DNA from: Oscillospiraceae bacterium
GTDB taxonomy: Bacteria > Bacillota > Clostridia > Oscillospirales > Acutalibacteraceae
DNA length: 64,000 nucleotides
Assembly: GCA_015066345.1 (NCBI GenBank)
Contig: SVOQ01000004.1
Location: 52,853 to 116,852, forward strand
Direction of reading: 5' to 3'
Shown here: piece after piece, positions 1-64,000 of the stretch
Position numbering within the stretch: position 1 is the first letter of the stretch
How the letters are laid out: each line of letters starts with the position of its first letter
Program-made: the position numbers and the translations under genes
Notes under the pieces: model-generated
Told to the model about the DNA's origin: nothing
Databases searched by the model: none
The model's input: the letters and a program-made list of their open reading frames with translations, nothing else

Positions 1-2
1 AT

Positions 3-92
3 ATCGAAAACCAGATTCGCGAGGTCTACGGACTTGAGGGCACACCCGTGCGTTTTGTAATCCGCGAAAGGGACGAAAAAAGTAAACACTGA
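3..92 (+). CDS. der: C-terminal end of ribosome-associated GTPase Der (partial)
   Basis: The window opens inside a gene. The last 29 codons read ...NQIREVYGLEGTPVRFVIRE... and end at a TGA. This resembles the C-terminal KH-like end of Der/EngA, where a segment of the type ENQ-R-x-x-x-G-x-x-GTPxR is typical. Der is an essential double-domain GTPase acting in 50S ribosomal subunit assembly. The GTPase domains lie outside the window, so the call rests on this short tail only. A hairpin terminator follows directly, so this is the last gene of its transcript. Confidence 0.6.
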   Translation: MENQIREVYGLEGTPVRFVIRERDEKSKH

Positions 93-95
93 TAT

Positions 96-127
96 AAAAA
101 TCCGCCTGAAAATTCAGGTGGATTTTT
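96..127 (+). terminator. Rho-independent terminator after der
   Basis: An A-rich 5' arm (AAAAATCCGCCTGAA) and the complementary arm TTCAGGTGGATTTTT form a stem of about 15 pairs, with one G-T pair, ending in a T run. It starts four bases after the der stop. Confidence 0.85.
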
Positions 128-279
128 GTGTAGTAAAAGTAGTTGTAAAAAACGCATTTGTTATAATCAGTATTTTAACTTGATTTACCGTCAAATGTGA
201 CAACTTACCGTTTTGGGTTTTGTGCGTTGTTACAAAAATAAAAAAATACAAAAATTTTTGTGTAGTGTTTTTTGAAATA

Positions 280-310
280 TTGTCATTTATATATAGAAGG
301 ATATTATACA
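280..310 (+). promoter_or_regulatory. Weak candidate promoter in the 128-432 spacer
   Basis: The roughly 300-base spacer before the LRR/FnIII gene is very AT-rich and holds no credible gene. The best promoter-like pair is TTGTCA at 280-285 with TATTAT (302-307, 16-bp gap) or TATACA (305-310, 19-bp gap). Both gaps are off the ideal 17, so this is only a candidate. Nothing else recognisable is in the spacer apart from the ribosome binding site AAGGAGG at 419-425. Confidence 0.3.
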
Positions 311-432
311 TTGGTGGTGATACGTAAAAAGACGGTAACAAAATTAATTTTTACTATTTTAAAAAAATACTGAGACTTTTTCCTTTTTTATTCGTTTAAT
401 AAATAAAGGAATATTATTAAGGAGGAATTATT

Positions 433-2340
433 ATGACAAAAAACTCAAAATTCAAAAAGTTTTTGGTGCTTGTTATAGTTCTGGTAGCAATATCTGTGTC
501 AGTATTGATTGTAAATGCGGCACAGACAGAGGAACAAGTGAACGATACACAAAACCAAACGGAAGTGACTGATACAGCTTCGAATAGCAATATATCCACC
601 TATTTCCACGAAGCAAGTGGCACTCTTATCGTTTCGGGTGAGGGAGAATTAGAAGATTTTTATCCCAGAGGTTATGAGGTTATTGACGACGGTATTGGAG
701 AACCGGTCGTAGTACCCATTACAATAGTTAAAATTGACACATCTGTTAAACACCTCATAATAGAGGAAGGTATAACATCTCTTTATAACTCATTTAACGA
801 TTTACATAATCTTGAAACCATAAGTTTTCCCGCGAGCCTTAAGTCAATTGATACATCCTTTCTGGATTGCGATAAAATAAAAACTTTAACGTTCCCTTCC
901 AAAATAGAAAAAATTGATTCAAGTTTTAATTCTTGTTACGGTGTAACGGACATCAACTTTTCTGGTGGAGCAGTAGATATTGTTAATTGTTTTTGTAACC
1001 TGGCTTGTTTAGATGTGGTGAATATACCTGCCGAATCTACTCTTAATGATTCATTCGGTGGCTGTAAAAATATAGAAAAATTTATTTTTGGATCAGGAGT
1101 TAAATTAGAAGATCATGTAGAATTTTTGAATTCCGGATTTGTTAATGAAAATCTTGTTATTGTTGCTGATAAGAACGATGAAATGATGCTCAGAGAATAT
1201 TTCCATAGCTATTATGACCGATTGAATTTTGCATATTATTCAACAACGCCCGAAAAATTAAATGTAACAAGTCAGGCAAATGGTATAAAGCTTGATTGGG
1301 AAGCAAAGCTTACAGCAGATACATACCATATCTATCGAAAGGCAAATGGTGAAAGTAACTGGACTAAGGTTGGAGATACAAAAGCAAGCTCATATTTTGA
1401 TACATCTGTTGAGAATAATAAAACATACACGTATATGCTTAAGGTTGATGACTCTGCAGATGGTGTTACGGCAAAGCTCAGTTATATTTCAGCTCCCGAG
1501 CTTACAAAAATAACCAACGAAGCAGACGGAATAAGAGTTTATTGGGGCAAGGTAACAGGTGCGGACGGATATTATCTTTACAGAAGAGTAACGGGCACAA
1601 AGGATTGGACCAGAATTGCTACCATCAAGAAAGGCTCAACAGTATCTTACAAGGATACAAAAGCTGCCGCAGGCAAAACCTATGATTACATAATCAGGGC
1701 TTACAGCGGTAATGTAACCTCAGCCCCTGCGGAAAAAGTAATCAGAACAATGAGACTTACCGTACCGAGCCTTACGTCCGTAAGTAACGGCAAAGATGGC
1801 ATAACGATTAAATGGAAAAAGGTTGCCGGTGCAGACAGCTACATAGTTTACCGTAAGACTTATGACGCAAAAGCCAAAAAGTGGAGCGGTTGGGAAAGGA
1901 TTAGCGATGGAAATACAAGCAACTCTTACACAAACTATTACTCAAACCGTTACAACACCGTGAATAGCATCGAGTCCGGCGTAAGATATAAGTACACCGT
2001 TAAGGCGTGTTACGGTTCATATACATCCTATTACAATACCTCGGGTCTTGATATATTAAGTCTTGAAACACCTGAACTCAGCTCCGCAACAAGCACGAAA
2101 GCAGGCGTGAAGCTCCAATGGAATAAAATTACCGGAGCATCGGGCTACAAGATTTACCGCAAGACCGCCAACAGCGGTTGGGGTGAAGCCATAGCAACGG
2201 TAAAGGGTAACTCAACCGTTACCTACCTTGACAAAACCGCCAAAAAAGGCGTAACCTACACCTACACGGTTCGTGCATACAACGGCAATACCAAAAGTGG
2301 CTACATCGCCTCAGGTAAAACGGTTACGGATAAATATTAA
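433..2340 (+). CDS. Secreted leucine-rich-repeat / fibronectin type III surface protein
   Basis: A 635-residue exported protein. Residues 1-30 form a signal peptide: a Lys-rich start, a long hydrophobic stretch, then NAAQ. Residues about 85-255 show irregular leucine-rich repeats of the BspA type, with recurrent pattern L-x-x-I-x-F-P-x-x-x-x-x-I and S-F-x-x-C. Four fibronectin type III-like modules follow (about 273-357, 360-440, 447-547, 548-635), each with the G-x-x-x-x-W and Y-x-I/V-Y-R-K signature of Clostridia surface proteins. No LPxTG signal or terminal membrane anchor is seen, so it is either secreted or held by other wall interactions. The start is set by AAGGAGG eight bases upstream. 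Adhesion or polymer binding is likely, but the ligand cannot be told. Confidence 0.85.
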   Translation: MTKNSKFKKFLVLVIVLVAISVSVLIVNAAQTEEQVNDTQNQTEVTDTASNSNISTYFHEASGTLIVSGEGELEDFYPRGYEVIDDGIGEPVVVPITIVKIDTSVKHLIIEEGITSLYNSFNDLHNLETISFPASLKSIDTSFLDCDKIKTLTFPSKIEKIDSSFNSCYGVTDINFSGGAVDIVNCFCNLACLDVVNIPAESTLNDSFGGCKNIEKFIFGSGVKLEDHVEFLNSGFVNENLVIVADKNDEMMLREYFHSYYDRLNFAYYSTTPEKLNVTSQANGIKLDWEAKLTADTYHIYRKANGESNWTKVGDTKASSYFDTSVENNKTYTYMLKVDDSADGVTAKLSYISAPELTKITNEADGIRVYWGKVTGADGYYLYRRVTGTKDWTRIATIKKGSTVSYKDTKAAAGKTYDYIIRAYSGNVTSAPAEKVIRTMRLTVPSLTSVSNGKDGITIKWKKVAGADSYIVYRKTYDAKAKKWSGWERISDGNTSNSYTNYYSNRYNTVNSIESGVRYKYTVKACYGSYTSYYNTSGLDILSLETPELSSATSTKAGVKLQWNKITGASGYKIYRKTANSGWGEAIATVKGNSTVTYLDKTAKKGVTYTYTVRAYNGNTKSGYIASGKTVTDKY

Positions 2341-2358
2341 TAAAGTTTAAATAGAGAA

Positions 2359-2397
2359 AACCGCCTGACCTTTACGCTGTTTCTCATAAGGATGTTT
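2359..2397 (+). repeat. Left copy of 39-bp inverted repeat at island edge
   Basis: AACCGCCTGACC, ten variable bases, then TTCTCATAAGGATGTTT. The same architecture recurs in inverted orientation at 16494-16532, with the 17-base block identical and the 12-base block differing at one position. The two copies bracket the accessory island. Confidence 0.7.
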
Positions 2398-2411
2398 CAG
2401 CGTAAGGCGGT
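2360..2411 (+). terminator. Long imperfect hairpin after the LRR/FnIII gene
   Basis: The arm ACCGCCTGACCTTTACGCTG pairs with CAGCGTAAGGCGGT, which lacks about six bases, across a loop that contains the TTCTCATAAGGATGTTT block. It begins 20 bases after the stop at 2340 and probably acts as, or derives from, a transcription terminator. Confidence 0.55.
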
Positions 2412-2423
2412 GTCTTGGGATTG

Positions 2424-2455
2424 AGACGGACAGTTTCGACTGTCCGTCTTTCCTT
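2424..2455 (+). terminator. Perfect hairpin at the left island boundary
   Basis: AGACGGACAG, loop TTTCGA, CTGTCCGTCT, then TTTCCTTTT. The ten-pair stem with a following T-rich run fits a terminator reading rightward, toward the recombinase gene on the opposite strand, whose stop codon begins at the next base (2456). It would insulate host and element transcription. Confidence 0.7.
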
Positions 2456-4105
<1,650 letters not shown>

Positions 4106-4114
4106 TCAAACGTC

Positions 4115-4180
4115 AAACCGATTGAGAGTGCATGGTGCAGTTAGAGATTCCTGCACCACAACAATACTCCAAATCGGTTT
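4115..4180 (-). promoter_or_regulatory. Nested hairpin in the recombinase leader
   Basis: Upstream of the recombinase, read on the minus strand, AAACCGATTTGGAGT pairs with ACTCTCAATCGGTTT. Inside it TGGTGCAG and CTGCACCA form a second perfect eight-pair stem. No T run follows, so this looks like a structured leader or protein-binding cruciform rather than a simple terminator. It lies 22 bases from the start codon and is placed to control recombinase synthesis. Confidence 0.55.
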
Positions 4181-4205
4181 CAAAGTCCAGATAATTAGCG
4201 ATAGA

Positions 4206-4451
4206 TCAAGAAACTTTTTCAACATCTTGAACCATCAGTCTTTTCAGACCTTCTTCACTGGAATTAGAGCTTTCGGTATTAAAAATAGACCGAACCTTGT
4301 ATGTCATATTTCCAATAACATATTTGCTACCTGTACTCAACATCCCGTTGTTGTATACGTGACGCTGTCTTCTGCGGATACTTTTTTCTACCGCAGAATC
4401 GTATTCATTACCACAAGGGGTTCTGAATTCTTTATCATTAATTACTTTCAT
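4206..4451 (-). CDS. Small basic protein of the mobilizable element, unknown function
   Basis: An 81-residue protein, counted from the second ATG; AAAGGA sits six bases before it and directly abuts the first. The sequence is polar, with a basic cluster EKSIRRRQRHVY near residue 25 and the segment GSKYVIGNMTYKVRSIF that looks like a beta-hairpin. No catalytic motif is recognised. It lies between the mobilization genes and the recombinase on the same strand and overlaps the gene upstream by about 14 bases, so it belongs to the same transcript. In this position it might be a recombination directionality factor or a transcriptional regulator, but that is only a guess from location and size. Confidence 0.6.
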   Translation of the reverse strand: MKVINDKEFRTPCGNEYDSAVEKSIRRRQRHVYNNGMLSTGSKYVIGNMTYKVRSIFNTESSNSSEEGLKRLMVQDVEKVS

Positions 4452-4662
4452 ACACATTCCTTTCTTTAATTAATTCAACACCATTTTTGGTGCTTTTCTT
4501 TTTCATTTCATATTGTTCTTGTTGCCAAGCTTCGTATTCTTTTTGTCCTTCTTCGCTTTCAAAGAAAGCTTTAATCTGTGGTAGGAAGTGACGAACAAGA
4601 GCATCAATTTCATGTTGTGGCAACTCACATTTATTTGACATGGCTATCAATACCTTTCTCAT
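4438..4662 (-). CDS. Small element-encoded protein, unknown function
   Basis: A 74-residue acidic, helical protein. Its start overlaps the relaxase stop in an ATGA arrangement, which indicates translational coupling. A second in-frame ATG at residue 8 (MSNKCELPQHEIDALV) is an alternative start. The stretch HEIDALVRHFLPQIKAFFES suggests an amphipathic helix. No enzyme motif is seen. Similar short proteins commonly follow relaxase genes in Firmicutes mobilizable elements; the role is unknown. Confidence 0.6.
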   Translation of the reverse strand: MRKVLIAMSNKCELPQHEIDALVRHFLPQIKAFFESEEGQKEYEAWQQEQYEMKKKSTKNGVELIKERNVYESN

Positions 4663-6116
4663 AAACTTTCCATAGTCAGAGCTTCATCATCGTCTTGATC
4701 TTCAGCTGCACCTATGAGAGTACCTGCAGCAAGACCTAATAATGCACCGACAGCTTCACCATTTTCTTCAGCCTGAATGCGCTTACGCCTTTCTTCTTCG
4801 TCCTCATCATCAGTTATGAAAACTGAAGAAAGAGAATCACCGAGATTACCGATGCCGCCACCGATGAGCCAACGCATATCGCCAAGTGGACAAGAAATGT
4901 TCTCATATCCAGTTTCTCCTTGGCTTCCAGTATTGCTTGGCGTAAGTCCGAACCCTTTGCCAAGGAATCTCTCGTAATCTTTTCGAGAGTCTTCCCAACC
5001 TGTTGCTCGTAATCCTTCATCTGACGAAGGATATTCTCTGCTTGAACCTGCTGGGAATGAATCACTGTTTTCGCTTCCGAGAGTGCTTGGTTGAACTTTT
5101 TCTGCTCCATTTCCGACCAATCTTCCAGCAGTTGATTCATCTCTTCCACCGTAATCAGTTCGGTAAACATCTCCAATACCTTCGGATAAAGCTCTGCGTT
5201 GGTCTGCAGAATATCTAGCATTGTATCCCAATCCTTTTCCTGAATCGGAACCATCACCGGCATTGAACTCTGCATAAGGTTTTGCATATTCTGTGAGTTT
5301 CTCTCCACCAAATTTGCTATGGTAGAGGTCTTTTCTTGTGTACATTTTTTCTCTGAATTGTAGTTCATATTCAATATTCTCCTTTACATATTTTTTGTCG
5401 TGCAGTTTAATGTCACGACATTTTTTACCGTTGGGACAAGTAAAGGTGATATATTTTCTTTCGCTTGTCCAGGTTACTTGGTAACCTTTTTTATTCATTT
5501 CTTTTATGAAAGCGTTTCGGCTACCACTACGCTTCATTGCATCATTGATGTCTGCCATCAATTTAAATTTCCAACTCTGACCATTATCAGCAGCTCGATA
5601 CTCTCTTGGCGATAAACTGTCACCCTTGCCTGTGTAAGTTTCGAGAGTACTGAAGCCATACTTTTTGCAAAGCTCATCATTCAAACCTCGAAGTTTAACC
5701 ACAGTATTAGGTGGTTGGTTCAGCTTCAATCCCGTTTCAAAGCTAACGGAATTGATAACGAAATGGTTATGAAGATGGTCAGCATCGGAGTGAGTTGTGA
5801 CTAAAACCTCGTGACCTTGCCACGCTTTTTCAGCGAACTCCAAGCCGATTTTATGCACCTGCTCAGGCGTAATATCTTCGTTAGGCGAGAAGGATTGAAC
5901 GTACTGATAGAAGTTAGTACCTTTCACCTTGTTGTAGCTTTTCTTCGTTACCATAAACTCAGTAAAAGCATTTTCACCATCACAATTCACTCCACCCACA
6001 AGTCTTTTTTCACTTAACCTGTCATAGACTTTTTTCTCTTGAGTGCAGTAAGATATCAAGCCTTTCATAGCTGCAATGCTTTGGTTGGTTTCTTTGATGT
6101 ATGTAAAAGTTGCCAT
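4659..6116 (-). CDS. Relaxase / mobilization nuclease (MOBP-type MobA)
   Basis: A 485-residue relaxase that would nick oriT and pilot the transferred strand. The N-terminal 250 residues hold the relaxase fold. The metal-binding three-histidine motif is THSDADHLHNHFV (His109, His116, His118), and Tyr23 or Tyr31 are candidate nicking tyrosines. From about residue 270 the protein becomes Gly/Ser/Asp-rich and low in complexity, and this part overlaps a second gene in another frame (4814-5368). Near the end there is a hydrophobic Gly/Ala stretch (GALLGLAAGTLIGAA). The start overlaps the mobC stop in a TGATG arrangement. No transfer-channel genes are nearby, so it depends on a helper conjugative element. 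Confidence 0.92.
   Translation of the reverse strand: MATFTYIKETNQSIAAMKGLISYCTQEKKVYDRLSEKRLVGGVNCDGENAFTEFMVTKKSYNKVKGTNFYQYVQSFSPNEDITPEQVHKIGLEFAEKAWQGHEVLVTTHSDADHLHNHFVINSVSFETGLKLNQPPNTVVKLRGLNDELCKKYGFSTLETYTGKGDSLSPREYRAADNGQSWKFKLMADINDAMKRSGSRNAFIKEMNKKGYQVTWTSERKYITFTCPNGKKCRDIKLHDKKYVKENIEYELQFREKMYTRKDLYHSKFGGEKLTEYAKPYAEFNAGDGSDSGKGLGYNARYSADQRRALSEGIGDVYRTDYGGRDESTAGRLVGNGAEKVQPSTLGSENSDSFPAGSSREYPSSDEGLRATGWEDSRKDYERFLGKGFGLTPSNTGSQGETGYENISCPLGDMRWLIGGGIGNLGDSLSSVFITDDEDEEERRKRIQAEENGEAVGALLGLAAGTLIGAAEDQDDDEALTMESL
4814..5368 (-). CDS. MobB-like membrane-anchored coiled-coil protein nested in the relaxase gene
   Basis: A 184-residue open frame lies wholly inside the relaxase gene, on the same strand but in a different frame. 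It has its own strong AAAGGAG ribosome binding site (5379-5385), ten bases before the ATG (an upstream TTG at 5374 is the alternative). The protein is rich in Glu, Gln and Lys and predicted coiled coil through about residue 150, with a single C-terminal membrane helix (FLVHLAICVGSSVAASVISV). This copies the layout of MobB of ColE1-type plasmids, which is also nested in mobA, is membrane-associated and stimulates relaxosome function. Sequence homology to ColE1 MobB is not claimed, only the analogy in position and topology. Confidence 0.75.
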   Translation of the reverse strand: MNYNSEKKCTQEKTSTIANLVERNSQNMQNLMQSSMPVMVPIQEKDWDTMLDILQTNAELYPKVLEMFTELITVEEMNQLLEDWSEMEQKKFNQALSEAKTVIHSQQVQAENILRQMKDYEQQVGKTLEKITRDSLAKGSDLRQAILEAKEKLDMRTFLVHLAICVGSSVAASVISVILFLQFS

Positions 6117-6433
6117 CAGTTTTTACCTACCAATTCCAGCATTTGTTCATAAATCTTTCGTTGCATATTGATTACTTCAGTGAAGTTATATGAGCTAACC
6201 GCACCTGAATTTATCTTCATAGCAATCTGATTTATGTTGTTACCGATTCGTTTAAGCTCAACCAACAAGGGTTTTGTGTCTTCGGCAACATTGATTTTGC
6301 TCTTGTTAGAAACTGCAATTATGTATTCTGTTAGATTCATATTTGCACGCTTTGCTTTCTTTTCAATGAGCGCTTTTTCCGACTCTGTAAGTCGGACTGT
6401 GAGAGTTTTATCTCTCTTTCTGTTTTCTTTCAT
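6116..6433 (-). CDS. mobC: Mobilization accessory protein MobC
   Basis: A 105-residue relaxosome accessory protein. The N-terminal half, KTLTVRLTESEKALIEKKAK followed by ANMNLTEYI, is a ribbon-helix-helix DNA-binding motif. The C-terminal half contains IGNNINQIAMKIN, the MobC family signature. MobC proteins bind oriT and help open the nick region for the relaxase. It is the first gene of the mobilization operon (mobC, relaxase with nested mobB, two small genes), and AGAGG lies seven bases before its ATG. The upstream leader holds the oriT-like hairpins. Confidence 0.9.
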   Translation of the reverse strand: MKENRKRDKTLTVRLTESEKALIEKKAKRANMNLTEYIIAVSNKSKINVAEDTKPLLVELKRIGNNINQIAMKINSGAVSSYNFTEVINMQRKIYEQMLELVGKN

Positions 6434-6454
6434 AATCTACCTCTTTTCTGTAGG

Positions 6455-6530
6455 GGGTTCGGGCTACTGCCCGTAGTTTGCGGTCGGCGGATAGCCGACT
6501 GCTCTGCTTGCCCCAGCTAAAGCAGGGACT
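6455..6530 (-). other. Candidate origin of transfer (oriT)
   Basis: Directly upstream of mobC sit two tight GC-rich hairpins: CGGGC-TACT-GCCCG (6460-6473) and GTCGGC-GGATA-GCCGAC (6483-6499). They are followed by TGCTTGCCCCAGC and a partial inverted repeat CTGCTT/AAGCAG. A cluster of hairpins with a short conserved stretch next to the accessory gene is the usual oriT layout of MOBP mobilizable elements. The nick position cannot be set by inspection. Confidence 0.5.
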
Positions 6531-6535
6531 TTTTT

Positions 6536-6830
6536 CCATTCGTACACTCTCGAACTAGTGAGTGTATATAGCATCCCATCACAGAGTCGTATTACGAGAG
6601 AAAGTTCATAAGACTTCCCCGTTTCGATGCTTGCCTTCTAAGTCAACATCGTTCCTGCTTTGCACCACATCTTCGTGGCCCCGCATCGCGTTTCGTGAGA
6701 GTGGTAGGCTTGCCGATTCTCTTTCGAGAGCACTTTCGCGCCTTTCTCCATCGGCACGGAACTTCTTCCGCTGTCATCGCTCAATCCACCCGCCTCACAT
6801 ATCCTATTGACCGGCATATTCAATTGTCGT
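6536..6830. other. Non-coding stretch between oriT region and DUF6076 gene
   Basis: About 300 bases without a credible gene; the frames open here lack ribosome binding sites and have atypical composition. It holds a small inverted repeat ACACTC/GAGTGT at 6545-6566 and a CTCT-TTC-GAGAG stem near 6720. Composition is more GC-rich than the surroundings. It may extend the oriT or be a remnant of a deleted gene. Confidence 0.5.
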
Positions 6831-6932
6831 GACAGGCTTTTCTTTTTCGCCTGTCTGTGATATAATTGTAACAAGGATTTTGACGCCCAGAATGAGAAAG
6901 TAAATGCCATAAAAAAAGCAAAAGTTTACTTT
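6831..6932 (+). promoter_or_regulatory. Promoter region of the DUF6076 gene with inverted repeats
   Basis: A hairpin GACAGGC/GCCTGTC (6831-6855) is followed by a consensus -10 TATAAT at 6861-6866; no good -35 is visible. A second inverted repeat, AAAGTAAA (6897-6904) with TTTACTTT (6925-6932), lies between promoter and ribosome binding site and could be an operator. Confidence 0.45.
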
Positions 6933-6950
6933 TACACAAAAAGGAGTACT

Positions 6951-7931
6951 ATGGAAATTCACGAACACGAATTCGGTCTTTATCTTACATTAGAAGAAGA
7001 TGGTTATATAAAAAGAACCCTCATCTCAGAATCCGGTGCAGAAGATTTACCTTCCACCAGAATTCAAGATGAGGTGATACTGTTTTCAGAATTAAATTTT
7101 AAACCTTATACTATGGTTGTTGATACTTTACAGGAGATGGCAGACCAAATAGATTTAGAAGGCAAAGACGAAATGACAACAGAGGAAAAAGAAAAATTTG
7201 ATTCCTTCATTTCACTGGTCGATAATTTACTGATTGAGTTAGAAAAAGAGCAACCTATTCAAGGATTGCTTTTGAGAACTACGATACAGGATTCGTTGCC
7301 GATAAATGATGATTCTGCAGAGTACGCATATTTGGCAACTAAAATAATTCCTGAACAATTAAGAGCGATTGTTGATTATAACTTTTTCTTAAACAGCTTG
7401 TTCATTAACATGTATATTAAAAATCCTATTATTGAAGATACTGATTTATACTTCATTTCAACACTAAAAATACAGCAACAATTAACTTTCGCAAGTAAAT
7501 TAACAATACAATATTTTTTCAGGTCATTGGTGGATTATTACGTTTTCCTGACTATGCAATTTTTAAATACAAAACCCACTGTTACACGATGTGAATGTTG
7601 TGGTCGTTTCTTTGTACCCAAGACAAACAAAGCAACGAAATACTGTGACCGTATTGTGAAAAACAATTTGACTTGTAAACAAATAGCACCGAGTTTGAAA
7701 CACAAAAAAATAGTTTCTGATGATAAGGTTGTTGAAGCCTACGACAGAAACAAAAGAAAAATGTACCGCAGATACGAACGCAACGATGGTAAAGTATATA
7801 TGCCTAAAAAAGGTTTGACTTACGATGATTTTTACGATTGGAATGACAATGCAACCGAAGCAAGAGATAAGTATCTCAATGGAACAATATCTGCAGAAGA
7901 GGCATTGAAAATTATTGAGGTTAATGATTAA
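6951..7931 (+). CDS. DUF6076 family protein with zinc-ribbon-like motif
   Basis: A 326-residue protein. The first 200 residues are mostly helical and acidic without a known motif. Residues about 210-245 carry CECCGRFFVPKTNKATKYC followed by a later LTCKQ, a CxxC-x(n)-C-x(n)-C arrangement that looks like a zinc ribbon. The remainder is basic (RNKRKMYRRYERN). This combination is the mark of DUF6076 proteins, which recur in Firmicutes mobile elements. The function is not known; nucleic-acid binding is plausible from the zinc motif. AAAAGGAG lies five bases upstream of the ATG. It is transcribed divergently from the mobilization operon and ends in its own terminator. Confidence 0.75.
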   Translation: MEIHEHEFGLYLTLEEDGYIKRTLISESGAEDLPSTRIQDEVILFSELNFKPYTMVVDTLQEMADQIDLEGKDEMTTEEKEKFDSFISLVDNLLIELEKEQPIQGLLLRTTIQDSLPINDDSAEYAYLATKIIPEQLRAIVDYNFFLNSLFINMYIKNPIIEDTDLYFISTLKIQQQLTFASKLTIQYFFRSLVDYYVFLTMQFLNTKPTVTRCECCGRFFVPKTNKATKYCDRIVKNNLTCKQIAPSLKHKKIVSDDKVVEAYDRNKRKMYRRYERNDGKVYMPKKGLTYDDFYDWNDNATEARDKYLNGTISAEEALKIIEVND

Positions 7932-7941
7932 TAGAGATGAA

Positions 7942-7970
7942 AACACCGAGAGCAACTCGCTCTCGGTGTT
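7942..7970 (+). terminator. Terminator after the DUF6076 gene
   Basis: AACACCGAGAGC, loop AACTC, GCTCTCGGTGTT: twelve perfect pairs, followed by AGTTTTAT. It lies 11 bases after the stop. A closely similar hairpin stands at 13679-13713. Confidence 0.8.
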
Positions 7971-8008
7971 AGTTTTATGTCATTCTTTACTTTAATATTT
8001 CTTCACTG

Positions 8009-8042
8009 TTATTCTTTGATTTATGCAGTAAAATTTTTGACA
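8009..8042 (+). repeat. Direct repeat copy 1 (34 bp)
   Basis: TTATTCTTTGATTTATGCAG, continuing to TTTTTGACA, matches 14356-14389 at 33 of 34 positions in the same orientation. It lies in a 416-base gene-free spacer (7932-8347). The same spacer also holds a hairpin TGAGAGCAGGGA/TCCCTACTCTCA at 8065-8094 and an operator-like palindrome at 8311-8324. Confidence 0.75.
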
Positions 8043-8310
8043 CATGGGCAAAGGAAAGGAAAAATGAGAGCAGGGATTAGTTTCCCTACTCTCACTATAA
8101 CTCGGCTTATTTGGCTTTTAGTGGCGAACAAATGGGAGCATTCATAGTTTGTATATAACCTTTTCTTTGATTTCAATATAATATTCTACATACTATAAAA
8201 TTTACTACTAATCAAATCAACCACATTGCAAATAATCCAACCGTCAGTTGATTTAATATCTCCAAACAAGTCATTGATTTATTTCTGAAAAATTGGTACG
8301 ATACATATGA

Positions 8311-8324
8311 CAACAGCGCTGTTG
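8311..8324 (+). promoter_or_regulatory. Perfect palindrome, candidate operator of the XRE gene
   Basis: CAACAGCGCTGTTG is a perfect 14-base palindrome ending nine bases before the AAGGAG ribosome binding site of the XRE regulator. Such a site is what a dimeric helix-turn-helix autoregulator would bind. Confidence 0.55.
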
Positions 8325-8347
8325 ATTTCTTTAAGGAGTTGACTAAA

Positions 8348-9442
8348 ATGATAATCAATATTGGCGAAACAATAAAATCAATGCGAAAAGATAAAAACAT
8401 AACACAGGAGACTCTTGCGAATTTTCTCGGTGTTAGCAATCAAAGCATAAGCAAATGGGAGCGTAATGAAACATATCCCGATATTACTATGCTTCCTGCA
8501 ATAGCTTCTTTTTTCGGCACAAGCCTTGACAATCTTCTCGGTATTAACAAAATTGAACAGGAACAAAAAATTCAGTACTATTGCAACGAGTATTCAAGGC
8601 TTTGGAGTGAGCATAAATCTGATGATGTGACGGCATTAATGAAGCAAGCTGTGTGTGAATTCCCCGGCAATTTTGATTTGCTTGTAAAATACCTGAACTG
8701 CCTTACCAATGCCAATATTAATGGAAATCGTTTGCTTGAGGTCAGAGATGAGGCACAGAATATTTATGAGTTAATTCAAGAACAGTGCACAACCGATAGC
8801 ATCAGAATTTGGGCAAAGAAGCTGATGTGCAGATATTTGAGCAGATTAAGTGTGATTGATGCAAGCGGAGTAGATATAGCTCATGCTGAAAGAGTGTTAT
8901 CAGGTATGCCTTTAATGCAGAATTCAAGAGATATTGAAGCTATGTATATTTATCACAATGATGCAGAAAAAAGAAGGCAAGCCTGTGCCAACGGTGTGTC
9001 GGAGCTCTTAAGATTGCTTGGTGAAACCTTGTTTAGAACATATGACGAGCCTACTGACTATGATGAAAAAATTTTAGAGAGGTTTATCGATTTGCTAAAA
9101 GCTATTATGCCCGATGAGGATTACGGAAAGAGCTTTAATCATATTATTTACAATTATGGCTATCTCGGTGTAAAAAGATATTTGAACGGAGACGAAGAAA
9201 GTGCCATCAGATGTTTTGAGGAAGAAGTGAGACTTGCAAAAGCTTTTGACAGTTTACCTGACATTTCCGTAAGTACATCACCTGTTGTCAATGGTGCAAT
9301 GTTCGAAAAAGCAAAAACTAACCTTGGAACAAGCAAAATGCAAAGCAGAGTAAAGCATCTTTTGACAAACAGATATCCACTTTCAGAAGAATTCAGGGAA
9401 AAACCTGAGTTCAAAAAATTAATAACCAGTATTGAATGCTAA
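8348..9442 (+). CDS. XRE-family regulator with C-terminal helical repeat region
   Basis: A 364-residue protein. Residues 1-62 are a Cro/C1-type helix-turn-helix, with NITQETLANFLGVSNQSISK as the recognition part and WERNETYPDI after it. The remaining 300 residues are helical and resemble the TPR-like sensor halves of Firmicutes XRE regulators, with no enzyme motif. The ATG at 8348 is preferred over an upstream TTG because AAGGAG (8333-8338) is nine bases before it. A perfect palindrome just upstream suggests autoregulation. It begins the cargo part of the island and is convergent with the next gene cluster. Its targets and signal are unknown. Confidence 0.8.
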   Translation: MIINIGETIKSMRKDKNITQETLANFLGVSNQSISKWERNETYPDITMLPAIASFFGTSLDNLLGINKIEQEQKIQYYCNEYSRLWSEHKSDDVTALMKQAVCEFPGNFDLLVKYLNCLTNANINGNRLLEVRDEAQNIYELIQEQCTTDSIRIWAKKLMCRYLSRLSVIDASGVDIAHAERVLSGMPLMQNSRDIEAMYIYHNDAEKRRQACANGVSELLRLLGETLFRTYDEPTDYDEKILERFIDLLKAIMPDEDYGKSFNHIIYNYGYLGVKRYLNGDEESAIRCFEEEVRLAKAFDSLPDISVSTSPVVNGAMFEKAKTNLGTSKMQSRVKHLLTNRYPLSEEFREKPEFKKLITSIEC

Positions 9443-9444
9443 AT

Positions 9445-9486
9445 AAAAAATCCGCATCACAGCTGATTGCTATGGTGTGGATTTTC
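9445..9486. terminator. Imperfect bidirectional terminator
   Basis: AAAAAATCCGCATCAC and GTGTGGATTTTC form an interrupted stem between two convergent genes, with A and T runs at its ends. It can serve both the XRE gene and the opposing cluster. Confidence 0.6.
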
Positions 9487-9490
9487 TTGT

Positions 9491-10207
9491 TTATGGTATA
9501 TATTTTTTAACAAATTCATCATACTCGTCTTTTTCTGTTATCCAAACGATAACAGGATATTCTTTTACACCGAGTTGAGTGAGTGCTTCAAAGCGATGGT
9601 TGCCGTCACAGAGTTCAAAGCCGTGGTCAACGAAATGCACTATCAGCGGTGGCATATCATCATTTGATTTAAATTTTTCTTTTAATGCTTGTACTCTTTT
9701 TTCAAACCATTCTTCACTAACCTGATACTTTATGTTTTCTTCAGGACCGCAACAACGAGAAAACAAAGATAATGGCATTGTAACTGGTCCTAAATAATAT
9801 CTGTCAAACAGTTTCAGTCCGTCCGAAAAAGCTTTATTGTGACCATCCGAAAGCAAAAACAAATGAACCCATTCTTCGAGTTTACCTGCATCGGCAAATT
9901 CTTTTGCAGACGATAAAGAACACTTGTAAGTTAGTTCTTTGTTTTCGCTTTTGGTGTAAACAATTTTCTTGATTGATTCAATAGAAAGGTTATATTCATC
10001 AGCAAGATTTTCAATGGTAGAGCCTGATATAAACTTTTCTTTTATCTCTTGGTTTCGTTCTACAAGATACCGCTTATACCCTGAAGTTTCACCCCAAGAG
10101 CGTTTTGCTATTGTTTCAGGAATATAAATCAACTTACCTGCAGCAAATTTCTGCACTCGTTTGAGCAAATCTTCCGGTAATATATCGGCGGCGTTTTCGT
10201 AATTCAT
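9491..10207 (-). CDS. CD3324-like HTH fused to a ParB/sulfiredoxin-like domain
   Basis: A 238-residue protein, counted from the ATG at 10207, which has AGAGG about ten bases upstream; an upstream in-frame ATG would overlap the neighbouring gene. Residues 1-82 match the CD3324 / Mor-activator-like family: NAADILPEDLLKRVQKF, then YIPET, WGETSGYK and a helix-turn-helix ending SIESIKKIVY. The C-terminal part has LIVHFVDHGFELCDGNHRFE followed by A-L-x-x-L-G, which matches the DGNHR substrate-binding loop of ParB-like nuclease/NTPase domains. The combination suggests a DNA-binding protein with a nucleotide-binding or kinase-like module. It is the last gene of a minus-strand cluster. Confidence 0.7.
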   Translation of the reverse strand: MNYENAADILPEDLLKRVQKFAAGKLIYIPETIAKRSWGETSGYKRYLVERNQEIKEKFISGSTIENLADEYNLSIESIKKIVYTKSENKELTYKCSLSSAKEFADAGKLEEWVHLFLLSDGHNKAFSDGLKLFDRYYLGPVTMPLSLFSRCCGPEENIKYQVSEEWFEKRVQALKEKFKSNDDMPPLIVHFVDHGFELCDGNHRFEALTQLGVKEYPVIVWITEKDEYDEFVKKYIP

Positions 10208-10212
10208 TGTTT

Positions 10213-10740
10213 TCAATCCTCTGTGAGTTTGGATTTTATCCACCTATCAACATATTCTGCTGCTTGTTCTGGAGTGAGATTAGACGTGTCAAGCAAGTCA
10301 ATATTAGGTTCGGTTTTATCGTGGTTTTCTTTAAGCCAATTATTGAACTGCATAGAGGAAGCAATCCAATTTTCATCGGTAACTTTTCTGCCGACTGTCA
10401 TTCTTTGCATCATAGTTTCATCATCGCAAACTACAGCAAGATAATACATATCAGAAAACAATTCTCTTTCAGGCAGATTTTCAAACTGTTTTGGTGTACA
10501 AGCTCCACACACAACACAGGGCATACCAATTTGTGAAATGTTAGCACAAAGCTTCATCCACATTCTGCGATATGCTCTGTAATCATCTTCGGGGGTGTTA
10601 TATACATCGTTCCAGGTTATGTCACTTTCAAGAACAATATAGTCTGTTTCATTTTTGAAAAGCTCGTTACAAACAGTTGTTTTACCTGCACACGAAGCTC
10701 CCGTGATGGAGAACAAAGGTAATTTCTTAGTAGGTTTCAT
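10213..10740 (-). CDS. P-loop nucleotide kinase-like protein
   Basis: A 175-residue protein with a Walker A motif GASCAGKTT at residues 14-22. A LES-D segment follows near residue 37 and a basic lid-like region RMTVGRKVTDENW near 115. This is the size and pattern of small AAA/zeta-toxin- or chloramphenicol-phosphotransferase-like kinases. The substrate cannot be told: nucleosides, antibiotics or small metabolites are all possible. Five bases separate it from the downstream CD3324-like gene, so they are co-transcribed. A 69-base gap lies upstream. Confidence 0.75.
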   Translation of the reverse strand: MKPTKKLPLFSITGASCAGKTTVCNELFKNETDYIVLESDITWNDVYNTPEDDYRAYRRMWMKLCANISQIGMPCVVCGACTPKQFENLPERELFSDMYYLAVVCDDETMMQRMTVGRKVTDENWIASSMQFNNWLKENHDKTEPNIDLLDTSNLTPEQAAEYVDRWIKSKLTED

Positions 10741-10809
10741 AGTTATGCCTCCTTTTGTTCTATTGTATCATTTTAGCTTGAGGCATGTATATGTAAAGAA
10801 TGGTTTAAA

Positions 10810-11316
10810 CTAATCTCGACATAAGTCTTTACGATACATAACTTCAACCGCATCATACGAAATCTGTTTGTTATCTGTAAGCTCAAATCCGTGCTTCTCG
10901 TAAAAACTACGGGCACGAGTGTTCTTTTCAAACACCCAAAGCAACACACTGTTATATCCTGAATTTTTAATTTCATCGATGATATGATTCATCATAATTG
11001 AGCCATAGCCTTTACCCTGATTTTTGCTCAAACTATGAATACAGATAAGTTCTGCACAATCCGAAAATTGAGGATTTCTTGCTTTACTCCAAGCTGCAAT
11101 ACAATGAGGTTTATCATTAATTTCAAGAATTGACATTTCTGCATAACCGGATTTCAGGACATTCTCATACATTGCTTCAACTTTTGCTATATCAGTACAT
11201 CTTTCCATATCTTCAGCAGAAATGATATCAGCAAAAGCAGACCTCCACGATTCTGTCTGAATATATGCAAATATTTTCTCGTCACCAAATTTGGCTCGTC
11301 TTATCTCAATTTTCAT
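10810..11316 (-). CDS. GNAT family N-acetyltransferase
   Basis: A 168-residue GCN5-related acetyltransferase. The acetyl-CoA loop is visible as SKNQGKGYGSIMMNHII around residues 93-109. The C-terminal signature NTRARSFYEKHGFELT is near 130-145. The substrate is unknown. GGAG stands seven bases before the ATG. It is the third GNAT gene in the transcript and 12 bases downstream of the second. Tandem GNATs with a methyltransferase are common cargo in Clostridia islands; resistance or detoxification is possible but unproven. Confidence 0.85.
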   Translation of the reverse strand: MKIEIRRAKFGDEKIFAYIQTESWRSAFADIISAEDMERCTDIAKVEAMYENVLKSGYAEMSILEINDKPHCIAAWSKARNPQFSDCAELICIHSLSKNQGKGYGSIMMNHIIDEIKNSGYNSVLLWVFEKNTRARSFYEKHGFELTDNKQISYDAVEVMYRKDLCRD

Positions 11317-11328
11317 TATTATTCTCCG

Positions 11329-11754
11329 TTATATTCTTTTAATAAACCCAAAACTCTTTTTGAAATAACCTTGTGATTCATAGAAGGTATGTGAATCTTC
11401 TCTCGGCAAACCACTATTGAGAAGCACAACTTCAATATTGTTTTCTTTCGCCCATTGTTCTGCAGTTTTAAGTAACTGTGTACCAATCCCTTTTCTGCGA
11501 TATTCTTTTGAAACGGCAAGAGCTATTATTTTCATACCTTCGTTTTCAAGTTCAAATGCAAGATAATTAACGCAACCTATGTAACCGATAACTTTGTCAC
11601 CATCACAAGCAACAAATATCTGATAGTTACCTCGGCTCATCATTTCATCCACACGATTTTTCAAACTATCAAACTCGCAATTATAACCTAAATCATTTTC
11701 AAGAATATCTCGTATAGCAGATATATCTCCGCTTTCATATCTCCTGTAAATCAT
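11329..11754 (-). CDS. GNAT family N-acetyltransferase
   Basis: A 141-residue acetyltransferase from the ATG at 11754; the TTG two codons earlier is less likely because GAGG is spaced seven bases from the ATG. The acetyl-CoA-binding loop VSKEYRRKGIGTQLLKTAEQ lies at about residues 79-98, and HTFYESQGYFKKSFGF closes the domain. Short single-domain GNATs of this form are usually aminoglycoside- or amino-group acetyltransferase-like. The start lies just beyond the stop of the upstream GNAT gene, indicating one transcript. Confidence 0.85.
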   Translation of the reverse strand: MIYRRYESGDISAIRDILENDLGYNCEFDSLKNRVDEMMSRGNYQIFVACDGDKVIGYIGCVNYLAFELENEGMKIIALAVSKEYRRKGIGTQLLKTAEQWAKENNIEVVLLNSGLPREDSHTFYESQGYFKKSFGFIKRI

Positions 11755-11756
11755 AA

Positions 11757-12194
11757 TCAAACCTCGTACATCATTTCAACGACATTCAAACCGTTCTTTT
11801 CGTATCTTCGGGTTTCTGTAAAGCCTACTTTGTTATAACATTTAATTGCTCTTTCGTTTTCTGCACGGACACGAAGGAGCATTTTATTTGTGTGCACATA
11901 TGGAAAATCATTTTTGATTATTTGTTCAATTGCTTTTGTACCAATACCTTTATTTCTGAACTCTTTATCGGCAATGAATATTCCAAGAACTGCAAAATCA
12001 TCACTTGGAGCTTTCTCTAACCATATAGCACCGATATATTTATCATCAGTCTTAATATGATACCACCGAAGATATTGAGTTTCCTTTATAGGATAAATCC
12101 TTGATTGATATTGTTTTAGGTCAGTATCAAAAGAGTCTTCGTATCCGCTATAATACGAGATATTTTCGTTGCACACTTGTTCAAGCTCAAACAT
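11757..12194 (-). CDS. GNAT family N-acetyltransferase
   Basis: A 145-residue acetyltransferase. The pattern IADKEFRNKGIGTKAIEQII near residues 75-94 is the acetyl-CoA loop. NERAIKCYNKVGFTETRRYE near 115-134 is the closing motif shared with RimJ/RimL- and AAC(6')-like enzymes. The substrate is unknown. GAGG lies seven bases before the ATG. It lies 15 bases after the methyltransferase gene and is followed without a gap by a second GNAT, so three acetyltransferases are produced from one transcript. Confidence 0.85.
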   Translation of the reverse strand: MFELEQVCNENISYYSGYEDSFDTDLKQYQSRIYPIKETQYLRWYHIKTDDKYIGAIWLEKAPSDDFAVLGIFIADKEFRNKGIGTKAIEQIIKNDFPYVHTNKMLLRVRAENERAIKCYNKVGFTETRRYEKNGLNVVEMMYEV

Positions 12195-12209
12195 ACTTAT
12201 ACCTCAAAA

Positions 12210-12998
12210 TCAAAGTTTTCTTGCCTTAATAACAATAGAAAGCGGAAAATGTTTTGCTTTAAAATCCGCATAGTAGCCTGATGAAAATTCTGCAGATTTT
12301 TCTAAAACCTTTGAACTTGTTTCTTCCACAACTTTTTCTACTACAAAACCTGCTTCTGCAAGAGCATTAATATATGTTGATAATTTTCGGTTTTGTAATG
12401 TCAATGGGTTACCATTTTTCTCAAAGGTATAATAATCTTCTTCAAGATAATTACCATTAAATATAATTCGTTCTTCTGTTGCAGTGGTTCTGTTACCACC
12501 TGAAATAGCGATACTCTCCAAATCAACACAATGCAAAAGTGGATGATCCCAAGAGAAAATATATATTCCGCCTTGCTTTAAATATGAAGCTGCATTCGTT
12601 ATTGTCTTTCTGAGGTCGGTAGTCCAACCGATAGCATATATAGAATAAACAACATCAAAATAGTTCTGCGGAATGTTTGAAGCATCTTCCATTGGCTGAT
12701 GAAAAAGCGTGCAGGAATGTCCGTTATCTTCAAGTAATTTCTTTGCAGTATTAAGTTGTTGTTCGGAAATATCAAGACCATAAAGTTCTGTTGCTCCGTG
12801 TTCAGCACACCATTTCAAAGAGTGACCACTACCGCAACCCATTTCAAAAACTGCTTTTCCGTTAAGGTCAGGGAACAGATGCAATTCATCTTCTGTTGGA
12901 ATAGAGCAACCAAGTACAGGTAATGCAGTTACACCGAAGAAATCCTCTGCTAATGCATTCCAACTGTTTTCATTTTGTTTTATTATATCGGTTTTCAT
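12210..12998 (-). CDS. Class I SAM-dependent methyltransferase
   Basis: A 262-residue methyltransferase from the ATG at 12998. This ATG overlaps the stop of the HAD gene (ATGA) and has AGAGG seven bases upstream. Motif I is AVFEMGCGSGHSLKWC, which binds S-adenosylmethionine; YGLDIS marks the acidic end of strand 2; NYFDVVYSIYAIGWTTD is motif IV. The order suggests a UbiE/Methyltransf_11-type small-molecule methyltransferase. The substrate is unknown. Translational coupling with the upstream phosphatase suggests the two act on related metabolites. Confidence 0.85.
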   Translation of the reverse strand: MKTDIIKQNENSWNALAEDFFGVTALPVLGCSIPTEDELHLFPDLNGKAVFEMGCGSGHSLKWCAEHGATELYGLDISEQQLNTAKKLLEDNGHSCTLFHQPMEDASNIPQNYFDVVYSIYAIGWTTDLRKTITNAASYLKQGGIYIFSWDHPLLHCVDLESIAISGGNRTTATEERIIFNGNYLEEDYYTFEKNGNPLTLQNRKLSTYINALAEAGFVVEKVVEETSSKVLEKSAEFSSGYYADFKAKHFPLSIVIKARKL

Positions 12999-13600
12999 TT
13001 CGTTACCTCTGCAAAACATTTTCTCAAACTATCACAATCCGTATAAACAATTCCGTGTATTCCTAACTCGTTTGCAGTTTTTATATTAACTGCAGAATCA
13101 TCTATAAAAACACATTCATCGGGGTTAAGCTTATATTTTTCTAAAAGATATTTATATATTTCAGGATTGGGTTTTACCATTTTAATGTGGGAAGAAACGA
13201 CACTACCTTTGGCTTTTTTGAAAAAGTCAAACTTGTTGCTTATAACCTCATAGCCATCTTTTGAAAAATTAGTCAGCATGTAAATGTCATAACCCCTATC
13301 AAAAACCTCATTATAAAAAGCAAGTGCATCTTCAAAAGGAGCATACAACTCCATCCACTCTTCAGCAAAGAACTGTCTGATTTCAGGTTCCAGCTCTTTA
13401 TGCTTTTCAACATATATCTCAACAATCTCTTTGCAACTATCGTATTTACCGATATCCATATCACTCCACAGGGTGTCATATAAAATAGCATCCAAGAGTG
13501 CCTGATACTTCTCCTCGTCATATCCATACTTGCGAAGATATTCACTTGGATTTGTATCTATAAGAACCTTGCCTAAATCAAAAATAACGTTTTTAATCAT
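12995..13600 (-). CDS. HAD family hydrolase (phosphatase)
   Basis: A 201-residue haloacid-dehalogenase-type phosphatase. Motif I is VIFDLGKVLID, with the nucleophile Asp8. Motif II is the Thr in MLTNFS; motif III is the Lys of HIKMVKPNPEIY; motif IV is ECVFIDDSAVNIKTA. The helical cap between motifs I and II is of the HAD-IA type. The substrate is unknown. It is the first gene of the minus-strand cluster running down to 9491 and overlaps the methyltransferase by four bases. Confidence 0.88.
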   Translation of the reverse strand: MIKNVIFDLGKVLIDTNPSEYLRKYGYDEEKYQALLDAILYDTLWSDMDIGKYDSCKEIVEIYVEKHKELEPEIRQFFAEEWMELYAPFEDALAFYNEVFDRGYDIYMLTNFSKDGYEVISNKFDFFKKAKGSVVSSHIKMVKPNPEIYKYLLEKYKLNPDECVFIDDSAVNIKTANELGIHGIVYTDCDSLRKCFAEVTK

Positions 13601-13678
13601 TCGTTACACCACTTCAAGTATTTTCAAAAGTTTTTCAATTCCCATACCACAATTTTACCATTGATATAAAAGAAATGC

Positions 13679-13713
13679 AACCCGAGAGTGTACTTCGTCT
13701 ATACTCTCGGGTT
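13679..13713. repeat. Hairpin resembling the 7942-7970 terminator
   Basis: AACCCGAGAGT and ACTCTCGGGTT form an 11-pair stem, followed by AGTTTATGT. Stem core (CCGAGAG/CTCTCGG) and the 3' flank resemble the DUF6076 terminator. No plus-strand gene ends here, so it may be a leftover terminator or an insulator between divergent genes. Confidence 0.55.
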
Positions 13714-13880
13714 AGTTTATGTACCTTTGTATAGGTAATCTTAAACATTTATCATTTCTTTTGTTTGGTAAAAACGCAGAACTTTTCAAAACATACAGTC
13801 TTTTTGTGAAGTATTTGTTGTTTTTTGTCATATATAATTGGCAACAAATATTATTTGACAATAATAATGGAGGATTATTT

Positions 13881-14306
13881 ATGGATAGCAAAAAAGAAAA
13901 AGCAATATTAAAAGAAGCAAAAAAAATGGATAAAAAACTACAAATGGAATATATCTATAACCAAATTGATGCGTATTACACTACAAATACACCATCGAAA
14001 GCTGAATTATTAGAAAGATATCGTACTCTTGCGGAAAGAAAGTATCGTATATATGATATTTTACCTCAAATTTATCTCGGTTTTGTATTAGGCTTAGTTG
14101 CATCATTAGTTTATAATTTGATTCTCAATCATACTGTAACTGGTCTAATACTAGGACTTTTTGTATGTGTAGTTTTCGTATCCGCTATCATCGCAAGTAT
14201 GCATATTGTTTTCAAAATAAACAAAAAACTTTTTGAAGAATATGAATTAAAGGTAATACAGAACCATTTAGACGAAATCAAAGAAGAAGCAAAACTTAAG
14301 AAATAA
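13881..14306 (+). CDS. Small two-helix membrane protein, unknown function
   Basis: A 141-residue protein from the ATG at 13881, which has TGGAGG eight bases upstream; the longer frame to 13719 has no ribosome binding site. The first 60 residues are Lys/Glu-rich and probably helical. Two membrane segments follow: IYLGFVLGLVASLVYNLIL and GLILGLFVCVVFVSAIIAS. A charged cytoplasmic tail ends the protein. No family is recognised. It sits alone between a divergent cluster and the 34-bp repeat. Confidence 0.65.
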   Translation: MDSKKEKAILKEAKKMDKKLQMEYIYNQIDAYYTTNTPSKAELLERYRTLAERKYRIYDILPQIYLGFVLGLVASLVYNLILNHTVTGLILGLFVCVVFVSAIIASMHIVFKINKKLFEEYELKVIQNHLDEIKEEAKLKK

Positions 14307-14355
14307 AAATTAATAAATAATATTTGTTGCTAAACCTATAGCGTAGTCATGGAAA

Positions 14356-14389
14356 TTATTCTTTGAATTATGCAGTAAAATTTTTGACA
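14356..14389 (+). repeat. Direct repeat copy 2 (34 bp)
   Basis: The second copy of the repeat at 8009-8042, with one mismatch (TTGAA for TTGAT). The 308-base spacer 14307-14614 holds no gene; apart from this repeat it contains only AT-rich sequence and the AAAGGA site before the protease gene. Confidence 0.75.
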
Positions 14390-14614
14390 TACATGAAAGA
14401 AACACGTTATGGCAATGATATCTGTTCCTACTTGCGTTGACTCGAACAAGTGTTTTTGATATACTAAAAAAGAATTTTGGAGCACATAAACTTATATGGC
14501 TATTGGTGAAAACACAATATAGAAAAATGAATTTCAAGTTGCACATTCACTAAAGCAGCGTATATGTAAATAATAACAGTTAATACATTAAAACAAAAAG
14601 GATTGTGATATATA

Positions 14615-15310
14615 ATGATTATTTTCCGTGACCGTCTTTTTAATGTTGTATGTAATATAAGGACGCCAAAGGCTGGTGGCAAAACATCTGTAGGCACTGG
14701 CAGTTTTATCATAAAAGATAATAAGGTGTACCTACTTACGGCTGACCATGTGGCCAAAACAGTTGATGACAATACTGTTTTGGCATTCGGTAAACATCAG
14801 TCAAGCTGCTTTGTTTTGCCATTAAAAGACATATCAAATGGAAATGCATGGATTGTCCACCCTATAGCAGATATGGCCGTTATCGAATTAAACATTCTAA
14901 ACCATCTTACACTTTTCCAAGATAGGTGCTTTCCATACGATCACATTAACGATACAGAGGTTCCGGCATCAAGAGATGACGAGCTTACAGTTATAGGTTT
15001 TCCTCACGGATTAGGTGTTCAGGGCAAATTTAGTCCGTTAACATTCCGTTCTTACGCTTCTTCAGCTCTTTTAACGCTTGACAGAGCAGATACTCATACA
15101 CTCTCCGATTTCTTTTGCTTAGAAAATCCAAGTGTAGGAGGATATAGTGGTGGTCCTGTTTTTGATATGGGCTATGAAAAAATGGGTTCGGCAATGGCAA
15201 CGAAAGAAAAAACCATACTTCACGGAATTGTTCACGGCACTATGAGTGATGAAACTGGTGGTAAGATAGCTCTCATCACGCCGATGTCGTACATAAAAGA
15301 CTTGATATAA
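14615..15310 (+). CDS. Trypsin-like serine protease
   Basis: A 231-residue chymotrypsin-fold peptidase with all three catalytic residues visible: His45 in LLTADHVA, Asp86 in HPIADMAVIEL and Ser178 in VGGYSGGPVF. It has no signal peptide or membrane segment, so it acts in the cytoplasm. This is unusual for housekeeping proteases of this fold but common among proteases of antiphage systems. AAAGGA lies about 12 bases before the ATG. The gene is followed after 16 bases by a co-directional gene (15327-16379), with which it probably forms a two-gene module. Confidence 0.82.
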   Translation: MIIFRDRLFNVVCNIRTPKAGGKTSVGTGSFIIKDNKVYLLTADHVAKTVDDNTVLAFGKHQSSCFVLPLKDISNGNAWIVHPIADMAVIELNILNHLTLFQDRCFPYDHINDTEVPASRDDELTVIGFPHGLGVQGKFSPLTFRSYASSALLTLDRADTHTLSDFFCLENPSVGGYSGGPVFDMGYEKMGSAMATKEKTILHGIVHGTMSDETGGKIALITPMSYIKDLI

Positions 15311-15326
15311 AAATGAGGGATAAGCA

Positions 15327-16379
15327 TTGGAAGAATTAATCAAAAAAATCATATCAATGGCAGTCCAAGATTTACGGCAACATAATCATGGAACCATTGT
15401 TGAGGTTATAAAAAAGTCCGAATTTTCTCTTGAGTTGCTCGATCACGATAATTGGAATGGTGGCATTGACACATACAAACTTGAGTTTCATTTAAAGTAT
15501 TCGGATTTCACAAAAATTATAGAACAAAAGAAACTTTACGAAGATGCCATAATGAACTCAATAGATTCTTTCTACAATGACGAAAGAAATATTATTGCTT
15601 GTGTAGAGATCATTGCTAAAATTGATCAGTTCGTAGATTGGGCAGCTATAGCACCTAAAGAAAATAAAGACTCTGTAATTGCTCTGATTAACTCCGAAAA
15701 AGATACTTTAATAAAGGTTGGAACTGGTGTGCTACAAATCAGAGATACAAAGGTTAACAATGAATATAAAACAAAACACACGTATTTGGTCTCTTTATTA
15801 AAACAACTGGGCTTGGAACCCGTACATGCTTATAATGATTTATGGGATTGGTATAACGACTATAATTTACGTGAACTAAAAACATACCAAAGTCGCCGTG
15901 TATTTATTAAAGATATTTTTGAACCCCTGCTAAATACCATTCAAAACTCAGAAGAATCTGCATTGCAACTAATCAGTTATGAACCTACCGGATGGGAAAA
16001 AGTTGATGATGGTATATCTCGACTTAAACAAGTTTTGACCGAGGCAAATGAAACAGCAGATTTTCAATCTGTGGGAATGTATGGTAGAGAACTATTGATC
16101 ACCTTAGCACAAACAGTTTTTGACAAGGAAAGGCATCCTTCACCAGACGGAACAGATATAGGAAAAGCAGACTCAAAACGAATGCTTGAAGCTTATATTC
16201 ATTACTGCCTTCACAAAAGGAGTAAAGAACGAGAAATAAAATTTGCAAAGTCTTCTATTGATTTTTCGAACGAATTAACCCATAACAGAACTGCTACACA
16301 AATGGATGCTGAACTTTGCTATAATGCTGTTTTATCGACAGTACATATCATCAAGGTACTTAATAAATTCAATGATTAA
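15327..16379 (+). CDS. Possible HEPN/abortive-infection-like protein paired with the protease
   Basis: A 350-residue, mostly helical protein of no firmly recognised family. Residues 1-75 look like a small alpha/beta domain and the middle is helical. The last ~110 residues (from FQSVGMYGRELLITLAQTVF on) resemble C-terminal domains of abortive-infection and HEPN-type proteins. Near residue 313 stands FSNELTHNRTAT, which recalls the R-N-x-x-x-H motif of HEPN RNases, although the Arg position is Ser here. It may therefore be an inactive or divergent HEPN fold. The start ATT/TTG region follows the protease stop by 16 bases. A terminator closes the pair. The function is inferred only from layout. 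Confidence 0.55.
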   Translation: MEELIKKIISMAVQDLRQHNHGTIVEVIKKSEFSLELLDHDNWNGGIDTYKLEFHLKYSDFTKIIEQKKLYEDAIMNSIDSFYNDERNIIACVEIIAKIDQFVDWAAIAPKENKDSVIALINSEKDTLIKVGTGVLQIRDTKVNNEYKTKHTYLVSLLKQLGLEPVHAYNDLWDWYNDYNLRELKTYQSRRVFIKDIFEPLLNTIQNSEESALQLISYEPTGWEKVDDGISRLKQVLTEANETADFQSVGMYGRELLITLAQTVFDKERHPSPDGTDIGKADSKRMLEAYIHYCLHKRSKEREIKFAKSSIDFSNELTHNRTATQMDAELCYNAVLSTVHIIKVLNKFND

Positions 16380-16425
16380 AAAACTTAATTTATATATTTA
16401 TGCGAAGCCAATAAAGCATAGAAAT

Positions 16426-16450
16426 ACCGACCAACATAATGTTGGTCGGT
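16426..16450 (+). terminator. Terminator after the protease/HEPN-like pair
   Basis: ACCGACCAACAT, one base, ATGTTGGTCGGT: twelve perfect pairs, followed by TACTATTTT. It ends the island's last transcript. Confidence 0.75.
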
Positions 16451-16493
16451 TACTATTTTGCACTCGTCAATCGGCTTATTTCATAGGATATTT

Positions 16494-16532
16494 AAACATC
16501 CTTATGAGAAGTAGCCTTTCGGTCGGGCGGTT
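16494..16532 (-). repeat. Right copy of 39-bp inverted repeat at island edge
   Basis: On the minus strand this reads AACCGCCCGACC, ten bases, TTCTCATAAGGATGTTT. It begins three bases after the stop of the DUF6472 gene. TCATAAGGATGTTT here also pairs with the adjoining AAATATCCTATGA, giving an imperfect palindrome. The terminator arm expected beyond the TTCTC block is missing, as if interrupted. Confidence 0.7.
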
Positions 16533-16535
16533 TTG

Positions 16536-16709
16536 TCAGTTCTGTTTTCTTACAATTCTGTATTCATCATCCGCCCTGAAGTAGGGACAGGCATCATTGG
16601 AGGAAGTTAAGAATTTAAGGTATTCATCCTCGTCCAATTCGATATCACAAAAATATTCTTCAAGGTCCTCGTCGTATCTGTAATTTTCACACATATCGCA
16701 CATTGCCAT
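16536..16709 (-). CDS. DUF6472 family small acidic Cys protein
   Basis: A 57-residue protein. It starts MAMCDMCENYRYDEDLEEYF, continues with CDIELDEDEY and ends with DDEYRIVRKQN. A CxxC at the start, a later Cys and CPYF give four cysteines that could bind a metal. The pattern matches the DUF6472 family of Clostridia, which is of unknown function. GAGG is seven bases before the first ATG; a second ATG at codon 3 is possible. It lies nine bases after rlmH on the same strand, so it belongs to the M23-rlmH transcript. It is the first host gene to the right of the island. Confidence 0.8.
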   Translation of the reverse strand: MAMCDMCENYRYDEDLEEYFCDIELDEDEYLKFLTSSNDACPYFRADDEYRIVRKQN

Positions 16710-16718
16710 AGTTTTACC

Positions 16719-17198
16719 TCATTTGTGATATTTTCCGTTATTGTTTATCTGAAAAGCCCTGTAAATCTGTTCAAGGAGCATAACCCTCATTAACTGGTGG
16801 GGGAATGTCATAGGCGAAAAAGAAAGTCTGCAATCGGAGAGTTTTTTGATTTCGGGGGAAAGACCGAATGAACTGCCGATTATAAAAACGATACTGCTTT
16901 TACCGTTGAGGGTGACTTCTTTAATAGTTTGAGCTAATTGTTCGCTTGATTTCTCTTTACCCTCAATACAAAGGCTGAAAACATAACTTCCGTTGGGGAT
17001 TTTCTTTTTTATTTCCTCCGCCTCTTTGGTAAGGACGTTGTCGATTTCCGTCTGTGAAGGGGAGTCGGAGAGCCTTACGGGGTTAAGTTCAATAATATCA
17101 ACTTTACCGTAGGCGGATATTCTCTTTGTGTATTCGTCAACTGCATCCCTCAGGTATTTTTCTTTAAGCTTACCCAAGGCTATAACTGTAATATTCAT
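16719..17198 (-). CDS. rlmH: 23S rRNA pseudouridine(1915) N3-methyltransferase RlmH
   Basis: A 159-residue SPOUT methyltransferase that methylates pseudouridine 1915 of 23S rRNA in the assembled 70S ribosome. Typical features are the start MNITVIALGKLKEKYLRDAV, the SAM-binding knot loop FIIGSSFGLS and the C-terminal SFSPMTFPHQLMRVMLLEQI followed by YRAFQINNNGKYHK. The length equals the family norm. Its ATG overlaps the stop of the upstream M23 peptidase gene (TAATG). Confidence 0.97.
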   Translation of the reverse strand: MNITVIALGKLKEKYLRDAVDEYTKRISAYGKVDIIELNPVRLSDSPSQTEIDNVLTKEAEEIKKKIPNGSYVFSLCIEGKEKSSEQLAQTIKEVTLNGKSSIVFIIGSSFGLSPEIKKLSDCRLSFSPMTFPHQLMRVMLLEQIYRAFQINNNGKYHK

Positions 17199-18553
17199 TA
17201 TTCTAATCCTAAATACGGCGCAGGGTTAAGCCTGTTACCGTTTAATCTTACTTCAAAGTGAAGGTGAGCACCGAACGAATAACCCGTGTTACCAACTCGA
17301 CCGATTGTCTGACCTTTTTGTACATAGTCACCCGCACTTACCATAAGTGAGTTATCAAGCATATGAGCATAAAGGGTTTCAACACCGTTGCCGTGGTCAA
17401 TTTTAACGTAGTTACCGTAACCGCCCGTGCTCCATCCTGCCTCGGTAACAGTACCCGCTGCACCTGCTACAACCAGTGAGCCCGATGCATTAGCGCCCGA
17501 GATATCAATACCCCTGTGATAACCGAGACTTCTGTGACCGTAGGGTGATGTAACGGTGTAAAGGTTAACAACGGGCCAACAGAAAATACCCGTGGTCTGG
17601 TAAACTGTGTATGAACCCATTGAAAGGCTCTCCGCACGGATACCGCGTTCAACAATCTGGGTAACGGGTTGAGTCAAAGCAACGCTCATAAGTGGCTCGG
17701 AAAGTACCTTTTTATCGCCGATATATGTAACCAGGTCGATAGCGTATTCAGTACCGTTCTGACCCGTTCTTCGTACTCTTGTGTCACCAACGAAAAGCTT
17801 GTTGGTCTGTATTTCAACAGTTTCAAAGTCCGTATAATTTATATTTTCCTGACATTCTGTGTGTCTTACCGTAAGGGTGTTGGGTGAATTTAAAACAGAC
17901 TTAAATTTCTCGTTGGAATAAATATTTTTGTTGTCGGCGGGGTAATAGGCTTGTTTTACGGTAATGCTTTGAGCAAAAGAAACTGAAGAATTAGGGTAAA
18001 CCTTTTTTGCCAATTCCAGCATTTCGTCAACAGTTTTTTGTATAACCGTACTATCCTTAACGGCGCAAAGTAATTCACCGTCAATATAAACTTCGTTTAC
18101 GGGGGTAAGATTATCACCGTATTTTTCTATAATAGTCTTAGAGATTACGTCCGCAGAACGAACATTGTACGCATCGGTGCGTTTCTCTTTGTTTTCGAAA
18201 TCGGGTGTATTTTCTTCACCGAGGGTCTGTGTAGCCTGTTTTTTTACTGAGTCCGCCGCTTTCTGAGAGGGGACATATCCGATAGTTTCACCGTCCACAA
18301 TAACCGCCACGGCTTTGACTTTGTTACTGTTTCGGTACGCAACAAAAACACTTGTACCAATTACCGTAGCAATAAGCAAGAAAACTACCGTGCGTTTAAA
18401 GAAAACCTTGGCAGAGGAAAAGGAAGCCTTGTTGAAGTGGAAAAGCTTTTTAAAAGCACCGAAGATTTTTTTGAAAAAACCGCCGATAATTTTACCCGTC
18501 ACAAGACCAAGATTATATATGCAATTGTAGAAGAAATTAAACAATCTTTCCAT
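17198..18553 (-). CDS. Membrane-anchored M23 peptidase with G5 domain
   Basis: A 451-residue cell-wall peptidase. A membrane anchor (VVFLLIATVIGTSVFVAY) is near residue 55. After an extracellular linker there is a G5-like domain around residues 235-300. The M23 (lysostaphin/LytM) domain follows from about 325: HRGIDIS supplies the first zinc ligands, and HLHFEV near residue 430 the HxH pair. Such proteins cleave peptide cross-links of peptidoglycan or, when degenerate, activate other hydrolases; here the metal ligands are intact. It heads the operon M23-rlmH-DUF6472. Confidence 0.92.
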   Translation of the reverse strand: MERLFNFFYNCIYNLGLVTGKIIGGFFKKIFGAFKKLFHFNKASFSSAKVFFKRTVVFLLIATVIGTSVFVAYRNSNKVKAVAVIVDGETIGYVPSQKAADSVKKQATQTLGEENTPDFENKEKRTDAYNVRSADVISKTIIEKYGDNLTPVNEVYIDGELLCAVKDSTVIQKTVDEMLELAKKVYPNSSVSFAQSITVKQAYYPADNKNIYSNEKFKSVLNSPNTLTVRHTECQENINYTDFETVEIQTNKLFVGDTRVRRTGQNGTEYAIDLVTYIGDKKVLSEPLMSVALTQPVTQIVERGIRAESLSMGSYTVYQTTGIFCWPVVNLYTVTSPYGHRSLGYHRGIDISGANASGSLVVAGAAGTVTEAGWSTGGYGNYVKIDHGNGVETLYAHMLDNSLMVSAGDYVQKGQTIGRVGNTGYSFGAHLHFEVRLNGNRLNPAPYLGLE

Positions 18554-18642
18554 AGTACACTCTCTTTTAAAACATATACACTAAATATAGCATAAATTTA
18601 TATCATTAACAAGAGTAAAATAATGAACAAACTATAAAAAAT

Positions 18643-18669
18643 ACAGGCTTACCGAAAAAGTAAGCCTGT
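18643..18669 (-). terminator. Terminator after the GDPD gene
   Basis: ACAGGCTTAC and GTAAGCCTGT form a ten-pair stem. On the minus strand it is followed by a T run (plus-strand AAAAAAT at 18636-18642). Confidence 0.8.
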
Positions 18670-18675
18670 AAAAAA

Positions 18676-19467
18676 TTATTTTTTATTACCGCCGAAAATA
18701 TCGGATTCAATATAGTCAACACCGAATGCACGGCAGTAGTTTAATGAGAAAATATCGTTGGCAGTCCAGGCACCAACCTTAAGACCGCGGGAGTGGAAGT
18801 CTTTCATCATCTTTTTGGACAATGTCTTGTAATCAACGTCAATATCAAAGCCGTATTCAAGGCATTGTGAGTAATCCATACCCTTGCCGTAGGTGAGCAT
18901 AATCTTTAAATCGGGGAAAGCCTCGTGTGCTTTAACGAGGTTTTCAAATTCAAAGGACTGGAGCATACACATTTTAAGGTCATAAACTTCAGATGCAAGA
19001 GTAAATACATCGTGAATCTGCTCGTCGGTGTATTCACCCTTAAGCTCAATAAAGCAAATGAGATTATTATCACGGCAGATTTCAAGATATCTTTCAAAAG
19101 TGCAGATGTAAACATCCTCTTTAACCTTGTCGGTTTTAATGGGTTTAGCGGTAAGTTCCTCGTAGGTGGCGTCCGCTACCATAAGGCTTGTGCCGTCTTT
19201 AAATACAACGTCATCATTGTGGTTTGCTACAAAAACACCATCTTTTGTGATTCTGATATCAGTTTCAATACCGCCCGAGCCGTTTTTAACCGCACCTAAG
19301 AAAGCGGGTTCTGTGTTACCCGGGTATTTTGAGCTGTAACCACGGTGGGCAATCATACAAATATCCTTATGTATATATTTATTTACCGCAACACCTGCGG
19401 CAACTGCACCAACTGCACCTGCAATACCTGCGGCGGCAATTGCTAAGGGTTTTAAGTTTTTAGCCAT
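18676..19467 (-). CDS. Glycerophosphodiester phosphodiesterase
   Basis: A 263-residue enzyme of the GDPD family, which hydrolyses glycerophosphodiesters to glycerol-3-phosphate and an alcohol. An N-terminal hydrophobic segment (IAAAGIAGAVGAVAAGVAV) anchors or exports it. The catalytic block is CMIAHRGYSSKYPGNTEPAF (His-Arg and Asn-Thr-Glu). GGIETDIRITKDGVFVANHN supplies Glu, Asp and the second His. FIELKGE near residue 125 and the C-terminal VGAWTAND complete the TIM-barrel signature. It probably acts on phospholipid or teichoic acid fragments. AGGAAG lies nine bases before the ATG. It is monocistronic and divergent from alr. Confidence 0.92.
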   Translation of the reverse strand: MAKNLKPLAIAAAGIAGAVGAVAAGVAVNKYIHKDICMIAHRGYSSKYPGNTEPAFLGAVKNGSGGIETDIRITKDGVFVANHNDDVVFKDGTSLMVADATYEELTAKPIKTDKVKEDVYICTFERYLEICRDNNLICFIELKGEYTDEQIHDVFTLASEVYDLKMCMLQSFEFENLVKAHEAFPDLKIMLTYGKGMDYSQCLEYGFDIDVDYKTLSKKMMKDFHSRGLKVGAWTANDIFSLNYCRAFGVDYIESDIFGGNKK

Positions 19468-19560
19468 ATAAACACTTCCTAAAATGTAATGAGTTAATTT
19501 TATATCTTTTAACCCTTATTGTCAATAAGACAAAATATTTTAAAAATATACGTAAGTTTA

Positions 19561-19589
19561 TTGTTTATTTTAGTAAAGTATGGTATTAT
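19561..19589 (+). promoter_or_regulatory. Candidate sigma-A promoter of the alr operon
   Basis: TTGTTT (19561-19566), a 17-base gap and TATTAT (19584-19589), 45 bases before the alr ATG. Confidence 0.5.
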
Positions 19590-19633
19590 ATTACTAATTA
19601 TGGGTAGTATGCCTTGATTCAGACGGAGATGTT

Positions 19634-20791
19634 ATGGATTTTAAAAATACATTTAATGAATATTACCGAACTTATGCGGCAATAGACCTTGATGTTATTG
19701 CCCATAATCTTGGTGAACTTAAAAAGAAAATAAAAAAAGGCGTTCTTTCCCTTGCTATTGTTAAAGCGGATGCTTACGGTCACGGTGCAGTGGGCGTCGC
19801 TAAAGCCATACAGGAAGATGTGGATTATTTCGGCATCGCGGAACTTGGGGAAGCGGTCGAACTGCGTGAAGCGGGGGTTAATAAGCCGATTCTTGTGCTT
19901 TCTTATACCTCGCCCTATCAGTACGAAACTTTAGTCAAGTATGAACTTACACAGACTATTTTTAACTATGATGATGCGGTTGCCCTCTCTCAGGCGGCGG
20001 TTAAGTTAAAAAAGATAGCGAGGGTTCATATTGCAGTTGATACGGGTATGTCACGTATAGGTTTCTTCTGTAATGATGAAAGCGTTGAAACCGTTAAACG
20101 TATTAACGATTTACCCAATATTTATATTGAGGGTATTTTCAGTCATTATGCCTGTGCAGACTGCGAAGAACGCGAAACTACCAACAAACAGACGGGCGTT
20201 TTTAAAAATTTTATTACTAAACTTGAGAACCGCGGTATGTATATCCCCATTAAGCATCTTTGCAACAGTGCGGGACTTTTAAGCGTTGATGAGCAGTTTG
20301 ATATGGTGCGTTTAGGCATTGTTATGTACGGTCTTTATCCCGACCAATGTGTAAATGACGGTACTTTGGATTTAAAACCCGCTATGAAAATAGTGAGCCA
20401 CGTTTCCCACGTTAAGGAAGTGCCTTCCGGTAGCGGTGTCAGTTACGGTCACACCTATTTTACCGATAAACCAACCCGTATTGCCACCGTTTGTATCGGT
20501 TATGCGGACGGCTATTCCCGAAGCCTTTCAAACAAGGGCAGAGTACTTATTAACGGCGAGTATGCGCCCGTAATCGGCAGAGTTTGTATGGACCAGTTAA
20601 TGGTTGACGTTACGGCTCTTTCGTCGGTTAAGGTAGGGGATGAGGTAATAATTCTCGGTACGGACGGCGAAAACTCAATTACCGCCGAGGAAATTGCAGA
20701 ACTTACGGACACAATTAACTATGAGGTTGTTTGTCAGTTCCAGAAACGTGTTACAATTCTTCAATATAAAAATAATGAACTAACCAACTGA
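19634..20791 (+). CDS. alr: Alanine racemase
   Basis: A 385-residue PLP enzyme that makes D-alanine for peptidoglycan. The PLP lysine is in AIVKADAYGHGA (about residue 44). The catalytic Tyr on the C-terminal domain is in GSGVSYGHTY near residue 280. DTGMSRIGF, CNSAGLL, RLGIVMYGLYP and GRVCMDQLMVDVT are further family signatures. The length is normal. GGAGA precedes the ATG. It is the first gene of an apparent operon with a GH43-like protein and an ABC exporter, a cell-envelope context. Confidence 0.97.
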   Translation: MDFKNTFNEYYRTYAAIDLDVIAHNLGELKKKIKKGVLSLAIVKADAYGHGAVGVAKAIQEDVDYFGIAELGEAVELREAGVNKPILVLSYTSPYQYETLVKYELTQTIFNYDDAVALSQAAVKLKKIARVHIAVDTGMSRIGFFCNDESVETVKRINDLPNIYIEGIFSHYACADCEERETTNKQTGVFKNFITKLENRGMYIPIKHLCNSAGLLSVDEQFDMVRLGIVMYGLYPDQCVNDGTLDLKPAMKIVSHVSHVKEVPSGSGVSYGHTYFTDKPTRIATVCIGYADGYSRSLSNKGRVLINGEYAPVIGRVCMDQLMVDVTALSSVKVGDEVIILGTDGENSITAEEIAELTDTINYEVVCQFQKRVTILQYKNNELTN

Positions 20792-20800
20792 GGTGGTTTT

Positions 20801-21649
20801 TTGAAAAATCAGGATATAAATATCCGCGACCCATTCGTAGTAGTTGTTGACGGTAAATATTATATGTACGGTACGAGAGCCGAAAATTTCGGTCAGGGTA
20901 CGGGCGGATTTGATGTTTATGTGGGCGATGACCTTGAAAATTGGTCCGAGCCTAAAGAGGTTTTTTCATCCGATAAGTATGGCTTGAATACCCGAGCAAA
21001 TTGGGCTCCCGAGGTTCATTTTTACAAAGGCATATATTATATGCTTGCAACCTTTGTTAAGCCCAACGGCTTAAGGGGTACATATATTCTTAAGTGCGAT
21101 ACACCCGATGGCGATTTCGTTCCTCTTACGGGGGAGGCAATTACACCTTGGGAATGGGAGTGCCTCGACGGTACATTACATTTTGAAAACGGCAAGGTTT
21201 ATTGTGTTTTCTGCCACGAGCATACACAGATTCTTGACGGTACAATCTGCCGAATGGAATTAAGTGACGACTTAACACACGCCGTAGAGGAGCCTGTTGA
21301 ACTTTTTGCCGCAAGTTCATTTCTTAAAAGAGAAGCAACTGAAAAAGACCATAATGTTACGGACGGTCCCTATCTTTACAGAAAAGAAAACGGCAAACTC
21401 ATTATGATATGGTCAACCTGCTACAATGGTTACAGGCAATGCGTTGCAACTTCCGATAACGATTCAATTTGCGGAAACTGGTCCCATCTTCCCACTATTT
21501 TTGACGATGACGGCGGTCACGGAATGATATTTAAGGATTTGAACGGTGAGTTAAGATTAACTTTACACTGTCCCAATATTTCTCTTGAGGAGCATCCCGT
21601 TTTCTTCAAATTAGTTGAAACTGAGATTTCTGTTAAAATAAAAGATTAA
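20801..21649 (+). CDS. GH43-like five-bladed beta-propeller glycosidase
   Basis: A 282-residue protein that starts with TTG, ten bases after the alr stop, with GAGGTGG as ribosome binding site. Residues 8-14 (IRDPFVV) match the GH43 N-terminal motif, whose Asp is the general base. The blades W-APEVHF-x-KGIYYML (near 65), DGTLHFENGKVYCVFC (near 125) and VTDGPYLYRKENGKL (near 188) keep the acidic positions of the fold. No signal peptide is present, so it would act inside the cell on small arabino- or xylo-saccharides, or on an envelope precursor in view of its neighbours. The substrate is unknown. Confidence 0.75.
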   Translation: MKNQDINIRDPFVVVVDGKYYMYGTRAENFGQGTGGFDVYVGDDLENWSEPKEVFSSDKYGLNTRANWAPEVHFYKGIYYMLATFVKPNGLRGTYILKCDTPDGDFVPLTGEAITPWEWECLDGTLHFENGKVYCVFCHEHTQILDGTICRMELSDDLTHAVEEPVELFAASSFLKREATEKDHNVTDGPYLYRKENGKLIMIWSTCYNGYRQCVATSDNDSICGNWSHLPTIFDDDGGHGMIFKDLNGELRLTLHCPNISLEEHPVFFKLVETEISVKIKD

Positions 21650-21666
21650 CTTTTGTAGGTGTATTT

Positions 21667-22509
21667 ATGAGCAAAATAAAAAACTTTTTTAAAAGTTACA
21701 TAGATGTGTTCGTATTGATTTTTAAGGAACACTTCGGCAATTTGCATCAGATAGGCAAACTATCAATAGCTGATTTGAAAAAGACATATAACGGCTCTGC
21801 CTTAGGTTGGGCATGGGCGGTTATTAAGCCCGTTTTTACTTTGTTTGTATATTGGTTTGCTATTGCAATAGGCTTAAGAAGTGGCAATGGTGTCAGTGAA
21901 TATCCCTTTATTTTATGGTTGATGGCGGGTATGGTTTCTTGGTTTTATATGACCGAAATAATAACGGGCGGTACAGTCTGCATAAGGCGATACAGTTACC
22001 TTGTTACTAAGATGAAGTACCCAATTACCACAATTCCCACATTTACGGGACTTTCACATTTATATGTACATATTATTCTCGTTCTTGTTGTAATTGCGGT
22101 ATTCTGGATTATGGGTTATGCCCCCACAATTTATTTACTTCAGTTACCCGTATATACTATACTTATGTTCCTTTTCTTCAATGCCTGGTCATTGTTTGCG
22201 GGTTTGATTTCCGCCATAAGCAAGGACTTTGCAAACCTCGTAAAATCCTTGAATATCGGTGTGTTCTGGCTCTCGGGTATCCTTTGGAATATAGACAATA
22301 TTGCCGATAATAAAATTCTTAATACCATTATGATGCTCAATCCCGTAACATTTATTTGCTACGGTTACAGGAACTGTTTTGTGAACCACGTATGGTTCTT
22401 TGAGCAACCGAAAAGATTAGTGTATTTCCTCTGTTGGTATGCGGTGCTCGGTTTACTTTCAATCTGGGCATACAAAAAACTCAGAAAAGAAATACCCGAT
22501 GTTTTGTGA
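21667..22509 (+). CDS. ABC transporter permease, polysaccharide/teichoic acid export type
   Basis: A 280-residue ABC-2 permease with six predicted membrane segments. The entry motif SALGWAWAVIKPVFTLFVYW (residues about 42-61) and the C-terminal VTFICYGYRN are typical of TagG/RfbA-type exporters of teichoic acids, O-antigen or capsule precursors. It pairs with the ATPase gene 15 bases downstream. No glycan synthesis cluster is present in the window, so the cargo cannot be named. Confidence 0.88.
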   Translation: MSKIKNFFKSYIDVFVLIFKEHFGNLHQIGKLSIADLKKTYNGSALGWAWAVIKPVFTLFVYWFAIAIGLRSGNGVSEYPFILWLMAGMVSWFYMTEIITGGTVCIRRYSYLVTKMKYPITTIPTFTGLSHLYVHIILVLVVIAVFWIMGYAPTIYLLQLPVYTILMFLFFNAWSLFAGLISAISKDFANLVKSLNIGVFWLSGILWNIDNIADNKILNTIMMLNPVTFICYGYRNCFVNHVWFFEQPKRLVYFLCWYAVLGLLSIWAYKKLRKEIPDVL

Positions 22510-22524
22510 TACGGGGGGACAATA

Positions 22525-23268
22525 ATGAGCGAAACGGTAATAAAATTTGATAGCGTAACTAAAAAATATAAACTTTATTCAAATACAAGAAAAAGACTAC
22601 TGGGTATATTTTTTAAGAAAATTAAATATAAAGAGAAAAAAGCCGTAGATAGTATGTGCTTTGAAATCAACCGCGGTGAGTCAGTAGCCCTTTTCGGTAA
22701 AAACGGTGCAGGTAAATCAACCGTTCTTAAAATGATAACGGGCGTAGTTTTCCCCACAAGCGGTGAAATAACCGTAAACGGCAGAGTCAGTGCTTTGTTG
22801 GAATTAAGCAGTGGCTTTGACCCCGAGTTTACGGGTAGAGAAAATATTTACCTTAAAGGTCATATTCTCGGTCTTTCCGAGGACGAAATAAAAGCGTTGG
22901 AGGATACAATTATTGAATTCTCCGAGTTGGGCGACTATATCGACCAACCTGTAAGAACCTATTCAAGTGGTATGAAATCACGTTTAGGTTTCGCTATAAA
23001 TGTTAATATAAAACCCGAGATACTTATTGTTGACGAGGCACTCAGCGTAGGTGACAACGCCTTCAAGGTTAAGTGTAAGGAAACAGTTAACAGAATTATT
23101 GAAAAAGATAATGTAACCCTTCTTTTCGTTACTCACCAGACTGCCGTTGCGGAGGAATTCTGTAAACGCGGTATCGTAATGAAAAACGGTAAAATTATGT
23201 TTGACGGCCCTGTAAAAGAAGCCTCGGAGTATTACAAAACAAAATACAATCCACCTAAAAAGAAATAA
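22525..23268 (+). CDS. ABC transporter ATP-binding protein, polysaccharide/teichoic acid export type
   Basis: A 247-residue ATPase. Walker A is LFGKNGAGKSTVLKM. The signature is VRTYSSGMKSRLGFAI, Walker B is PEILIVDEALSVGD, and the switch His is in FVTHQ. The signature and the ALSVGD segment are those of TagH/RfbB-type export ATPases, here without a C-terminal cargo-recognition domain. With the preceding permease it forms one exporter. A GGGGGG-containing site precedes the ATG, and the gene ends at a bidirectional terminator. Confidence 0.92.
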   Translation: MSETVIKFDSVTKKYKLYSNTRKRLLGIFFKKIKYKEKKAVDSMCFEINRGESVALFGKNGAGKSTVLKMITGVVFPTSGEITVNGRVSALLELSSGFDPEFTGRENIYLKGHILGLSEDEIKALEDTIIEFSELGDYIDQPVRTYSSGMKSRLGFAINVNIKPEILIVDEALSVGDNAFKVKCKETVNRIIEKDNVTLLFVTHQTAVAEEFCKRGIVMKNGKIMFDGPVKEASEYYKTKYNPPKKK

Positions 23269-23274
23269 AAAATT

Positions 23275-23314
23275 AAGTTCCCTTCAAAAAACATTTGGTT
23301 TTCGAAGGGAACTT
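23275..23314. terminator. Bidirectional terminator between convergent genes
   Basis: AAGTTCCCTTC and GAAGGGAACTT pair perfectly, flanked by A-rich and T-rich runs. The loop also contains AAAAAACATTTGGTTTTC, which can extend the stem. Confidence 0.8.
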
Positions 23315-23335
23315 TTAGTTTGTTTTATTTATGTT

Positions 23336-24235
23336 TTACTTAATTACAATATCTGCGTAAACGGGGTAGTGGTCGGAAACGAATCTACCGTCGATACCCT
23401 CTGTTACAACGCGGTAAGCCATAGTATCAAAATTATTGTTTACCATAACGTAGTCGATAACGTCATCCGTATGCATTTGAGGTTTTGTATCGTGGTATGT
23501 ACAATAGTTCATTGTGTCGGATGTATCAAACTTTGTATCGCGTAAAATACCCGAATCAACAAACTGATTGTAGTTATCGCTACCTTGTTTTACGTTCATA
23601 TCCGCGGTGAAAACAACGGGTAAATCCGCGTATTGACTTGCTTTGTCAAGAATAAGGTCAACGCTGTTTTTTCTTGCGGTAATACCTATATGGTCAAAGT
23701 GACTGTTAAGGTGTACGTATTTTTCGCCTGTTTCTTTGTTTTCTAATACAACCCATGTGCAAACACGTCTACAAGCTGCATCCCAACCGAATGAAACCTT
23801 ATCGGGTGTTTCTGATAACCAGAATGTACCACTGTCAACGGAGGTGTATTTATCCTTTAAATAAAATATTGCGGAGTATTCGCCTTCGTTGTCGCCGTCG
23901 TCACGACCAACGCCCACATAAGCATATTTTTCGCCAACGGTTTCTTTGAGGGTTGCCATCCATTCGGGAGTAGCCTCCTGAACACCGATGGAATCCGCTT
24001 CACTTTCGAGCATTGTCTGTGAAACAATACCGATACGGTCTTCCCAAGTATCCTTGCCAACATTAGCACAACGTATGTTAAATGACATAATACGCATAAC
24101 GCTTTCCTCCTTAGGCTCAAAGCCTTGAATAACAGATGTGTCGGGTTTGCTTTGAGCAATACCGAATATAGATGACAATAAAGTAAAGAAAGCCATAAGT
24201 ATCGCCCCTAAGCCGGAGATTAATGAACCTGACAT
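23336..24235 (-). CDS. Endonuclease/exonuclease/phosphatase family protein
   Basis: A 299-residue EEP-fold hydrolase from the ATG at 24235; an upstream GTG abuts the AAGGAG site and is less likely. A hydrophobic N-terminus (ISGLGAILMAFFTLLSSIFG) indicates export or membrane anchoring. Metal and catalytic residues are visible: RIMSFNIRC, GVQEATPEW (Glu), LNSHFDHIG (His), FTADMNVKQGSDNY (Asp-x-Asn), DVIDYVMV and the final SDHYPVYADI. The family includes sphingomyelinase-like, nuclease and phosphatase enzymes. The substrate is unknown, but an extracellular phosphodiester is likely. Confidence 0.9.
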   Translation of the reverse strand: MSGSLISGLGAILMAFFTLLSSIFGIAQSKPDTSVIQGFEPKEESVMRIMSFNIRCANVGKDTWEDRIGIVSQTMLESEADSIGVQEATPEWMATLKETVGEKYAYVGVGRDDGDNEGEYSAIFYLKDKYTSVDSGTFWLSETPDKVSFGWDAACRRVCTWVVLENKETGEKYVHLNSHFDHIGITARKNSVDLILDKASQYADLPVVFTADMNVKQGSDNYNQFVDSGILRDTKFDTSDTMNYCTYHDTKPQMHTDDVIDYVMVNNNFDTMAYRVVTEGIDGRFVSDHYPVYADIVIK

Positions 24236-24296
24236 TTTACCAATCACTCCTTATTTAGTATACAAATATAATACCATATTTTGTGAATTAGTCAAT

Positions 24297-24326
24297 AAAA
24301 AAGCCGATGATTTCTCATCGGCTTTT
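24297..24326 (-). terminator. Terminator after the P-type ATPase gene
   Basis: AAAAGCCGATGA, loop TTTC, TCATCGGCTTTT; on the minus strand the stem is followed by a T run. Confidence 0.85.
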
Positions 24327-24335
24327 ATGATTTGT

Positions 24336-27038
24336 TTAGTTATGTTTCTTACCGAATTTTCTCTGGAAGATCTTAATGATTTCAACAATGGGAATGATGA
24401 GGAATGCAAGACCGAGAGAAATAGCGTATGCTTTAAGGTCAAGGTGTGCGAAACCGAAAAGATTTGAAAGGAAGTCAATTTCAACAACCGCAGTGGTAAG
24501 GAGGAATGAACCAATCATAGCACCGTAAAGGGCAACGTTGTGGTGTCCTTTGAATACCATAGCAACGGCTGAGCCACGCTGTGAACGCATATTGAATGAA
24601 TGGAAGATTTCACACATAGCCATTGTGAAGAATGCCATTGTCATACCTTCGCTACTGTCGGCAATATTTCTGAAAGCGAATGCTGTACCTGTTTCAATAC
24701 ACTGGAGATATTCACCGATGTAGAAAGCAATAACAGTAAGAATACTTACGAGGATACCCTGATATGCACAGTCAACACCTAAACCACCTGCGAAGATACC
24801 GTCATTTTTGCTACGGGGCTTTCTTCTCATAATGTCGGATTCAGGTTTTTCAAGACCGAGTGCGAGAGCAGGAATACTGTCTGTAACAAGGTTAATGAAA
24901 AGAAGGTGGGGTGCTTCAAGGATTGTAAAGTTCATAATTGCTGAGAAGAAAATAGATACAACCTCTGAAAGGTTTGAACCGAGAAGGAACTGAATAGCCT
25001 TACGGATGTTGTCGTAAATTCTTCTGCCTTCGCCAACTGCGGAAACGATAGTTGCGAAGTTGTCGTCTGTAAGAACCATATCGGCAACGTTCTTTGTAAC
25101 GTCGGTACCTGTAATACCCATACCAACACCGATATCGGCACTCTTGATAGAGGGAGCGTCGTTAACACCGTCACCTGTCATAGCGGTAACGTAGCCTTTA
25201 GCTTTCCAAGCGTTAACGATTCTTGTTTTATGTTCGGGCTGAACACGTGCGTAAACGAATACGTTTTCAACGATTTTTTCAAATTCTTCGTCGGAGTATT
25301 TGTCAATATCCGCACCCATCATAGCCTGTGAATCATCAGTGAGAATACCGAGTTCACGAGCAATAGCCTTAGCGGTGTTGATGTGGTCACCGGTAATCAT
25401 AATGGGTGTGATACCTGCGCCGCGACATTCAACGATAGCATCTTTAACTTCGGGACGAACAGGGTCAATCATACCTGTAAGACCGATGAAAATCATATCG
25501 TATTCAAGTGAAGCGGAATCGTAAACTTCGGGAGCAGATGCGTATTCTTTGAAAGCAACTGCGAATACACGAAGAGCTTTGTTACCCATTCTTGTGTTTT
25601 CTTCTGCGGCTTTCTGACGGATTTCGTCGTTCATATCGACAACTTCGCCGTTAACGTAAGCCTTAGTACATTTTTTGAGAATTTCATCAGGAGCACCCTT
25701 GGTGTACTGAACGAATTTACCGTCAACGTTGTGAACGGTTGACATCATCTTTCTGCCTGAGTCAAAGGGAACTTCACCGGCTCTGGGGTTAGCGGCAACA
25801 AGATCCTCTTTTTTAAGACCGAGTGTTGCGGCATAGTTAATAAGAGCAACCTCGTCGGGTTCGCCTGTGCTCTTGCCGTCTGCTTCAACCTCTGCGTTAG
25901 TGCAAAGAGCCATAGCCGTTGCAAGGAAATTTTCGTCCTCAGCGTAATGGTCAACAACTGTCATTACGTTCTGTGTAAGAGTACCTGTTTTATCGGAACA
26001 GATAATCTGTGTACAACCGAGTGTTTCAACGGCGTTCATCTTACGGATAATTGCGTTCTTTTTAGACATATTGGTAACACCAATTGAAAGAACGATGGTC
26101 ATAACCGCAACAAGACCCTCGGGGATAGCCGCAACTGCGAGAGCGATAGCGGTAATGAAGGCGTCAAGGGCAACGTGGGGAAGTTCAGCGGTAGTGCCGT
26201 TGCCGATAAAGTGAGCAATAATGTTATAAATGAAAATAACTGCACAAACACCGAGAACGAGCTTTGTAAGAATCTTTGAAAGCTGTTCGAGTTTGATTTC
26301 AAGGGGAGTTTTGTTTTCCTCTGCGGTAGAGATAGCGGTGGCGATTTTACCCATTTCCGTATCCATACCTGTTGCAACTACAACCGCCTTACCACGGCCG
26401 TAAACGAGGGTTGAACCCATATAAGCCATATTCTTACGGTCACCAAGAGGAATTTCGTTTTCGTCCTTACCCAAAAGTGCGTTAACAAGCTTTGTAACGG
26501 GAACACTTTCACCTGTAAGGGCGGCTTCTTCAATCTTCATACTTGCGCATTCAAAAATACGGCAGTCAGCGGGGATAGCATCACCTGCATCAAGAAGAAT
26601 AACGTCACCGACAACAAGGTCTTCACTCTTGATGTTTTCAACTTTACCGTCGCGAAGAGTTTTTGTTGTAGCCGCAGACATTTTCTGAAGAGCCTCAACA
26701 GCTTTTTCAGCTTTGTTTTCCTGAATAACACCTAAAAGGGCGTTAATAAGAACAACAACGAGAATGATAATTGAGTCTGTGGGGGGTACAAATTTACCTG
26801 CTTCAATGATTTCTGTGACTGCAGAGATAACTGCAGCAACAAGAAGGATAATAATCATAGGGTCCTTCATCTGGTCAAAGAACTTTTTAAGAGTAGAATC
26901 CTTTTTTGCTTCTGCAAGTTTGTTTTTACCGTTCTTTTCAAGTCTTGCGGCAGCTTCCGCAGCGGTAAGACCTGCTTCAGAAGAGTTAACTTCCGTAAAA
27001 ACGGCTTCTGCAGATTCGAGATAGTGCTTCATTTGCAT
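24336..27038 (-). CDS. P-type cation-transporting ATPase (Ca2+/Mn2+ class)
   Basis: A P-type ATPase of 900 residues from the ATG at 27038 (AAAGGA five bases upstream; ATG two codons later also possible). The N-terminal cation ATPase domain is followed by the actuator TGES in EEAALTGESVPVTK. The PEGL segment AIPEGLVAVMTIVLS follows, then the phosphorylation site CSDKTGTLTQN, TGDHINTAKAIA, and the hinge MTGDGVNDAPSIKSADIGVG. Ten membrane segments are expected. PEGL marks the Ca2+-type (P2) class. The gene stands behind a yybP-ykoY riboswitch, which senses Mn2+, so Mn2+ (and perhaps Ca2+) export is the best prediction. Confidence 0.93.
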   Translation of the reverse strand: MQMKHYLESAEAVFTEVNSSEAGLTAAEAAARLEKNGKNKLAEAKKDSTLKKFFDQMKDPMIIILLVAAVISAVTEIIEAGKFVPPTDSIIILVVVLINALLGVIQENKAEKAVEALQKMSAATTKTLRDGKVENIKSEDLVVGDVILLDAGDAIPADCRIFECASMKIEEAALTGESVPVTKLVNALLGKDENEIPLGDRKNMAYMGSTLVYGRGKAVVVATGMDTEMGKIATAISTAEENKTPLEIKLEQLSKILTKLVLGVCAVIFIYNIIAHFIGNGTTAELPHVALDAFITAIALAVAAIPEGLVAVMTIVLSIGVTNMSKKNAIIRKMNAVETLGCTQIICSDKTGTLTQNVMTVVDHYAEDENFLATAMALCTNAEVEADGKSTGEPDEVALINYAATLGLKKEDLVAANPRAGEVPFDSGRKMMSTVHNVDGKFVQYTKGAPDEILKKCTKAYVNGEVVDMNDEIRQKAAEENTRMGNKALRVFAVAFKEYASAPEVYDSASLEYDMIFIGLTGMIDPVRPEVKDAIVECRGAGITPIMITGDHINTAKAIARELGILTDDSQAMMGADIDKYSDEEFEKIVENVFVYARVQPEHKTRIVNAWKAKGYVTAMTGDGVNDAPSIKSADIGVGMGITGTDVTKNVADMVLTDDNFATIVSAVGEGRRIYDNIRKAIQFLLGSNLSEVVSIFFSAIMNFTILEAPHLLFINLVTDSIPALALGLEKPESDIMRRKPRSKNDGIFAGGLGVDCAYQGILVSILTVIAFYIGEYLQCIETGTAFAFRNIADSSEGMTMAFFTMAMCEIFHSFNMRSQRGSAVAMVFKGHHNVALYGAMIGSFLLTTAVVEIDFLSNLFGFAHLDLKAYAISLGLAFLIIPIVEIIKIFQRKFGKKHN

Positions 27039-27064
27039 CCATTTCCTTTCTTTTTTGAAGAGAG

Positions 27065-27186
27065 TAAAAAATAAAAGACCTTTACCGTTTGAGTGCGGTA
27101 AAAGTCTCACTCTTTAAGGTACCGTCGGGCTACTGCCGTAATGACGAACGATACCGCACCGCTTGGCACGAGTTACTCCCTTTTAT
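27065..27186 (-). ncRNA. yybP-ykoY manganese riboswitch
   Basis: On the minus strand the leader begins AAAAGGGAGTAACTCG. It continues with a paired region CGTCATTACGGCAGTAGCCC and GTGAGACTTTTACCGC, and ends in GGTAAAGGTC followed by a T run (TTTTATTTTTT). GGGAGTA, the GTGAGAC junction and the GAC-TTTxCC/GGTAAAGGTC terminator stem are hallmarks of this family. Mn2+ binding stabilises the aptamer and turns transcription on. The downstream P-type ATPase is a known class of target. Confidence 0.85.
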
Positions 27187-27194
27187 TAAAATTA

Positions 27195-27223
27195 ATTATA
27201 TATTAATAATTTATTTTTGTAAA
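27195..27223 (-). promoter_or_regulatory. Sigma-A promoter of the riboswitch/ATPase transcript
   Basis: On the minus strand TTTACA (27223-27218), a 17-base gap and TATAAT (27200-27195). The predicted start lies just before the riboswitch. Confidence 0.75.
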
Positions 27224-27288
27224 TAGTTTTTTACTTTTTTTACCTATATTATATGGATACAAAATCAAAATATTCTATGTAAGCCGCA

Positions 27289-27864
27289 TTATTGCGGCGA
27301 TAAAATCAAGGGTTGAAGTTGGTTTCCCTTAAAAGCACAGTCGAGAGTATCGGGAATAAGCGAAAAATTCGCCACCATTGAGTTTGGTTTTCCCGAGTAA
27401 GAGTCCTGACCGTAGGGAACAAAATAAATATTTTTATAGTTGAGTAACGCCCCGATGTTTTTGGCGGCGTTAGCCAGAGCATCGTTGGTGGAGGGTGCAA
27501 TTATAAGCGGTCGGTTGTTACGTAAATGTGCCTTTGCCGCAAGAGTTACACAAGTATCCGTAATGCCCCAGGCAAGTTTTGCTAAGGTGTTGCCCGTACA
27601 GGGGGCAATAACCAATGCATCAAGAAGCTTTTTAGGTCCTATGGGTTCTGCTTTAGGAATGGTGTGAATAACCTCGTTACCGGTTATCTCTTTAAAATAT
27701 GAACGCCAGTATGCCGCATCTCCGAAACGTGTATCAAAGGTATATGAGTTTTCGGACATTATGGGAATAATATTGTAATCAAGTTTCCTGAGTCTTTTTA
27801 CCTCTTCAAAAACGGTTTTAAATGTACAGAATGAACCGCATACAGCAAAGCCGATTGTTTTCAA
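27289..27864 (-). CDS. dpaB: Dipicolinate synthase subunit B
   Basis: A 191-residue flavoprotein-like subunit (SpoVFB). With DpaA it turns dihydrodipicolinate-pathway intermediate into dipicolinic acid, the Ca2+ chelator of the spore core. Family features are the start KTIGFAVCGSFCTFKTVFEE, SENSYTFDTRFG, ALVIAPCTGNTLAKLA and FVPYGQDS. The start codon is TTG and overlaps the dpaA stop as TTGA, so translation is coupled. Expression is normally in the mother cell late in sporulation. Confidence 0.93.
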   Translation of the reverse strand: MKTIGFAVCGSFCTFKTVFEEVKRLRKLDYNIIPIMSENSYTFDTRFGDAAYWRSYFKEITGNEVIHTIPKAEPIGPKKLLDALVIAPCTGNTLAKLAWGITDTCVTLAAKAHLRNNRPLIIAPSTNDALANAAKNIGALLNYKNIYFVPYGQDSYSGKPNSMVANFSLIPDTLDCAFKGNQLQPLILSPQ

Positions 27865-28721
27865 TCTGTTGACCCCCTCGCTCTAATTATTGGCAGTATT
27901 GAGCGACCGATTATTTCACCGGCAGATTTAGGGGCAACTTTACCGGGTAGCGAACCTGCCTTTATTACGTTGAAAGCCCTCTCCTTAGCGGCTTGAAAAT
28001 CCATACCGAAAGGTGCGGAGGCAATTTCTATTAAAACGCACTCGGGGTTAATATTGTCAAGTTCTTTTTCACCCAAAACCCTTTGTGGGACGGTGTTTAT
28101 GAGTGCATCAAAGTCCTGGTACTCCGATGAAAGTTCTTTGAACTCCTTAGGGGTAATGCCTTTTGTAAAAGCATCTGCAAAATTCTTTTGTTTACGGGCG
28201 AAAACCGTAACATCAGCACCCAAGGACTTAAGGGTCTGTGCGAGAACTTTACCCACTCTGCCGTAGCCCGTTACGGCACATTTCATACCGTGAATGGTAA
28301 TGGGCAATTCCTCCGTAAGCACTTTCACAACACCCTCTGCCGTAGGAATTGCGTTATAAATTGCCAGTTCGTCGAGTAACATATAGTCACACCATTCGCC
28401 ACCACGTGCATCAATTTCCTCGCAAAAACTTTGGGGTATCTGACCCCCAAAAAACATTTTACCTGAAACTGAAAGGGCGTAAATGTCGCTGAGGGTAACG
28501 GTGCCGTCGTAAAGTGAGGCGTTAAGTGTCACTCGGTCACGGGTAAGGGGCAGGGGAAGTATTATGAAATCGGCATCATTTACGGCATCCGTAAGGTTTT
28601 CGTAGCAGTCTGCCTGATTAAAAGCATAGTAGCAAACGCGGTAATGTTGTTTTTCAAGATATTCACCTAAGTAAAGTGAACGGTTGTCACCGCCGAGAAT
28701 TAAAATTGTTTTATCAGTCAT
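27861..28721 (-). CDS. dpaA: Dipicolinate synthase subunit A
   Basis: A 286-residue subunit (SpoVFA) related to NAD(P)-binding dehydrogenases. TILILGGDNRSLYLGEYLEK is the family's N-terminal segment, LPLPLTRDRVTLNA follows, and VTGYGRVGKVLAQTLKSLGA (about residues 150-170) is a classic Rossmann nucleotide-binding motif. VLIEIASAPFGMD and LPGKVAPKSAGEII close it. The length is normal. It forms a two-gene operon with dpaB and marks the organism as a spore former. Confidence 0.95.
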   Translation of the reverse strand: MTDKTILILGGDNRSLYLGEYLEKQHYRVCYYAFNQADCYENLTDAVNDADFIILPLPLTRDRVTLNASLYDGTVTLSDIYALSVSGKMFFGGQIPQSFCEEIDARGGEWCDYMLLDELAIYNAIPTAEGVVKVLTEELPITIHGMKCAVTGYGRVGKVLAQTLKSLGADVTVFARKQKNFADAFTKGITPKEFKELSSEYQDFDALINTVPQRVLGEKELDNINPECVLIEIASAPFGMDFQAAKERAFNVIKAGSLPGKVAPKSAGEIIGRSILPIIRARGSTD

Positions 28722-28775
28722 TTATAATCAGTCCTCTCGGTATATCATATTCAGACTGATTGATAATGTGATTAT

Positions 28776-29156
28776 TTAAAGTATCGTACTTAAAGAAGGT
28801 TCGTTTGTGGACTTTATTCTTTCTAAAGTGGTTTTGCACTCGTAAACATACAAGAGCACGGATTCTTTGTTTCCTTCACGTGCAAAATGCTCAATCATTT
28901 GTAAATCATCCGTTATTTCGTTAGTTTCTTTTTGACCTATTAAAACATTAAGCAGGGGCTTTTCTTTTTCCCATTGCTCGTTGGTTTCTTTTACGGTACT
29001 GTTTAAAGCGTTGTAATCGTTTAACTGCGTGTATTCTATGATTTCGTCTAATCGTTGTAACATTCTTTCGTTGGTGTTACTTAATATGCTGAGGGATGCA
29101 AGACTTATTATGATTGTTACTACAATCAAAGATATTGCTAAAATCAATCTTTTCAT
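28776..29156 (-). CDS. DUF4363 family membrane-anchored protein
   Basis: A 126-residue protein from the ATG at 29156, which overlaps the preceding stop as TGATG and has GAAGGA six bases upstream. An N-terminal membrane helix (LILAISLIVVTIIISLASLS) precedes a helical, charged outer part. The size and pattern match DUF4363, often found next to DUF421 genes in Clostridia, with no known function. It is co-transcribed with the DUF421 gene, next to a germination operon, so a sporulation-related role is possible. Confidence 0.8.
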   Translation of the reverse strand: MKRLILAISLIVVTIIISLASLSILSNTNERMLQRLDEIIEYTQLNDYNALNSTVKETNEQWEKEKPLLNVLIGQKETNEITDDLQMIEHFAREGNKESVLLYVYECKTTLERIKSTNEPSLSTIL

Positions 29157-29830
29157 CAACATTCCTTCTTCATAATAATGCAGTAGTTTTTACCTTTGTC
29201 CACAGTCATAAGCAGAATATTTTTCTGCTCAAGTTTTTCGTGATTTAATTTTGAATTTATTTCATCCGAAGTCACAAGGCAGTCGGGAAAATTAGTTTCA
29301 ATAATCTTACCGTCAATAATTACGGGGCAGGGCATACCCGTATCTTTTTCGGGTGTGTCATAGTTTTTGGGTGTGGAATTTCTCTTTTCGGGTTTTAAAA
29401 GTACTGAAAATGTTCCGTTGGTTTCCACAATACCGTATTCTACATCTTTAATATCAAAAATATCCTTTTGTCGCAAAGCGGCAAGGATATCGTTTATTGT
29501 AAAACGCAGTTTTTTTAGTTTCTTCTGGTCTAATTCGCCGTTACGTATAACCGTAACGGGTTTACCGTCAGCAAAATACCTGAAACGAACACTTTTCATT
29601 TCTATAACTGATGTTATTATTTCAAATCCCGCAAGGAGCATAAGGGGAATAAGGCTATTTAAAAGCGGTAGTGTATTATCAACAACGGGGGTTGTTGCAA
29701 TTTCCGATACTAAGAGGGTAATAACAAGCTCACCCGGTTGTAATTCCCCTAATTGACGTTTTCCCATTGCCCTCATAAGAAAGGTAACAACGCAGTAAAT
29801 AATAAAAGTTCTTATAACAACTGAAATCAT
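29156..29830 (-). CDS. DUF421 (YetF-like) membrane protein
   Basis: A 224-residue protein from the ATG at 29830 (AAAGGTG six bases upstream); a longer frame crosses into the divergent ger promoter and is rejected. Three N-terminal membrane helices contain MRAMGKRQLGELQPGELVIT, the DUF421 signature. The soluble part has two beta-rich copies with FADGKPVTVIRNGELD and the later PVIIDGKII. YetF-type proteins in Bacillus contribute to spore germination and sporulation, which fits the divergent gerA operon. The exact activity is unknown. Confidence 0.9.
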   Translation of the reverse strand: MISVVIRTFIIYCVVTFLMRAMGKRQLGELQPGELVITLLVSEIATTPVVDNTLPLLNSLIPLMLLAGFEIITSVIEMKSVRFRYFADGKPVTVIRNGELDQKKLKKLRFTINDILAALRQKDIFDIKDVEYGIVETNGTFSVLLKPEKRNSTPKNYDTPEKDTGMPCPVIIDGKIIETNFPDCLVTSDEINSKLNHEKLEQKNILLMTVDKGKNYCIIMKKEC

Positions 29831-29914
29831 TTTCTTCACCTTTTTTGTTTTAACCGAAATATTATTGAATATTACTTCCAAAAAAGGAAAAAACAAAAAC
29901 GAATAGGTGATTGA

Positions 29915-31405
29915 ATGAAAGAAAATAAAAATATTTTTATAAACGTGAATACAGTGAGCGAATTTGAGTTCGGAGATGTGCGTAAAAACGCCGTGGAAAA
30001 CGGCAGACTTATTAAAGAGGCTTTTAAGGGCAGTTTTGATATTGTTGTGAAAAAAGGGTATTGTGCAGGAAAATGCGTGGTTTTTGCCAACTGTGACGGT
30101 CTTTGTAATTCTCAAAAAATAGCCGACAACGCCATTCGTCCGCTATTGAGTTATAAAGGTGACTTACCCGAGGGCGAGGAACTTGAATTTATTTGCGATA
30201 ACATTATATGCGGTACTGAGCAACAAAAACAAACAAGCCTTGATATGGCGGTGGATATGCTCTTGAGGGGTACGCTTCTGATTTTTGTTGAGGGGGCTTC
30301 TCAGTGTATCATATTCGGTGTGCAACAAATTCCCGAAAGAGCGATTAACGAGCCCGATACGGATGTTCAGGAATTCGGCTCACGTGAGGGTTTTACAGAG
30401 AACGTAAAAACTAATCTTACACTTATAAGAAAACGCCTTTGTACACCCAATTTTATTATTGAAATGAAAGAAATAGGGGCTCAGAGTAAAACGCGAATAT
30501 TACTTTGCTATATGAAGGGCAGAGTGAATGAAGATGTACTTGATAGTGTGCGTGAGCGTTTAAATAATATTAATATGGATACGTTGTTAGGGGCGGGGTA
30601 TCTTCGTAAAGCCCTTGATACAAAAATATTTTCGTTTTTTACAATGGTTGGTGAAACTGAGCGACCCGATACATTCAGTGCAAAAATCTGCGAGGGCAAA
30701 ATCGGAATATTAATTGACGGCACACCCTTTGCCCTTATTGTTCCAAGGCTTTTTATAGAGAATTTTCAAACCCTTGACGATTACGTAAACCGCCCTTTTT
30801 ACGCAACTTTTATGCGTACTGTAAGATTTCTTTCATTTTTAATAAGTGTTTTCTTGCCGGGTGTTTTTGTATCCGTAGGACTTTTTCATCAGGAAATGTT
30901 ACCCGACGATATGCTGTATAACATAGTTGTTATGGAAAGTAATACACTTTTTACTTTAACTTTAGAGGCTCTTATAATCCATTTTGTTTACGAAATTGTA
31001 AGGGAAGCGGGGCTACGTATGCCGAAGTCCATAGGTCACGCCGTAAGTATAGTTGGTGCTCTTGTTATCGGTGATGCGGCGGTTACGGCGGGTCTTATCG
31101 GTGCGCCCATGCTTATTGTTGTAGCGTTAACGGCAATTTGCTCTTTGGTTTCATCCCATTTATATCAACCCATCTCCGTACTGAGAATTGTTTTTATTTT
31201 AATAGGTGGTGCTACGGGGCTATACGGAATTATGATTGGTGCGGCGGCTCTTGTTATAAGCCTTGCATCTATGACGGATTATGCCGTGCCATTTTTATCA
31301 CCTATTACACCCTTTGAAAAAACATTGTTGAGAGATTCAATTGTCAGAATAAGTATGGAAAAATTAGGGAAAAATATATTCGATATAAATTCTGTAAGGA
31401 AATAA
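29915..31405 (+). CDS. Spore germination receptor subunit GerA type
   Basis: A 496-residue GerABKA-family A subunit. The soluble N-terminal domain (1-300) includes GCxIIFG-like EGASQCIIFGVQQIPERAIN followed by EP and DTDVQEFGSREGFTENVK. Four to five membrane helices follow, with the family motif PISVLRIVFILIGGATGLYG near residue 420 and MTDYAVPFLSPITP near the end. With the B and C subunits it forms a germinant-gated channel in the inner membrane of the spore. The germinant is unknown. The three genes are a standard ABC operon, divergent from DUF421-DUF4363. Confidence 0.95.
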   Translation: MKENKNIFINVNTVSEFEFGDVRKNAVENGRLIKEAFKGSFDIVVKKGYCAGKCVVFANCDGLCNSQKIADNAIRPLLSYKGDLPEGEELEFICDNIICGTEQQKQTSLDMAVDMLLRGTLLIFVEGASQCIIFGVQQIPERAINEPDTDVQEFGSREGFTENVKTNLTLIRKRLCTPNFIIEMKEIGAQSKTRILLCYMKGRVNEDVLDSVRERLNNINMDTLLGAGYLRKALDTKIFSFFTMVGETERPDTFSAKICEGKIGILIDGTPFALIVPRLFIENFQTLDDYVNRPFYATFMRTVRFLSFLISVFLPGVFVSVGLFHQEMLPDDMLYNIVVMESNTLFTLTLEALIIHFVYEIVREAGLRMPKSIGHAVSIVGALVIGDAAVTAGLIGAPMLIVVALTAICSLVSSHLYQPISVLRIVFILIGGATGLYGIMIGAAALVISLASMTDYAVPFLSPITPFEKTLLRDSIVRISMEKLGKNIFDINSVRK

Positions 31406-31415
31406 AGGATTAATT

Positions 31416-32507
31416 ATGACTAAATCACGTGTCAGTACACCACAGTTCTTTTCTGTACTGTATCTTTCGATGTTGAGCAGTATTTTTATGTATATATCCT
31501 CGAGCGGTATAAGTATTTCCCAAACTGATTCACTTTTACGCCCGATTGTGTTTATTTTTATCAGTATAATTTTTGCAATACCCACATTTCTGGTGTTTAA
31601 AACTGTAAAAGAAAAGACCCAAACGGGCTTAGTTGTGGATGACAAGAAAATATTTTTTAAAATAATCGCTGCTGTCTATGCTCTTGTTTACTTTGTTGCC
31701 ATACTAAGGGCTTTGGCGAGATTCGATTTATTTGCAAGTTCGGAACTTTTCCCCGGTACGGATATGACCATTTTTATAGTTGCGTTGGTAATTATTTGCG
31801 GTCTTTTGTCCCTTTTAGGGTTGGGGTCTTTATCAAGAGCGGCGGTGATTTTTACCGTAATCGTTGTGGGTGCAACGGGCTTTGTAATGGTGTCCCTTTG
31901 GAAAGATGTGGATTTACTGAATTTTACACCTCTTATGGAAAAGGGCGTCGGCAGATTTTTTTATGACAGTTTGTATTTTGCTTTACAGGGTGCGGAAATC
32001 GGTATAATTATGCTGTTTCTGCCCCAAATTAAAGGCAAAATAGCAAAAACTTATATTCTGTGGACCGTTTTAAGCGGAATTACCTTTATTTTTATATTGT
32101 TTTTTACCATCGGTACACTCGGTGCTTTTGCGGATACTCGACTTTTCCCCACTTATACCGCCGTAACCCTTGCGGAGTTTGGGTTGTTAGAGAGAATGGA
32201 TGCCCTTGAAACCGCAATTTGGGTATTGTGTATTGTGGAAAAGGTGAGCCTTTATTTCTTAGGTGTGGTAAGTTGCATTAAATTCATTTTACCTAAAATA
32301 TCCCGAAAACTTATTTGTGGCGTATGTATTTTAGCGGTAAGTATTTTGCTCAGTTTTATTTCTGCAGATTTGGAACGCTTCAATTTTATGTCGTATGTTC
32401 CGTTGGTTATCGGGCTTTATATTGTACCCGTGTTAATTCTGCCGATTGCTTTGATTATATATTTTAAAAAGGTGAAACCCTATGATGAAAATATCCCGAA
32501 CAGTTAG
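31416..32507 (+). CDS. Spore germination receptor subunit GerB type
   Basis: A 363-residue integral membrane protein with ten predicted helices, of the GerB branch of the amino acid-polyamine-organocation superfamily. Early segments STPQFFSVLYLSMLSSIFMY and PIVFIFISIIFAIPTFLVF and the later FNFMSYVPLVIGLYIVPVLI are typical. The B subunit is thought to hold the germinant-binding pocket. AAAGGA lies six bases before the ATG. It is spaced ten bases from the A gene and overlaps the C gene by 26 bases. Confidence 0.92.
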   Translation: MTKSRVSTPQFFSVLYLSMLSSIFMYISSSGISISQTDSLLRPIVFIFISIIFAIPTFLVFKTVKEKTQTGLVVDDKKIFFKIIAAVYALVYFVAILRALARFDLFASSELFPGTDMTIFIVALVIICGLLSLLGLGSLSRAAVIFTVIVVGATGFVMVSLWKDVDLLNFTPLMEKGVGRFFYDSLYFALQGAEIGIIMLFLPQIKGKIAKTYILWTVLSGITFIFILFFTIGTLGAFADTRLFPTYTAVTLAEFGLLERMDALETAIWVLCIVEKVSLYFLGVVSCIKFILPKISRKLICGVCILAVSILLSFISADLERFNFMSYVPLVIGLYIVPVLILPIALIIYFKKVKPYDENIPNS

Positions 32508-33648
32508 CCTTATTCTTCTGTGCTTCATAGCCTTGGGCAGTTTTTCGTCCTGTGAAAAAGCAGGGACGGAATTATCGGATTTAATGATAATTCAGGGAAT
32601 AGGCATTGATGTTACAAGCGGCGGATATAAAGTCACCGTTGAAATACTAAATAACGAGCAAAGCGGTTCGCCGAGCGGTGATTCTTCCGCAGAAAATAAG
32701 ACTAAAATATATAATGCTACGGGTGAATCCGTAGCATCCGCACTTATGAAACTTACGACTAAAAGCGGTAACAAACCGTTTTACGCACAAAACAGGGTGA
32801 TAGTATTGGGCGAAACTACCGCACAAAGAAATATGGGTGATGTGCTTGATTTCTTTGAACGAAATTATGATTCAAGAGCTTCGCAACTTCTTTGTGTTGC
32901 TAAAGGAGGAAAAGCCGAGGAGGTTATAAGAGCAAAACTTCTTAACGATACTGTTAAAAGTAAAATTCTCGAAAAAATGCTTGAATCAAGTTACGAGCAA
33001 TCCCTTGTACCGCGGGTGCGTATTATTGACGCGGTAAATACAATGAAGGACGATACTACATTTTTGTGTGTTCCTGCGGTAAGTGTTCAGAAAAACGGTG
33101 AAAATCAGGATTTTTCTTTGGACGGATGTGCAGTTTTTGACAAGGATGAAAGCTTTTGTATGTATCTTTCATCGGGGGATGCACAAGGACTTGCTTTTCT
33201 TGACAATCATATACGCGAGGGTTTCATAAGTGCCGATTTACCCAACGGACAAAAAGCAACCTTTGTCCTTGTGAAAGGCAAAACCCATTATAAAATTCTT
33301 AAAGAAAACGGACGATTACACTATAAACTTAATATTGATGTTGTGTGCGACTTAGAAGAAGTGGGCGGAGCAGAGTTTTTCAGTACCGATGATGATTTTA
33401 TGGAGAAAATAAAAAGTGCCGCCGGTGCTACAATTGCTAAAACTTCGGAAAACACAATAATTGCACTTCAAAGTGAACACGGCGGTGACGCAGTAAGATA
33501 CGGCAGACGGTTGTATCTTTATGATAACAAGGAATATGAAAAATTAAAAAACAACTGGGATAAAGAGTTTAAAAACAGTATTACAAGTTTAAGCGTCAAT
33601 GTTACAATACGTAGAATAGGCGAAGAAACTTTTCACAGTAAAAAATAG
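32482..33648 (+). CDS. Spore germination receptor subunit GerC type lipoprotein
   Basis: A 388-residue Ger(x)C lipoprotein. The signal peptide ends in the lipobox LGSFSSC, with the acylated Cys at about residue 24. LSDLMIIQGIGIDVTSGGYK and YNATGESVASALMKLTTKSG followed by NKPFYAQNRVIVLGE are the family signatures. It is anchored on the outer face of the spore inner membrane and completes the A-B-C receptor. The start ATG-ATG has AAGGTG seven bases upstream and lies inside the end of the B gene. Confidence 0.93.
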   Translation: MMKISRTVSLILLCFIALGSFSSCEKAGTELSDLMIIQGIGIDVTSGGYKVTVEILNNEQSGSPSGDSSAENKTKIYNATGESVASALMKLTTKSGNKPFYAQNRVIVLGETTAQRNMGDVLDFFERNYDSRASQLLCVAKGGKAEEVIRAKLLNDTVKSKILEKMLESSYEQSLVPRVRIIDAVNTMKDDTTFLCVPAVSVQKNGENQDFSLDGCAVFDKDESFCMYLSSGDAQGLAFLDNHIREGFISADLPNGQKATFVLVKGKTHYKILKENGRLHYKLNIDVVCDLEEVGGAEFFSTDDDFMEKIKSAAGATIAKTSENTIIALQSEHGGDAVRYGRRLYLYDNKEYEKLKNNWDKEFKNSITSLSVNVTIRRIGEETFHSKK

Positions 33649-33717
33649 CCGTAAACCTTGAAGTAGGCTTTTGTTTTTGATATTATAAGCCTGATAAAAA
33701 GGATTTCGGGTGATATT

Positions 33718-34689
33718 ATGTATTCTTTAGGTATTGATATAGGCGGTACAAAATGTGCCGTAATTCTCGGTAAGGGTGAACTGACCCAAAATACCGAGGG
33801 GTTTATTATTGATAAAATTCAATTCCCCACCAATGTCAGTCGCGGTTACGAAAAAATCATTGCCGAAATTATAGAAAAAGGCGACGAAATTCTTTTAAGA
33901 AACAATGTTTCGAAGTGTGATTTAATCGGCGTGGGTGTCAGTTGCGGTGGTCCGCTTAACAGTAAAACGGGAACAATTCACTGTCCTCCGAATCTGCCTG
34001 ATTGGGATAATGTTACTATAAGTGATATTTTATCACGTCATTTCGGAGTGAAATGTGTTCTTCATAATGATGCCAATGCCTGTGCCGTTGCGGAGTGGCG
34101 ATTTGGTGCAGGTAAGGGCTATAATAATATGGTTTTTCTCACCTTCGGTACGGGTATGGGTGCGGGACTTATTCTCGACGGTAAGCTTTACAGCGGTACA
34201 AATGACGGTGCAGGTGAGGTAGGGCATATCCGTCTTGCCGAAACTGGCCCCGAAGGATACGGTAAAAAAGGCTCGTTTGAGGGCTTTTGCTCGGGCGGAG
34301 GTATCAGAAATCTTGCCATACTTACCGCAAAAGATTATATAAGAAATAATAAGAAAAGTATTCTCTTTGAAAGTGAGAAAGATTTAGAAAACCTTACCGC
34401 CCAAAGTATTGCCGAGGCTATGTATGAGGGCGATGCCTTCGCTCGTGAGGTTTACGAAAAATGTGCCGAATATTTAGGTCGAGGACTTTCGGTGATTATT
34501 GATATTTTAAATCCCGAGGCCATTGTAATCGGTAGTATTTTTGAAAGAAATCAGGAGTTTTTTGTACCGTTAATCGAAAAGATTATAAAAACAGAAGCAC
34601 TTGGTTGTAATAGTGAAGTGTGTAAAATTCTACCCGCTCAATTAGGGGACAGTATAGGTGACTACGCCGCATTGGGCGTGTTGTTCTGA
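33718..34689 (+). CDS. ROK family sugar kinase-like protein
   Basis: A 323-residue ROK protein. The phosphate-binding motif LGIDIGGTKCAVILG opens the protein; GVSCGGPLNS and HNDANACAVAEWRFGAG give the second phosphate loop and catalytic Asp; TFGTGMGAGLILDG is the adenosine region. The usual ROK zinc cluster (CxCGxxGCxE) is replaced by GYGKKGSFEGFCSGGG, so at most one Cys remains. This subgroup is seen next to GmhA-like isomerases, as here (ten bases downstream). It probably phosphorylates a sugar handled by the SIS partner; the substrate is unknown. Confidence 0.88.
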   Translation: MYSLGIDIGGTKCAVILGKGELTQNTEGFIIDKIQFPTNVSRGYEKIIAEIIEKGDEILLRNNVSKCDLIGVGVSCGGPLNSKTGTIHCPPNLPDWDNVTISDILSRHFGVKCVLHNDANACAVAEWRFGAGKGYNNMVFLTFGTGMGAGLILDGKLYSGTNDGAGEVGHIRLAETGPEGYGKKGSFEGFCSGGGIRNLAILTAKDYIRNNKKSILFESEKDLENLTAQSIAEAMYEGDAFAREVYEKCAEYLGRGLSVIIDILNPEAIVIGSIFERNQEFFVPLIEKIIKTEALGCNSEVCKILPAQLGDSIGDYAALGVLF

Positions 34690-34698
34690 GGTGGTAAA

Positions 34699-35340
34699 AT
34701 GAAAGACAGTACATATATTTTTTTAGAAAAACTTATAACAAGATATCCTGATTTACAATGTGTAAAAGGGGATATTGAAAAAACTTATTTGATATTAGAG
34801 GAAACTTACAAGAATAACGGCAAAGTACTTGTGTGCGGTAACGGTGGCAGTGCGGCGGACTGTGAACATATTGTAGGGGAACTTATGAAAGGTTTTCTGC
34901 TTCATAGAAACCTTAGTGAAAAAGAAGAAATCGCATTTAATGAATATGAAAACGGAAATTATATAGCCAAGGGTTTACAAAAAGGTTTACAGGCTATTTC
35001 ACTTGTTAGTCAGTCGGGGTTAATGACCGCCTTTTTAAATGACTGTTCACCCGATTTGGTTTTTGCCCAACAGATTTACACATATATGAACCCTTGTGAT
35101 ACATTAATAGCCTTAAGCACCTCGGGTAATTCCGCTAATGTTTTAAACGGAGTTATAACCGCAAAGGCAAAGGGCGGTAAATGCGTAGCCCTAACGGGGG
35201 AAAGGGACAGTAAAATATCGGAAATTGCCGACTGTACTATAAAATTACCTTCTGCTGAAACATACAAAATACAGGAGTACACCTTACCCGTATATCATTG
35301 CATCTGTGCAATGCTTGAAGAAGAATTTTTCGGAGAATAA
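34699..35340 (+). CDS. SIS domain protein, phosphoheptose-isomerase (GmhA) like
   Basis: A 213-residue SIS-domain isomerase. The substrate-binding segment VLVCGNGGSAADCEHIVGEL (about residues 48-67) and IALSTSGNSANVLNGV near 137 match GmhA, which converts sedoheptulose-7-phosphate to D-glycero-D-manno-heptose-7-phosphate. An insertion rich in Glu and Asn follows residue 75. GAGGTGG precedes the ATG. Paired with the ROK kinase it suggests a small heptose- or amino sugar-phosphate pathway. A strong terminator follows. Confidence 0.85.
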   Translation: MKDSTYIFLEKLITRYPDLQCVKGDIEKTYLILEETYKNNGKVLVCGNGGSAADCEHIVGELMKGFLLHRNLSEKEEIAFNEYENGNYIAKGLQKGLQAISLVSQSGLMTAFLNDCSPDLVFAQQIYTYMNPCDTLIALSTSGNSANVLNGVITAKAKGGKCVALTGERDSKISEIADCTIKLPSAETYKIQEYTLPVYHCICAMLEEEFFGE

Positions 35341-35386
35341 AATAAGTGGCACACTTCACAACGGAGTGTGCCACTTATTTTTTTAT
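35341..35386. terminator. Strong bidirectional terminator
   Basis: AATAAGTGGCACACT and AGTGTGCCACTTATT pair perfectly over 15 positions, followed by a run of T. It separates two convergent transcripts. Confidence 0.92.
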
Positions 35387-35390
35387 GAAT

Positions 35391-36923
35391 TTACGCTTTC
35401 CAGAATTTTCTGTCAAGGGCTCTGTACTGTATAGCCTCAAGAATGTGTTTGGTCTGAATGTCGGTTGAATTATCCAGATCCGCAATAGTTCTTGCGATTT
35501 TTAGAATTTTATCATAAGCACGGGCGGACAAACCTAATTTTTCAAAAGAAGTTTCGAGTATTTTAGCCGCATCCTCGGTAAGTACGCAGTATTTTCGCGT
35601 AAGTGCCGAGGTCATTTTTGCGTTACAGGAAACGCCCGTACCCTTGAAACGTTCTAATTGTATTTTTCGGGCGGCGTTTACTCTTTCGCGTATTGCCGCC
35701 GAGGGTTCGCCCGATTCGTTATCCGAAAGTTGATTATAATCAACGGGCGGAACTTCAATATGTATATCCAGTCTGTCAAGTAACGGACCCGATACTTTTG
35801 ATAAGTATCTTGCGGGAGCACCGTTGGGACATGAGCAAGTTCTTGTAGGATGACCGAAGTATCCGCAAGGACAGGGGTTCATAGCACAAATGAGCATAAC
35901 CGAGCAAGGGTAGGTGAGAGCACAGGATGCACGGGAAATGGTAATTGTGCCGTTTTCCATAGGTTGCCTTAAAACTTCCATAGTGTTGCGTGAAAACTCG
36001 GGAAGTTCATCAAGGAATAAAACACCGTTATGTGCGAGGGATATTTCACCGGGTTTAGGAATTGTACCGCCACCGGAAAGTCCCACGGGTGAAACCGTAT
36101 GGTGGGGTGACCTGAAAGGTCGGTAATTTATTATGGGCTTGTCCTTTGTAAGTCCACCTGCAAGGGAGTATATTTTTGTGGTTTCGAGAGCCTCGTCAAC
36201 AGTTATATCGGGAAGAATTGTGGGTATGCGTTTAGCGAGCATACTTTTACCCGAGCCGGGAGGCCCTATCATCATTACGTTATGTCCGCCTGCGGCGGCG
36301 ACTTCAAGGGCACGTTTTACTTCAAACTGCCCCTTTACATCTTTGAAGTCGGGTAAATAATCAGGAATTTCGTAATGTTTAAAAGGCTTTAATTCAATGG
36401 GTTTTAATTTTTCAAAATCATTTATATGGTCAACGAGTGCTTTTAGATTTTTAACGGCGTAAATGTTTATGCCGTCGATTACGGATGCCTCGTCACCGTT
36501 TTCAAGTGGAATATAAATATCTTTAATTCCCGCATCCTTAGCCGCCATTACCATGGGTAAAACACCCTTTACGGGTTTTATATCACCCGAAAGAGATAAT
36601 TCACCAATGAAAACCGCCTCTTTGTAGTCGCCGTTAATCTGCCTTGTAGCGGAAAGTACCGCAACCGCCATGGGCAAATCATAAAGTGAGCCCTCTTTTT
36701 TACGGTCCGCAGGGGCAAGGTTAAAGATGTAGTGGGATGTGAGGTGCATTTCAAATCCCGAGTTCTGAATTGCGGCAATTACTCTGTCACGGGCTTCACT
36801 TACTGCCGTGTCGGGAAGACCAACTACTTCAAGGGCGTGTTTACCGCCTGAAATATTTAGTTCCACATCCACCATATAACTTTCGAGTCCCATAAGACCG
36901 ATACTTTTTATTTTTGCGAACAT
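35391..36923 (-). CDS. YifB/ComM family Mg-chelatase-like AAA ATPase
   Basis: A 510-residue ATPase from the ATG at 36923 (GAGGGG upstream); the longer frame starts inside the yfhO end and is rejected. The N-terminal ChlI-like domain has VDVELNISGGKHALEVVGLP. Walker A is MMIGPPGSGKSMLAKRIPTI, and HTVSPVGLSGGGTIPKPGEI with SLAHNGVLFLDELPEF gives Walker B. A Cys-rich insert (PCPCGYFGHPTRTCSCP) is typical. The family is ComM-like; the E. coli and Haemophilus homologues promote branch migration in natural transformation. It lies downstream of yfhO with a 13-base gap. Confidence 0.93.
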   Translation of the reverse strand: MFAKIKSIGLMGLESYMVDVELNISGGKHALEVVGLPDTAVSEARDRVIAAIQNSGFEMHLTSHYIFNLAPADRKKEGSLYDLPMAVAVLSATRQINGDYKEAVFIGELSLSGDIKPVKGVLPMVMAAKDAGIKDIYIPLENGDEASVIDGINIYAVKNLKALVDHINDFEKLKPIELKPFKHYEIPDYLPDFKDVKGQFEVKRALEVAAAGGHNVMMIGPPGSGKSMLAKRIPTILPDITVDEALETTKIYSLAGGLTKDKPIINYRPFRSPHHTVSPVGLSGGGTIPKPGEISLAHNGVLFLDELPEFSRNTMEVLRQPMENGTITISRASCALTYPCSVMLICAMNPCPCGYFGHPTRTCSCPNGAPARYLSKVSGPLLDRLDIHIEVPPVDYNQLSDNESGEPSAAIRERVNAARKIQLERFKGTGVSCNAKMTSALTRKYCVLTEDAAKILETSFEKLGLSARAYDKILKIARTIADLDNSTDIQTKHILEAIQYRALDRKFWKA

Positions 36924-36936
36924 ATAATCCCCTCGA

Positions 36937-39780
36937 TTATTGGTTTTCGTCCGATTGATTTTCTGCTTCTTGGGTAGTTTCTGTTTTTTCAGTAGTTTCT
37001 GTTTCGTCAATAATTTCTATAATGTCAACAGGTTCAATAACTATATCTTCCTCAACGTAAAGTGGAGGATTGAATTTAAATACCTTCGATTTTGTGACGA
37101 AGCAAAGAATTACAAGTAGAATTAATGTGATAACTGAAACTGCGATACCTACATAAAGTCCGCGAGGAGTGTATTTAAATACTACGGAGTGTTCACCCTT
37201 GGTTATATCCACACCTAAAAGGGCATTGTTGCCTAAGTCATAAATATTTTCTTCGGGTACTTTTTCGCCGTCAATATAAACTGACCAACCTTTGTCGAAG
37301 TTTATTGAGGTGTAAAGAATACCATTCTCGGAAGCATTTATTGTACCTTTAATCTCTGTATCGTCAAATTCCGTTACCTTAAGAGAATCAGTTTTAAGTT
37401 GATTATAGCCTTTTTCGAATTCAGTAAGGTCAAGGGTCACACCGAAAAGATACATATAACCCTCGTTTGCTTCGGTAAAGGGTGCGTAAATCTGCACTGT
37501 TTCACCTGCTTTAAGGTAGCCTAAGTCAAGAATATGAGGTTTGGTGTCAATATTCTGCGAAATGGCAGTGCCGTCGGGAAGTGAAACGGTAATAGCATTT
37601 ATATCATTGTTACTTGATTTAAGGTAGAGGTATCCGTTACCGCTTTCTTTAACCGTAAGTTCAAAGGAAACGGACGGTGCAACAGTATCAGTTACAGTGT
37701 AGGGATAATAACCCGAATCACTGAATGAAAGGTCGTTACAATCAACACCGTTACCTGAAACGGAGGTCATTTCCATATCATTATAAACATCGTGTATACC
37801 TGTGGATGAGCCGAAGAGTGAACTCTGAACTTCGAAGGGGTTAACATTGTCGTGTGACCACTGAAGTATATCGGGATTTACTCGGAAAGCAATAGGTAAC
37901 TGATATTTGTTTTCGTAAGCGGTGTACTTATCAACCGCCGCAATTTCCTTATAAAGTTCGGGGTTCATTTCGGTTTTTGAACCCGTGTTGTTATCAACAA
38001 TATAATCAAGGGCAAAGAATGCGTTGTATACGGGAGTTTGTCTATGGTAGGTGTAACTGTTAATGTAGTTACTGAACATACCAAGGTGGGACTGCATATT
38101 TGAAACTTTTTCGTAAGCCATTGATGAGAATGTTGAAACACCGTTGTAATTATACCAACAGGGGTCCATTCTCGCCCTTAATGAGGTAAGTTCCATACGG
38201 TAGTTTTCGTTACCCTCATATTCATCAATCTGGGATTTAATTTCTTGGAAATTATCGTAATCGCCTACGAAGTTTGTTTTTGTCTGGTCCATACTGTAAT
38301 TGTTGGTGTTAGCAACTGTGTATTCCGCACATACTGAGCAAAGCACAAGTGCAGCAGCTGCAAGGGCAGGGTATTTGTCATTTTTAAGAATACCGAGAGC
38401 AAGACTGTAAATACCGATAAACGCAACGCAAATCCATACACCGATTTCACTGAAGTTCTTTGAGCCGATTTCCTGAACGAGAATTACAAAGAAAATTGTA
38501 GCCGTACCAACGCCGATAATCTGACGGGTTGAGTATTCCTTAATATTCATAAGTACCTTGAAAGCAAAAATGAGGAGAAGGAATGAATACATATATGAAA
38601 AACGGTAGGGTAAATCATTGGGGAAATGGAAACCGTGCCAGATGTAGTTAAGGTAGTTAGTGTAGCAACTTGCGAACATTATACCGAGAATACCCACACT
38701 GAAAATCTTTTCTTTAAGTGAGATTTTCTTTGAAAAAAGGTAGAGGGGTACTAACATTACGGTAATAACACCGCAGTAAACATTGGGTAAAACGTCCGTA
38801 CCGCTACTTCTTATGGTGGGGTTAAGGTACGCCAGATGGTTCGCGAGGAAATCAAATATTGAGAAATAGGTTTTGAATTCCTGGGGCCATGTACCCGAGG
38901 TGGCGGAGCAACTTTTAAGAATGAAATAAATGGGGATAAGTGCAAAAGCAACCAGCATACCCGCACTTAATGATGCAAAGGCAAAACGAGCACCGCTGTC
39001 AACTAATTTGTTGTTACGAAGATTATTGTAGCCCCATGTAAAGAAGCCTTTTAAACCTTTTTCGCGTTTTGCGAGTCTTCCGAAATAAGTGTCGGATGCA
39101 TTGTTTTGTGAGAAGTAGGAGTATATGAAATAAAGGACGGAGAAAATGCAGACCATATAACCCATATAGTAGTTTGTGAGTATAGTAAGAGCGAGGGTTA
39201 TAACGTATAATTTCATTTTCCTTTGGTTTATAAGGTAATCTATACCCAACATTACCAAGGGGAAAAGGTAGAAAGAATCCAACCACATTACATTCCAGTA
39301 GTAGGCTATAAAATAACCGCTACAAGCGTAAAGTACGCCGAACGCAGAAACCAAAGGTGAAAAAACATTGTTCTTTTTGGTTAAGTAATAAGAAAATGTG
39401 AAAGATGCAAAAGCCGATTTAAGGAAAATCATTGCGGCAATTGCCTCGGGCATATTCTTATGACCGAATATAAGCATCACTATTGCAAGGGGGGAAGAAA
39501 GGTAGTTGTAAAGATTACCTAAGAACGAACTTCCGCCACCTGAGTTCCAGGAATACAGTAAGCTGTCAAAATCCGTGACACGCTCGTACAGTTCTGCAAA
39601 CAGGGGACCGTATTGATGGTAAAGGTCCATTCTGAGAATTGTAACGTCACCGAAGGGTGCTAAATCATAGCAGTAATATACAACCGTCATAATTGCCGCG
39701 GTACAAAATGCAGCAAGCAGACAGTATCGTATTCCGAAACCTTTTTTAAATAGGGGGTTGTTTTTGATTTTTTCTTTCAT
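36937..39780 (-). CDS. YfhO family membrane glycosyltransferase-like protein
   Basis: A 947-residue protein from the ATG at 39780 (AAGGA ten bases upstream). About 12 membrane helices fill the N-terminal half, with DLYHQYGPLFAELYERVT near residue 55 and YACSGYFIAYYWNVMWLDSF near 165, both YfhO signatures. A large extracytoplasmic domain occupies residues about 500-880, followed by a last membrane helix (VGIAVSVITLILLVILCFV) and an acidic tail rich in Glu and Thr. YfhO-type proteins in Bacillus and Listeria glycosylate lipoteichoic acid; that role is likely here but not shown by the sequence. Confidence 0.9.
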   Translation of the reverse strand: MKEKIKNNPLFKKGFGIRYCLLAAFCTAAIMTVVYYCYDLAPFGDVTILRMDLYHQYGPLFAELYERVTDFDSLLYSWNSGGGSSFLGNLYNYLSSPLAIVMLIFGHKNMPEAIAAMIFLKSAFASFTFSYYLTKKNNVFSPLVSAFGVLYACSGYFIAYYWNVMWLDSFYLFPLVMLGIDYLINQRKMKLYVITLALTILTNYYMGYMVCIFSVLYFIYSYFSQNNASDTYFGRLAKREKGLKGFFTWGYNNLRNNKLVDSGARFAFASLSAGMLVAFALIPIYFILKSCSATSGTWPQEFKTYFSIFDFLANHLAYLNPTIRSSGTDVLPNVYCGVITVMLVPLYLFSKKISLKEKIFSVGILGIMFASCYTNYLNYIWHGFHFPNDLPYRFSYMYSFLLLIFAFKVLMNIKEYSTRQIIGVGTATIFFVILVQEIGSKNFSEIGVWICVAFIGIYSLALGILKNDKYPALAAAALVLCSVCAEYTVANTNNYSMDQTKTNFVGDYDNFQEIKSQIDEYEGNENYRMELTSLRARMDPCWYNYNGVSTFSSMAYEKVSNMQSHLGMFSNYINSYTYHRQTPVYNAFFALDYIVDNNTGSKTEMNPELYKEIAAVDKYTAYENKYQLPIAFRVNPDILQWSHDNVNPFEVQSSLFGSSTGIHDVYNDMEMTSVSGNGVDCNDLSFSDSGYYPYTVTDTVAPSVSFELTVKESGNGYLYLKSSNNDINAITVSLPDGTAISQNIDTKPHILDLGYLKAGETVQIYAPFTEANEGYMYLFGVTLDLTEFEKGYNQLKTDSLKVTEFDDTEIKGTINASENGILYTSINFDKGWSVYIDGEKVPEENIYDLGNNALLGVDITKGEHSVVFKYTPRGLYVGIAVSVITLILLVILCFVTKSKVFKFNPPLYVEEDIVIEPVDIIEIIDETETTEKTETTQEAENQSDENQ

Positions 39781-39942
39781 TTTATTGCCGTCCTTCAAAT
39801 CTGTGTATTCCAATACATAATAAATAATAACATATATGGTATTTTCTTTCAATCATTTTGAATTTAATTTTCATTTTGTTTATATTTTGTGTTCTAATTC
39901 GGGACAAGTGAAAATAAGTATTTTTTGAAAGGATTGGTAACT

Positions 39943-40860
39943 ATGAAGGAATTTTTAAATGCCATTGGGCTTTTGCCCGAGTATTATAAAAATATTTTGT
40001 CCCGAATACCTGAAAGCATTGCAACCGAAGTCAAAGAAATTCGATTCAGAAATGGTGGAGTTATTACTCTTTCGTGTGCGGGTGGAAATTATTACTTAAC
40101 AACCTCGGGGAAACCCACTTTAACCTGTTTTGATAATGTCTTGAAAACCGATGACAAACAGTTGCAGGAAATTGTGTTTTGCCTTTCGAGACGGTCGCTT
40201 CATACATATCAGGATATGATAGCCAAAGGTTATATTCCTTTACGTGGCGGTTGCAAAGCGGGTGTTGCAGGTAGGGCGGTTATGAAAAACGGCTCGGTTT
40301 ACTCCGTTTCATCGTTCAATAGTGTCAATATCCGCGTAGCACGGGAATTTTACGGTTGCAGTGAGAATATACTCCAAAATATAGGGGATTGCCGTTCGTT
40401 TTTAATTATCGGTACACCTCTTTCGGGTAAAACCACCCTTTTGCGAGATTTGTGCCGACATTATTCGGGTAAAAATTCCCCGTCACCTTTAAAAAGTGCC
40501 GTAATTGATGAACGTGATGAAATCGCGTCACTTTCGTTTGGTTGCGGTCTTGACGTGGGTGAGCATACGGATGTACTTGCCTTATACCCCAAAGCGGTAG
40601 GTACGGAAATTGCCGTAAGAACATTATCTCCCGATATTATCGTTTTAGACGAAATCGGTGGGGAGGACGAAGCGAAAAGCCTGTTGTCCGCGGTAAATAC
40701 GGGGGTGGAGGTTATTGCAACCGCCCACGGCTCGTGTGTTGATGAAGTGTTAAAAAGACCCAACATAAAATGCCTTGTTGATGCGGGTGTTTTTAAAAAA
40801 GCGGTCATTTTAAAAGGTAAAAGCGAACCCTGTAAAGTGAAAGGAATTGTGGATTTTTGA
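39943..40860 (+). CDS. spoIIIAA: Stage III sporulation protein AA
   Basis: A 305-residue AAA+-like ATPase that powers the SpoIIIA-SpoIIQ channel between mother cell and forespore. Walker A is IIGTPLSGKTTLLRDL near residue 150; VIDERDEIA and DIIVLDEIGGEDEAKSL give the Walker B region. The start at 39943 has AAAGGAT eight bases upstream, which is better placed than the TTG at 39925. It begins an eight-gene operon in standard order. Its stop overlaps the next TTG start as TTGA. Confidence 0.96.
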   Translation: MKEFLNAIGLLPEYYKNILSRIPESIATEVKEIRFRNGGVITLSCAGGNYYLTTSGKPTLTCFDNVLKTDDKQLQEIVFCLSRRSLHTYQDMIAKGYIPLRGGCKAGVAGRAVMKNGSVYSVSSFNSVNIRVAREFYGCSENILQNIGDCRSFLIIGTPLSGKTTLLRDLCRHYSGKNSPSPLKSAVIDERDEIASLSFGCGLDVGEHTDVLALYPKAVGTEIAVRTLSPDIIVLDEIGGEDEAKSLLSAVNTGVEVIATAHGSCVDEVLKRPNIKCLVDAGVFKKAVILKGKSEPCKVKGIVDF

Positions 40861-41303
40861 AAATTATTCTGGTTTTAGGTGTGGCAGGTTTATTTCTGTT
40901 TTTGGGTTTCAGGGACTCTTTCAAGCAAAAACAAAAAACTGCAATTCTCAACGAAATAGTGGGTTTTCTTCGCTTTGTGAGAAGTGAACTTCAATATCGG
41001 GCAACTGATTTTGAAACTCTCGGTCAAAGGGTTAAAAACGAGAATCTTAAGTATATCGGACAAAATGATGATAGTTTTTATTTAACCCAAACACAGGACG
41101 AAAAAATCATAGTTTTTTTCGAGTCATTTATTAATCATCTCGGCACTACCGATAAGGACGGGCAGTTGAATCTTTGTGATGAGTATATTGAAAAATTCAG
41201 CGAGATATTAACCGAGCATAAAAAAAGTGAAAAAAGTAAAATACAGATTAATACGGCTCTCAGTGTTTTCGGTGCTTTGTGCATCGTGATTTTGTTTATA
41301 TAG
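40857..41303 (+). CDS. spoIIIAB: Stage III sporulation protein AB
   Basis: A 148-residue membrane protein of the mother-cell SpoIIIA complex. An N-terminal helix (IILVLGVAGLFLFLGFRDS) and a C-terminal helix (NTALSVFGALCIVILFI) enclose a helical domain, the GspF-like fold of the family. Translation starts at a TTG that overlaps the spoIIIAA stop, so it is coupled. It is divergent in sequence, but its position in the operon is decisive. Confidence 0.9.
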   Translation: MKIILVLGVAGLFLFLGFRDSFKQKQKTAILNEIVGFLRFVRSELQYRATDFETLGQRVKNENLKYIGQNDDSFYLTQTQDEKIIVFFESFINHLGTTDKDGQLNLCDEYIEKFSEILTEHKKSEKSKIQINTALSVFGALCIVILFI

Positions 41304-41324
41304 TGACCTGCGAGGTGAAGAGCT

Positions 41325-41519
41325 ATGGATATAATGATTATTTTTAAAATGGTTGCCGTGGGCATTGTTGTAGCGGTAATGAATCAGTTGTTGCAAAAAG
41401 CGGGTAAAGAAGAATACACACTTTTAACAACCATAGCGGGTCTTATAATCGTTCTTGCAATGTTTTTACCTGCGTTAAATGAATTAAAGGATGAACTGAG
41501 TTCAGTGATGCAGTTTTGA
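41325..41519 (+). CDS. spoIIIAC: Stage III sporulation protein AC
   Basis: A 64-residue, two-helix membrane protein. VVAVMNQLLQKAGKEEYTLL is the family core. It is a small inner-membrane component of the SpoIIIA channel. GAGGTG lies upstream of the ATG at 41325, and its stop overlaps the TTG of spoIIIAD (TTGA). Confidence 0.93.
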   Translation: MDIMIIFKMVAVGIVVAVMNQLLQKAGKEEYTLLTTIAGLIIVLAMFLPALNELKDELSSVMQF

Positions 41520-41902
41520 GCGGTTTAGAAATAGGTATTATTGCCGTTTCGGGGGTTGTACTCTTAAGCGTAATTAAAAAATCCGACTCGGTGTATACCA
41601 CGATAGTGCAAATTGCTCTCGGCGTAATAGTTTTACTTTCGGTACTTCCTCAGGCAAAGGATTTAATGAACGTAATGCAGGAAATGATTTCCATTGAGGG
41701 TATAAGTGAGCAGGGTATAAAAATAATGCTTAAAGTTTTCGGTATTTTAAGTATTGGTGCGGTGACGGCGGATATATGTCGCGACAATGGTGAAAATGCC
41801 TTAGCGGGTGTAGTGGAAATAGGCGTGAAAATTATGGCGGTGTCCTGTGCTTTGCCCGTGTTTCAGGCGGTAATTACCTTGGCAACGTCTTTCTTAGGGT
41901 GA
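41516..41902 (+). CDS. spoIIIAD: Stage III sporulation protein AD
   Basis: A 128-residue membrane protein with four helices, related to spoIIIAC in its first part. GILSIGAVTADICRDNGENA followed by LAG is the family signature. It starts at a TTG overlapping the spoIIIAC stop. It is part of the mother-cell side of the feeding-tube channel. Confidence 0.95.
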   Translation: MSGLEIGIIAVSGVVLLSVIKKSDSVYTTIVQIALGVIVLLSVLPQAKDLMNVMQEMISIEGISEQGIKIMLKVFGILSIGAVTADICRDNGENALAGVVEIGVKIMAVSCALPVFQAVITLATSFLG

Positions 41903-41905
41903 AAA

Positions 41906-43033
41906 ATGAAAAGAATATTAAAAATAACCTACACCTTTTTCTTGATGTTAATATTTATTACTTCTTGTCCCGTAACGGTACAGGCATTGGAATCAAATAT
42001 CGACCAATATAATGAGGAATTCGATTTGGATACTATAATTTCAGCCACGGATGAGGAAACCCTCGGGATACTTAAAGAATTAGGAATAGATAGTCTAAGT
42101 TTCGAAAGTCTGTTCAGTGTAAGCCCCACTAAGGTGTTTACCGCACTTTTTAATATTTTGTCCCGTTCCGTAAAAGCCCCGTTGAAATTTTTATTTATAA
42201 CAGTCGGGGTATTGATTCTTATGTCATTTATGTCCTCGTTTTTTGATTCGGCTCAGACTGTCAATCTTGTAGGATGCTCCGTTATAGCTCTTAACGGTGC
42301 GGTGAGTGTTGCGGGAATGGTAAGCTCAGCTTTTTCGGTGCTTGAAACCCTCAGTGTTTTTACAACCACTTTTGCAGGGGCTTTTTGCGCAATAGTATCA
42401 TCCTCGGGTAATATAAGTGCGGGGCTTACGTATTCTGCCATGACGGTTTTTTCAGACACTCTTTTTTCAGGCTTGTTGACCGAGTTTTGTCAACCCGTTG
42501 TTAATGTAATGTGTTGCCTTAGTTTCTTGTCCTGCTTTGATTTTTATGGTTTTTCTTCGGGCTTTTGTGCTACCTTCAAGAAGATTTATGTGTTCTTTAT
42601 GAGTTTTGTGGGAACGGTCTTTTCGGGGATAATTACCATAAAAGGCGTCCTTAGTGACGGTGCGGATACCGTAACTGCAAGAAGCATTCGTTTCGTGGTC
42701 GGCAGAAGCCTTCCTGTTGTGGGCGGTACTGTCAGTGAAACTTATTCTGCGTTGATTTCAAGTCTTAGTATTATAAAAAACACCGTGGGGATTTTCGGAA
42801 TTATAACCGTAATTGTAACGGTTTTACCAACACTCGCCGAGCTTCTCGCTTGGATTCTGGCTTTGGATATAGGGATTATTCTTTGTAATTCCTTTGGTGT
42901 GGGTAAGAGTGCACCAATGCTCAGTGTTTTAAAAGATACTTTAGTTTTGTTGGTAGCAACCATAGTTATAGTGGCGGCAATATTCATAGTTTCCGTAGGT
43001 GTAGTAATAGCGGTAAAGGGCACGATAGTATGA
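41906..43033 (+). CDS. spoIIIAE: Stage III sporulation protein AE
   Basis: A 375-residue polytopic membrane protein with a signal-like N-terminus (FFLMLIFITSCPVTVQALES). Seven or so helices follow. FVVGRSLPVVGGTVSETYSA near residue 265 is a family signature. It is an integral component of the SpoIIIA complex. Three bases separate it from spoIIIAD, and it overlaps spoIIIAF by four bases. Confidence 0.95.
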   Translation: MKRILKITYTFFLMLIFITSCPVTVQALESNIDQYNEEFDLDTIISATDEETLGILKELGIDSLSFESLFSVSPTKVFTALFNILSRSVKAPLKFLFITVGVLILMSFMSSFFDSAQTVNLVGCSVIALNGAVSVAGMVSSAFSVLETLSVFTTTFAGAFCAIVSSSGNISAGLTYSAMTVFSDTLFSGLLTEFCQPVVNVMCCLSFLSCFDFYGFSSGFCATFKKIYVFFMSFVGTVFSGIITIKGVLSDGADTVTARSIRFVVGRSLPVVGGTVSETYSALISSLSIIKNTVGIFGIITVIVTVLPTLAELLAWILALDIGIILCNSFGVGKSAPMLSVLKDTLVLLVATIVIVAAIFIVSVGVVIAVKGTIV

Positions 43034-43494
43034 GCGAAGTAATAAAATCCGTTTTTATAAATTACATAGTCTGCGCTCTTGCAGGTGGTTTCTTAGAGTA
43101 TTTTGCACCTTCAAAAAGCCGTAAAACCTTGCGTGTAATTGTAACGGGGGTAATTCTTGCCACATCCTTTGCACCGCTTTTAAAAAGCGAAATCACCATT
43201 CCCGATTTTTCGGGGTACGAGGAAATAAGCGAAAGTAACACTTACGATGCTTTAATGCACACGGCAAATTTAACTGAAAAAAAGGTCTACGGCGAAGTAC
43301 GGGATATACTCATAAATTCGGGTGTGGATGAATATGAAATATATGTAACAACTTCCGTAGAGGAGGAAACTAATACCGTTTGGCTCGAAAGTGTTACGGT
43401 AGAAATTCCTAAGGAGTTTTCAGAGAAATTTACTGAAATTCAAAATTCAATTCCCGAGGAATACCGTTCGGTTACAAAGGTTGGTGAAAAATGA
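43030..43494 (+). CDS. spoIIIAF: Stage III sporulation protein AF
   Basis: A 154-residue protein with two N-terminal membrane helices (FINYIVCALAGGFLEYFA and VIVTGVILATSFAPLL) and a soluble ring-building-motif domain facing the intermembrane space. Four-base overlaps on both sides show tight coupling with spoIIIAE and spoIIIAG. Confidence 0.9.
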   Translation: MSEVIKSVFINYIVCALAGGFLEYFAPSKSRKTLRVIVTGVILATSFAPLLKSEITIPDFSGYEEISESNTYDALMHTANLTEKKVYGEVRDILINSGVDEYEIYVTTSVEEETNTVWLESVTVEIPKEFSEKFTEIQNSIPEEYRSVTKVGEK

Positions 43495-44024
43495 AGGAGT
43501 TTATAAAGAGTATTCGGGAAAAGAAAATGCCTAAAAAAACCATATTAATGATAGTCGGAGCGGTAGTGGTTTTAATTGGTTTATTGTTAAGTGAATTCAC
43601 CACGGGAGAAAATCAAACCCCTGAAGAGCCTTATGTTTCTGCGGAAGAATACATAAAAAACACCGAGAAAAATCTTGAAAAATTACTGTCGGATATTGAC
43701 GGTGCAGGGAATGTGAAGGTTATGCTTACGGTGGATACCTGCTATGAAAATGTTTATGCCAAAAGTTACGACACCAAGGGTCAAAAAGATGAAAACGGAA
43801 CCGAGAATGAACTTTCCGAAGAATATATAATTGTAAAAAAAGGCTCAAATAACGAGGAATGCCTTGTGATTAAAGTCTATGAGCCAACGGTAAAGGGTGT
43901 AGCGGTAATTGCCGAGGGTGCGGACAGTATAAGGGTAAAAACCGCCATAACCGATACGGTGTGTGCTTTGTTTAATATAAGTACCGCACAGGTTTCCGTT
44001 GAGAAAATGTGTGCGGATAAATAA
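43491..44024 (+). CDS. spoIIIAG: Stage III sporulation protein AG
   Basis: A 177-residue protein with one membrane helix (TILMIVGAVVVLIGLLLS) and an outer domain. LEKLLSDIDGAGNVKVMLTV followed by GVAVIAEGADSIRVKTAITD is the ring-forming core. SpoIIIAG builds the large ring of the channel in the space between the forespore membranes. Confidence 0.95.
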   Translation: MKEFIKSIREKKMPKKTILMIVGAVVVLIGLLLSEFTTGENQTPEEPYVSAEEYIKNTEKNLEKLLSDIDGAGNVKVMLTVDTCYENVYAKSYDTKGQKDENGTENELSEEYIIVKKGSNNEECLVIKVYEPTVKGVAVIAEGADSIRVKTAITDTVCALFNISTAQVSVEKMCADK

Positions 44025-44039
44025 AAAGGAGTGATTTTT

Positions 44040-44573
44040 GTGAATCTCATTATAAAAAGGCGTCAACTTATTTTAGGTACATTGGTAGTGGCTCTGGGTG
44101 CGGCGGTATTCGTCAATTGGTATTATACCAATAATGGTAAGGATGATATTTTAAAAACCAATGACGAAAGCGAATATGTTCAGAATTTAGGCGAGGCACA
44201 GTATGTAAACGCAGGGGCAGAAAATAATGATTACTTTGCCGAGGTGCGTTTGAATAGGGATAAAGCCCGCGACGAAAGCATTGATAAACTGAATAAATCC
44301 TTGAAATCCGCAGTGTCGGGTAGCGAGGAAGCAAAAAAAATAACAGCAACAATTGAAGCTTTATCAAAGCAAATAAAACTCGAAAGTGACCTTGAAACAT
44401 TAATAAGCGCTAAGATTTCGGGGGAGTGTGCCGCGGTAATAAACGATAAGTCGGTACAGATTATTGTAGAAAAAGGAAAACTTAATGATTCTGCCGCCTT
44501 ACAGATAACCGATATAGTAACCGCAAACACCGAAATTGACGGAGCAAATATAAAAATAAGTGAATCAAAATAA
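44040..44573 (+). CDS. spoIIIAH: Stage III sporulation protein AH
   Basis: A 177-residue protein from the GTG at 44040, which has AAAAGGA nine bases upstream; a GTG at 44031 touches that site and is rejected. The start NLIIKRRQLILGTLVVALGA followed by FVNWYY is the family's membrane anchor. The outer domain is ring-forming and would bind SpoIIQ of the forespore, or the SpoIIQ substitute used in Clostridia. It is the last gene of the operon, before a terminator. Confidence 0.94.
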   Translation: MNLIIKRRQLILGTLVVALGAAVFVNWYYTNNGKDDILKTNDESEYVQNLGEAQYVNAGAENNDYFAEVRLNRDKARDESIDKLNKSLKSAVSGSEEAKKITATIEALSKQIKLESDLETLISAKISGECAAVINDKSVQIIVEKGKLNDSAALQITDIVTANTEIDGANIKISESK

Positions 44574-44574
44574 A

Positions 44575-44610
44575 AAAATCCCGAAGTACAATGTGCTTCG
44601 GGGAAATTTT
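44575..44610. terminator. Bidirectional terminator between spoIIIAH and cysK
   Basis: CCCGAAG and CTTCGGG form the core stem, flanked by a run of A on the left and ATTTTTTAA on the right, so it can end both convergent transcripts. Confidence 0.85.
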
Positions 44611-45540
44611 TTAATCATCAAAAAGGGGAGTAGAGAAATATCTTTCTGCAGTGTCGGGAAGAACCGCAACAACGGTTTTGCCTTTGCCGAGTTTTTTAGC
44701 GAGTTTTATTGCGGCGGCAACGTTTGTACCACTTGAAATACCGCAAAGAATACCTTCTTTTGCCGCAAGGTCCTTAGCAGTGTTAAGAGCCTCGTCGTCG
44801 GTGATAATGCAGATATCTGAGTAAATTGATGTGTTAAGAATAGGGGGAATAAGACCGTCGCCAATACCCATCTGTATATGTGTGCCGATAAGACCGCCCG
44901 AAAGAATAGCCGCATCCTCAGGCTCAACTGCCCATATTTCAATATCGGGGTTAGCCTCTTTAAGTACCTCGCCGATACCTGTAAGTGTACCGCCCGTGCC
45001 TATACCCACACAGAAACCGTCAATGGGTTTACCAACCTGTTCAAGGATTTCGGTTGCGGTTTTTTTACGCTGAATTTCGGGGTTGGCGGGGTTCTCAAAC
45101 TGTTGGGGAACAAAAACATTTTCGTTTTCTTCCTGCATTTTTAACGCTAACTGTAAACATTCGTCAATGCATTTACCGATATTTCCCGCATCGTGTACAA
45201 GTTTAACCTCTGCACCGTAGTGCCTTACGAGTTTTCTGCGTTCTTCACTAACGGAGTCGGGCATAATAATAACTGTTTTATAGCCTCTTACGGCACCTAC
45301 GAGTGCAAGACCGATACCCTGATTACCGCTTGTAGGTTCAACAATTATGGTATCCTTGTTGATTTTACCCTCTTTTTCCGCTTTTAAAATCATATTGTAA
45401 GCAGTTCTTGTTTTAATCGAGCCACCAACATTAAGTCCCTCAAATTTAACAAGTACTTCTGCAGAGTCCTCATCAACCATACGGTTAAGACGAATAACGG
45501 GCGTGTTGCCCATTGCCTCTAAAATATTGTTGCAAATCAT
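44611..45540 (-). CDS. cysK: Cysteine synthase A
   Basis: A 309-residue O-acetylserine sulfhydrylase. The PLP lysine lies in GGSIKTRTAYNMI (about residue 42; Lys in the family's SxKxR motif). EPTSGNQGIGLALV binds substrate, GIGTGGTLTGIGEVLKE binds the phosphate, and GISSGTNVAAAIKLAKK is near the end. It makes cysteine from O-acetylserine and sulfide. It is monocistronic. GAGGTG lies upstream of the ATG. The family could also include cystathionine-forming paralogues, but CysK is the simplest call. Confidence 0.94.
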   Translation of the reverse strand: MICNNILEAMGNTPVIRLNRMVDEDSAEVLVKFEGLNVGGSIKTRTAYNMILKAEKEGKINKDTIIVEPTSGNQGIGLALVGAVRGYKTVIIMPDSVSEERRKLVRHYGAEVKLVHDAGNIGKCIDECLQLALKMQEENENVFVPQQFENPANPEIQRKKTATEILEQVGKPIDGFCVGIGTGGTLTGIGEVLKEANPDIEIWAVEPEDAAILSGGLIGTHIQMGIGDGLIPPILNTSIYSDICIITDDEALNTAKDLAAKEGILCGISSGTNVAAAIKLAKKLGKGKTVVAVLPDTAERYFSTPLFDD

Positions 45541-45655
45541 TTTGTAACACCTCAGATAATGAGAATATATATTAACATACTATGTAGACTAAACACACAG
45601 TTTACAAGTTTAACATATAAATTATTCTAATGCAAGTATAAATTATTGAGTGAGG

Positions 45656-45695
45656 AATTAGGAGTGAGGAATTTCGGGGCTTACGCCAATTATAA
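45656..45695 (+). repeat. Fragment of an interspersed repeat (GGAATT-CGGGGCT-ACGCC)
   Basis: AGGAGTGAGGAATTTCGGGG, then CTTACGCCAATTATAAT, matches the reverse complement of 56270-56310 (GGAATTACGGGGCTGACGCC then GATTATAAT) with few differences. The copy here is short and overlaps the last codons of the amidohydrolase gene. Confidence 0.6.
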
Positions 45696-46511
45696 TATTT
45701 TAAGAATATTATTATGTAAAATATCCTCAAGTTCTTCCCGGGATAAACCTAAACTGAAAAGGTATTCTAATTCTTCTTTTTGCTTCCACATAGGGTAGTC
45801 CGTTCCGAAAATAACTCTGTCAGCACCGTAAGTTCTTATGAGTTTTTTTGCCGTTTCTTTTTCTAATGCGTAAAAAGAAGAACAGGTGTCCACGTAGAAG
45901 TTTTTATATTCCGATAATTCTTCCGTGGCTTTTTCCCATATCGACCAACCACCAAAATGTGCACCTATAATGGTAAGATTCGGGAATTTTTCAAGAATGG
46001 TAGTCACTCGGTTGGGGTTTGAGTTATCAAAACGGGAATCGCCCGTGTGAAGAAGTACGGGTAAATCATTTTTTTCGCACAATTCAAATATTCTGAGGAC
46101 TTTCGGGTCATCAACTTTAAAATTCTGGATATCGGGATGTAATTTAACACCCTTTAAACCTGTTTCAATAAGATGCTCAACGTCCTCTGTCAGAGTTTCA
46201 CTTTCGGGGTGGAGTGAGCCGAAACCTATAAATCGTTCAGGGTACAGTGCAACTTCGCTTGAAATGTAAGCATTAATGCTCTGTGCGTGGTGGGGTGTGG
46301 TTGCAACGGAGGTCACAAGGCATTTCTCAACCCCTGTTTCGTCGCATTGTTTTATAAGGTTTTCGGCAGTGCCCACAAAAGCACAGCCGTCAATTTTCCC
46401 CAATGCACTTATACCGTAAAAAAGGTCAATACTGTCAGTTGCTTTTTTCGCAATGATGTCGGGGAATATATGACAATGGGAGTCAATTATTTTATAATCT
46501 TTGTAATTCAT
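45690..46511 (-). CDS. Amidohydrolase family TIM-barrel metal hydrolase
   Basis: A 273-residue amidohydrolase_2 protein. IDSHCHIFPDII supplies the first metal His pair. CLVTSVATTPHH follows, then GVKLHPDIQNFKVDDP, where His and Asp are likely ligands. VLLHTGDSRFDN and IIGAHFGGWSIWE provide two more His, and IFGTDYPMW provides the last Asp. The substrate is unknown; relatives are decarboxylases and lactonases of the ACMSD type. Its last codons overlap a repeat fragment, so the C-terminus may have been altered by it. Confidence 0.88.
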   Translation of the reverse strand: MNYKDYKIIDSHCHIFPDIIAKKATDSIDLFYGISALGKIDGCAFVGTAENLIKQCDETGVEKCLVTSVATTPHHAQSINAYISSEVALYPERFIGFGSLHPESETLTEDVEHLIETGLKGVKLHPDIQNFKVDDPKVLRIFELCEKNDLPVLLHTGDSRFDNSNPNRVTTILEKFPNLTIIGAHFGGWSIWEKATEELSEYKNFYVDTCSSFYALEKETAKKLIRTYGADRVIFGTDYPMWKQKEELEYLFSLGLSREELEDILHNNILKIL

Positions 46512-46536
46512 TTTCAGGGCCTTCTTTAAAAGTACA

Positions 46537-46564
46537 GAAGTCGAGTATATGACCCGACTTCTGA
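46537..46564 (-). terminator. Hairpin after the TIM-barrel/acyl-CoA synthetase gene
   Basis: CAGAAGTCG and CGACTTCTG pair across an 11-base loop, 13 bases beyond the stop of the minus-strand operon. The T run on the minus strand is weak (TACTTTTAAA). Confidence 0.6.
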
Positions 46565-46577
46565 TAATTGATATAAT

Positions 46578-49037
46578 TTATTTCTGATTATTGTATCTGT
46601 CGAGCGATTCTTCTCTCATTTTGTATTTGAGAATCTTACCTGCCGCATTCATGGGGAATTCGTTTACGAATAAGAAATATTTAGGAACTTTGTGTTTTGC
46701 AATAGATGCGTAGCCGTATTCCTTCATTTCTTTTTCGTCAGCAGTTTCACCCTTGTGAAGAATAATCCAAGCGCAACATTCTTCGCCGTACTGTTCATCG
46801 GGAACACCAACAACCTGAACGTCACGAACTTTGGGGTTGGTAAGGTAGAATTCTTCGATTTCACGGGGATAAAGGTTTTCACCGCCACGGATAATCATAT
46901 CTTTAAGACGTCCCGTAACCTTGTAGTAGCCGTCAGGAGTTCTCATACAAATATCACCGGAATGAAGCCAACCTTCGCTGTCAATTGCCTGAGCAGTTGC
47001 TTCGGGCATTTTGTAGTAGCCCTTCATAATGTTAAAGCCACGTGCAACAAATTCACCACTCTGACCGTCGGGGAGTTCAAGACCGGTTTCGGGGTCGATA
47101 ATTTTACATTCAACACCGGGGAATGCACTACCGACAGTTTCAACACGGTGGTCAAGGTCTTCGTTTACTTCACCCATTGTGCAACCGGGTGAAGCCTCTG
47201 TCTGACCGTAAACTGAAATAATTTCACGCATATTCATTTCTACGGATGCACGGCGCATAAGGTCTGCGGGGCAGTTAGCACCTGCCATAATGCCTGTTCG
47301 CATATATGAAAAGTCGGTTTTTGCAAAATCGGGATGACCGAACATTGCAATAAACATTGTGGGAACACCATTGAAACAGGTAATGCGTTCATCATTTACA
47401 CAAGCCAGTGATGACTTTGGTGAGAAATAGGGGATGGGGCAAAGTGTACCGCCGTGGGTCATTGTAGAGGTCATTGAAAGCACCATGCCGAAGCAATGGA
47501 ACATAGGAACCTGAATCATCATACGGTCGGCAGTGGATAAATCCATTCTGTCACCGATTGTTTTACCGTTGTTTATAATGTTACGGTGTGTAAGCATAAC
47601 GCCCTTGGGGAAACCTGTTGTACCTGAAGTATATTGCATATTACAAACATCATCAGGCTTTACAAGTGAAGAACGTCTGCGAACTTCTTCTCTGGGAACA
47701 AGTGAAGAGCGTGATAACATCTGTTCCCATGTAAGACAACCGTCCATATCAAAGCCTACGGTAACAACGTTACGAAGGAAGGGGAGGTTCTTGGAGTACA
47801 AGGGAGTGCCGGGCTTAAGGTTTTTGAGTTCAGGACAAAGTTCTTCAATAATTGTCTTATAGTTGATATCCTTGCAGTACTCAATCATAACAAGGGTATG
47901 AGTATCTGACTGCTTGAGCAGGTATTCTATTTCGTGGATTTTATATGCGGTGTTAACAGTAACGAGAACTGCACCGATTTTTGTTGTTGCCCAGAAGGTG
48001 ATGAACCACTGAGGTACATTGGTTGCCCATATTGCAACATGGTCGCCTGCTTTTACACCCAGGGAAATTAACGCTGCTGCACATTCGTCAACGTCGCGAC
48101 GGAACTGCTCGTAAGTTCTTGTGTAGTCGAGTGTAGGATATTTGAAAGCATACTGGTCGGGATATTTTTCCACCATTTTATCAAGTACATCCGAGAATGT
48201 AGCGTCAATAACATCATACTTTTTCCAAGGGAATGTACCTGATTTATCACGGTTGTAATGTGTGTGGTCATAAACCTTTTTCGCACGACCTAAAGAGGAG
48301 ATGTAGTTTGTGAAGTGAGTGAGGACGATGTCTGCATCGCTGATTTCTTCATTCCACGCAGCACATATGAAACCTTCATAATTAAGTGAAGAAAGAGCGT
48401 TCAATAACTTCTCAACATCCAAATCGCCTTCGCCTATTAAAACGGTCTTACCGTCCTTCATATCACCAAGGCGTACATATTTAATGTAAGCACCTAAGTT
48501 TTTGATAGTGGTTTCTGCAGTTTCACCTGCATCAAAATATGTTCCTCTTACATTCCATGAAACACCGATAGCCGCCGAAGCAAAGTGGTTGATAACACCG
48601 ATTACGTTTTCGGTTCTTGCAAGATATCCGGTTGTTTCAAATAAAATGTTTACGTCACCTGACTGAGCGCGTTTAATTGCACCTGTCATTTTTTCGTCAA
48701 GAATATCGAAAGCTACTTCGCTCTGTGTGTGAACTATAACGTTTTCAACGCCTGATGCAGCTGCCATACTTACGTATTTTTCAACAAGCTCGGCAGAAGT
48801 GCTTTCGCTCTCAATGGGGTCGGGCATACGAAGAGCCGAAACGGTAAGGTTTCTGTTTATGAGTTTTCTTTTTGCGTCGGCAATACGTTCACGTCTTAAA
48901 ATACTGTCGTGATGTGAGCTTCTTTCTTTTATAGCATCGTAAATTTCAAAACCTTCAAAACCGTAATCAAAGGCATAGCGGCAGGTATCAAGGAAAGAGG
49001 CTCGACGCACATTTTTGGTCGAAAATACAATTTTCAT
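46578..49037 (-). CDS. TIM-barrel (sugar isomerase/AP endonuclease-like) fused to AMP-forming acyl-CoA synthetase
   Basis: An 819-residue two-domain protein. Residues 1-255 form a xylose-isomerase-like TIM barrel (FSTKNVRRASFLDTCRYAFD; VIVHTQSEV; ILFETTGY; YVRLGDMKDG; GEGDLDVEKLL). The expected metal ligands look partly lost: the usual HIKD is RLGD. Residues about 275-819 are an adenylate-forming acyl-CoA synthetase. The A3 loop is QYTSGTTGFPKGVMLTH, YGQTEASPG is A5, HSGDICMRTPDGYYKVTGR gives the hinge region, and the catalytic Lys is in MNAAGKILKYKMRE. The N-terminal fusion is unusual. The gene follows the LeuA-like gene by one base, with GAGGAGG before the ATG. The unit has a T-box fitting leucine, so isovalerate activation is the suggested role. 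Confidence 0.85.
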   Translation of the reverse strand: MKIVFSTKNVRRASFLDTCRYAFDYGFEGFEIYDAIKERSSHHDSILRRERIADAKRKLINRNLTVSALRMPDPIESESTSAELVEKYVSMAAASGVENVIVHTQSEVAFDILDEKMTGAIKRAQSGDVNILFETTGYLARTENVIGVINHFASAAIGVSWNVRGTYFDAGETAETTIKNLGAYIKYVRLGDMKDGKTVLIGEGDLDVEKLLNALSSLNYEGFICAAWNEEISDADIVLTHFTNYISSLGRAKKVYDHTHYNRDKSGTFPWKKYDVIDATFSDVLDKMVEKYPDQYAFKYPTLDYTRTYEQFRRDVDECAAALISLGVKAGDHVAIWATNVPQWFITFWATTKIGAVLVTVNTAYKIHEIEYLLKQSDTHTLVMIEYCKDINYKTIIEELCPELKNLKPGTPLYSKNLPFLRNVVTVGFDMDGCLTWEQMLSRSSLVPREEVRRRSSLVKPDDVCNMQYTSGTTGFPKGVMLTHRNIINNGKTIGDRMDLSTADRMMIQVPMFHCFGMVLSMTSTMTHGGTLCPIPYFSPKSSLACVNDERITCFNGVPTMFIAMFGHPDFAKTDFSYMRTGIMAGANCPADLMRRASVEMNMREIISVYGQTEASPGCTMGEVNEDLDHRVETVGSAFPGVECKIIDPETGLELPDGQSGEFVARGFNIMKGYYKMPEATAQAIDSEGWLHSGDICMRTPDGYYKVTGRLKDMIIRGGENLYPREIEEFYLTNPKVRDVQVVGVPDEQYGEECCAWIILHKGETADEKEMKEYGYASIAKHKVPKYFLFVNEFPMNAAGKILKYKMREESLDRYNNQK

Positions 49038-49038
49038 A

Positions 49039-50427
49039 TTATGCCTCCTCGAATACGATTTTGTTCAATGCGTTGATATATGCTCTGATACTTGCGGCAA
49101 CAATGTCGGTGGATGTGCCGTTACCTGAATAGAGTTTTCCGTTGTTGCGAAGTCTTACAAGTGCAGAACCGAGAGCTTCTTTGCCCTCTGTTACAGACTG
49201 CACCTGGAAATCGTCAAGCTCATAGTGGTGACCGATACACTGTTCAATTGCACGGAAAACGGAGTCAATAGGACCGTCGCCGTTGCTTACACCACAAATG
49301 ATTTCGTCGTTACATTTCAAAGTAACCTGAGACATAGATGTGGACATATTGCTGCTTGTTGTTGTATATGTTTCAAAGTGATAGGTGGAAGGAGCCTGCA
49401 TTGCAGAACTTGCTATAATTGCTTCAAACTCTTTGTAGCCGACAGCACCCTTCTTTTCACATACCTGTTTAAGAACCTTGTGTACGTTACCAACATCGGA
49501 ATCGGAAAGCTCGTAGCCTAAAACAGCCGCTGCCTGAGCAACCTGGTCAATTGTGGAATCAGTATCGAGAAGAATCTTTTTACCGTCGCTTACTGCTTTG
49601 TTGGTTTCATAAGCATCGTGGCTGATGCTTGATAACATATCTTCGATACTTGCATGGATTTTTGTGTTGTTAAGCTTAATTTCGGCATCTATTTGTGTGC
49701 CACAAGCGTTAATTGCATCGGAAATCTCACCGGTGAGAAGTGCATTTTTACCTGCCATTGCACATTTGAGACCGTCAGCACCGCTCTTAACAGCAAAGAA
49801 TGCGGATGCAACTGCCATACTTACGCTATCGGAAACCTGAACGTAAACGGGGATACTTACTGCCGATTTTACCTTTGCAACCAACTCTGCAATATTGTCG
49901 GGAGTTAAAGCACCCGCATCGTCACAGATTGTAATAACATTTGCACCTGAAGCTTCTGCTTCTTTAACGGCGGTAATAAGGAAATCCTCATCCGCTCTTG
50001 TTGCATCAAGTGCGGAGAATTCAACGTCGTCGCAAAATTCCTTTGCAGCCTTGATAAGTGTTGTGATTTTTTCAAGCATTTTTGCCTGTTTTACGTGATA
50101 AATGTATTCCATCTGAAGTGTGGAAACAGGAAGTTCAACCTGAAGACGGGGTTTCTTAGCATCCTTTATACATTCCCAGGCAACGGCAATATCTTCCGTG
50201 TTAAAACCAACGGGGATTGCAAAAATTGCATCTTGAACGTTCTGTGCAATTGTTTTATAGATGATTTTATCTTCGGCAGGGGATTTTACTGCGGGAATTT
50301 CAATTACATCCACACCGATTTTATCGGCACAGTTTGCAATTGCGGATTTTTCTCTGAATAGCAAGGATACGGCTCTATCCTCTGAAATCTTTTTAAGTGT
50401 GATGTCGGAAATGATAATTTTTTTCAT
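49039..50427 (-). CDS. Degenerate LeuA-like (2-isopropylmalate synthase family) protein, probably non-catalytic
   Basis: A 462-residue protein from the ATG at 50427 (AAAGG nine bases upstream; the earlier ATG abuts that site). It aligns along its length with 2-isopropylmalate synthase: a TIM barrel (1-260), linker, and a well-kept C-terminal LeuA dimer/leucine-binding domain (about 345-462; CNDEIICGVSNGDGPIDSVF, SGNGTSTDIVAASIRAYINA). The catalytic signature DTTLRDGEQ is replaced by DITLKKISED, and the metal-binding HxH is replaced by VQVS near residue 200. No catalysis is expected. It may be a leucine-responsive partner of the downstream synthetase. It is the first gene after the Leu-type T-box. 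Confidence 0.82.
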   Translation of the reverse strand: MKKIIISDITLKKISEDRAVSLLFREKSAIANCADKIGVDVIEIPAVKSPAEDKIIYKTIAQNVQDAIFAIPVGFNTEDIAVAWECIKDAKKPRLQVELPVSTLQMEYIYHVKQAKMLEKITTLIKAAKEFCDDVEFSALDATRADEDFLITAVKEAEASGANVITICDDAGALTPDNIAELVAKVKSAVSIPVYVQVSDSVSMAVASAFFAVKSGADGLKCAMAGKNALLTGEISDAINACGTQIDAEIKLNNTKIHASIEDMLSSISHDAYETNKAVSDGKKILLDTDSTIDQVAQAAAVLGYELSDSDVGNVHKVLKQVCEKKGAVGYKEFEAIIASSAMQAPSTYHFETYTTTSSNMSTSMSQVTLKCNDEIICGVSNGDGPIDSVFRAIEQCIGHHYELDDFQVQSVTEGKEALGSALVRLRNNGKLYSGNGTSTDIVAASIRAYINALNKIVFEEA

Positions 50428-50475
50428 TTTGCTCATCCTTTCGAACGTATAATATATAATGTATAATCATTTGGC

Positions 50476-50757
50476 AATAAAAAACCTGAGGTCAAAATAA
50501 TTTTGACCTCAGGGACGAATTCTTGAAAATCCGCGGTACCACCCCGGTTACTGCAAAAGCAGTCACTCATTAGGACTCTAAAAAGCCTGTAGCCATGGTA
50601 ACGGGGCCGCCGTAGTTTCTTATACACCGTAGGGGGTTGGGAAACTCTGCTCCGGAACGAGACCGAATTTTTGAAACACATTGGCTCACAGCAACCGCCA
50701 ACTCTCTGGAGTGTCAGGACAAAAACACGTAATTCCTTCATCGCATTTATGAATATG
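50476..50757 (-). ncRNA. T-box leader of the LeuA-like/acyl-CoA synthetase operon
   Basis: On the minus strand Stem I carries AGAGAGTTGGCGG, GCTGTGAGCC and GGTCTCGTTCCGGAGC. The T-box sequence TGGTACCGCGG is the complement of 50531-50541. The terminator is CCTGAGGTCAAAAT with AATTTTGACCTCAGG (50485-50513) and a T run. Judged from the 3' side of the specifier loop, CTC (Leu) is the best codon, with GTC possible. Uncharged tRNA would favour readthrough. Confidence 0.88.
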
Positions 50758-50763
50758 GGAGAA

Positions 50764-50792
50764 ATGATATCACCAATTGCTTTTTTTGTCAA
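50764..50792 (-). promoter_or_regulatory. Sigma-A promoter of the minus-strand T-box operon
   Basis: On the minus strand TTGACA (50792-50787), a 17-base gap and TATCAT (50769-50764). Confidence 0.8.
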
Positions 50793-50843
50793 CATTTATT
50801 TCTAAAATTTCAAAGAAATTTTCAAAAAACCGATAAAAAACTA

Positions 50844-50872
50844 TTGACACAAAAAAAGAAGTGTGATAATCT
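50844..50872 (+). promoter_or_regulatory. Sigma-A promoter of the first plus-strand T-box gene
   Basis: TTGACA (50844-50849), a 17-base gap and TAATCT (50867-50872). It is back to back with the minus-strand promoter, about 50 bases apart. Confidence 0.82.
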
Positions 50873-50879
50873 AATTCCA

Positions 50880-51170
50880 AATTAAAAATATCACAAATAA
50901 AAGCTGTGACGAAGACGGTCGAAATCAGCAGTTTTCAGAGAGTCGGCGGTTGCTGTGAGCCGATAACTTGTTTTTTTCATTGACCCATCCCTTCCGAGCC
51001 GAAGGTCCGAAAGATTTTTTCAAGTAGGCGCCTCCCGAGAATGCTGCGTTAGTGCAACGGGGTTGATAGACTCCTAAGGTGGCAATTTTATATTGCAATT
51101 TGAGTGGTACCGCGGATAAGTTTTATTCGTCTCAAAGTAAAGTTTAAATCTTTACTTTGGGATTTTTTTA
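50880..51170 (+). ncRNA. T-box leader of acyl-CoA synthetase 1
   Basis: Stem I has CAGAGAGTCGGCGG, GCTGTGAGCC and GACCCATCCCTTCCGAGCC. The T-box TGGTACCGCGG is at 51105-51115. The terminator CAAAGTAAAG/CTTTACTTTG (51133-51159) ends in seven T. The specifier loop reads CATCC between paired GACC and CTTC; its middle triplet ATC encodes isoleucine. The codon choice is by hand. Confidence 0.88.
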
Positions 51171-51214
51171 TTTGTGCATTTTTGATTATTTCTTTTTTGA
51201 AAGGATGAAAAGTT

Positions 51215-53488
51215 ATGGTCGATAATTCAGTAACAAACAAACTCGCTGAGGTTTCACAACGTATTGTTGAGCTTCGCGACATCTACGGCTTTACAGATGA
51301 GCAAATGGCAGAGAAAGCCCAGGTTTCCCTTGAGGAATATCACGCGTATTTAGATGGCAGAGAGGATATGCCTTTTGCGTTTGTTCACAAATGTGCACTT
51401 GCTTTTGATGTTGAAATTACGGATTTGCTTGAAGGTCAGAGTGCTAAACTTTCAACTTACAACGTAACCCGTTGCGGTGAGGGTACAACTACCGCTAACG
51501 AGGAGGGTATTCTTATTCAGAATATTGCTCCCAAATTCAAAAAGAAACTTGCTAACCCATATTGGGTTAAATACGAATATTCAAGTGAGCTTCAGTCCAA
51601 ACCCATTGAGGTTACAACCCACTCGGGTCAGGAATTTGACCTTGTTATAAAGGGTACTCTTAAGGTTCAGATTGGTGATAATATCGAGGTTCTTCACGAG
51701 GGTGACAGTATCTATTATAAGAGCTCTACACCCCACGGTATGATTGCCGTTGACGGTGAGGATTGTATCTTCCTTGCTATGGTTATGGCGGAGGACGAAA
51801 AGGTTGCCGACGAGCATATGAGTTCTGTTAACGTAGGCAAAGCTCCCGTTGAAGAAAAGCTTATTGTTGATAAATTCATCACAACAACCGTTGACGAAAA
51901 CGGTGTTTGCGACAGCATCAAATTCCACAATGAAGATAAATTCAATTTCGCATTTGATGTGGTTGACGAAATCGGCAGAAAATATCCCGAAAAACTTGCA
52001 ATGCTCCACATTGCAGAGGATATGACCGAAAGAAGATTCTCATTTAAGGATATTAAAGAAGCATCTTCTCAGGCGGCAAACTACTTCAAATCCCTTGGTA
52101 TCAAAAAGGGCGACAGAGTTCTTCTTGTTCTCAAGAGAAACTATCAGTTCTGGATTGCAATATTAGGTCTTCATAAGCTTGGTGCTATTGCAATTCCCGC
52201 AACAAATCAGCTTGTTGTTCACGATTACGAGTATCGTTTTAATTCCGCGGGTGTTTCAGCGGTCGTTGCAACTGCTGACGGCAAAGCCACCGATTACATT
52301 GATGAGGCTCAGTTGAACAGCCCTACACTTAAAATTAAAATCGTTGCCAACGGTGAAAAAGAAGGTTGGCATAATTTTGATGCAGAGTACGGTCTTTTCA
52401 GCCGTCGTTTCGTTCGTGATGAAAATACCGCTTGTGGCGATGACCCCATGATTATGCTTTTCACATCCGGCACAACAGGGTATCCCAAAATCGCTACTCA
52501 CTCTCATAAATATCCCTTGGGTCACTTTATCACCGCCAAATATTGGCATTGTGTTGAGCGTGACGGTATCCACTTTACCATTTCCGAAACCGGTTGGGGT
52601 AAAGCACTCTGGGGTAAGCTTTACGGTCAGTGGCTTTGCGAGGGTGCAGTTTTCGTATATGACTTTGATCGTTTTGATGCATCAAAGATTCTTCCAATGT
52701 TTGCAAAGTATAATATAACTACCTTCTGTGCACCTCCCACAATGTACAGAATGCTTATTAAACAGGATATTTCACAGTACGATCTTTCATCCATCAAACA
52801 CGCAACTACTGCCGGTGAGGCACTTAACCCCGAGGTATTTAAACAATTTGAAAAAGCAACGGGACTTCGTGTTCACGAGGGCTTCGGTCAGACTGAAACA
52901 ACCCTTTCTATCGCAAACCTTAACGGTACACCTATCAAAATCGGTGCTATGGGTAAACCCACACCCCTTTACGATATTGATGTGGTTGACCCCGACGGTC
53001 ATCCTGTGGCAGACGGTGAAACGGGTGAAATTGTAGTTCGTACTGATAGTAATGTTCCCTGCGGACTTTTCCTTGGGTATTACAATAATGAGGAAGCCAC
53101 CAAAGAAGTATATCATGATGGATTTTATCACACGGGTGATACTGCTTGGCGTGACGAAGACGGTTACTTGTGGTATGTTGGTCGTGTGGATGACGTTATT
53201 AAATCATCCGGCTACCGTATCGGACCATTCGAAATTGAGAATGTTATTATGGAGCTTCCCTATGTTCTTGAATGCGGTGTTTCTGCTGCACCCGACGAAG
53301 TAAGGGGACAGGTAGTTAAGGCAAGTATCGTTCTTACTAAGGGGATTGAAGGTACTGAGGAACTCAAAAAAGAAATTCAGGATTATGTAAAGAAAAACAC
53401 TGCTCCTTACAAATATCCCCGTATAGTTGTTTTCAGAGATGAGCTTCCCAAAACAATCAGCGGAAAAATCATCAGAAATAAACTGTAA
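51215..53488 (+). CDS. XRE HTH-cupin-acyl-CoA synthetase fusion 1
   Basis: A 757-residue three-part protein. Residues 8-72 are an XRE helix-turn-helix (ELRDIYGFTDEQMAEKAQVS then LEEYHAYL). Residues about 85-195 are a cupin (THSGQEFDLVIKGTLKVQIG; GDSIYYKSSTPHGM). Residues 235-757 are an adenylate-forming synthetase close to the medium-chain/ACSM type. A3 is LFTSGTTGYPKIATHSH, then GFGQTETTLS, HTGDTAWRDEDGYLWYVGR, and the catalytic Lys in LPKTISGKIIRNKL at the very end. The HTH and cupin may sense the acid or a CoA ester. With an Ile-type T-box, 2-methylbutyrate is the likely substrate. Its sister gene at 53878 is highly similar. AAAGGATG lies upstream. Confidence 0.88.
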   Translation: MVDNSVTNKLAEVSQRIVELRDIYGFTDEQMAEKAQVSLEEYHAYLDGREDMPFAFVHKCALAFDVEITDLLEGQSAKLSTYNVTRCGEGTTTANEEGILIQNIAPKFKKKLANPYWVKYEYSSELQSKPIEVTTHSGQEFDLVIKGTLKVQIGDNIEVLHEGDSIYYKSSTPHGMIAVDGEDCIFLAMVMAEDEKVADEHMSSVNVGKAPVEEKLIVDKFITTTVDENGVCDSIKFHNEDKFNFAFDVVDEIGRKYPEKLAMLHIAEDMTERRFSFKDIKEASSQAANYFKSLGIKKGDRVLLVLKRNYQFWIAILGLHKLGAIAIPATNQLVVHDYEYRFNSAGVSAVVATADGKATDYIDEAQLNSPTLKIKIVANGEKEGWHNFDAEYGLFSRRFVRDENTACGDDPMIMLFTSGTTGYPKIATHSHKYPLGHFITAKYWHCVERDGIHFTISETGWGKALWGKLYGQWLCEGAVFVYDFDRFDASKILPMFAKYNITTFCAPPTMYRMLIKQDISQYDLSSIKHATTAGEALNPEVFKQFEKATGLRVHEGFGQTETTLSIANLNGTPIKIGAMGKPTPLYDIDVVDPDGHPVADGETGEIVVRTDSNVPCGLFLGYYNNEEATKEVYHDGFYHTGDTAWRDEDGYLWYVGRVDDVIKSSGYRIGPFEIENVIMELPYVLECGVSAAPDEVRGQVVKASIVLTKGIEGTEELKKEIQDYVKKNTAPYKYPRIVVFRDELPKTISGKIIRNKL

Positions 53489-53524
53489 TCCGACGGAAAA
53501 TTATAACAAAATAGGTGTCTGCTC

Positions 53525-53553
53525 TTGACAAAAAAGGGTGGATGTGGTATCTT
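53525..53553 (+). promoter_or_regulatory. Sigma-A promoter of the second plus-strand T-box operon
   Basis: TTGACA (53525-53530), a 17-base gap and TATCTT (53548-53553), 37 bases after the preceding stop. Confidence 0.8.
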
Positions 53554-53559
53554 TGAGGA

Positions 53560-53850
53560 AATTGAATATTAAAGGCGTTGAAGAAAAGGGCGCGGTAAAT
53601 TCACCTTACAGAGAAGTGGCGGTTGGTGCAAGTCACAGGTTGGGTTATCGATGTTTGTAGTTTCCGAGCCGGGAGGAAGAAAGGCTTTCGCTCAGTAGAA
53701 CCTCTCCGTGATTGCTGCGTAAAGGCATAGGGGTTGTCTGACCCTGAGAGTGGCAGTTTTTAAACTGCAATTTGAGTGGTACCGCGGGTATAAATTTGTG
53801 TTTTTACTCGTCTCAAAGATTATCTTTGGGACGAGTTCTTGTTTTTTATC
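53560..53850 (+). ncRNA. T-box leader of the acyl-CoA synthetase 2/oxidoreductase/ilvE operon
   Basis: Stem I has CAGAGAAGTGGCGG, GGTGCAAGTCAC and TTTGTAGTTTCCGAGCC. The T-box TGGTACCGCGG is at 53777-53787. The terminator ACTCGTCTCAAAGAT/ATCTTTGGGACGAGT (53806-53835) is followed by TCTTGTTTTTT. The specifier is less clear than in the other two leaders; GTA or GTT (both Val) lie in the likely loop. Confidence 0.87.
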
Positions 53851-53877
53851 GTCCCGCCGAATTACAGGAGGATAATT

Positions 53878-56166
53878 ATGGAAAAAATTACCGGTCTTGA
53901 TTTTAAAATCAAGGAAATGGCAGCGCGTATCAAGGAATTAAGAGAAATTGAGAACTTAAGCGTTGCCGAAATGGCAATTAAAACCGACGTAAGCGAAAGT
54001 GAATATCTTGCTTGTGAAAACGGTGAAAGCGACCTTAACTTTGCGTTTATTTACCGTTGCGCTCTTGCATTCAATGTTGACGTTACAAGCATTATTGAGG
54101 GTCATAGCCCCAAGCTTTCAAACTATGTTTACACAAAAGCGGGTAAGGGTCAGAAGATTGAAAAAGCCCACGGTATGACTTACTTCAACCTTGCTTCTGC
54201 TTTCAAAAACAGAATCGCTGAGCCTCTTTTTGTTCACAGTGTTTACGACGAAGAAAAACAACACACTGATATTGAACTTACAACCCACGCGGGTCAGGAG
54301 CTTGATATTGTTATTGAGGGTAAGTTGAAAGTCCAGGTTGGTGAACACTACGAAGTTTTAGGCCCCGGTGACAGTATTTACTACGATAGTTCAACTCCTC
54401 ACGGTATGATTGCCGTTGACGGAAGTGACTGTACATTCTACGCAATTGTTCTTAATCCTACGGGTGAGCCCATTCCCGAACTTACCCACGCACAGACCTT
54501 GCGTGACACCAATAAATCCCACAAGGATACTAAAGAACGTATTTATCAGAAATTTATTGATGTTGAGGAAGACGAAAACGGTACTCCCACATCAATTAAG
54601 TTCAAAAATACTGAGAATTTCAACTTTGCATTCGATTTGATTGATGCTCTTGCAGATAAAGAACCCGACAAACTCGCAATGCTCCATATTTCGCGGGATA
54701 AAACCGAGCGTCGTTTTACTTTCAAGGATATGAAGAAAGCCTCAAACCAGGCTGCAAACTATTTCAAATCCCTTGGTATCAAAAAGGGCGACAGAGTTAT
54801 GCTCATACTCAAACGCCACTATCAGTATTGGTTTGCAATGCTCGGTCTTAATAAATTGGGTGCTATCGGTATTCCTGCACCCAACCAACTTCTTGAACAT
54901 GACCTTGAATATCGTTTCAATGCCGCAGGCGTTAAAGCAATTCTTTGTACTACCGACGGCGACGTTGCAAATCAGGTTGATATTGCCGCCCAAAAGAGCC
55001 CCTCATTAACTATTAAAATCGCAGTTGGTGAGGAACGCGAAGGTTGGCGTAACTACGACGAGGAGAGCAGATTGTTCAGCTCACACTATGAACGTACCGC
55101 TGATGCTCCCGGTGGCGACGACCTTATGCTTATGTTCTTTACATCCGGTACAACGGGATATCCCAAAATTGCCGTACATAATTATAAGTATGCCCTTGGT
55201 CATTTCCACACCGCTAAATATTGGCACAATGTTGACCCCGACGGACTTCACTTTACGATTTCCGATACGGGTTGGGCAAAGGCAATGTGGGGTAAACTCT
55301 ACGGTCAGTGGCTTTGCGAAGCAGGTCTTTTCGTTTATGACTTTGACCGTTTCGATGCTGCGGATATTCTTCCCATGTTCGCAAAACATAAAATAACCAC
55401 ATTCTGTGCACCTCCCACAATGCTCAGAATGATGATTAAACAGGATATTTCAAAATATGATTTCAGTTCTGTTAAGCATATGACAACTGCAGGTGAGGCT
55501 CTTAACCCCGAGGTTTACCGTCAGTTTGAAAAGGCTACGGGACTTCAGATTCTTGAAGGCTTCGGTCAGACTGAAAGCACAATGATTATCGGTAATATGA
55601 CAGGTGCACCCCATAAAATCGGTTCAATGGGTAAACCTGCTCCCATATACGACGTTTGTCTTCTTGATAGTGACGGTAACCCTGTTAAAGCGGGTGAAAA
55701 CGGTGAAATCGTTGTTAAAGTTAAAGACGGTGCACCTTGTGGCTTGTTTACAGGTTATTATCGCGATGAAGATAAAACAAAAGAAGTATGGCACGATGGT
55801 TACTACCATACGGGCGACGTTGCCTGGATGGACGAAGATGGTTTCTATTGGTATGTTGGTCGTGTTGATGACGTTATTAAGTCATCGGGCTATCGTATCG
55901 GACCCTTCGAAATCGAAAGTGTTATTATGGAACTTCCCTATGTTCTTGAGTGTGGCGTTTCCGCCGCCCCCGACGAAGTAAGGGGACAGGTAGTTAAGGC
56001 AAGTATCGTCCTCGTTAAAGGTACCGAAGGCACAGACGAGCTTAAGAAAGAAATTCAGCAATACGTTAAAGAGCGTACCGCTCCCTACAAATATCCCCGT
56101 ATTGTTGTATTTAAAGACGAACTTCCTAAAACCACAAGTGGCAAAATCCAAAGAAATAAGCTTTGA
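53878..56166 (+). CDS. XRE HTH-cupin-acyl-CoA synthetase fusion 2
   Basis: A 762-residue paralogue of the 51215 gene with the same three domains, starting at the ATG with AGGAGG six bases upstream. Helix-turn-helix: ELREIENLSVAEMAIKTDVS (residues about 19-38). Cupin: THAGQELDIVIEGKLKVQVG and GDSIYYDSSTPHGM. Synthetase: FFTSGTTGYPKIAVHNYKYA, EGFGQTESTM, HTGDVAWMDEDGFYWYVGR, and the catalytic Lys in LPKTTSGKIQRNKL. The ACSM-like family takes short and medium acids. It heads an operon with the oxidoreductase and ilvE; isobutyrate (towards valine) is the suggested substrate, but this is not visible in the sequence. Confidence 0.88.
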   Translation: MEKITGLDFKIKEMAARIKELREIENLSVAEMAIKTDVSESEYLACENGESDLNFAFIYRCALAFNVDVTSIIEGHSPKLSNYVYTKAGKGQKIEKAHGMTYFNLASAFKNRIAEPLFVHSVYDEEKQHTDIELTTHAGQELDIVIEGKLKVQVGEHYEVLGPGDSIYYDSSTPHGMIAVDGSDCTFYAIVLNPTGEPIPELTHAQTLRDTNKSHKDTKERIYQKFIDVEEDENGTPTSIKFKNTENFNFAFDLIDALADKEPDKLAMLHISRDKTERRFTFKDMKKASNQAANYFKSLGIKKGDRVMLILKRHYQYWFAMLGLNKLGAIGIPAPNQLLEHDLEYRFNAAGVKAILCTTDGDVANQVDIAAQKSPSLTIKIAVGEEREGWRNYDEESRLFSSHYERTADAPGGDDLMLMFFTSGTTGYPKIAVHNYKYALGHFHTAKYWHNVDPDGLHFTISDTGWAKAMWGKLYGQWLCEAGLFVYDFDRFDAADILPMFAKHKITTFCAPPTMLRMMIKQDISKYDFSSVKHMTTAGEALNPEVYRQFEKATGLQILEGFGQTESTMIIGNMTGAPHKIGSMGKPAPIYDVCLLDSDGNPVKAGENGEIVVKVKDGAPCGLFTGYYRDEDKTKEVWHDGYYHTGDVAWMDEDGFYWYVGRVDDVIKSSGYRIGPFEIESVIMELPYVLECGVSAAPDEVRGQVVKASIVLVKGTEGTDELKKEIQQYVKERTAPYKYPRIVVFKDELPKTTSGKIQRNKL

Positions 56167-56310
56167 TAAATTGCGAAGCTTATCATCCCTGTTTCAGCTT
56201 GCTGAAATAGGGAGGGGGACCGCGTTAGCGGTGGTGGGTAGTTCTCTTGCGGTTTTTATTCAGTCAGTTAAAGCGGAAATTATAATCGGCGTCAGCCCCG
56301 TAATTCCTAA
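56167..56310 (-). repeat. Interspersed hairpin-rich repeat element
   Basis: The spacer after the synthetase gene holds CCCTGTTTCAGC/GCTGAAATAGGG (56188-56211), ACCGC-GTTA-GCGGT (56219-56232) and a distal block whose reverse complement GGAATTACGGGGCTGACGCC recurs at 45656-45695. It has the look of a small non-coding repeat (MITE-like) inserted within the operon. Confidence 0.6.
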
Positions 56311-56330
56311 TTAAGAAAGTTGGTGCTTTG

Positions 56331-56993
56331 ATGCAGTACAAAAGAATGACCCTCTTTGCGGGGCACTACGGTAGCGGAAAAACAAATATCGCGGTAAATT
56401 ATGCATTGCATCTTAAAGCATTGGGTGAAAATGTGGTAATTGCGGACCTTGATATTGTAAATCCCTATTTCCGTACCCGTGACAGTCTTGAAGAATTAAA
56501 TGCGGCGGGTATTAAATTAATTTCTTCCGAGTTTGCAAGTTCCAATGTGGATTTACCCGCATTACCTCAGGAAGTTTATTCCATTCTTGACAAACGTGAA
56601 GAAAAAGCCATAATGGATATAGGCGGTGATGATAGGGGAGCCTACGCTTTGGGTAGGTATTCCGACGCCATTATCGAAGAAAATGATTACGAATTATTAT
56701 TCGTTTTCAATAAATATCGTCCTCTTACACCGGACGCAGAGTCCGCCGCCGAAATAATGGCGGAAATCGAGGCTGCCTGTAAGATGAAATTTACTGCAAT
56801 AGTAAATAACTCTAACTTGGGCGAACTCACCGTGGCGGAGGATATATTGAACTCTGTGGCGGAAACCGAAAGGTTAAGCGAATTAACGGGTCTGCCCGTT
56901 AAAATGACCGCCGTAAGAGCTGATTTAGTTAATAATCTCAACGGAAAAGTACAAAATCTGTTTCCGCTGACTTTACAAAAGAAAATTGTTTAA
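56331..56993 (+). CDS. MinD/ParA-like P-loop ATP-binding protein
   Basis: A 220-residue P-loop protein from the ATG at 56331. Walker A is LFAGHYGSGKTNIAVNYALH, of the GxxGxGK[ST] type; VVIADLDIVNPYFRTRD is the switch I region; AIMDIGGDDRGA is the Walker B region; FVFNKYRPLTP follows. It resembles the MinD/Mrp superfamily without the deviant KGG motif. Genes of this kind precede ferredoxin oxidoreductase genes in many Clostridia. Help in Fe-S insertion is possible but is inference. Confidence 0.78.
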   Translation: MQYKRMTLFAGHYGSGKTNIAVNYALHLKALGENVVIADLDIVNPYFRTRDSLEELNAAGIKLISSEFASSNVDLPALPQEVYSILDKREEKAIMDIGGDDRGAYALGRYSDAIIEENDYELLFVFNKYRPLTPDAESAAEIMAEIEAACKMKFTAIVNNSNLGELTVAEDILNSVAETERLSELTGLPVKMTAVRADLVNNLNGKVQNLFPLTLQKKIV

Positions 56994-57008
56994 ATTGGAG
57001 GCAGAACA

Positions 57009-57215
57009 ATGGCAAAAGTTACATTTGCAGAAAATGTATGTAAGGGTTGCGGTTTATGTGTAAACGCGTGTCCCAAAAAGATTGTTGAATTAGATGCGTC
57101 TAAACTCAATGCAAAAGGTCATCATCCTGCACACTGTATTGACGAGAGCAAATGCATAGGTTGCGCTTTCTGTGCTACAATGTGCCCTGACTGTGCTATA
57201 ACTGTTGAAAGGTAA
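57009..57215 (+). CDS. 2-oxoacid:ferredoxin oxidoreductase delta subunit (2[4Fe-4S])
   Basis: A 68-residue ferredoxin-like subunit. Two complete cluster motifs are visible: CKGCGLCVNACP and CIGCAFCATMCP. It carries electrons between the TPP-containing core and soluble ferredoxin. GGAGG precedes the ATG, and the other three subunits follow directly. Confidence 0.93.
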   Translation: MAKVTFAENVCKGCGLCVNACPKKIVELDASKLNAKGHHPAHCIDESKCIGCAFCATMCPDCAITVER

Positions 57216-57225
57216 GGTGAAATAA

Positions 57226-58290
57226 ATGGGTGAGAAAGTTTTAATGAAGGGTAATGAAGCTATTGCTGAAGCCGCTATCAGAGCGGGTTGTATGCATTAT
57301 TTCGGTTATCCCATTACTCCTCAGACAGAAATTGCCGCATATATGGCAAAACGTATGCCCAAAGTAGGTGGCGTATTCCTTCAGGCAGAAAGTGAAATTG
57401 CCGCAATTAATATGGTTCTCGGTGTTGCCGCAACAGGTAAACGTGTTATGACATCGAGCTCAAGCCCCGGTGTATCCCTTAAGAGCGAGGGTATCTCTTA
57501 CATAGCAGGTTCCGATGTTCCTGCACTTATTGTTAACGTTCAGCGTGGTGGCCCCGGTCTCGGCGGTATTCAGCCCTCTCAGTCCGACTATTTCCAGGCA
57601 GTTAAGGGCGGTAGCCACGGTGACTTTATGAAGATTGTTCTTGCACCTTCTTCGGTTCAGGAAATGGCTTCTCTTACAAGCACCGCTTTTGACCTTGCTG
57701 ATAAATACAGAATGCCCGCAATGATTCTTGCGGACGGTACAATGGGTCAGATGATGGAGCCTGTTGAACTTCCCGAAACAGAACCCAACACATTCGATAA
57801 ACCCTGGGCACTTACAGGTACAAAGGGCGAGAGAAAACACAATATCGTAAACTCTCTTTACCTTAAACCCGAAGAACTTGAGAAAACAAACTTTGAACGT
57901 TTCGCAAGATATAAAACAATCGAAGAAAACGAAGTTCTTTACGAAGAATACCTTATGGATGATGCAGATATCTGCGTAGTTTCCTTTGGTATTACTGCCC
58001 GTGTTGCCAAAAACGCTATTGTTGAAGCAAGAGCAAAGGGTATTAAAGTTGGTATGATTCGTCCCATTACTCTCTGGCCCTTCCCCAAGAAAGTGTTAAG
58101 AGAAGCAGCTGACAAGTGCAAAGCATTTATCTCTGTTGAAATGAATATGGGTCAGATGATTGAAGACGTTAAACTTGCAACAGAATGCAAGAAACCCGTA
58201 TACCTTTGCAACCGTACCGGTGGTATGATTCCTTCTCCCGAAGAAGTACTTGCAAAGATTGAAGAAGTTAACGAAGGAGGCGACAAATAA
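57226..58290 (+). CDS. 2-oxoacid:ferredoxin oxidoreductase alpha subunit (VorB type)
   Basis: A 354-residue subunit containing the pyrimidine-binding domain. GNEAIAEAAIRAGCMHYFGY followed by PITPQTEI is the entry signature, with SSSSPGVSLKSEGISYIAG in the substrate region and VQRGGPGLGGIQPSQSD next. The C-terminal MIRPITLWPFPKKVL is typical of 3-methyl-2-oxobutanoate:ferredoxin oxidoreductase VorB. 2-Oxoglutarate and pyruvate relatives are alike in sequence, but the neighbourhood (T-box, ilvE) favours branched-chain 2-oxoacids. Confidence 0.9.
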   Translation: MGEKVLMKGNEAIAEAAIRAGCMHYFGYPITPQTEIAAYMAKRMPKVGGVFLQAESEIAAINMVLGVAATGKRVMTSSSSPGVSLKSEGISYIAGSDVPALIVNVQRGGPGLGGIQPSQSDYFQAVKGGSHGDFMKIVLAPSSVQEMASLTSTAFDLADKYRMPAMILADGTMGQMMEPVELPETEPNTFDKPWALTGTKGERKHNIVNSLYLKPEELEKTNFERFARYKTIEENEVLYEEYLMDDADICVVSFGITARVAKNAIVEARAKGIKVGMIRPITLWPFPKKVLREAADKCKAFISVEMNMGQMIEDVKLATECKKPVYLCNRTGGMIPSPEEVLAKIEEVNEGGDK

Positions 58291-59042
58291 TGGTAGTATT
58301 CGAAAAACCTAAGACATTAACAGATGCACCGCTTCACTATTGTCCCGGTTGCACACACGGTATTATCCACAGACTTGTTGCCGAAGTTATTGATGAACTT
58401 GGTATTGACGGCAGAACAATCGGTGTAGCTCCCGTTGGTTGCTCCGTTATGGCTTACGATTATTTTACTTGTGACTTTATTCAGGCACCTCACGGTAGAG
58501 CTCCGGCTGTTGCTACCGGCGTTAAACGTGCCGACCCCGAAAACAATATCGTTTTCACATATCAGGGTGACGGTGACCTTGCCGCTATCGGTACTGCCGA
58601 AACAGTACACGCTGCCGCAAGACGTGAAAACATCACTGTTATTTTCGTAAACAACGCTATTTACGGTATGACAGGCGGTCAGATGGCTCCTACAACTCTT
58701 CCCGGTCAGGTTACTCAGACTTCACCCTACGGTAGAGATGTTGAAACTGTTGGTTACCCCGTTAAGGTTTGCGAACTTCTTCAGAATGTTGACGGTGCCG
58801 CATACCTTGAAAGAGTTGCGGTTAATAATCCCGCAAACGTAAGAAAAGCAAAAGCCGCAATCAAAAAGGCTTTCCGGAATCAGCTTGACGGTAAAGGCTT
58901 CTCACTTATTGAAGTTGTTTCAACTTGTCCTACAAACTGGGGCCTCACACCTCAGAAAGCACTTGAATGGCTTGAGGAGAATATGCTTCCTTATTATCCT
59001 CTCGGTGTTTATAAAGATATCTATGCAGAGGAGGCAAAATAA
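58290..59042 (+). CDS. 2-oxoacid:ferredoxin oxidoreductase beta subunit (TPP-binding)
   Basis: A 250-residue thiamine pyrophosphate subunit. HYCPGCTHGIIHRLVAEVID opens it; YQGDGDLAAIGTAE with VIFVNNAIYGMTGGQMAPTT is the TPP/Mg motif GDG-x(n)-N. Its ATG overlaps the alpha-subunit stop by one base. It holds the carbon chemistry: reversible condensation of an acyl group with CO2 through TPP and the nearby Fe-S clusters. Confidence 0.92.
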   Translation: MVVFEKPKTLTDAPLHYCPGCTHGIIHRLVAEVIDELGIDGRTIGVAPVGCSVMAYDYFTCDFIQAPHGRAPAVATGVKRADPENNIVFTYQGDGDLAAIGTAETVHAAARRENITVIFVNNAIYGMTGGQMAPTTLPGQVTQTSPYGRDVETVGYPVKVCELLQNVDGAAYLERVAVNNPANVRKAKAAIKKAFRNQLDGKGFSLIEVVSTCPTNWGLTPQKALEWLEENMLPYYPLGVYKDIYAEEAK

Positions 59043-59044
59043 TT

Positions 59045-59581
59045 ATGAGCAACACATGTAATATTCTTTTTGCAGGTTTCGGCGGACAGGGTATCCTTTT
59101 CGCAGGTAAATTCGTTGCATACAAAGGTCTTCTCGAAAATAAGCAGGTTTCTTGGCTTCCTTCCTACGGTCCTGAAATGCGTGGCGGTACTGCAAACTGT
59201 AGCGTTATCGTAAGTGATGAACCCATCGGTTCACCCATCGTAGGTAAACCCGACGTGCTTGTTGCAATGAACCTTCCTTCTCTTGATAAATACGAGAATG
59301 AAGTTGTGCCCGGTGGTAAAATCTTCGTTGACTCAACCCTTATTTCACGTAAGGTTGAAAGAACTGATGTAGATGTTTACTATATTCCTGCAACTTCCAT
59401 TGCTAATGAGCAGGGTATCAGCACACTCGCTAATATGATTATTACAGGTAAACTTCTTAAGGAAGTTCCTATGCTTGGTTTTGACGGCATTGATGCACCT
59501 CTCTCAAAGGTTGTTTCAGCACGTAAAGCACACCTCCTTGAGGTTAACAAAACCGCACTTAAACTCGGTTATGATTATTAA
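59045..59581 (+). CDS. 2-oxoacid:ferredoxin oxidoreductase gamma subunit
   Basis: A 178-residue subunit of the CoA-binding gamma type. [18 protein letters not shown] is the glycine-rich start, [20 protein letters not shown] follows, and the C-terminus is helical. It completes the four-subunit enzyme (delta, alpha, beta, gamma order), with two bases between genes. Confidence 0.92.
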
Positions 59582-59605
59582 TTGATTTGAAAAGAGGTTA
59601 TTTCA

Positions 59606-60682
59606 ATGAGTTACGATTTCAAAATTGAAAGAACTGCAACTCCCAAGGTAAAACCCGTTGATGAAAGCAAACTCGGTTTTGGTAAAATCTTTACTGACCA
59701 TATGTTTTTAATGAACTATGACGAAGGTCAGGGTTGGCACGACGGCAGAGTTGTTCCCTATGGTCCTATTTCTCTTGACCCCTCTGCAATGGTTTTCCAC
59801 TATGCTCAGGAGCTTTTCGAAGGTCTTAAGGCATACAGAACTGCAGACGGCGATATTCAGCTTTTCCGTCCTCAGAAAAATATTGAAAGAATGAACAACA
59901 CTTGCGACCGTCTTTGTGTTCCTCGTCTTGACCCCGATATGGTTCTTGAGGCTATAAAGACAGTTGTTGATGTTGATAGTGATTGGGTTCCTCACAACGA
60001 AGGCACATCACTTTACATCCGTCCTTTCATTATTGCTACTGACGAATTCCTTGGTGTTCATCCCTCACACAGCTACCTTTTTGCTATTATCCTTTCACCC
60101 GTTGGTTCTTACTATCCCAACGGTATGGACCCTGTTAAAATCGCTATTGAACGTGAATATGTTCGTTGCGTTAAGGGCGGTACAGGTATGGCTAAAGCAG
60201 GCGGTAATTACGCTGCATCTCTTATCGGTCAGGAAAAGGCAGATAAAATGGGCTATGCTCAGGTTCTCTGGCTTGACGGTGTTGAGAGAAAGTACATTGA
60301 CGAAGTTGGCGCAATGAACGTTTTCTTCGTAATTGACGGTGTTGTTATCACTCCAGAACTTACTGACGGCAATATTCTTCCCGGTGTTACAAGAGCAAGT
60401 TGTATCGAAGTTCTTAAAGCACACGGCTATAAGGTTGAGGAACGTAAGATTTCTATTGATGAAGTTAAAGAGGCTCACAAAAACGGCACTCTTAACGAGT
60501 CTTTCGGTACAGGTACAGCGGCTGTTATTTCACCCGTTGGCGAGTACATTGACGGCGACGAGCATATCGTTATAAACAATAACGAAATCGGTGAAGTTGC
60601 TCAGTTCCTTTACGATGAACTCACAGGTATTCAGTGGGGTAAAATCGAAGATAAGAACGGCTGGATAGTTAAAGTTAAATAA
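59606..60682 (+). CDS. ilvE: Branched-chain amino acid aminotransferase
   Basis: A 358-residue class IV PLP aminotransferase. QELFEGLKAYRTADGDIQLF, then RPQKNIERMNNTCDRLCVP, GGTGMAKAGGNYAASLIGQE and LWLDGVERKYIDEVGAMN (the PLP Lys lies in this last region) match group II branched-chain aminotransferases. It makes Val, Leu and Ile from their 2-oxoacids using glutamate. AAGAGG precedes the ATG. As last gene of the T-box operon it completes the anabolic route from branched acyl-CoA to amino acids. Confidence 0.95.
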   Translation: MSYDFKIERTATPKVKPVDESKLGFGKIFTDHMFLMNYDEGQGWHDGRVVPYGPISLDPSAMVFHYAQELFEGLKAYRTADGDIQLFRPQKNIERMNNTCDRLCVPRLDPDMVLEAIKTVVDVDSDWVPHNEGTSLYIRPFIIATDEFLGVHPSHSYLFAIILSPVGSYYPNGMDPVKIAIEREYVRCVKGGTGMAKAGGNYAASLIGQEKADKMGYAQVLWLDGVERKYIDEVGAMNVFFVIDGVVITPELTDGNILPGVTRASCIEVLKAHGYKVEERKISIDEVKEAHKNGTLNESFGTGTAAVISPVGEYIDGDEHIVINNNEIGEVAQFLYDELTGIQWGKIEDKNGWIVKVK

Positions 60683-60687
60683 TTCCC

Positions 60688-60723
60688 ATTTGCAACTCTC
60701 GTACGAGAGTTGCAAATTTTTTT
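60688..60723 (+). terminator. Terminator after ilvE
   Basis: TTTGCAACTCTCG and CGAGAGTTGCAAA pair perfectly and end in eight T. Confidence 0.92.
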
Positions 60724-60738
60724 ATATTATGTTAAAAT
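60710..60738 (+). promoter_or_regulatory. Candidate sigma-A promoter of the LCP gene
   Basis: TTGCAA (60710-60715), a 17-base gap and TAAAAT (60733-60738). The -35 lies in the 3' arm of the ilvE terminator. Confidence 0.5.
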
Positions 60739-60779
60739 CCCAATGATATTAATACATTTTTATGAAAAGGAGCCTTTCT

Positions 60780-62225
60780 GTGGACGATAAAAGATTTAAA
60801 GGCGAAAATGAAAATTCTTTTTCCATAAATGATGATTACGAAGAACTTTTAAAAACCGTCGATTCGTACCTTGAAATAGATGATGATTATATCGAACTTT
60901 CAAGTGACGACGATGATGAATTTGAGGATATTTTCAGTAATTCTCAGGATATTTATATAAGCCGTCCTAAGCGAGAAAAACCCCAAGAAGACGGTATTTA
61001 TATTTCTAAAAGACAGAACAGGGATGTATATACGGATGTTTACTCATCCAATAATGTAAATCCACCCCGCAGGACTCAGAGTAATTCATATAATCAACAA
61101 CCCGTAAGACCTGCACCTCCCCGTGTTCCTCCTGTTAAAACTGACCATAAATCCAATACTCAGGAGGTTAAAAGGGTCATTGAGGATGATGAAATATCCG
61201 ATTACGAAGAACGCTTCGGCAAAAAAACATCTTCCCAAAAGAAACCAAAAGCACCAAAGATTTTAGTTTCTTTGGTGGCGGTTGTACTTGCGGTGTTTAT
61301 AGCCATTGGCGGTGTTTTATTTGTTACCGCTAATAGTATTGTAGGTGAGTTCAAAGAAGCAGAGCCTATTGAACATATTGAGGATGTGGACTCTCTCGTT
61401 AGTGAAAATCACGTTCGTAACATCCTTCTTATTGGCGCGGATAACGCAAAGGGCGGAACATCACGAAGTGATACTATAATGATTGCGTCCGTTAACCGTC
61501 AGACGGGTAAGATTACCGTCGTTTCAATTCTGCGTGATACTCACGTGGATATCCCCGATTACAGAGAGGCTAAAATCAATTCCGCCTATTCCCGTGGCGG
61601 AGCAAATCTTCTTATACAAACTATTGAGCAGAATTTCGGTATAAAAATCGACGATTATGCTACGGTGGATTTTGAGATGTTCACGGCTTTAATTGACGGT
61701 CTGGGCGGTATTGAGGTTGAAGTTACCGAAAACGAGGCGGATTACATAAATAACCGCCACAAATACGGCAACGAAGAAAAACCCGAAACCGTACCCAGCG
61801 GTGAGAGTGTACATCTTACAGGCTATCAGGCACTCTGGTACGCCCGTATCAGAAAGCTTGACTCGGATTTTAACAGAACCGAGCGTCAACGCAAGGTTAT
61901 TGCCGCCATTATGCAAAAGGCAAAGGATATGGGTCCCGTTGGCTTGATTTCAACGGCTAAAGATGTTGCACCCTATATTGAAACAACCCTTTCTACAACT
62001 GATTTCTGGGGACTTATGTTTAATTTAATGTCCTGTGTAACTAAAACGGGTGCGGATATGGACAAGATGTTCGTTTCGGCACAGTTGCCCTTTGAGGATA
62101 CCTGGTGGTATTCCTCCCAGTGGGACGGCTCAAGTATTTCCTTGGATTTAGAAGAAAATCGTCAACTTCTTTATACTCTTCTTTACGAAGAACCGGTTGA
62201 GGAAACAACTATCGCCGAAGAATAA
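60780..62225 (+). CDS. LytR-CpsA-Psr (LCP) family cell-wall polymer ligase
   Basis: A 481-residue protein from the GTG at 60780 (AAGGAG seven bases upstream); an ATG at 60762 overlaps that site. The first ~160 residues are cytoplasmic, acidic then Pro/Arg-rich. One membrane helix (VSLVAVVLAVFIAIGGVLFV) follows. The outer LCP domain has NILLIGADNAKGGTSRSDTI, VVSILRDTHVDIPDY, then INSAYSRGGANLL and YARIRKLDSDFNRTERQRKV. LCP enzymes transfer lipid-linked glycopolymers, such as teichoic acids and capsules, to peptidoglycan. The long cytoplasmic tail is more extended than usual. Confidence 0.92.
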   Translation: MDDKRFKGENENSFSINDDYEELLKTVDSYLEIDDDYIELSSDDDDEFEDIFSNSQDIYISRPKREKPQEDGIYISKRQNRDVYTDVYSSNNVNPPRRTQSNSYNQQPVRPAPPRVPPVKTDHKSNTQEVKRVIEDDEISDYEERFGKKTSSQKKPKAPKILVSLVAVVLAVFIAIGGVLFVTANSIVGEFKEAEPIEHIEDVDSLVSENHVRNILLIGADNAKGGTSRSDTIMIASVNRQTGKITVVSILRDTHVDIPDYREAKINSAYSRGGANLLIQTIEQNFGIKIDDYATVDFEMFTALIDGLGGIEVEVTENEADYINNRHKYGNEEKPETVPSGESVHLTGYQALWYARIRKLDSDFNRTERQRKVIAAIMQKAKDMGPVGLISTAKDVAPYIETTLSTTDFWGLMFNLMSCVTKTGADMDKMFVSAQLPFEDTWWYSSQWDGSSISLDLEENRQLLYTLLYEEPVEETTIAEE

Positions 62226-62241
62226 ATGTAATAAATTCAAT

Positions 62242-62282
62242 AACTCCCTCATATATTTCAATGAGAATATATGAAGGGAGTT
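62242..62282 (+). promoter_or_regulatory. Hairpin covering the ribosome binding site of the SipL-like gene
   Basis: AACTCCCTCATATAT pairs with ATATATGAAGGGAGTT, whose GGGAG is the ribosome binding site nine bases before the ATG at 62290. TTTATTTTT after the stem also fits a terminator for the LCP gene. Confidence 0.6.
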
Positions 62283-62289
62283 TATTTTT

Positions 62290-63816
62290 ATGGATATTTC
62301 ATTAAAACACGAGGATTATAAATTTCTCAAAACATTATCGGAAAATACAGTGGAGGAAAGCGTCGAAGCCGAATTATCACTTCCTGAGTATATGCCTGAA
62401 ATATTGCGTATTATAAAGTCAACCGCCGATACAAAAATCAATTCCTGCCGTCTTGTGGGCGAAAGGGTGACCGTGGACGGAGTATGCGAATTACGTATGA
62501 TTTACACAGGTGAAGATGGCGGTATTTATACATTTTCTCAGTCAAGACCCTTTACACGTCATTGTGAAAACAGCGATTTTAACAGTTGTACCGACGCGGT
62601 AGCCGTGGCAGGGGTGTCCTATGTAAATTGTCGTGCAACGGGTACTAAACGTGCGGAAATAAAAGCAGGTATCACTATAAAGTTTACGGTTTCGGGAGAA
62701 GATAACGCAAAAATAATTTCCTGCGCGGAGAATAAGAATATTGAGCAAAAAACACATTGTACCAAAGGTATATCCTTAGGATGTTGTAACACAAAGCATT
62801 TTTCAATGAGTGATACCGTTACACTCAATACTCCCGCGGCATTCTTAATCAGTAGTAAAGCCGTAGCGGTCTGCGGAGAAATACGAAAAATCAGTAATAA
62901 AATTATGATAAAAGGCGAAGCAATAGTGGATATTTGCTACGTCAACGCCAACGATAAAACCTGTACCGAGCGTGTAAAACATTCAATGCCCATAAATCAG
63001 ATTATTGAATATGACGGTATGGATGAAAAATACAACGGTAAGGTAAGCCTTAAGGTTTCGGCAGTTGATATTATCCCTAAAGGTGATGTTCAGGGCGTGT
63101 TTACCGCCTTTGATATTTCCTTGGGTATTGGTGCTACCGCTACAATGTGGGAGGAAAAGGAACTTAGTTTCATTACGGATGCCTACTCGGTTGATTCAAT
63201 TCTTGAACTTAATAAAACGTCCCTTGATTTGTATGATGCGGTGGATGATTTTAGTGATACCTTTGTTTTTGAGAGCGATTTTTCCGTTTCGGGCGAAGTT
63301 GTAGTTAATGTTGTTGACTGTTGCGGTGAAGTTACTAATGTTAAAACTACGGTGGAAAATGACGAGTTAGTTATAACGGGTAGTTTATCAGTCAATGCAA
63401 TTATAAAAGATGCTACGGGTAGTCTTTCTGCAGTAAGTAAAATATTTGATTTTAAACATAAACACAGAGGGGATTATCAGAATAAAAATATCATCTGCAA
63501 ACCCGATATTGATGTTGTTTCGGTAGATTGTAATGTTAAGGGTGAAAACACCTTGGCGGTCCGCTCTGAAATCAGTGTTTCCGCTTGGGTTATGAGCCGT
63601 GATACTCTTGATTGCGTTATTTACCTCACTCAAAGCGAAAAGGTCTTTAAAAGGAAGAATAACGCCATTACGGTGTATTTCCCTGAAGAAACCAACGAAA
63701 GCCTGTGGGGTATTGCAAGGCGTTATAATACAACCGTAAAAGCCATAGCCGAAGAAAATAATCTTGAGGGTGAAACAACGGAAAACCTTAAAATAATATT
63801 TATTCCCTGTGTGTGA
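62290..63816 (+). CDS. SipL-like spore coat morphogenetic protein (DUF3794 repeats and LysM)
   Basis: A 508-residue protein. Three SipN/DUF3794-type modules fill the first 440 residues; the first shows VEESVEAELSLPEYMPEILR and the second STKAVAVCGEIRKISNKI-like strands with MPINQIIEYDGMD. Residues about 455-508 are a LysM motif (ITVYFPEETNESLWGIARRY with AIAEENNLEG). SipL in Clostridioides difficile binds SpoIVA at the forespore surface and is needed for coat attachment. The architecture is the same, so a coat role is probable; paralogous DUF3794-LysM proteins exist. Confidence 0.87.
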   Translation: MDISLKHEDYKFLKTLSENTVEESVEAELSLPEYMPEILRIIKSTADTKINSCRLVGERVTVDGVCELRMIYTGEDGGIYTFSQSRPFTRHCENSDFNSCTDAVAVAGVSYVNCRATGTKRAEIKAGITIKFTVSGEDNAKIISCAENKNIEQKTHCTKGISLGCCNTKHFSMSDTVTLNTPAAFLISSKAVAVCGEIRKISNKIMIKGEAIVDICYVNANDKTCTERVKHSMPINQIIEYDGMDEKYNGKVSLKVSAVDIIPKGDVQGVFTAFDISLGIGATATMWEEKELSFITDAYSVDSILELNKTSLDLYDAVDDFSDTFVFESDFSVSGEVVVNVVDCCGEVTNVKTTVENDELVITGSLSVNAIIKDATGSLSAVSKIFDFKHKHRGDYQNKNIICKPDIDVVSVDCNVKGENTLAVRSEISVSAWVMSRDTLDCVIYLTQSEKVFKRKNNAITVYFPEETNESLWGIARRYNTTVKAIAEENNLEGETTENLKIIFIPCV

Positions 63817-63845
63817 TTGAAATTTTAATAAAACAATAGTATAAT
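63817..63845 (+). promoter_or_regulatory. Sigma-A promoter near the window end
   Basis: TTGAAA (63817-63822), a 17-base gap and TATAAT (63840-63845). Confidence 0.7.
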
Positions 63846-63876
63846 GATGCAGAAATCAGACTATGGTTTCTGCATC
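63846..63876 (+). promoter_or_regulatory. Inverted repeat over the transcription start
   Basis: GATGCAGAAA and TTTCTGCATC pair perfectly across 11 bases, directly downstream of the -10. It could be a repressor operator or a short 5' hairpin of the transcript. Confidence 0.55.
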
Positions 63877-63920
63877 GAGGTGACTAACTATTAAAAGTCA
63901 AGTGCTTTTTTAGAAATTTT

Positions 63921-64000
63921 ATGGTTAGGAAAAAAGGGTATGACAAAACAAGCCCTTATGAGAAGGACTTTGAAAAAGATATAAAAAAGAAGTTATCTAA
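63921..64000 (+). CDS. Start of an unidentified gene (partial)
   Basis: From the ATG at 63921 a frame rich in Lys and Asp (MVRKKGYDKTSPYEKDFEKD then IKKKLS) stays open to the window end. No good ribosome binding site is visible, and only 26 codons can be read, so both start and identity are uncertain. Confidence 0.35.
   Translation, partial: MVRKKGYDKTSPYEKDFEKDIKKKLS

What the first reader, a model, noticed from the sequence alone, without database searches (positions are those of the whole stretch)
46578..60723. Three T-box-controlled units form a probable branched-chain amino acid salvage pathway from branched short-chain acids
Seen: three acyl-CoA synthetase units, each with its own TTGACA-N17-TATxxT-type promoter and T-box, one continuing into a four-subunit 2-oxoacid:ferredoxin oxidoreductase and ilvE. 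Known: T-boxes switch biosynthesis and uptake genes on when the cognate tRNA is uncharged; some rumen bacteria and methanogens make Val, Leu and Ile by reductive carboxylation of isobutyryl-, isovaleryl- and 2-methylbutyryl-CoA. Inferred: one dedicated ligase per acid, shared oxidoreductase and aminotransferase, and induction by starvation for the matching amino acid. The T-box control argues for the anabolic direction rather than amino acid fermentation. I know of no described regulon with this exact layout.
Basis: partly seen in the sequence, partly recalled or inferred. Interest (0 to 1): 0.93.

Follow-up and report, generated by a model that had tools for sequence, protein, structure and literature searches.

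The report
tRNA-sensing regulon for isoacid-to-amino-acid salvage
In a gut bacterium whose draft genome shows none of the usual valine, leucine and isoleucine pathway genes that were searched for, three RNA switches carrying codons for leucine, isoleucine and valine each head a gene unit with an enzyme predicted to activate a branched short-chain acid, which would let the cell rebuild the amino acid that runs short and would supply likely genes for a rumen growth requirement studied since the 1960s.

Summary
Three T-boxes are present; two pass Rfam's cut-off, the third scores 81.7 against 93. Their specifiers read CUC (Leu), AUC (Ile), GUA (Val). The reading rule fits this genome's pheS, trpB, ileS and thrS T-boxes, and alaS with a one-base shift. 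A strict reading of the window plus 80 related loci gave Leu in 25 of 26, Ile in 60 of 63 and Val in 71 of 80 T-boxes, the rest unread. The own draft genome (98% complete) shows no IlvC or IlvD, acetolactate synthase, LeuB or LeuC. In 197 genomes of the order IlvC is missing in 15 of 16 with two such ligases, against 37 of 135 with none. The Ile and Val ligases best match a 2-methylbutyrate-preferring enzyme. Corrections: the Leu unit opens with a LeuA whose catalytic residues are gone while its regulatory domain is conserved; the ligases carry extra N-terminal domains; a P-loop gene precedes the oxidoreductase. Substrates and direction are unassayed. The physiology is old; no description of this regulon appeared in the paper searches made.

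The parts
50764..50792 (-). promoter of the Leu unit, TTGACA-17-TATCAT
   Evidence: 11 of 12 matches
50508..50750 (-). T-box leader, specifier CUC (Leu) at 50659-50661
   Evidence: Rfam RF00230 102.9 bits; specifier read
50485..50513 (-). terminator-like hairpin of the Leu leader
49039..50436 (-). LeuA-like protein without catalytic residues (K15, K16, Q200, S202 in place of R-D and H-x-H), conserved LeuA_dimer domain
46578..49037 (-). Leu-unit acyl-CoA ligase (PRK12583-like) with N-terminal xylose-isomerase-like TIM barrel; predicted isovalerate ligase
   Evidence: substrate inferred
45690..46511 (-). amidohydrolase, possibly last gene of the Leu unit
   Evidence: Pfam Amidohydro_2; follows the ligase within 300 bases in 18 of 31 loci, 4 without room
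50844..50870 (+). promoter of the Ile unit, TTGACA-15-GATAAT
   Evidence: read by eye; outside the spacer range of the scan, which did not list it
50897..51137 (+). T-box leader, specifier AUC (Ile) at 50987-50989
   Evidence: Rfam 94.9 bits
51129..51163 (+). terminator-like hairpin of the Ile leader
51215..53488 (+). HTH-cupin-acyl-CoA ligase, predicted 2-methylbutyrate ligase
   Evidence: 3ETC 613 bits
53525..53553 (+). promoter of the Val unit, TTGACA-17-TATCTT
   Evidence: 10 of 12 matches
53569..53818 (+). T-box leader, specifier GUA (Val) at 53657-53659
   Evidence: Rfam 81.7 bits, below gathering 93, E 4.6e-17
53806..53836 (+). terminator-like hairpin of the Val leader
53878..56166 (+). 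HTH-cupin-acyl-CoA ligase, predicted isobutyrate ligase
   Evidence: 3ETC 619.8 bits
56328..56993 (+). P-loop NTPase-like protein, between the Val ligase and the oxidoreductase
   Evidence: weak Pfam matches; before vorD in 65 of 65 loci that hold vorA
57009..57215 (+). 2-oxoacid:ferredoxin oxidoreductase, ferredoxin (delta) subunit
   Evidence: Fer4
57226..58290 (+). 2-oxoacid:ferredoxin oxidoreductase alpha subunit, VorB type
   Evidence: NF005507 557 bits, cut-off 399
58290..59042 (+). 2-oxoacid:ferredoxin oxidoreductase TPP (beta) subunit
   Evidence: no NCBIfam cut-off met
59045..59581 (+). 2-oxoacid:ferredoxin oxidoreductase gamma subunit
   Evidence: no NCBIfam cut-off met
59606..60682 (+). 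branched-chain aminotransferase IlvE
   Evidence: NF009897 502 bits, cut-off 307

Best explanation
This is a three-unit T-box regulon that likely makes leucine, isoleucine and valine from scavenged branched short-chain acids. Shown: three T-box leaders whose specifiers are Leu, Ile and Val codons, each heading a unit with its own acyl-CoA ligase; one VorB-type 2-oxoacid:ferredoxin oxidoreductase and one IlvE behind the Val ligase; IlvC, IlvD, acetolactate synthase, LeuB and LeuC not found in the draft genome. Inferred: when a cognate tRNA is uncharged, its leader would read through the terminator and induce the matching ligase. The ligases would activate isovalerate (Leu unit), 2-methylbutyrate (Ile unit) and isobutyrate (Val unit) to CoA thioesters; the shared oxidoreductase would carboxylate these reductively to the 2-oxo acids, and IlvE would aminate them. 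Inferred with less support: the catalytically dead LeuA keeps its regulatory domain to sense leucine and restrain its ligase.
For: Specifiers Leu/Ile/Val, with synonymous changes CUG and GUC in relatives. The rule is calibrated on the genome's own T-boxes: pheS TTC, trpB TGG, ileS ATC, thrS ACC at the same offset; alaS GCT one base off because its helix has five pairs (trpB, thrS, alaS, ileS read by eye). tRNA-Leu(GAG) and tRNA-Val(UAC) present. No IlvC or IlvD match; the only aconitase-family candidate place is a 653-aa frame, LeuC-like frames elsewhere being about 420-500 aa; the only LeuB-like hit is an Iso_dh best matched by isocitrate dehydrogenase models, and the only acetolactate-synthase-like hit is IolD. 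IlvC absent in 15 of 16 genomes with two full-length fused ligases, 32 of 46 with one, 37 of 135 with none. Gene order conserved: in 65 of 65 loci with vorA the order Ploop-vorD-vorA follows the Val ligase. Ligases nearest to Macs 3ETC. S. aureus MbcS uses 2-methylbutyrate and isobutyrate, isovalerate poorly (PMC10026030 passages), which fits two MbcS/Macs-like ligases plus a different ligase for Leu.
Against: No ligase meets the MbcS equivalog cut-off (442.8 and 440.3 bits against 850), so substrates are inferred. The Leu ligase's best solved relatives are fatty-acyl, feruloyl and malonyl ligases. Read one base later, the Ile leaders would give Ser codons in 60 of 60 and the Leu leaders in 24 of 25, so conservation alone does not fix the frame; the calibration does. 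Of six relatives scanned, Rfam's gathering score is reached by 5 Leu leaders but only 1 of 6 Val and 0 of 6 Ile leaders. Genomes with both routes exist (G001, G003, G123), and 37 of 135 genomes without the fusion also lack IlvC, so absence of the pathway can mean plain auxotrophy. tRNA-Ile(GAU) was not found. L026 has an AUC-like T-box before a ligase with the Val-type pocket residue. In 48 of 80 loci no LeuA-like gene was seen in the stretch held. No LeuA family model was run on the genome; canonical LeuA absence rests. Phylogeny was not corrected for.
Confidence: 0.84

Rival explanations
1. The ligases feed branched-chain acyl-CoA primers into membrane fatty acid synthesis, as MbcS does in Staphylococcus aureus, and amino acid supply is secondary.
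For: [quoted passage not shown]
Against: Each leader reads a different branched-chain amino acid; an oxidoreductase and IlvE share the Val operon; pathway genes searched for are missing.
Confidence: 0.08
2. The operon ferments amino acids: IlvE and the oxidoreductase degrade Val/Leu/Ile to acyl-CoAs and the ligases run backwards.
For: VOR and IlvE are reversible enzymes used in peptide fermentation (recalled).
Against: T-boxes induce on shortage of the amino acid (known mechanism); AMP-forming ligases spend ATP (known); genomes with two fused ligases mostly lack IlvC (15 of 16).
Confidence: 0.04
3. The Leu unit is an ordinary isopropylmalate route: LeuA extends 2-ketoisovalerate made from isobutyrate, and its ligase does something unrelated.
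For: LeuA-like fold and domain; a T-box before leuA is known elsewhere (PMC2494555 passage on Geobacter and Pelobacter).
Against: No LRD[GA] or HxHND motif in 32 of 32 aligned proteins, and no HxH[ND] in the 20 orthologue loci, one of them the window's own copy; no LeuC or LeuB found.
Confidence: 0.04

Closest known systems
Carboxylation of isoacids to amino acids in rumen bacteria and methanogens (Allison and others, from 1962)
   Same: Same predicted chemistry and habitat: isovalerate to Leu in the rumen (PMC7356843 passages and reference entries), 2-methylbutyrate and isovalerate to Ile and Leu in methanogens (PMC10658910 passages). The original papers were not read.
   Different: There a physiology; here a gene set and its control, in uncultured Clostridia.
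T-box regulated branched-chain amino acid biosynthesis in Firmicutes
   Same: T-box leaders with BCAA specifiers before biosynthetic genes (PMC2494555 passages).
   Different: The passages seen name tRNA ligases, transporters and biosynthesis genes such as leuA; here acid-CoA ligases, one amino acid per ligase, and an oxidoreductase.
MbcS of Staphylococcus aureus and Macs of Methanosarcina acetivorans (3ETC)
   Same: Ligase domain, 613-620 bits to 3ETC; the tryptophan that I count as Trp259 of 3ETC is kept (W449 of the Val ligase).
   Different: N-terminal HTH-cupin fusion; MbcS equivalog cut-off not met; two paralogues.
2-isopropylmalate synthase LeuA (3FIG, leucine-bound, M. tuberculosis)
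   Same: Predicted fold over both domains and a strongly conserved regulatory domain.
   Different: Catalytic residues lost; paired with a ligase.

Membership tests
T-box leader (RF00230) | covariance match at the curated score | tested here: met
   Leu 102.9 and Ile 94.9 bits over gathering 93; the Val leader, 81.7 bits, is below it though full length at E 4.6e-17. In six relatives: 5 Leu, 1 of 6 Val, 0 of 6 Ile leaders reach it
T-box leader (RF00230) | specifier codon of one amino acid, conserved | tested here: met
   calibrated
T-box leader (RF00230) | overlapping terminator before the gene | tested here: met
   3 of 3 terminator-like hairpins
T-box leader (RF00230) | binds uncharged cognate tRNA and antiterminates | not testable with these tools
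   needs RNA experiments
MbcS (NF047394) | score over the equivalog cut-off | tested here: not met
   442.8 and 440.3 bits against 850
VorB-type 2-oxoacid:ferredoxin oxidoreductase (NF005507) | alpha subunit over cut-off, with beta, gamma and ferredoxin subunits | tested here: met
   557 bits against 399; other subunits by Pfam
Branched-chain aminotransferase (NF009897) | score over cut-off | tested here: met
   502 bits against 307
2-isopropylmalate synthase LeuA | score over an equivalog cut-off | tested here: not met
   best 257.6 bits against 532
2-isopropylmalate synthase LeuA | LRD and HxH catalytic/metal residues (residue roles recalled) | tested here: not met
   32 of 32 lack both motifs; by alignment none has R15, D16 or H202, one (L104) has H200. 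In the 20 loci, three have R15, none D16, one H202, none both histidines
2-isopropylmalate synthase LeuA | LeuA_dimer regulatory domain | tested here: met
   108.9 bits; 38 of 132 positions invariant against 25 of 300 in the barrel (25 sequences)

The most novel reading that the evidence does not exclude
A two-layer control of amino acid making from waste acids: each branched-acid ligase is switched on by its own uncharged tRNA and held in check by a built-in or partner sensor derived from other proteins, namely a catalytically dead LeuA turned leucine sensor with a TIM-barrel ligase for Leu, and HTH-cupin sensors fused to the Ile and Val ligases, in gut Clostridia that gave up de novo synthesis.
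Probability: 0.35. Interest if true: 0.87.

Novelty: new variant of a known kind. Interest (0 to 1): 0.8.

Why it matters
Branched-chain acids have been named growth factors for ruminococci since 1962 (title in the reference list of PMC7356843) and are fed to ruminants as isoacids (PMC10311502 passages). If right, this gives candidate genes, specificity and a genetic switch for that need in many ruminant-gut Clostridia. It predicts which genomes depend on isoacids from neighbours, which models that look only for ilv/leu genes would call plain auxotrophs. The repurposed LeuA would be a clear case of a biosynthetic enzyme turned sensor.

Tried and rejected
Pocket residue as proof of substrate: the residue after the GW motif is Ala in 80 of 80 Val ligases and Gly in 63 of 63 Ile ligases. 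3ETC has Gly, an acetyl-CoA synthetase Val, 4-hydroxybutyrate ligase Ala, but ACSM2A has Ile, and L026 has an AUC-like T-box with Ala. So this is a hint only. That the site lines the acyl pocket in acetyl-CoA synthetase (Val310) is recalled.

Cultured Ruminococcus species were sought through the last protein search; where names were shown they were MAG names, so R. albus and R. flavefaciens are untested. The model of the Leu ligase came out poor (mean pLDDT 63.8) and was not searched. The LeuA-like model has pTM 0.59. Two T-box papers: one not held, one a broad survey whose main text holds none of the words CoA, branched-chain or oxidoreductase (its supplements were not seen). The 1962 rumen paper is not held. 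Paper searches: (two were for the ligases); no listed title or abstract start describes such a regulon, but most subscription papers are not in that library.

Set aside: 1 Leu, 3 Ile and 9 Val T-boxes gave no single strict reading; by eye most show the same codon, and L070 and L101 are cut by the contig end. The 17 cores without one of the three genes next to them were not counted. One 263-aa LeuA-like fragment was left out of the alignment. In one search, 'fusion' counts 30 genomes, one of which (G061) has an internal stop; such frames were left out, as were copies cut by a contig end (G195 counted with one, G169 with none). Handle lists for searches were copied by hand from the answers.
Full report
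What is there. Three transcription units start from two intergenic regions. On the minus strand: a T-box leader, a LeuA-like gene, an acyl-CoA ligase with an N-terminal TIM barrel, and possibly an amidohydrolase. On the plus strand: a T-box leader and an HTH-cupin-acyl-CoA ligase; then a further T-box leader, a second HTH-cupin-ligase, a P-loop gene, a four-subunit 2-oxoacid:ferredoxin oxidoreductase and IlvE. Each leader follows a TTGACA promoter-like site (one of them read by eye) and ends in a terminator-like hairpin.

Specifiers. The codon was taken as the bases nine to seven before the K-turn GAG, that is, one base before the four-pair lower helix of stem I. The rule was checked on the other five T-boxes found in the same genome (places, sequence): pheS TTC, trpB TGG, ileS ATC and thrS ACC agree with their genes; alaS gives GCT one base further upstream, where the helix has five pairs. 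The genes were named by me from the start of the downstream protein; the script printed pheS at this offset, the others were read by eye. The window gives CUC, AUC and GUA. In the window plus 80 MAG loci (the best 80 of 575 confirmed places, mostly ruminant gut), a strict reading (4 of 4 helix pairs, single codon) gave Leu in 25 of 26 T-boxes before the LeuA-like gene (24 CUC, 1 CUG), AUC in 60 of 63 before the Ile ligase, and Val in 71 of 80 before the Val ligase (70 GUA, 1 GUC); the rest had no single reading. Neighbouring bases vary somewhat while the codon does not. One base later the Ile leaders would all read Ser (60 of 60) and the Leu leaders nearly all (24 of 25), so it is the calibration that fixes the frame. 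tRNA-Leu(GAG) and tRNA-Val(UAC) are in the assembly; tRNA-Ile(GAU) was not found, perhaps because rRNA operons assemble badly (inference). Six relatives scanned with Rfam gave T-boxes over the gathering score at 5 Leu leaders, 1 of 6 Val leaders and 0 of 6 Ile leaders; the others lie below it, as the window's third does.

The missing pathway. The draft genome (98.2% complete, 48 contigs) has no match to IlvC (found in 14 of 14 controls) or IlvD. It has one aconitase-family candidate place, a 653-aa frame (two matched pieces, one of them listed), whereas LeuC-like frames in relatives are about 420-500 aa. The one LeuB-like match scores 145 bits against 353 and is best matched by isocitrate dehydrogenase models (none over cut-off); the one acetolactate-synthase-like match is IolD at 830.7 bits. 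Searching with the LeuA-like protein found, besides itself, only a weak match to a 467-aa frame that I did not identify; the same search did show 559-aa LeuA-type frames in G001 and G003 weakly. Among 79 genomes (own and 78 relatives), the fused ligase is in 30 and IlvC is absent in 24 of these, against 15 of 49 without the fusion (p 2.4e-5). Within the genus of 12, seven have the fusion and no IlvC, two have both, two have IlvC and no fusion, and one (G006) has neither whole but has unfused pieces. Among 197 genomes of the order, at least 34 of them also in the first set, IlvC is absent in 15 of 16 with two fusions, 32 of 46 with one and 37 of 135 with none. Shared ancestry is not corrected for. 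Two genomes of the own genus (G001, G003) keep both routes, so the salvage is not only a sequel to loss.

Gene order. Of 80 loci, 65 hold vorA; all 65 have Ploop-vorD-vorA after the Val ligase on the same strand, with IlvE last in 50, between the ligase and Ploop in 4, and not detected in 11. The LeuA-like gene is in 32 and the TIM ligase in 31 of the 80 stretches, either divergent upstream or on the same strand upstream or downstream.

The ligases. The Val and Ile ligases are 64% identical and match Methanosarcina Macs 3ETC with 619.8 and 613 bits; that enzyme prefers 2-methylbutyrate (PMC10455477, passages). They score best with the MbcS model but far below its cut-off. MbcS uses 2-methylbutyrate and isobutyrate, isovalerate poorly (PMC10026030, passages). 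The Leu ligase belongs to another branch (PRK12583, 663.5 bits against 832), which fits the need for a different enzyme for isovalerate, but its substrate is the weakest link. In some relatives the HTH-cupin part is a separate frame just before an unfused ligase (G018, G033, G039), so the fusion looks derived (inference).

What is known. That rumen bacteria can make leucine by carboxylation of isovalerate, and methanogens isoleucine and leucine from 2-methylbutyrate and isovalerate, is stated in PMC7356843 and PMC10658910 (passages), the first citing work from 1962 and 1966. T-box control of branched-chain amino acid genes is known (PMC2494555, passages). I found no paper joining the two in the searches named under Tried and rejected. 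This is thus a new variant: known RNA switch, known enzyme classes and old physiology, in an arrangement with one tRNA sensor per acid and with domain repurposing that I did not find described.

Noticed in passing
56328-56993: P-loop NTPase-like gene kept between the Val ligase and the oxidoreductase in 65 of 65 loci with vorA; perhaps an assembly or electron-supply factor of the oxidoreductase.
   Followed up: partly
45690-46511: Amidohydrolase following the Leu ligase within 300 bases in 18 of 31 loci, 4 without room, 9 not (L042 at 308 bases); role in leucine supply unclear.
   Followed up: partly
L005 (G000:C6:39279-39581): The thrS T-box of the same genome is 303 bases long with an inserted hairpin-rich stretch, and its core is GGAACCGTGG instead of GGTACCGCG.
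   Followed up: no
L023, L024, L027, L028, L029, L031, L032: Relatives with a fused ligase behind a T-box with an ATC candidate at the specifier place; in G060 and G014 (L023, L024) IlvC is present and one fused ligase was listed, suggesting isoleucine-only salvage.
   Followed up: partly
L026 (G028): A 1.1-Mb genome with one fused ligase, an AUC-like T-box and the Val-type pocket residue: possibly one ligase serving two acids.
   Followed up: no
46578-49037 (N-terminal part of the protein): The TIM barrel fused to the Leu ligase seems to lack metal-site histidines usual in xylose-isomerase-like enzymes (judged by eye, motif recalled), so it too may be a binding domain.
   Followed up: partly
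41906-43030, 60762-62225 and 62290-63816: The regulon lies among sporulation and envelope genes (SpoIIIAE; LytR-CpsA-Psr; SipL/SPOCS-LysM); the two downstream neighbours were found in 6 of 80 loci.
   Followed up: partly
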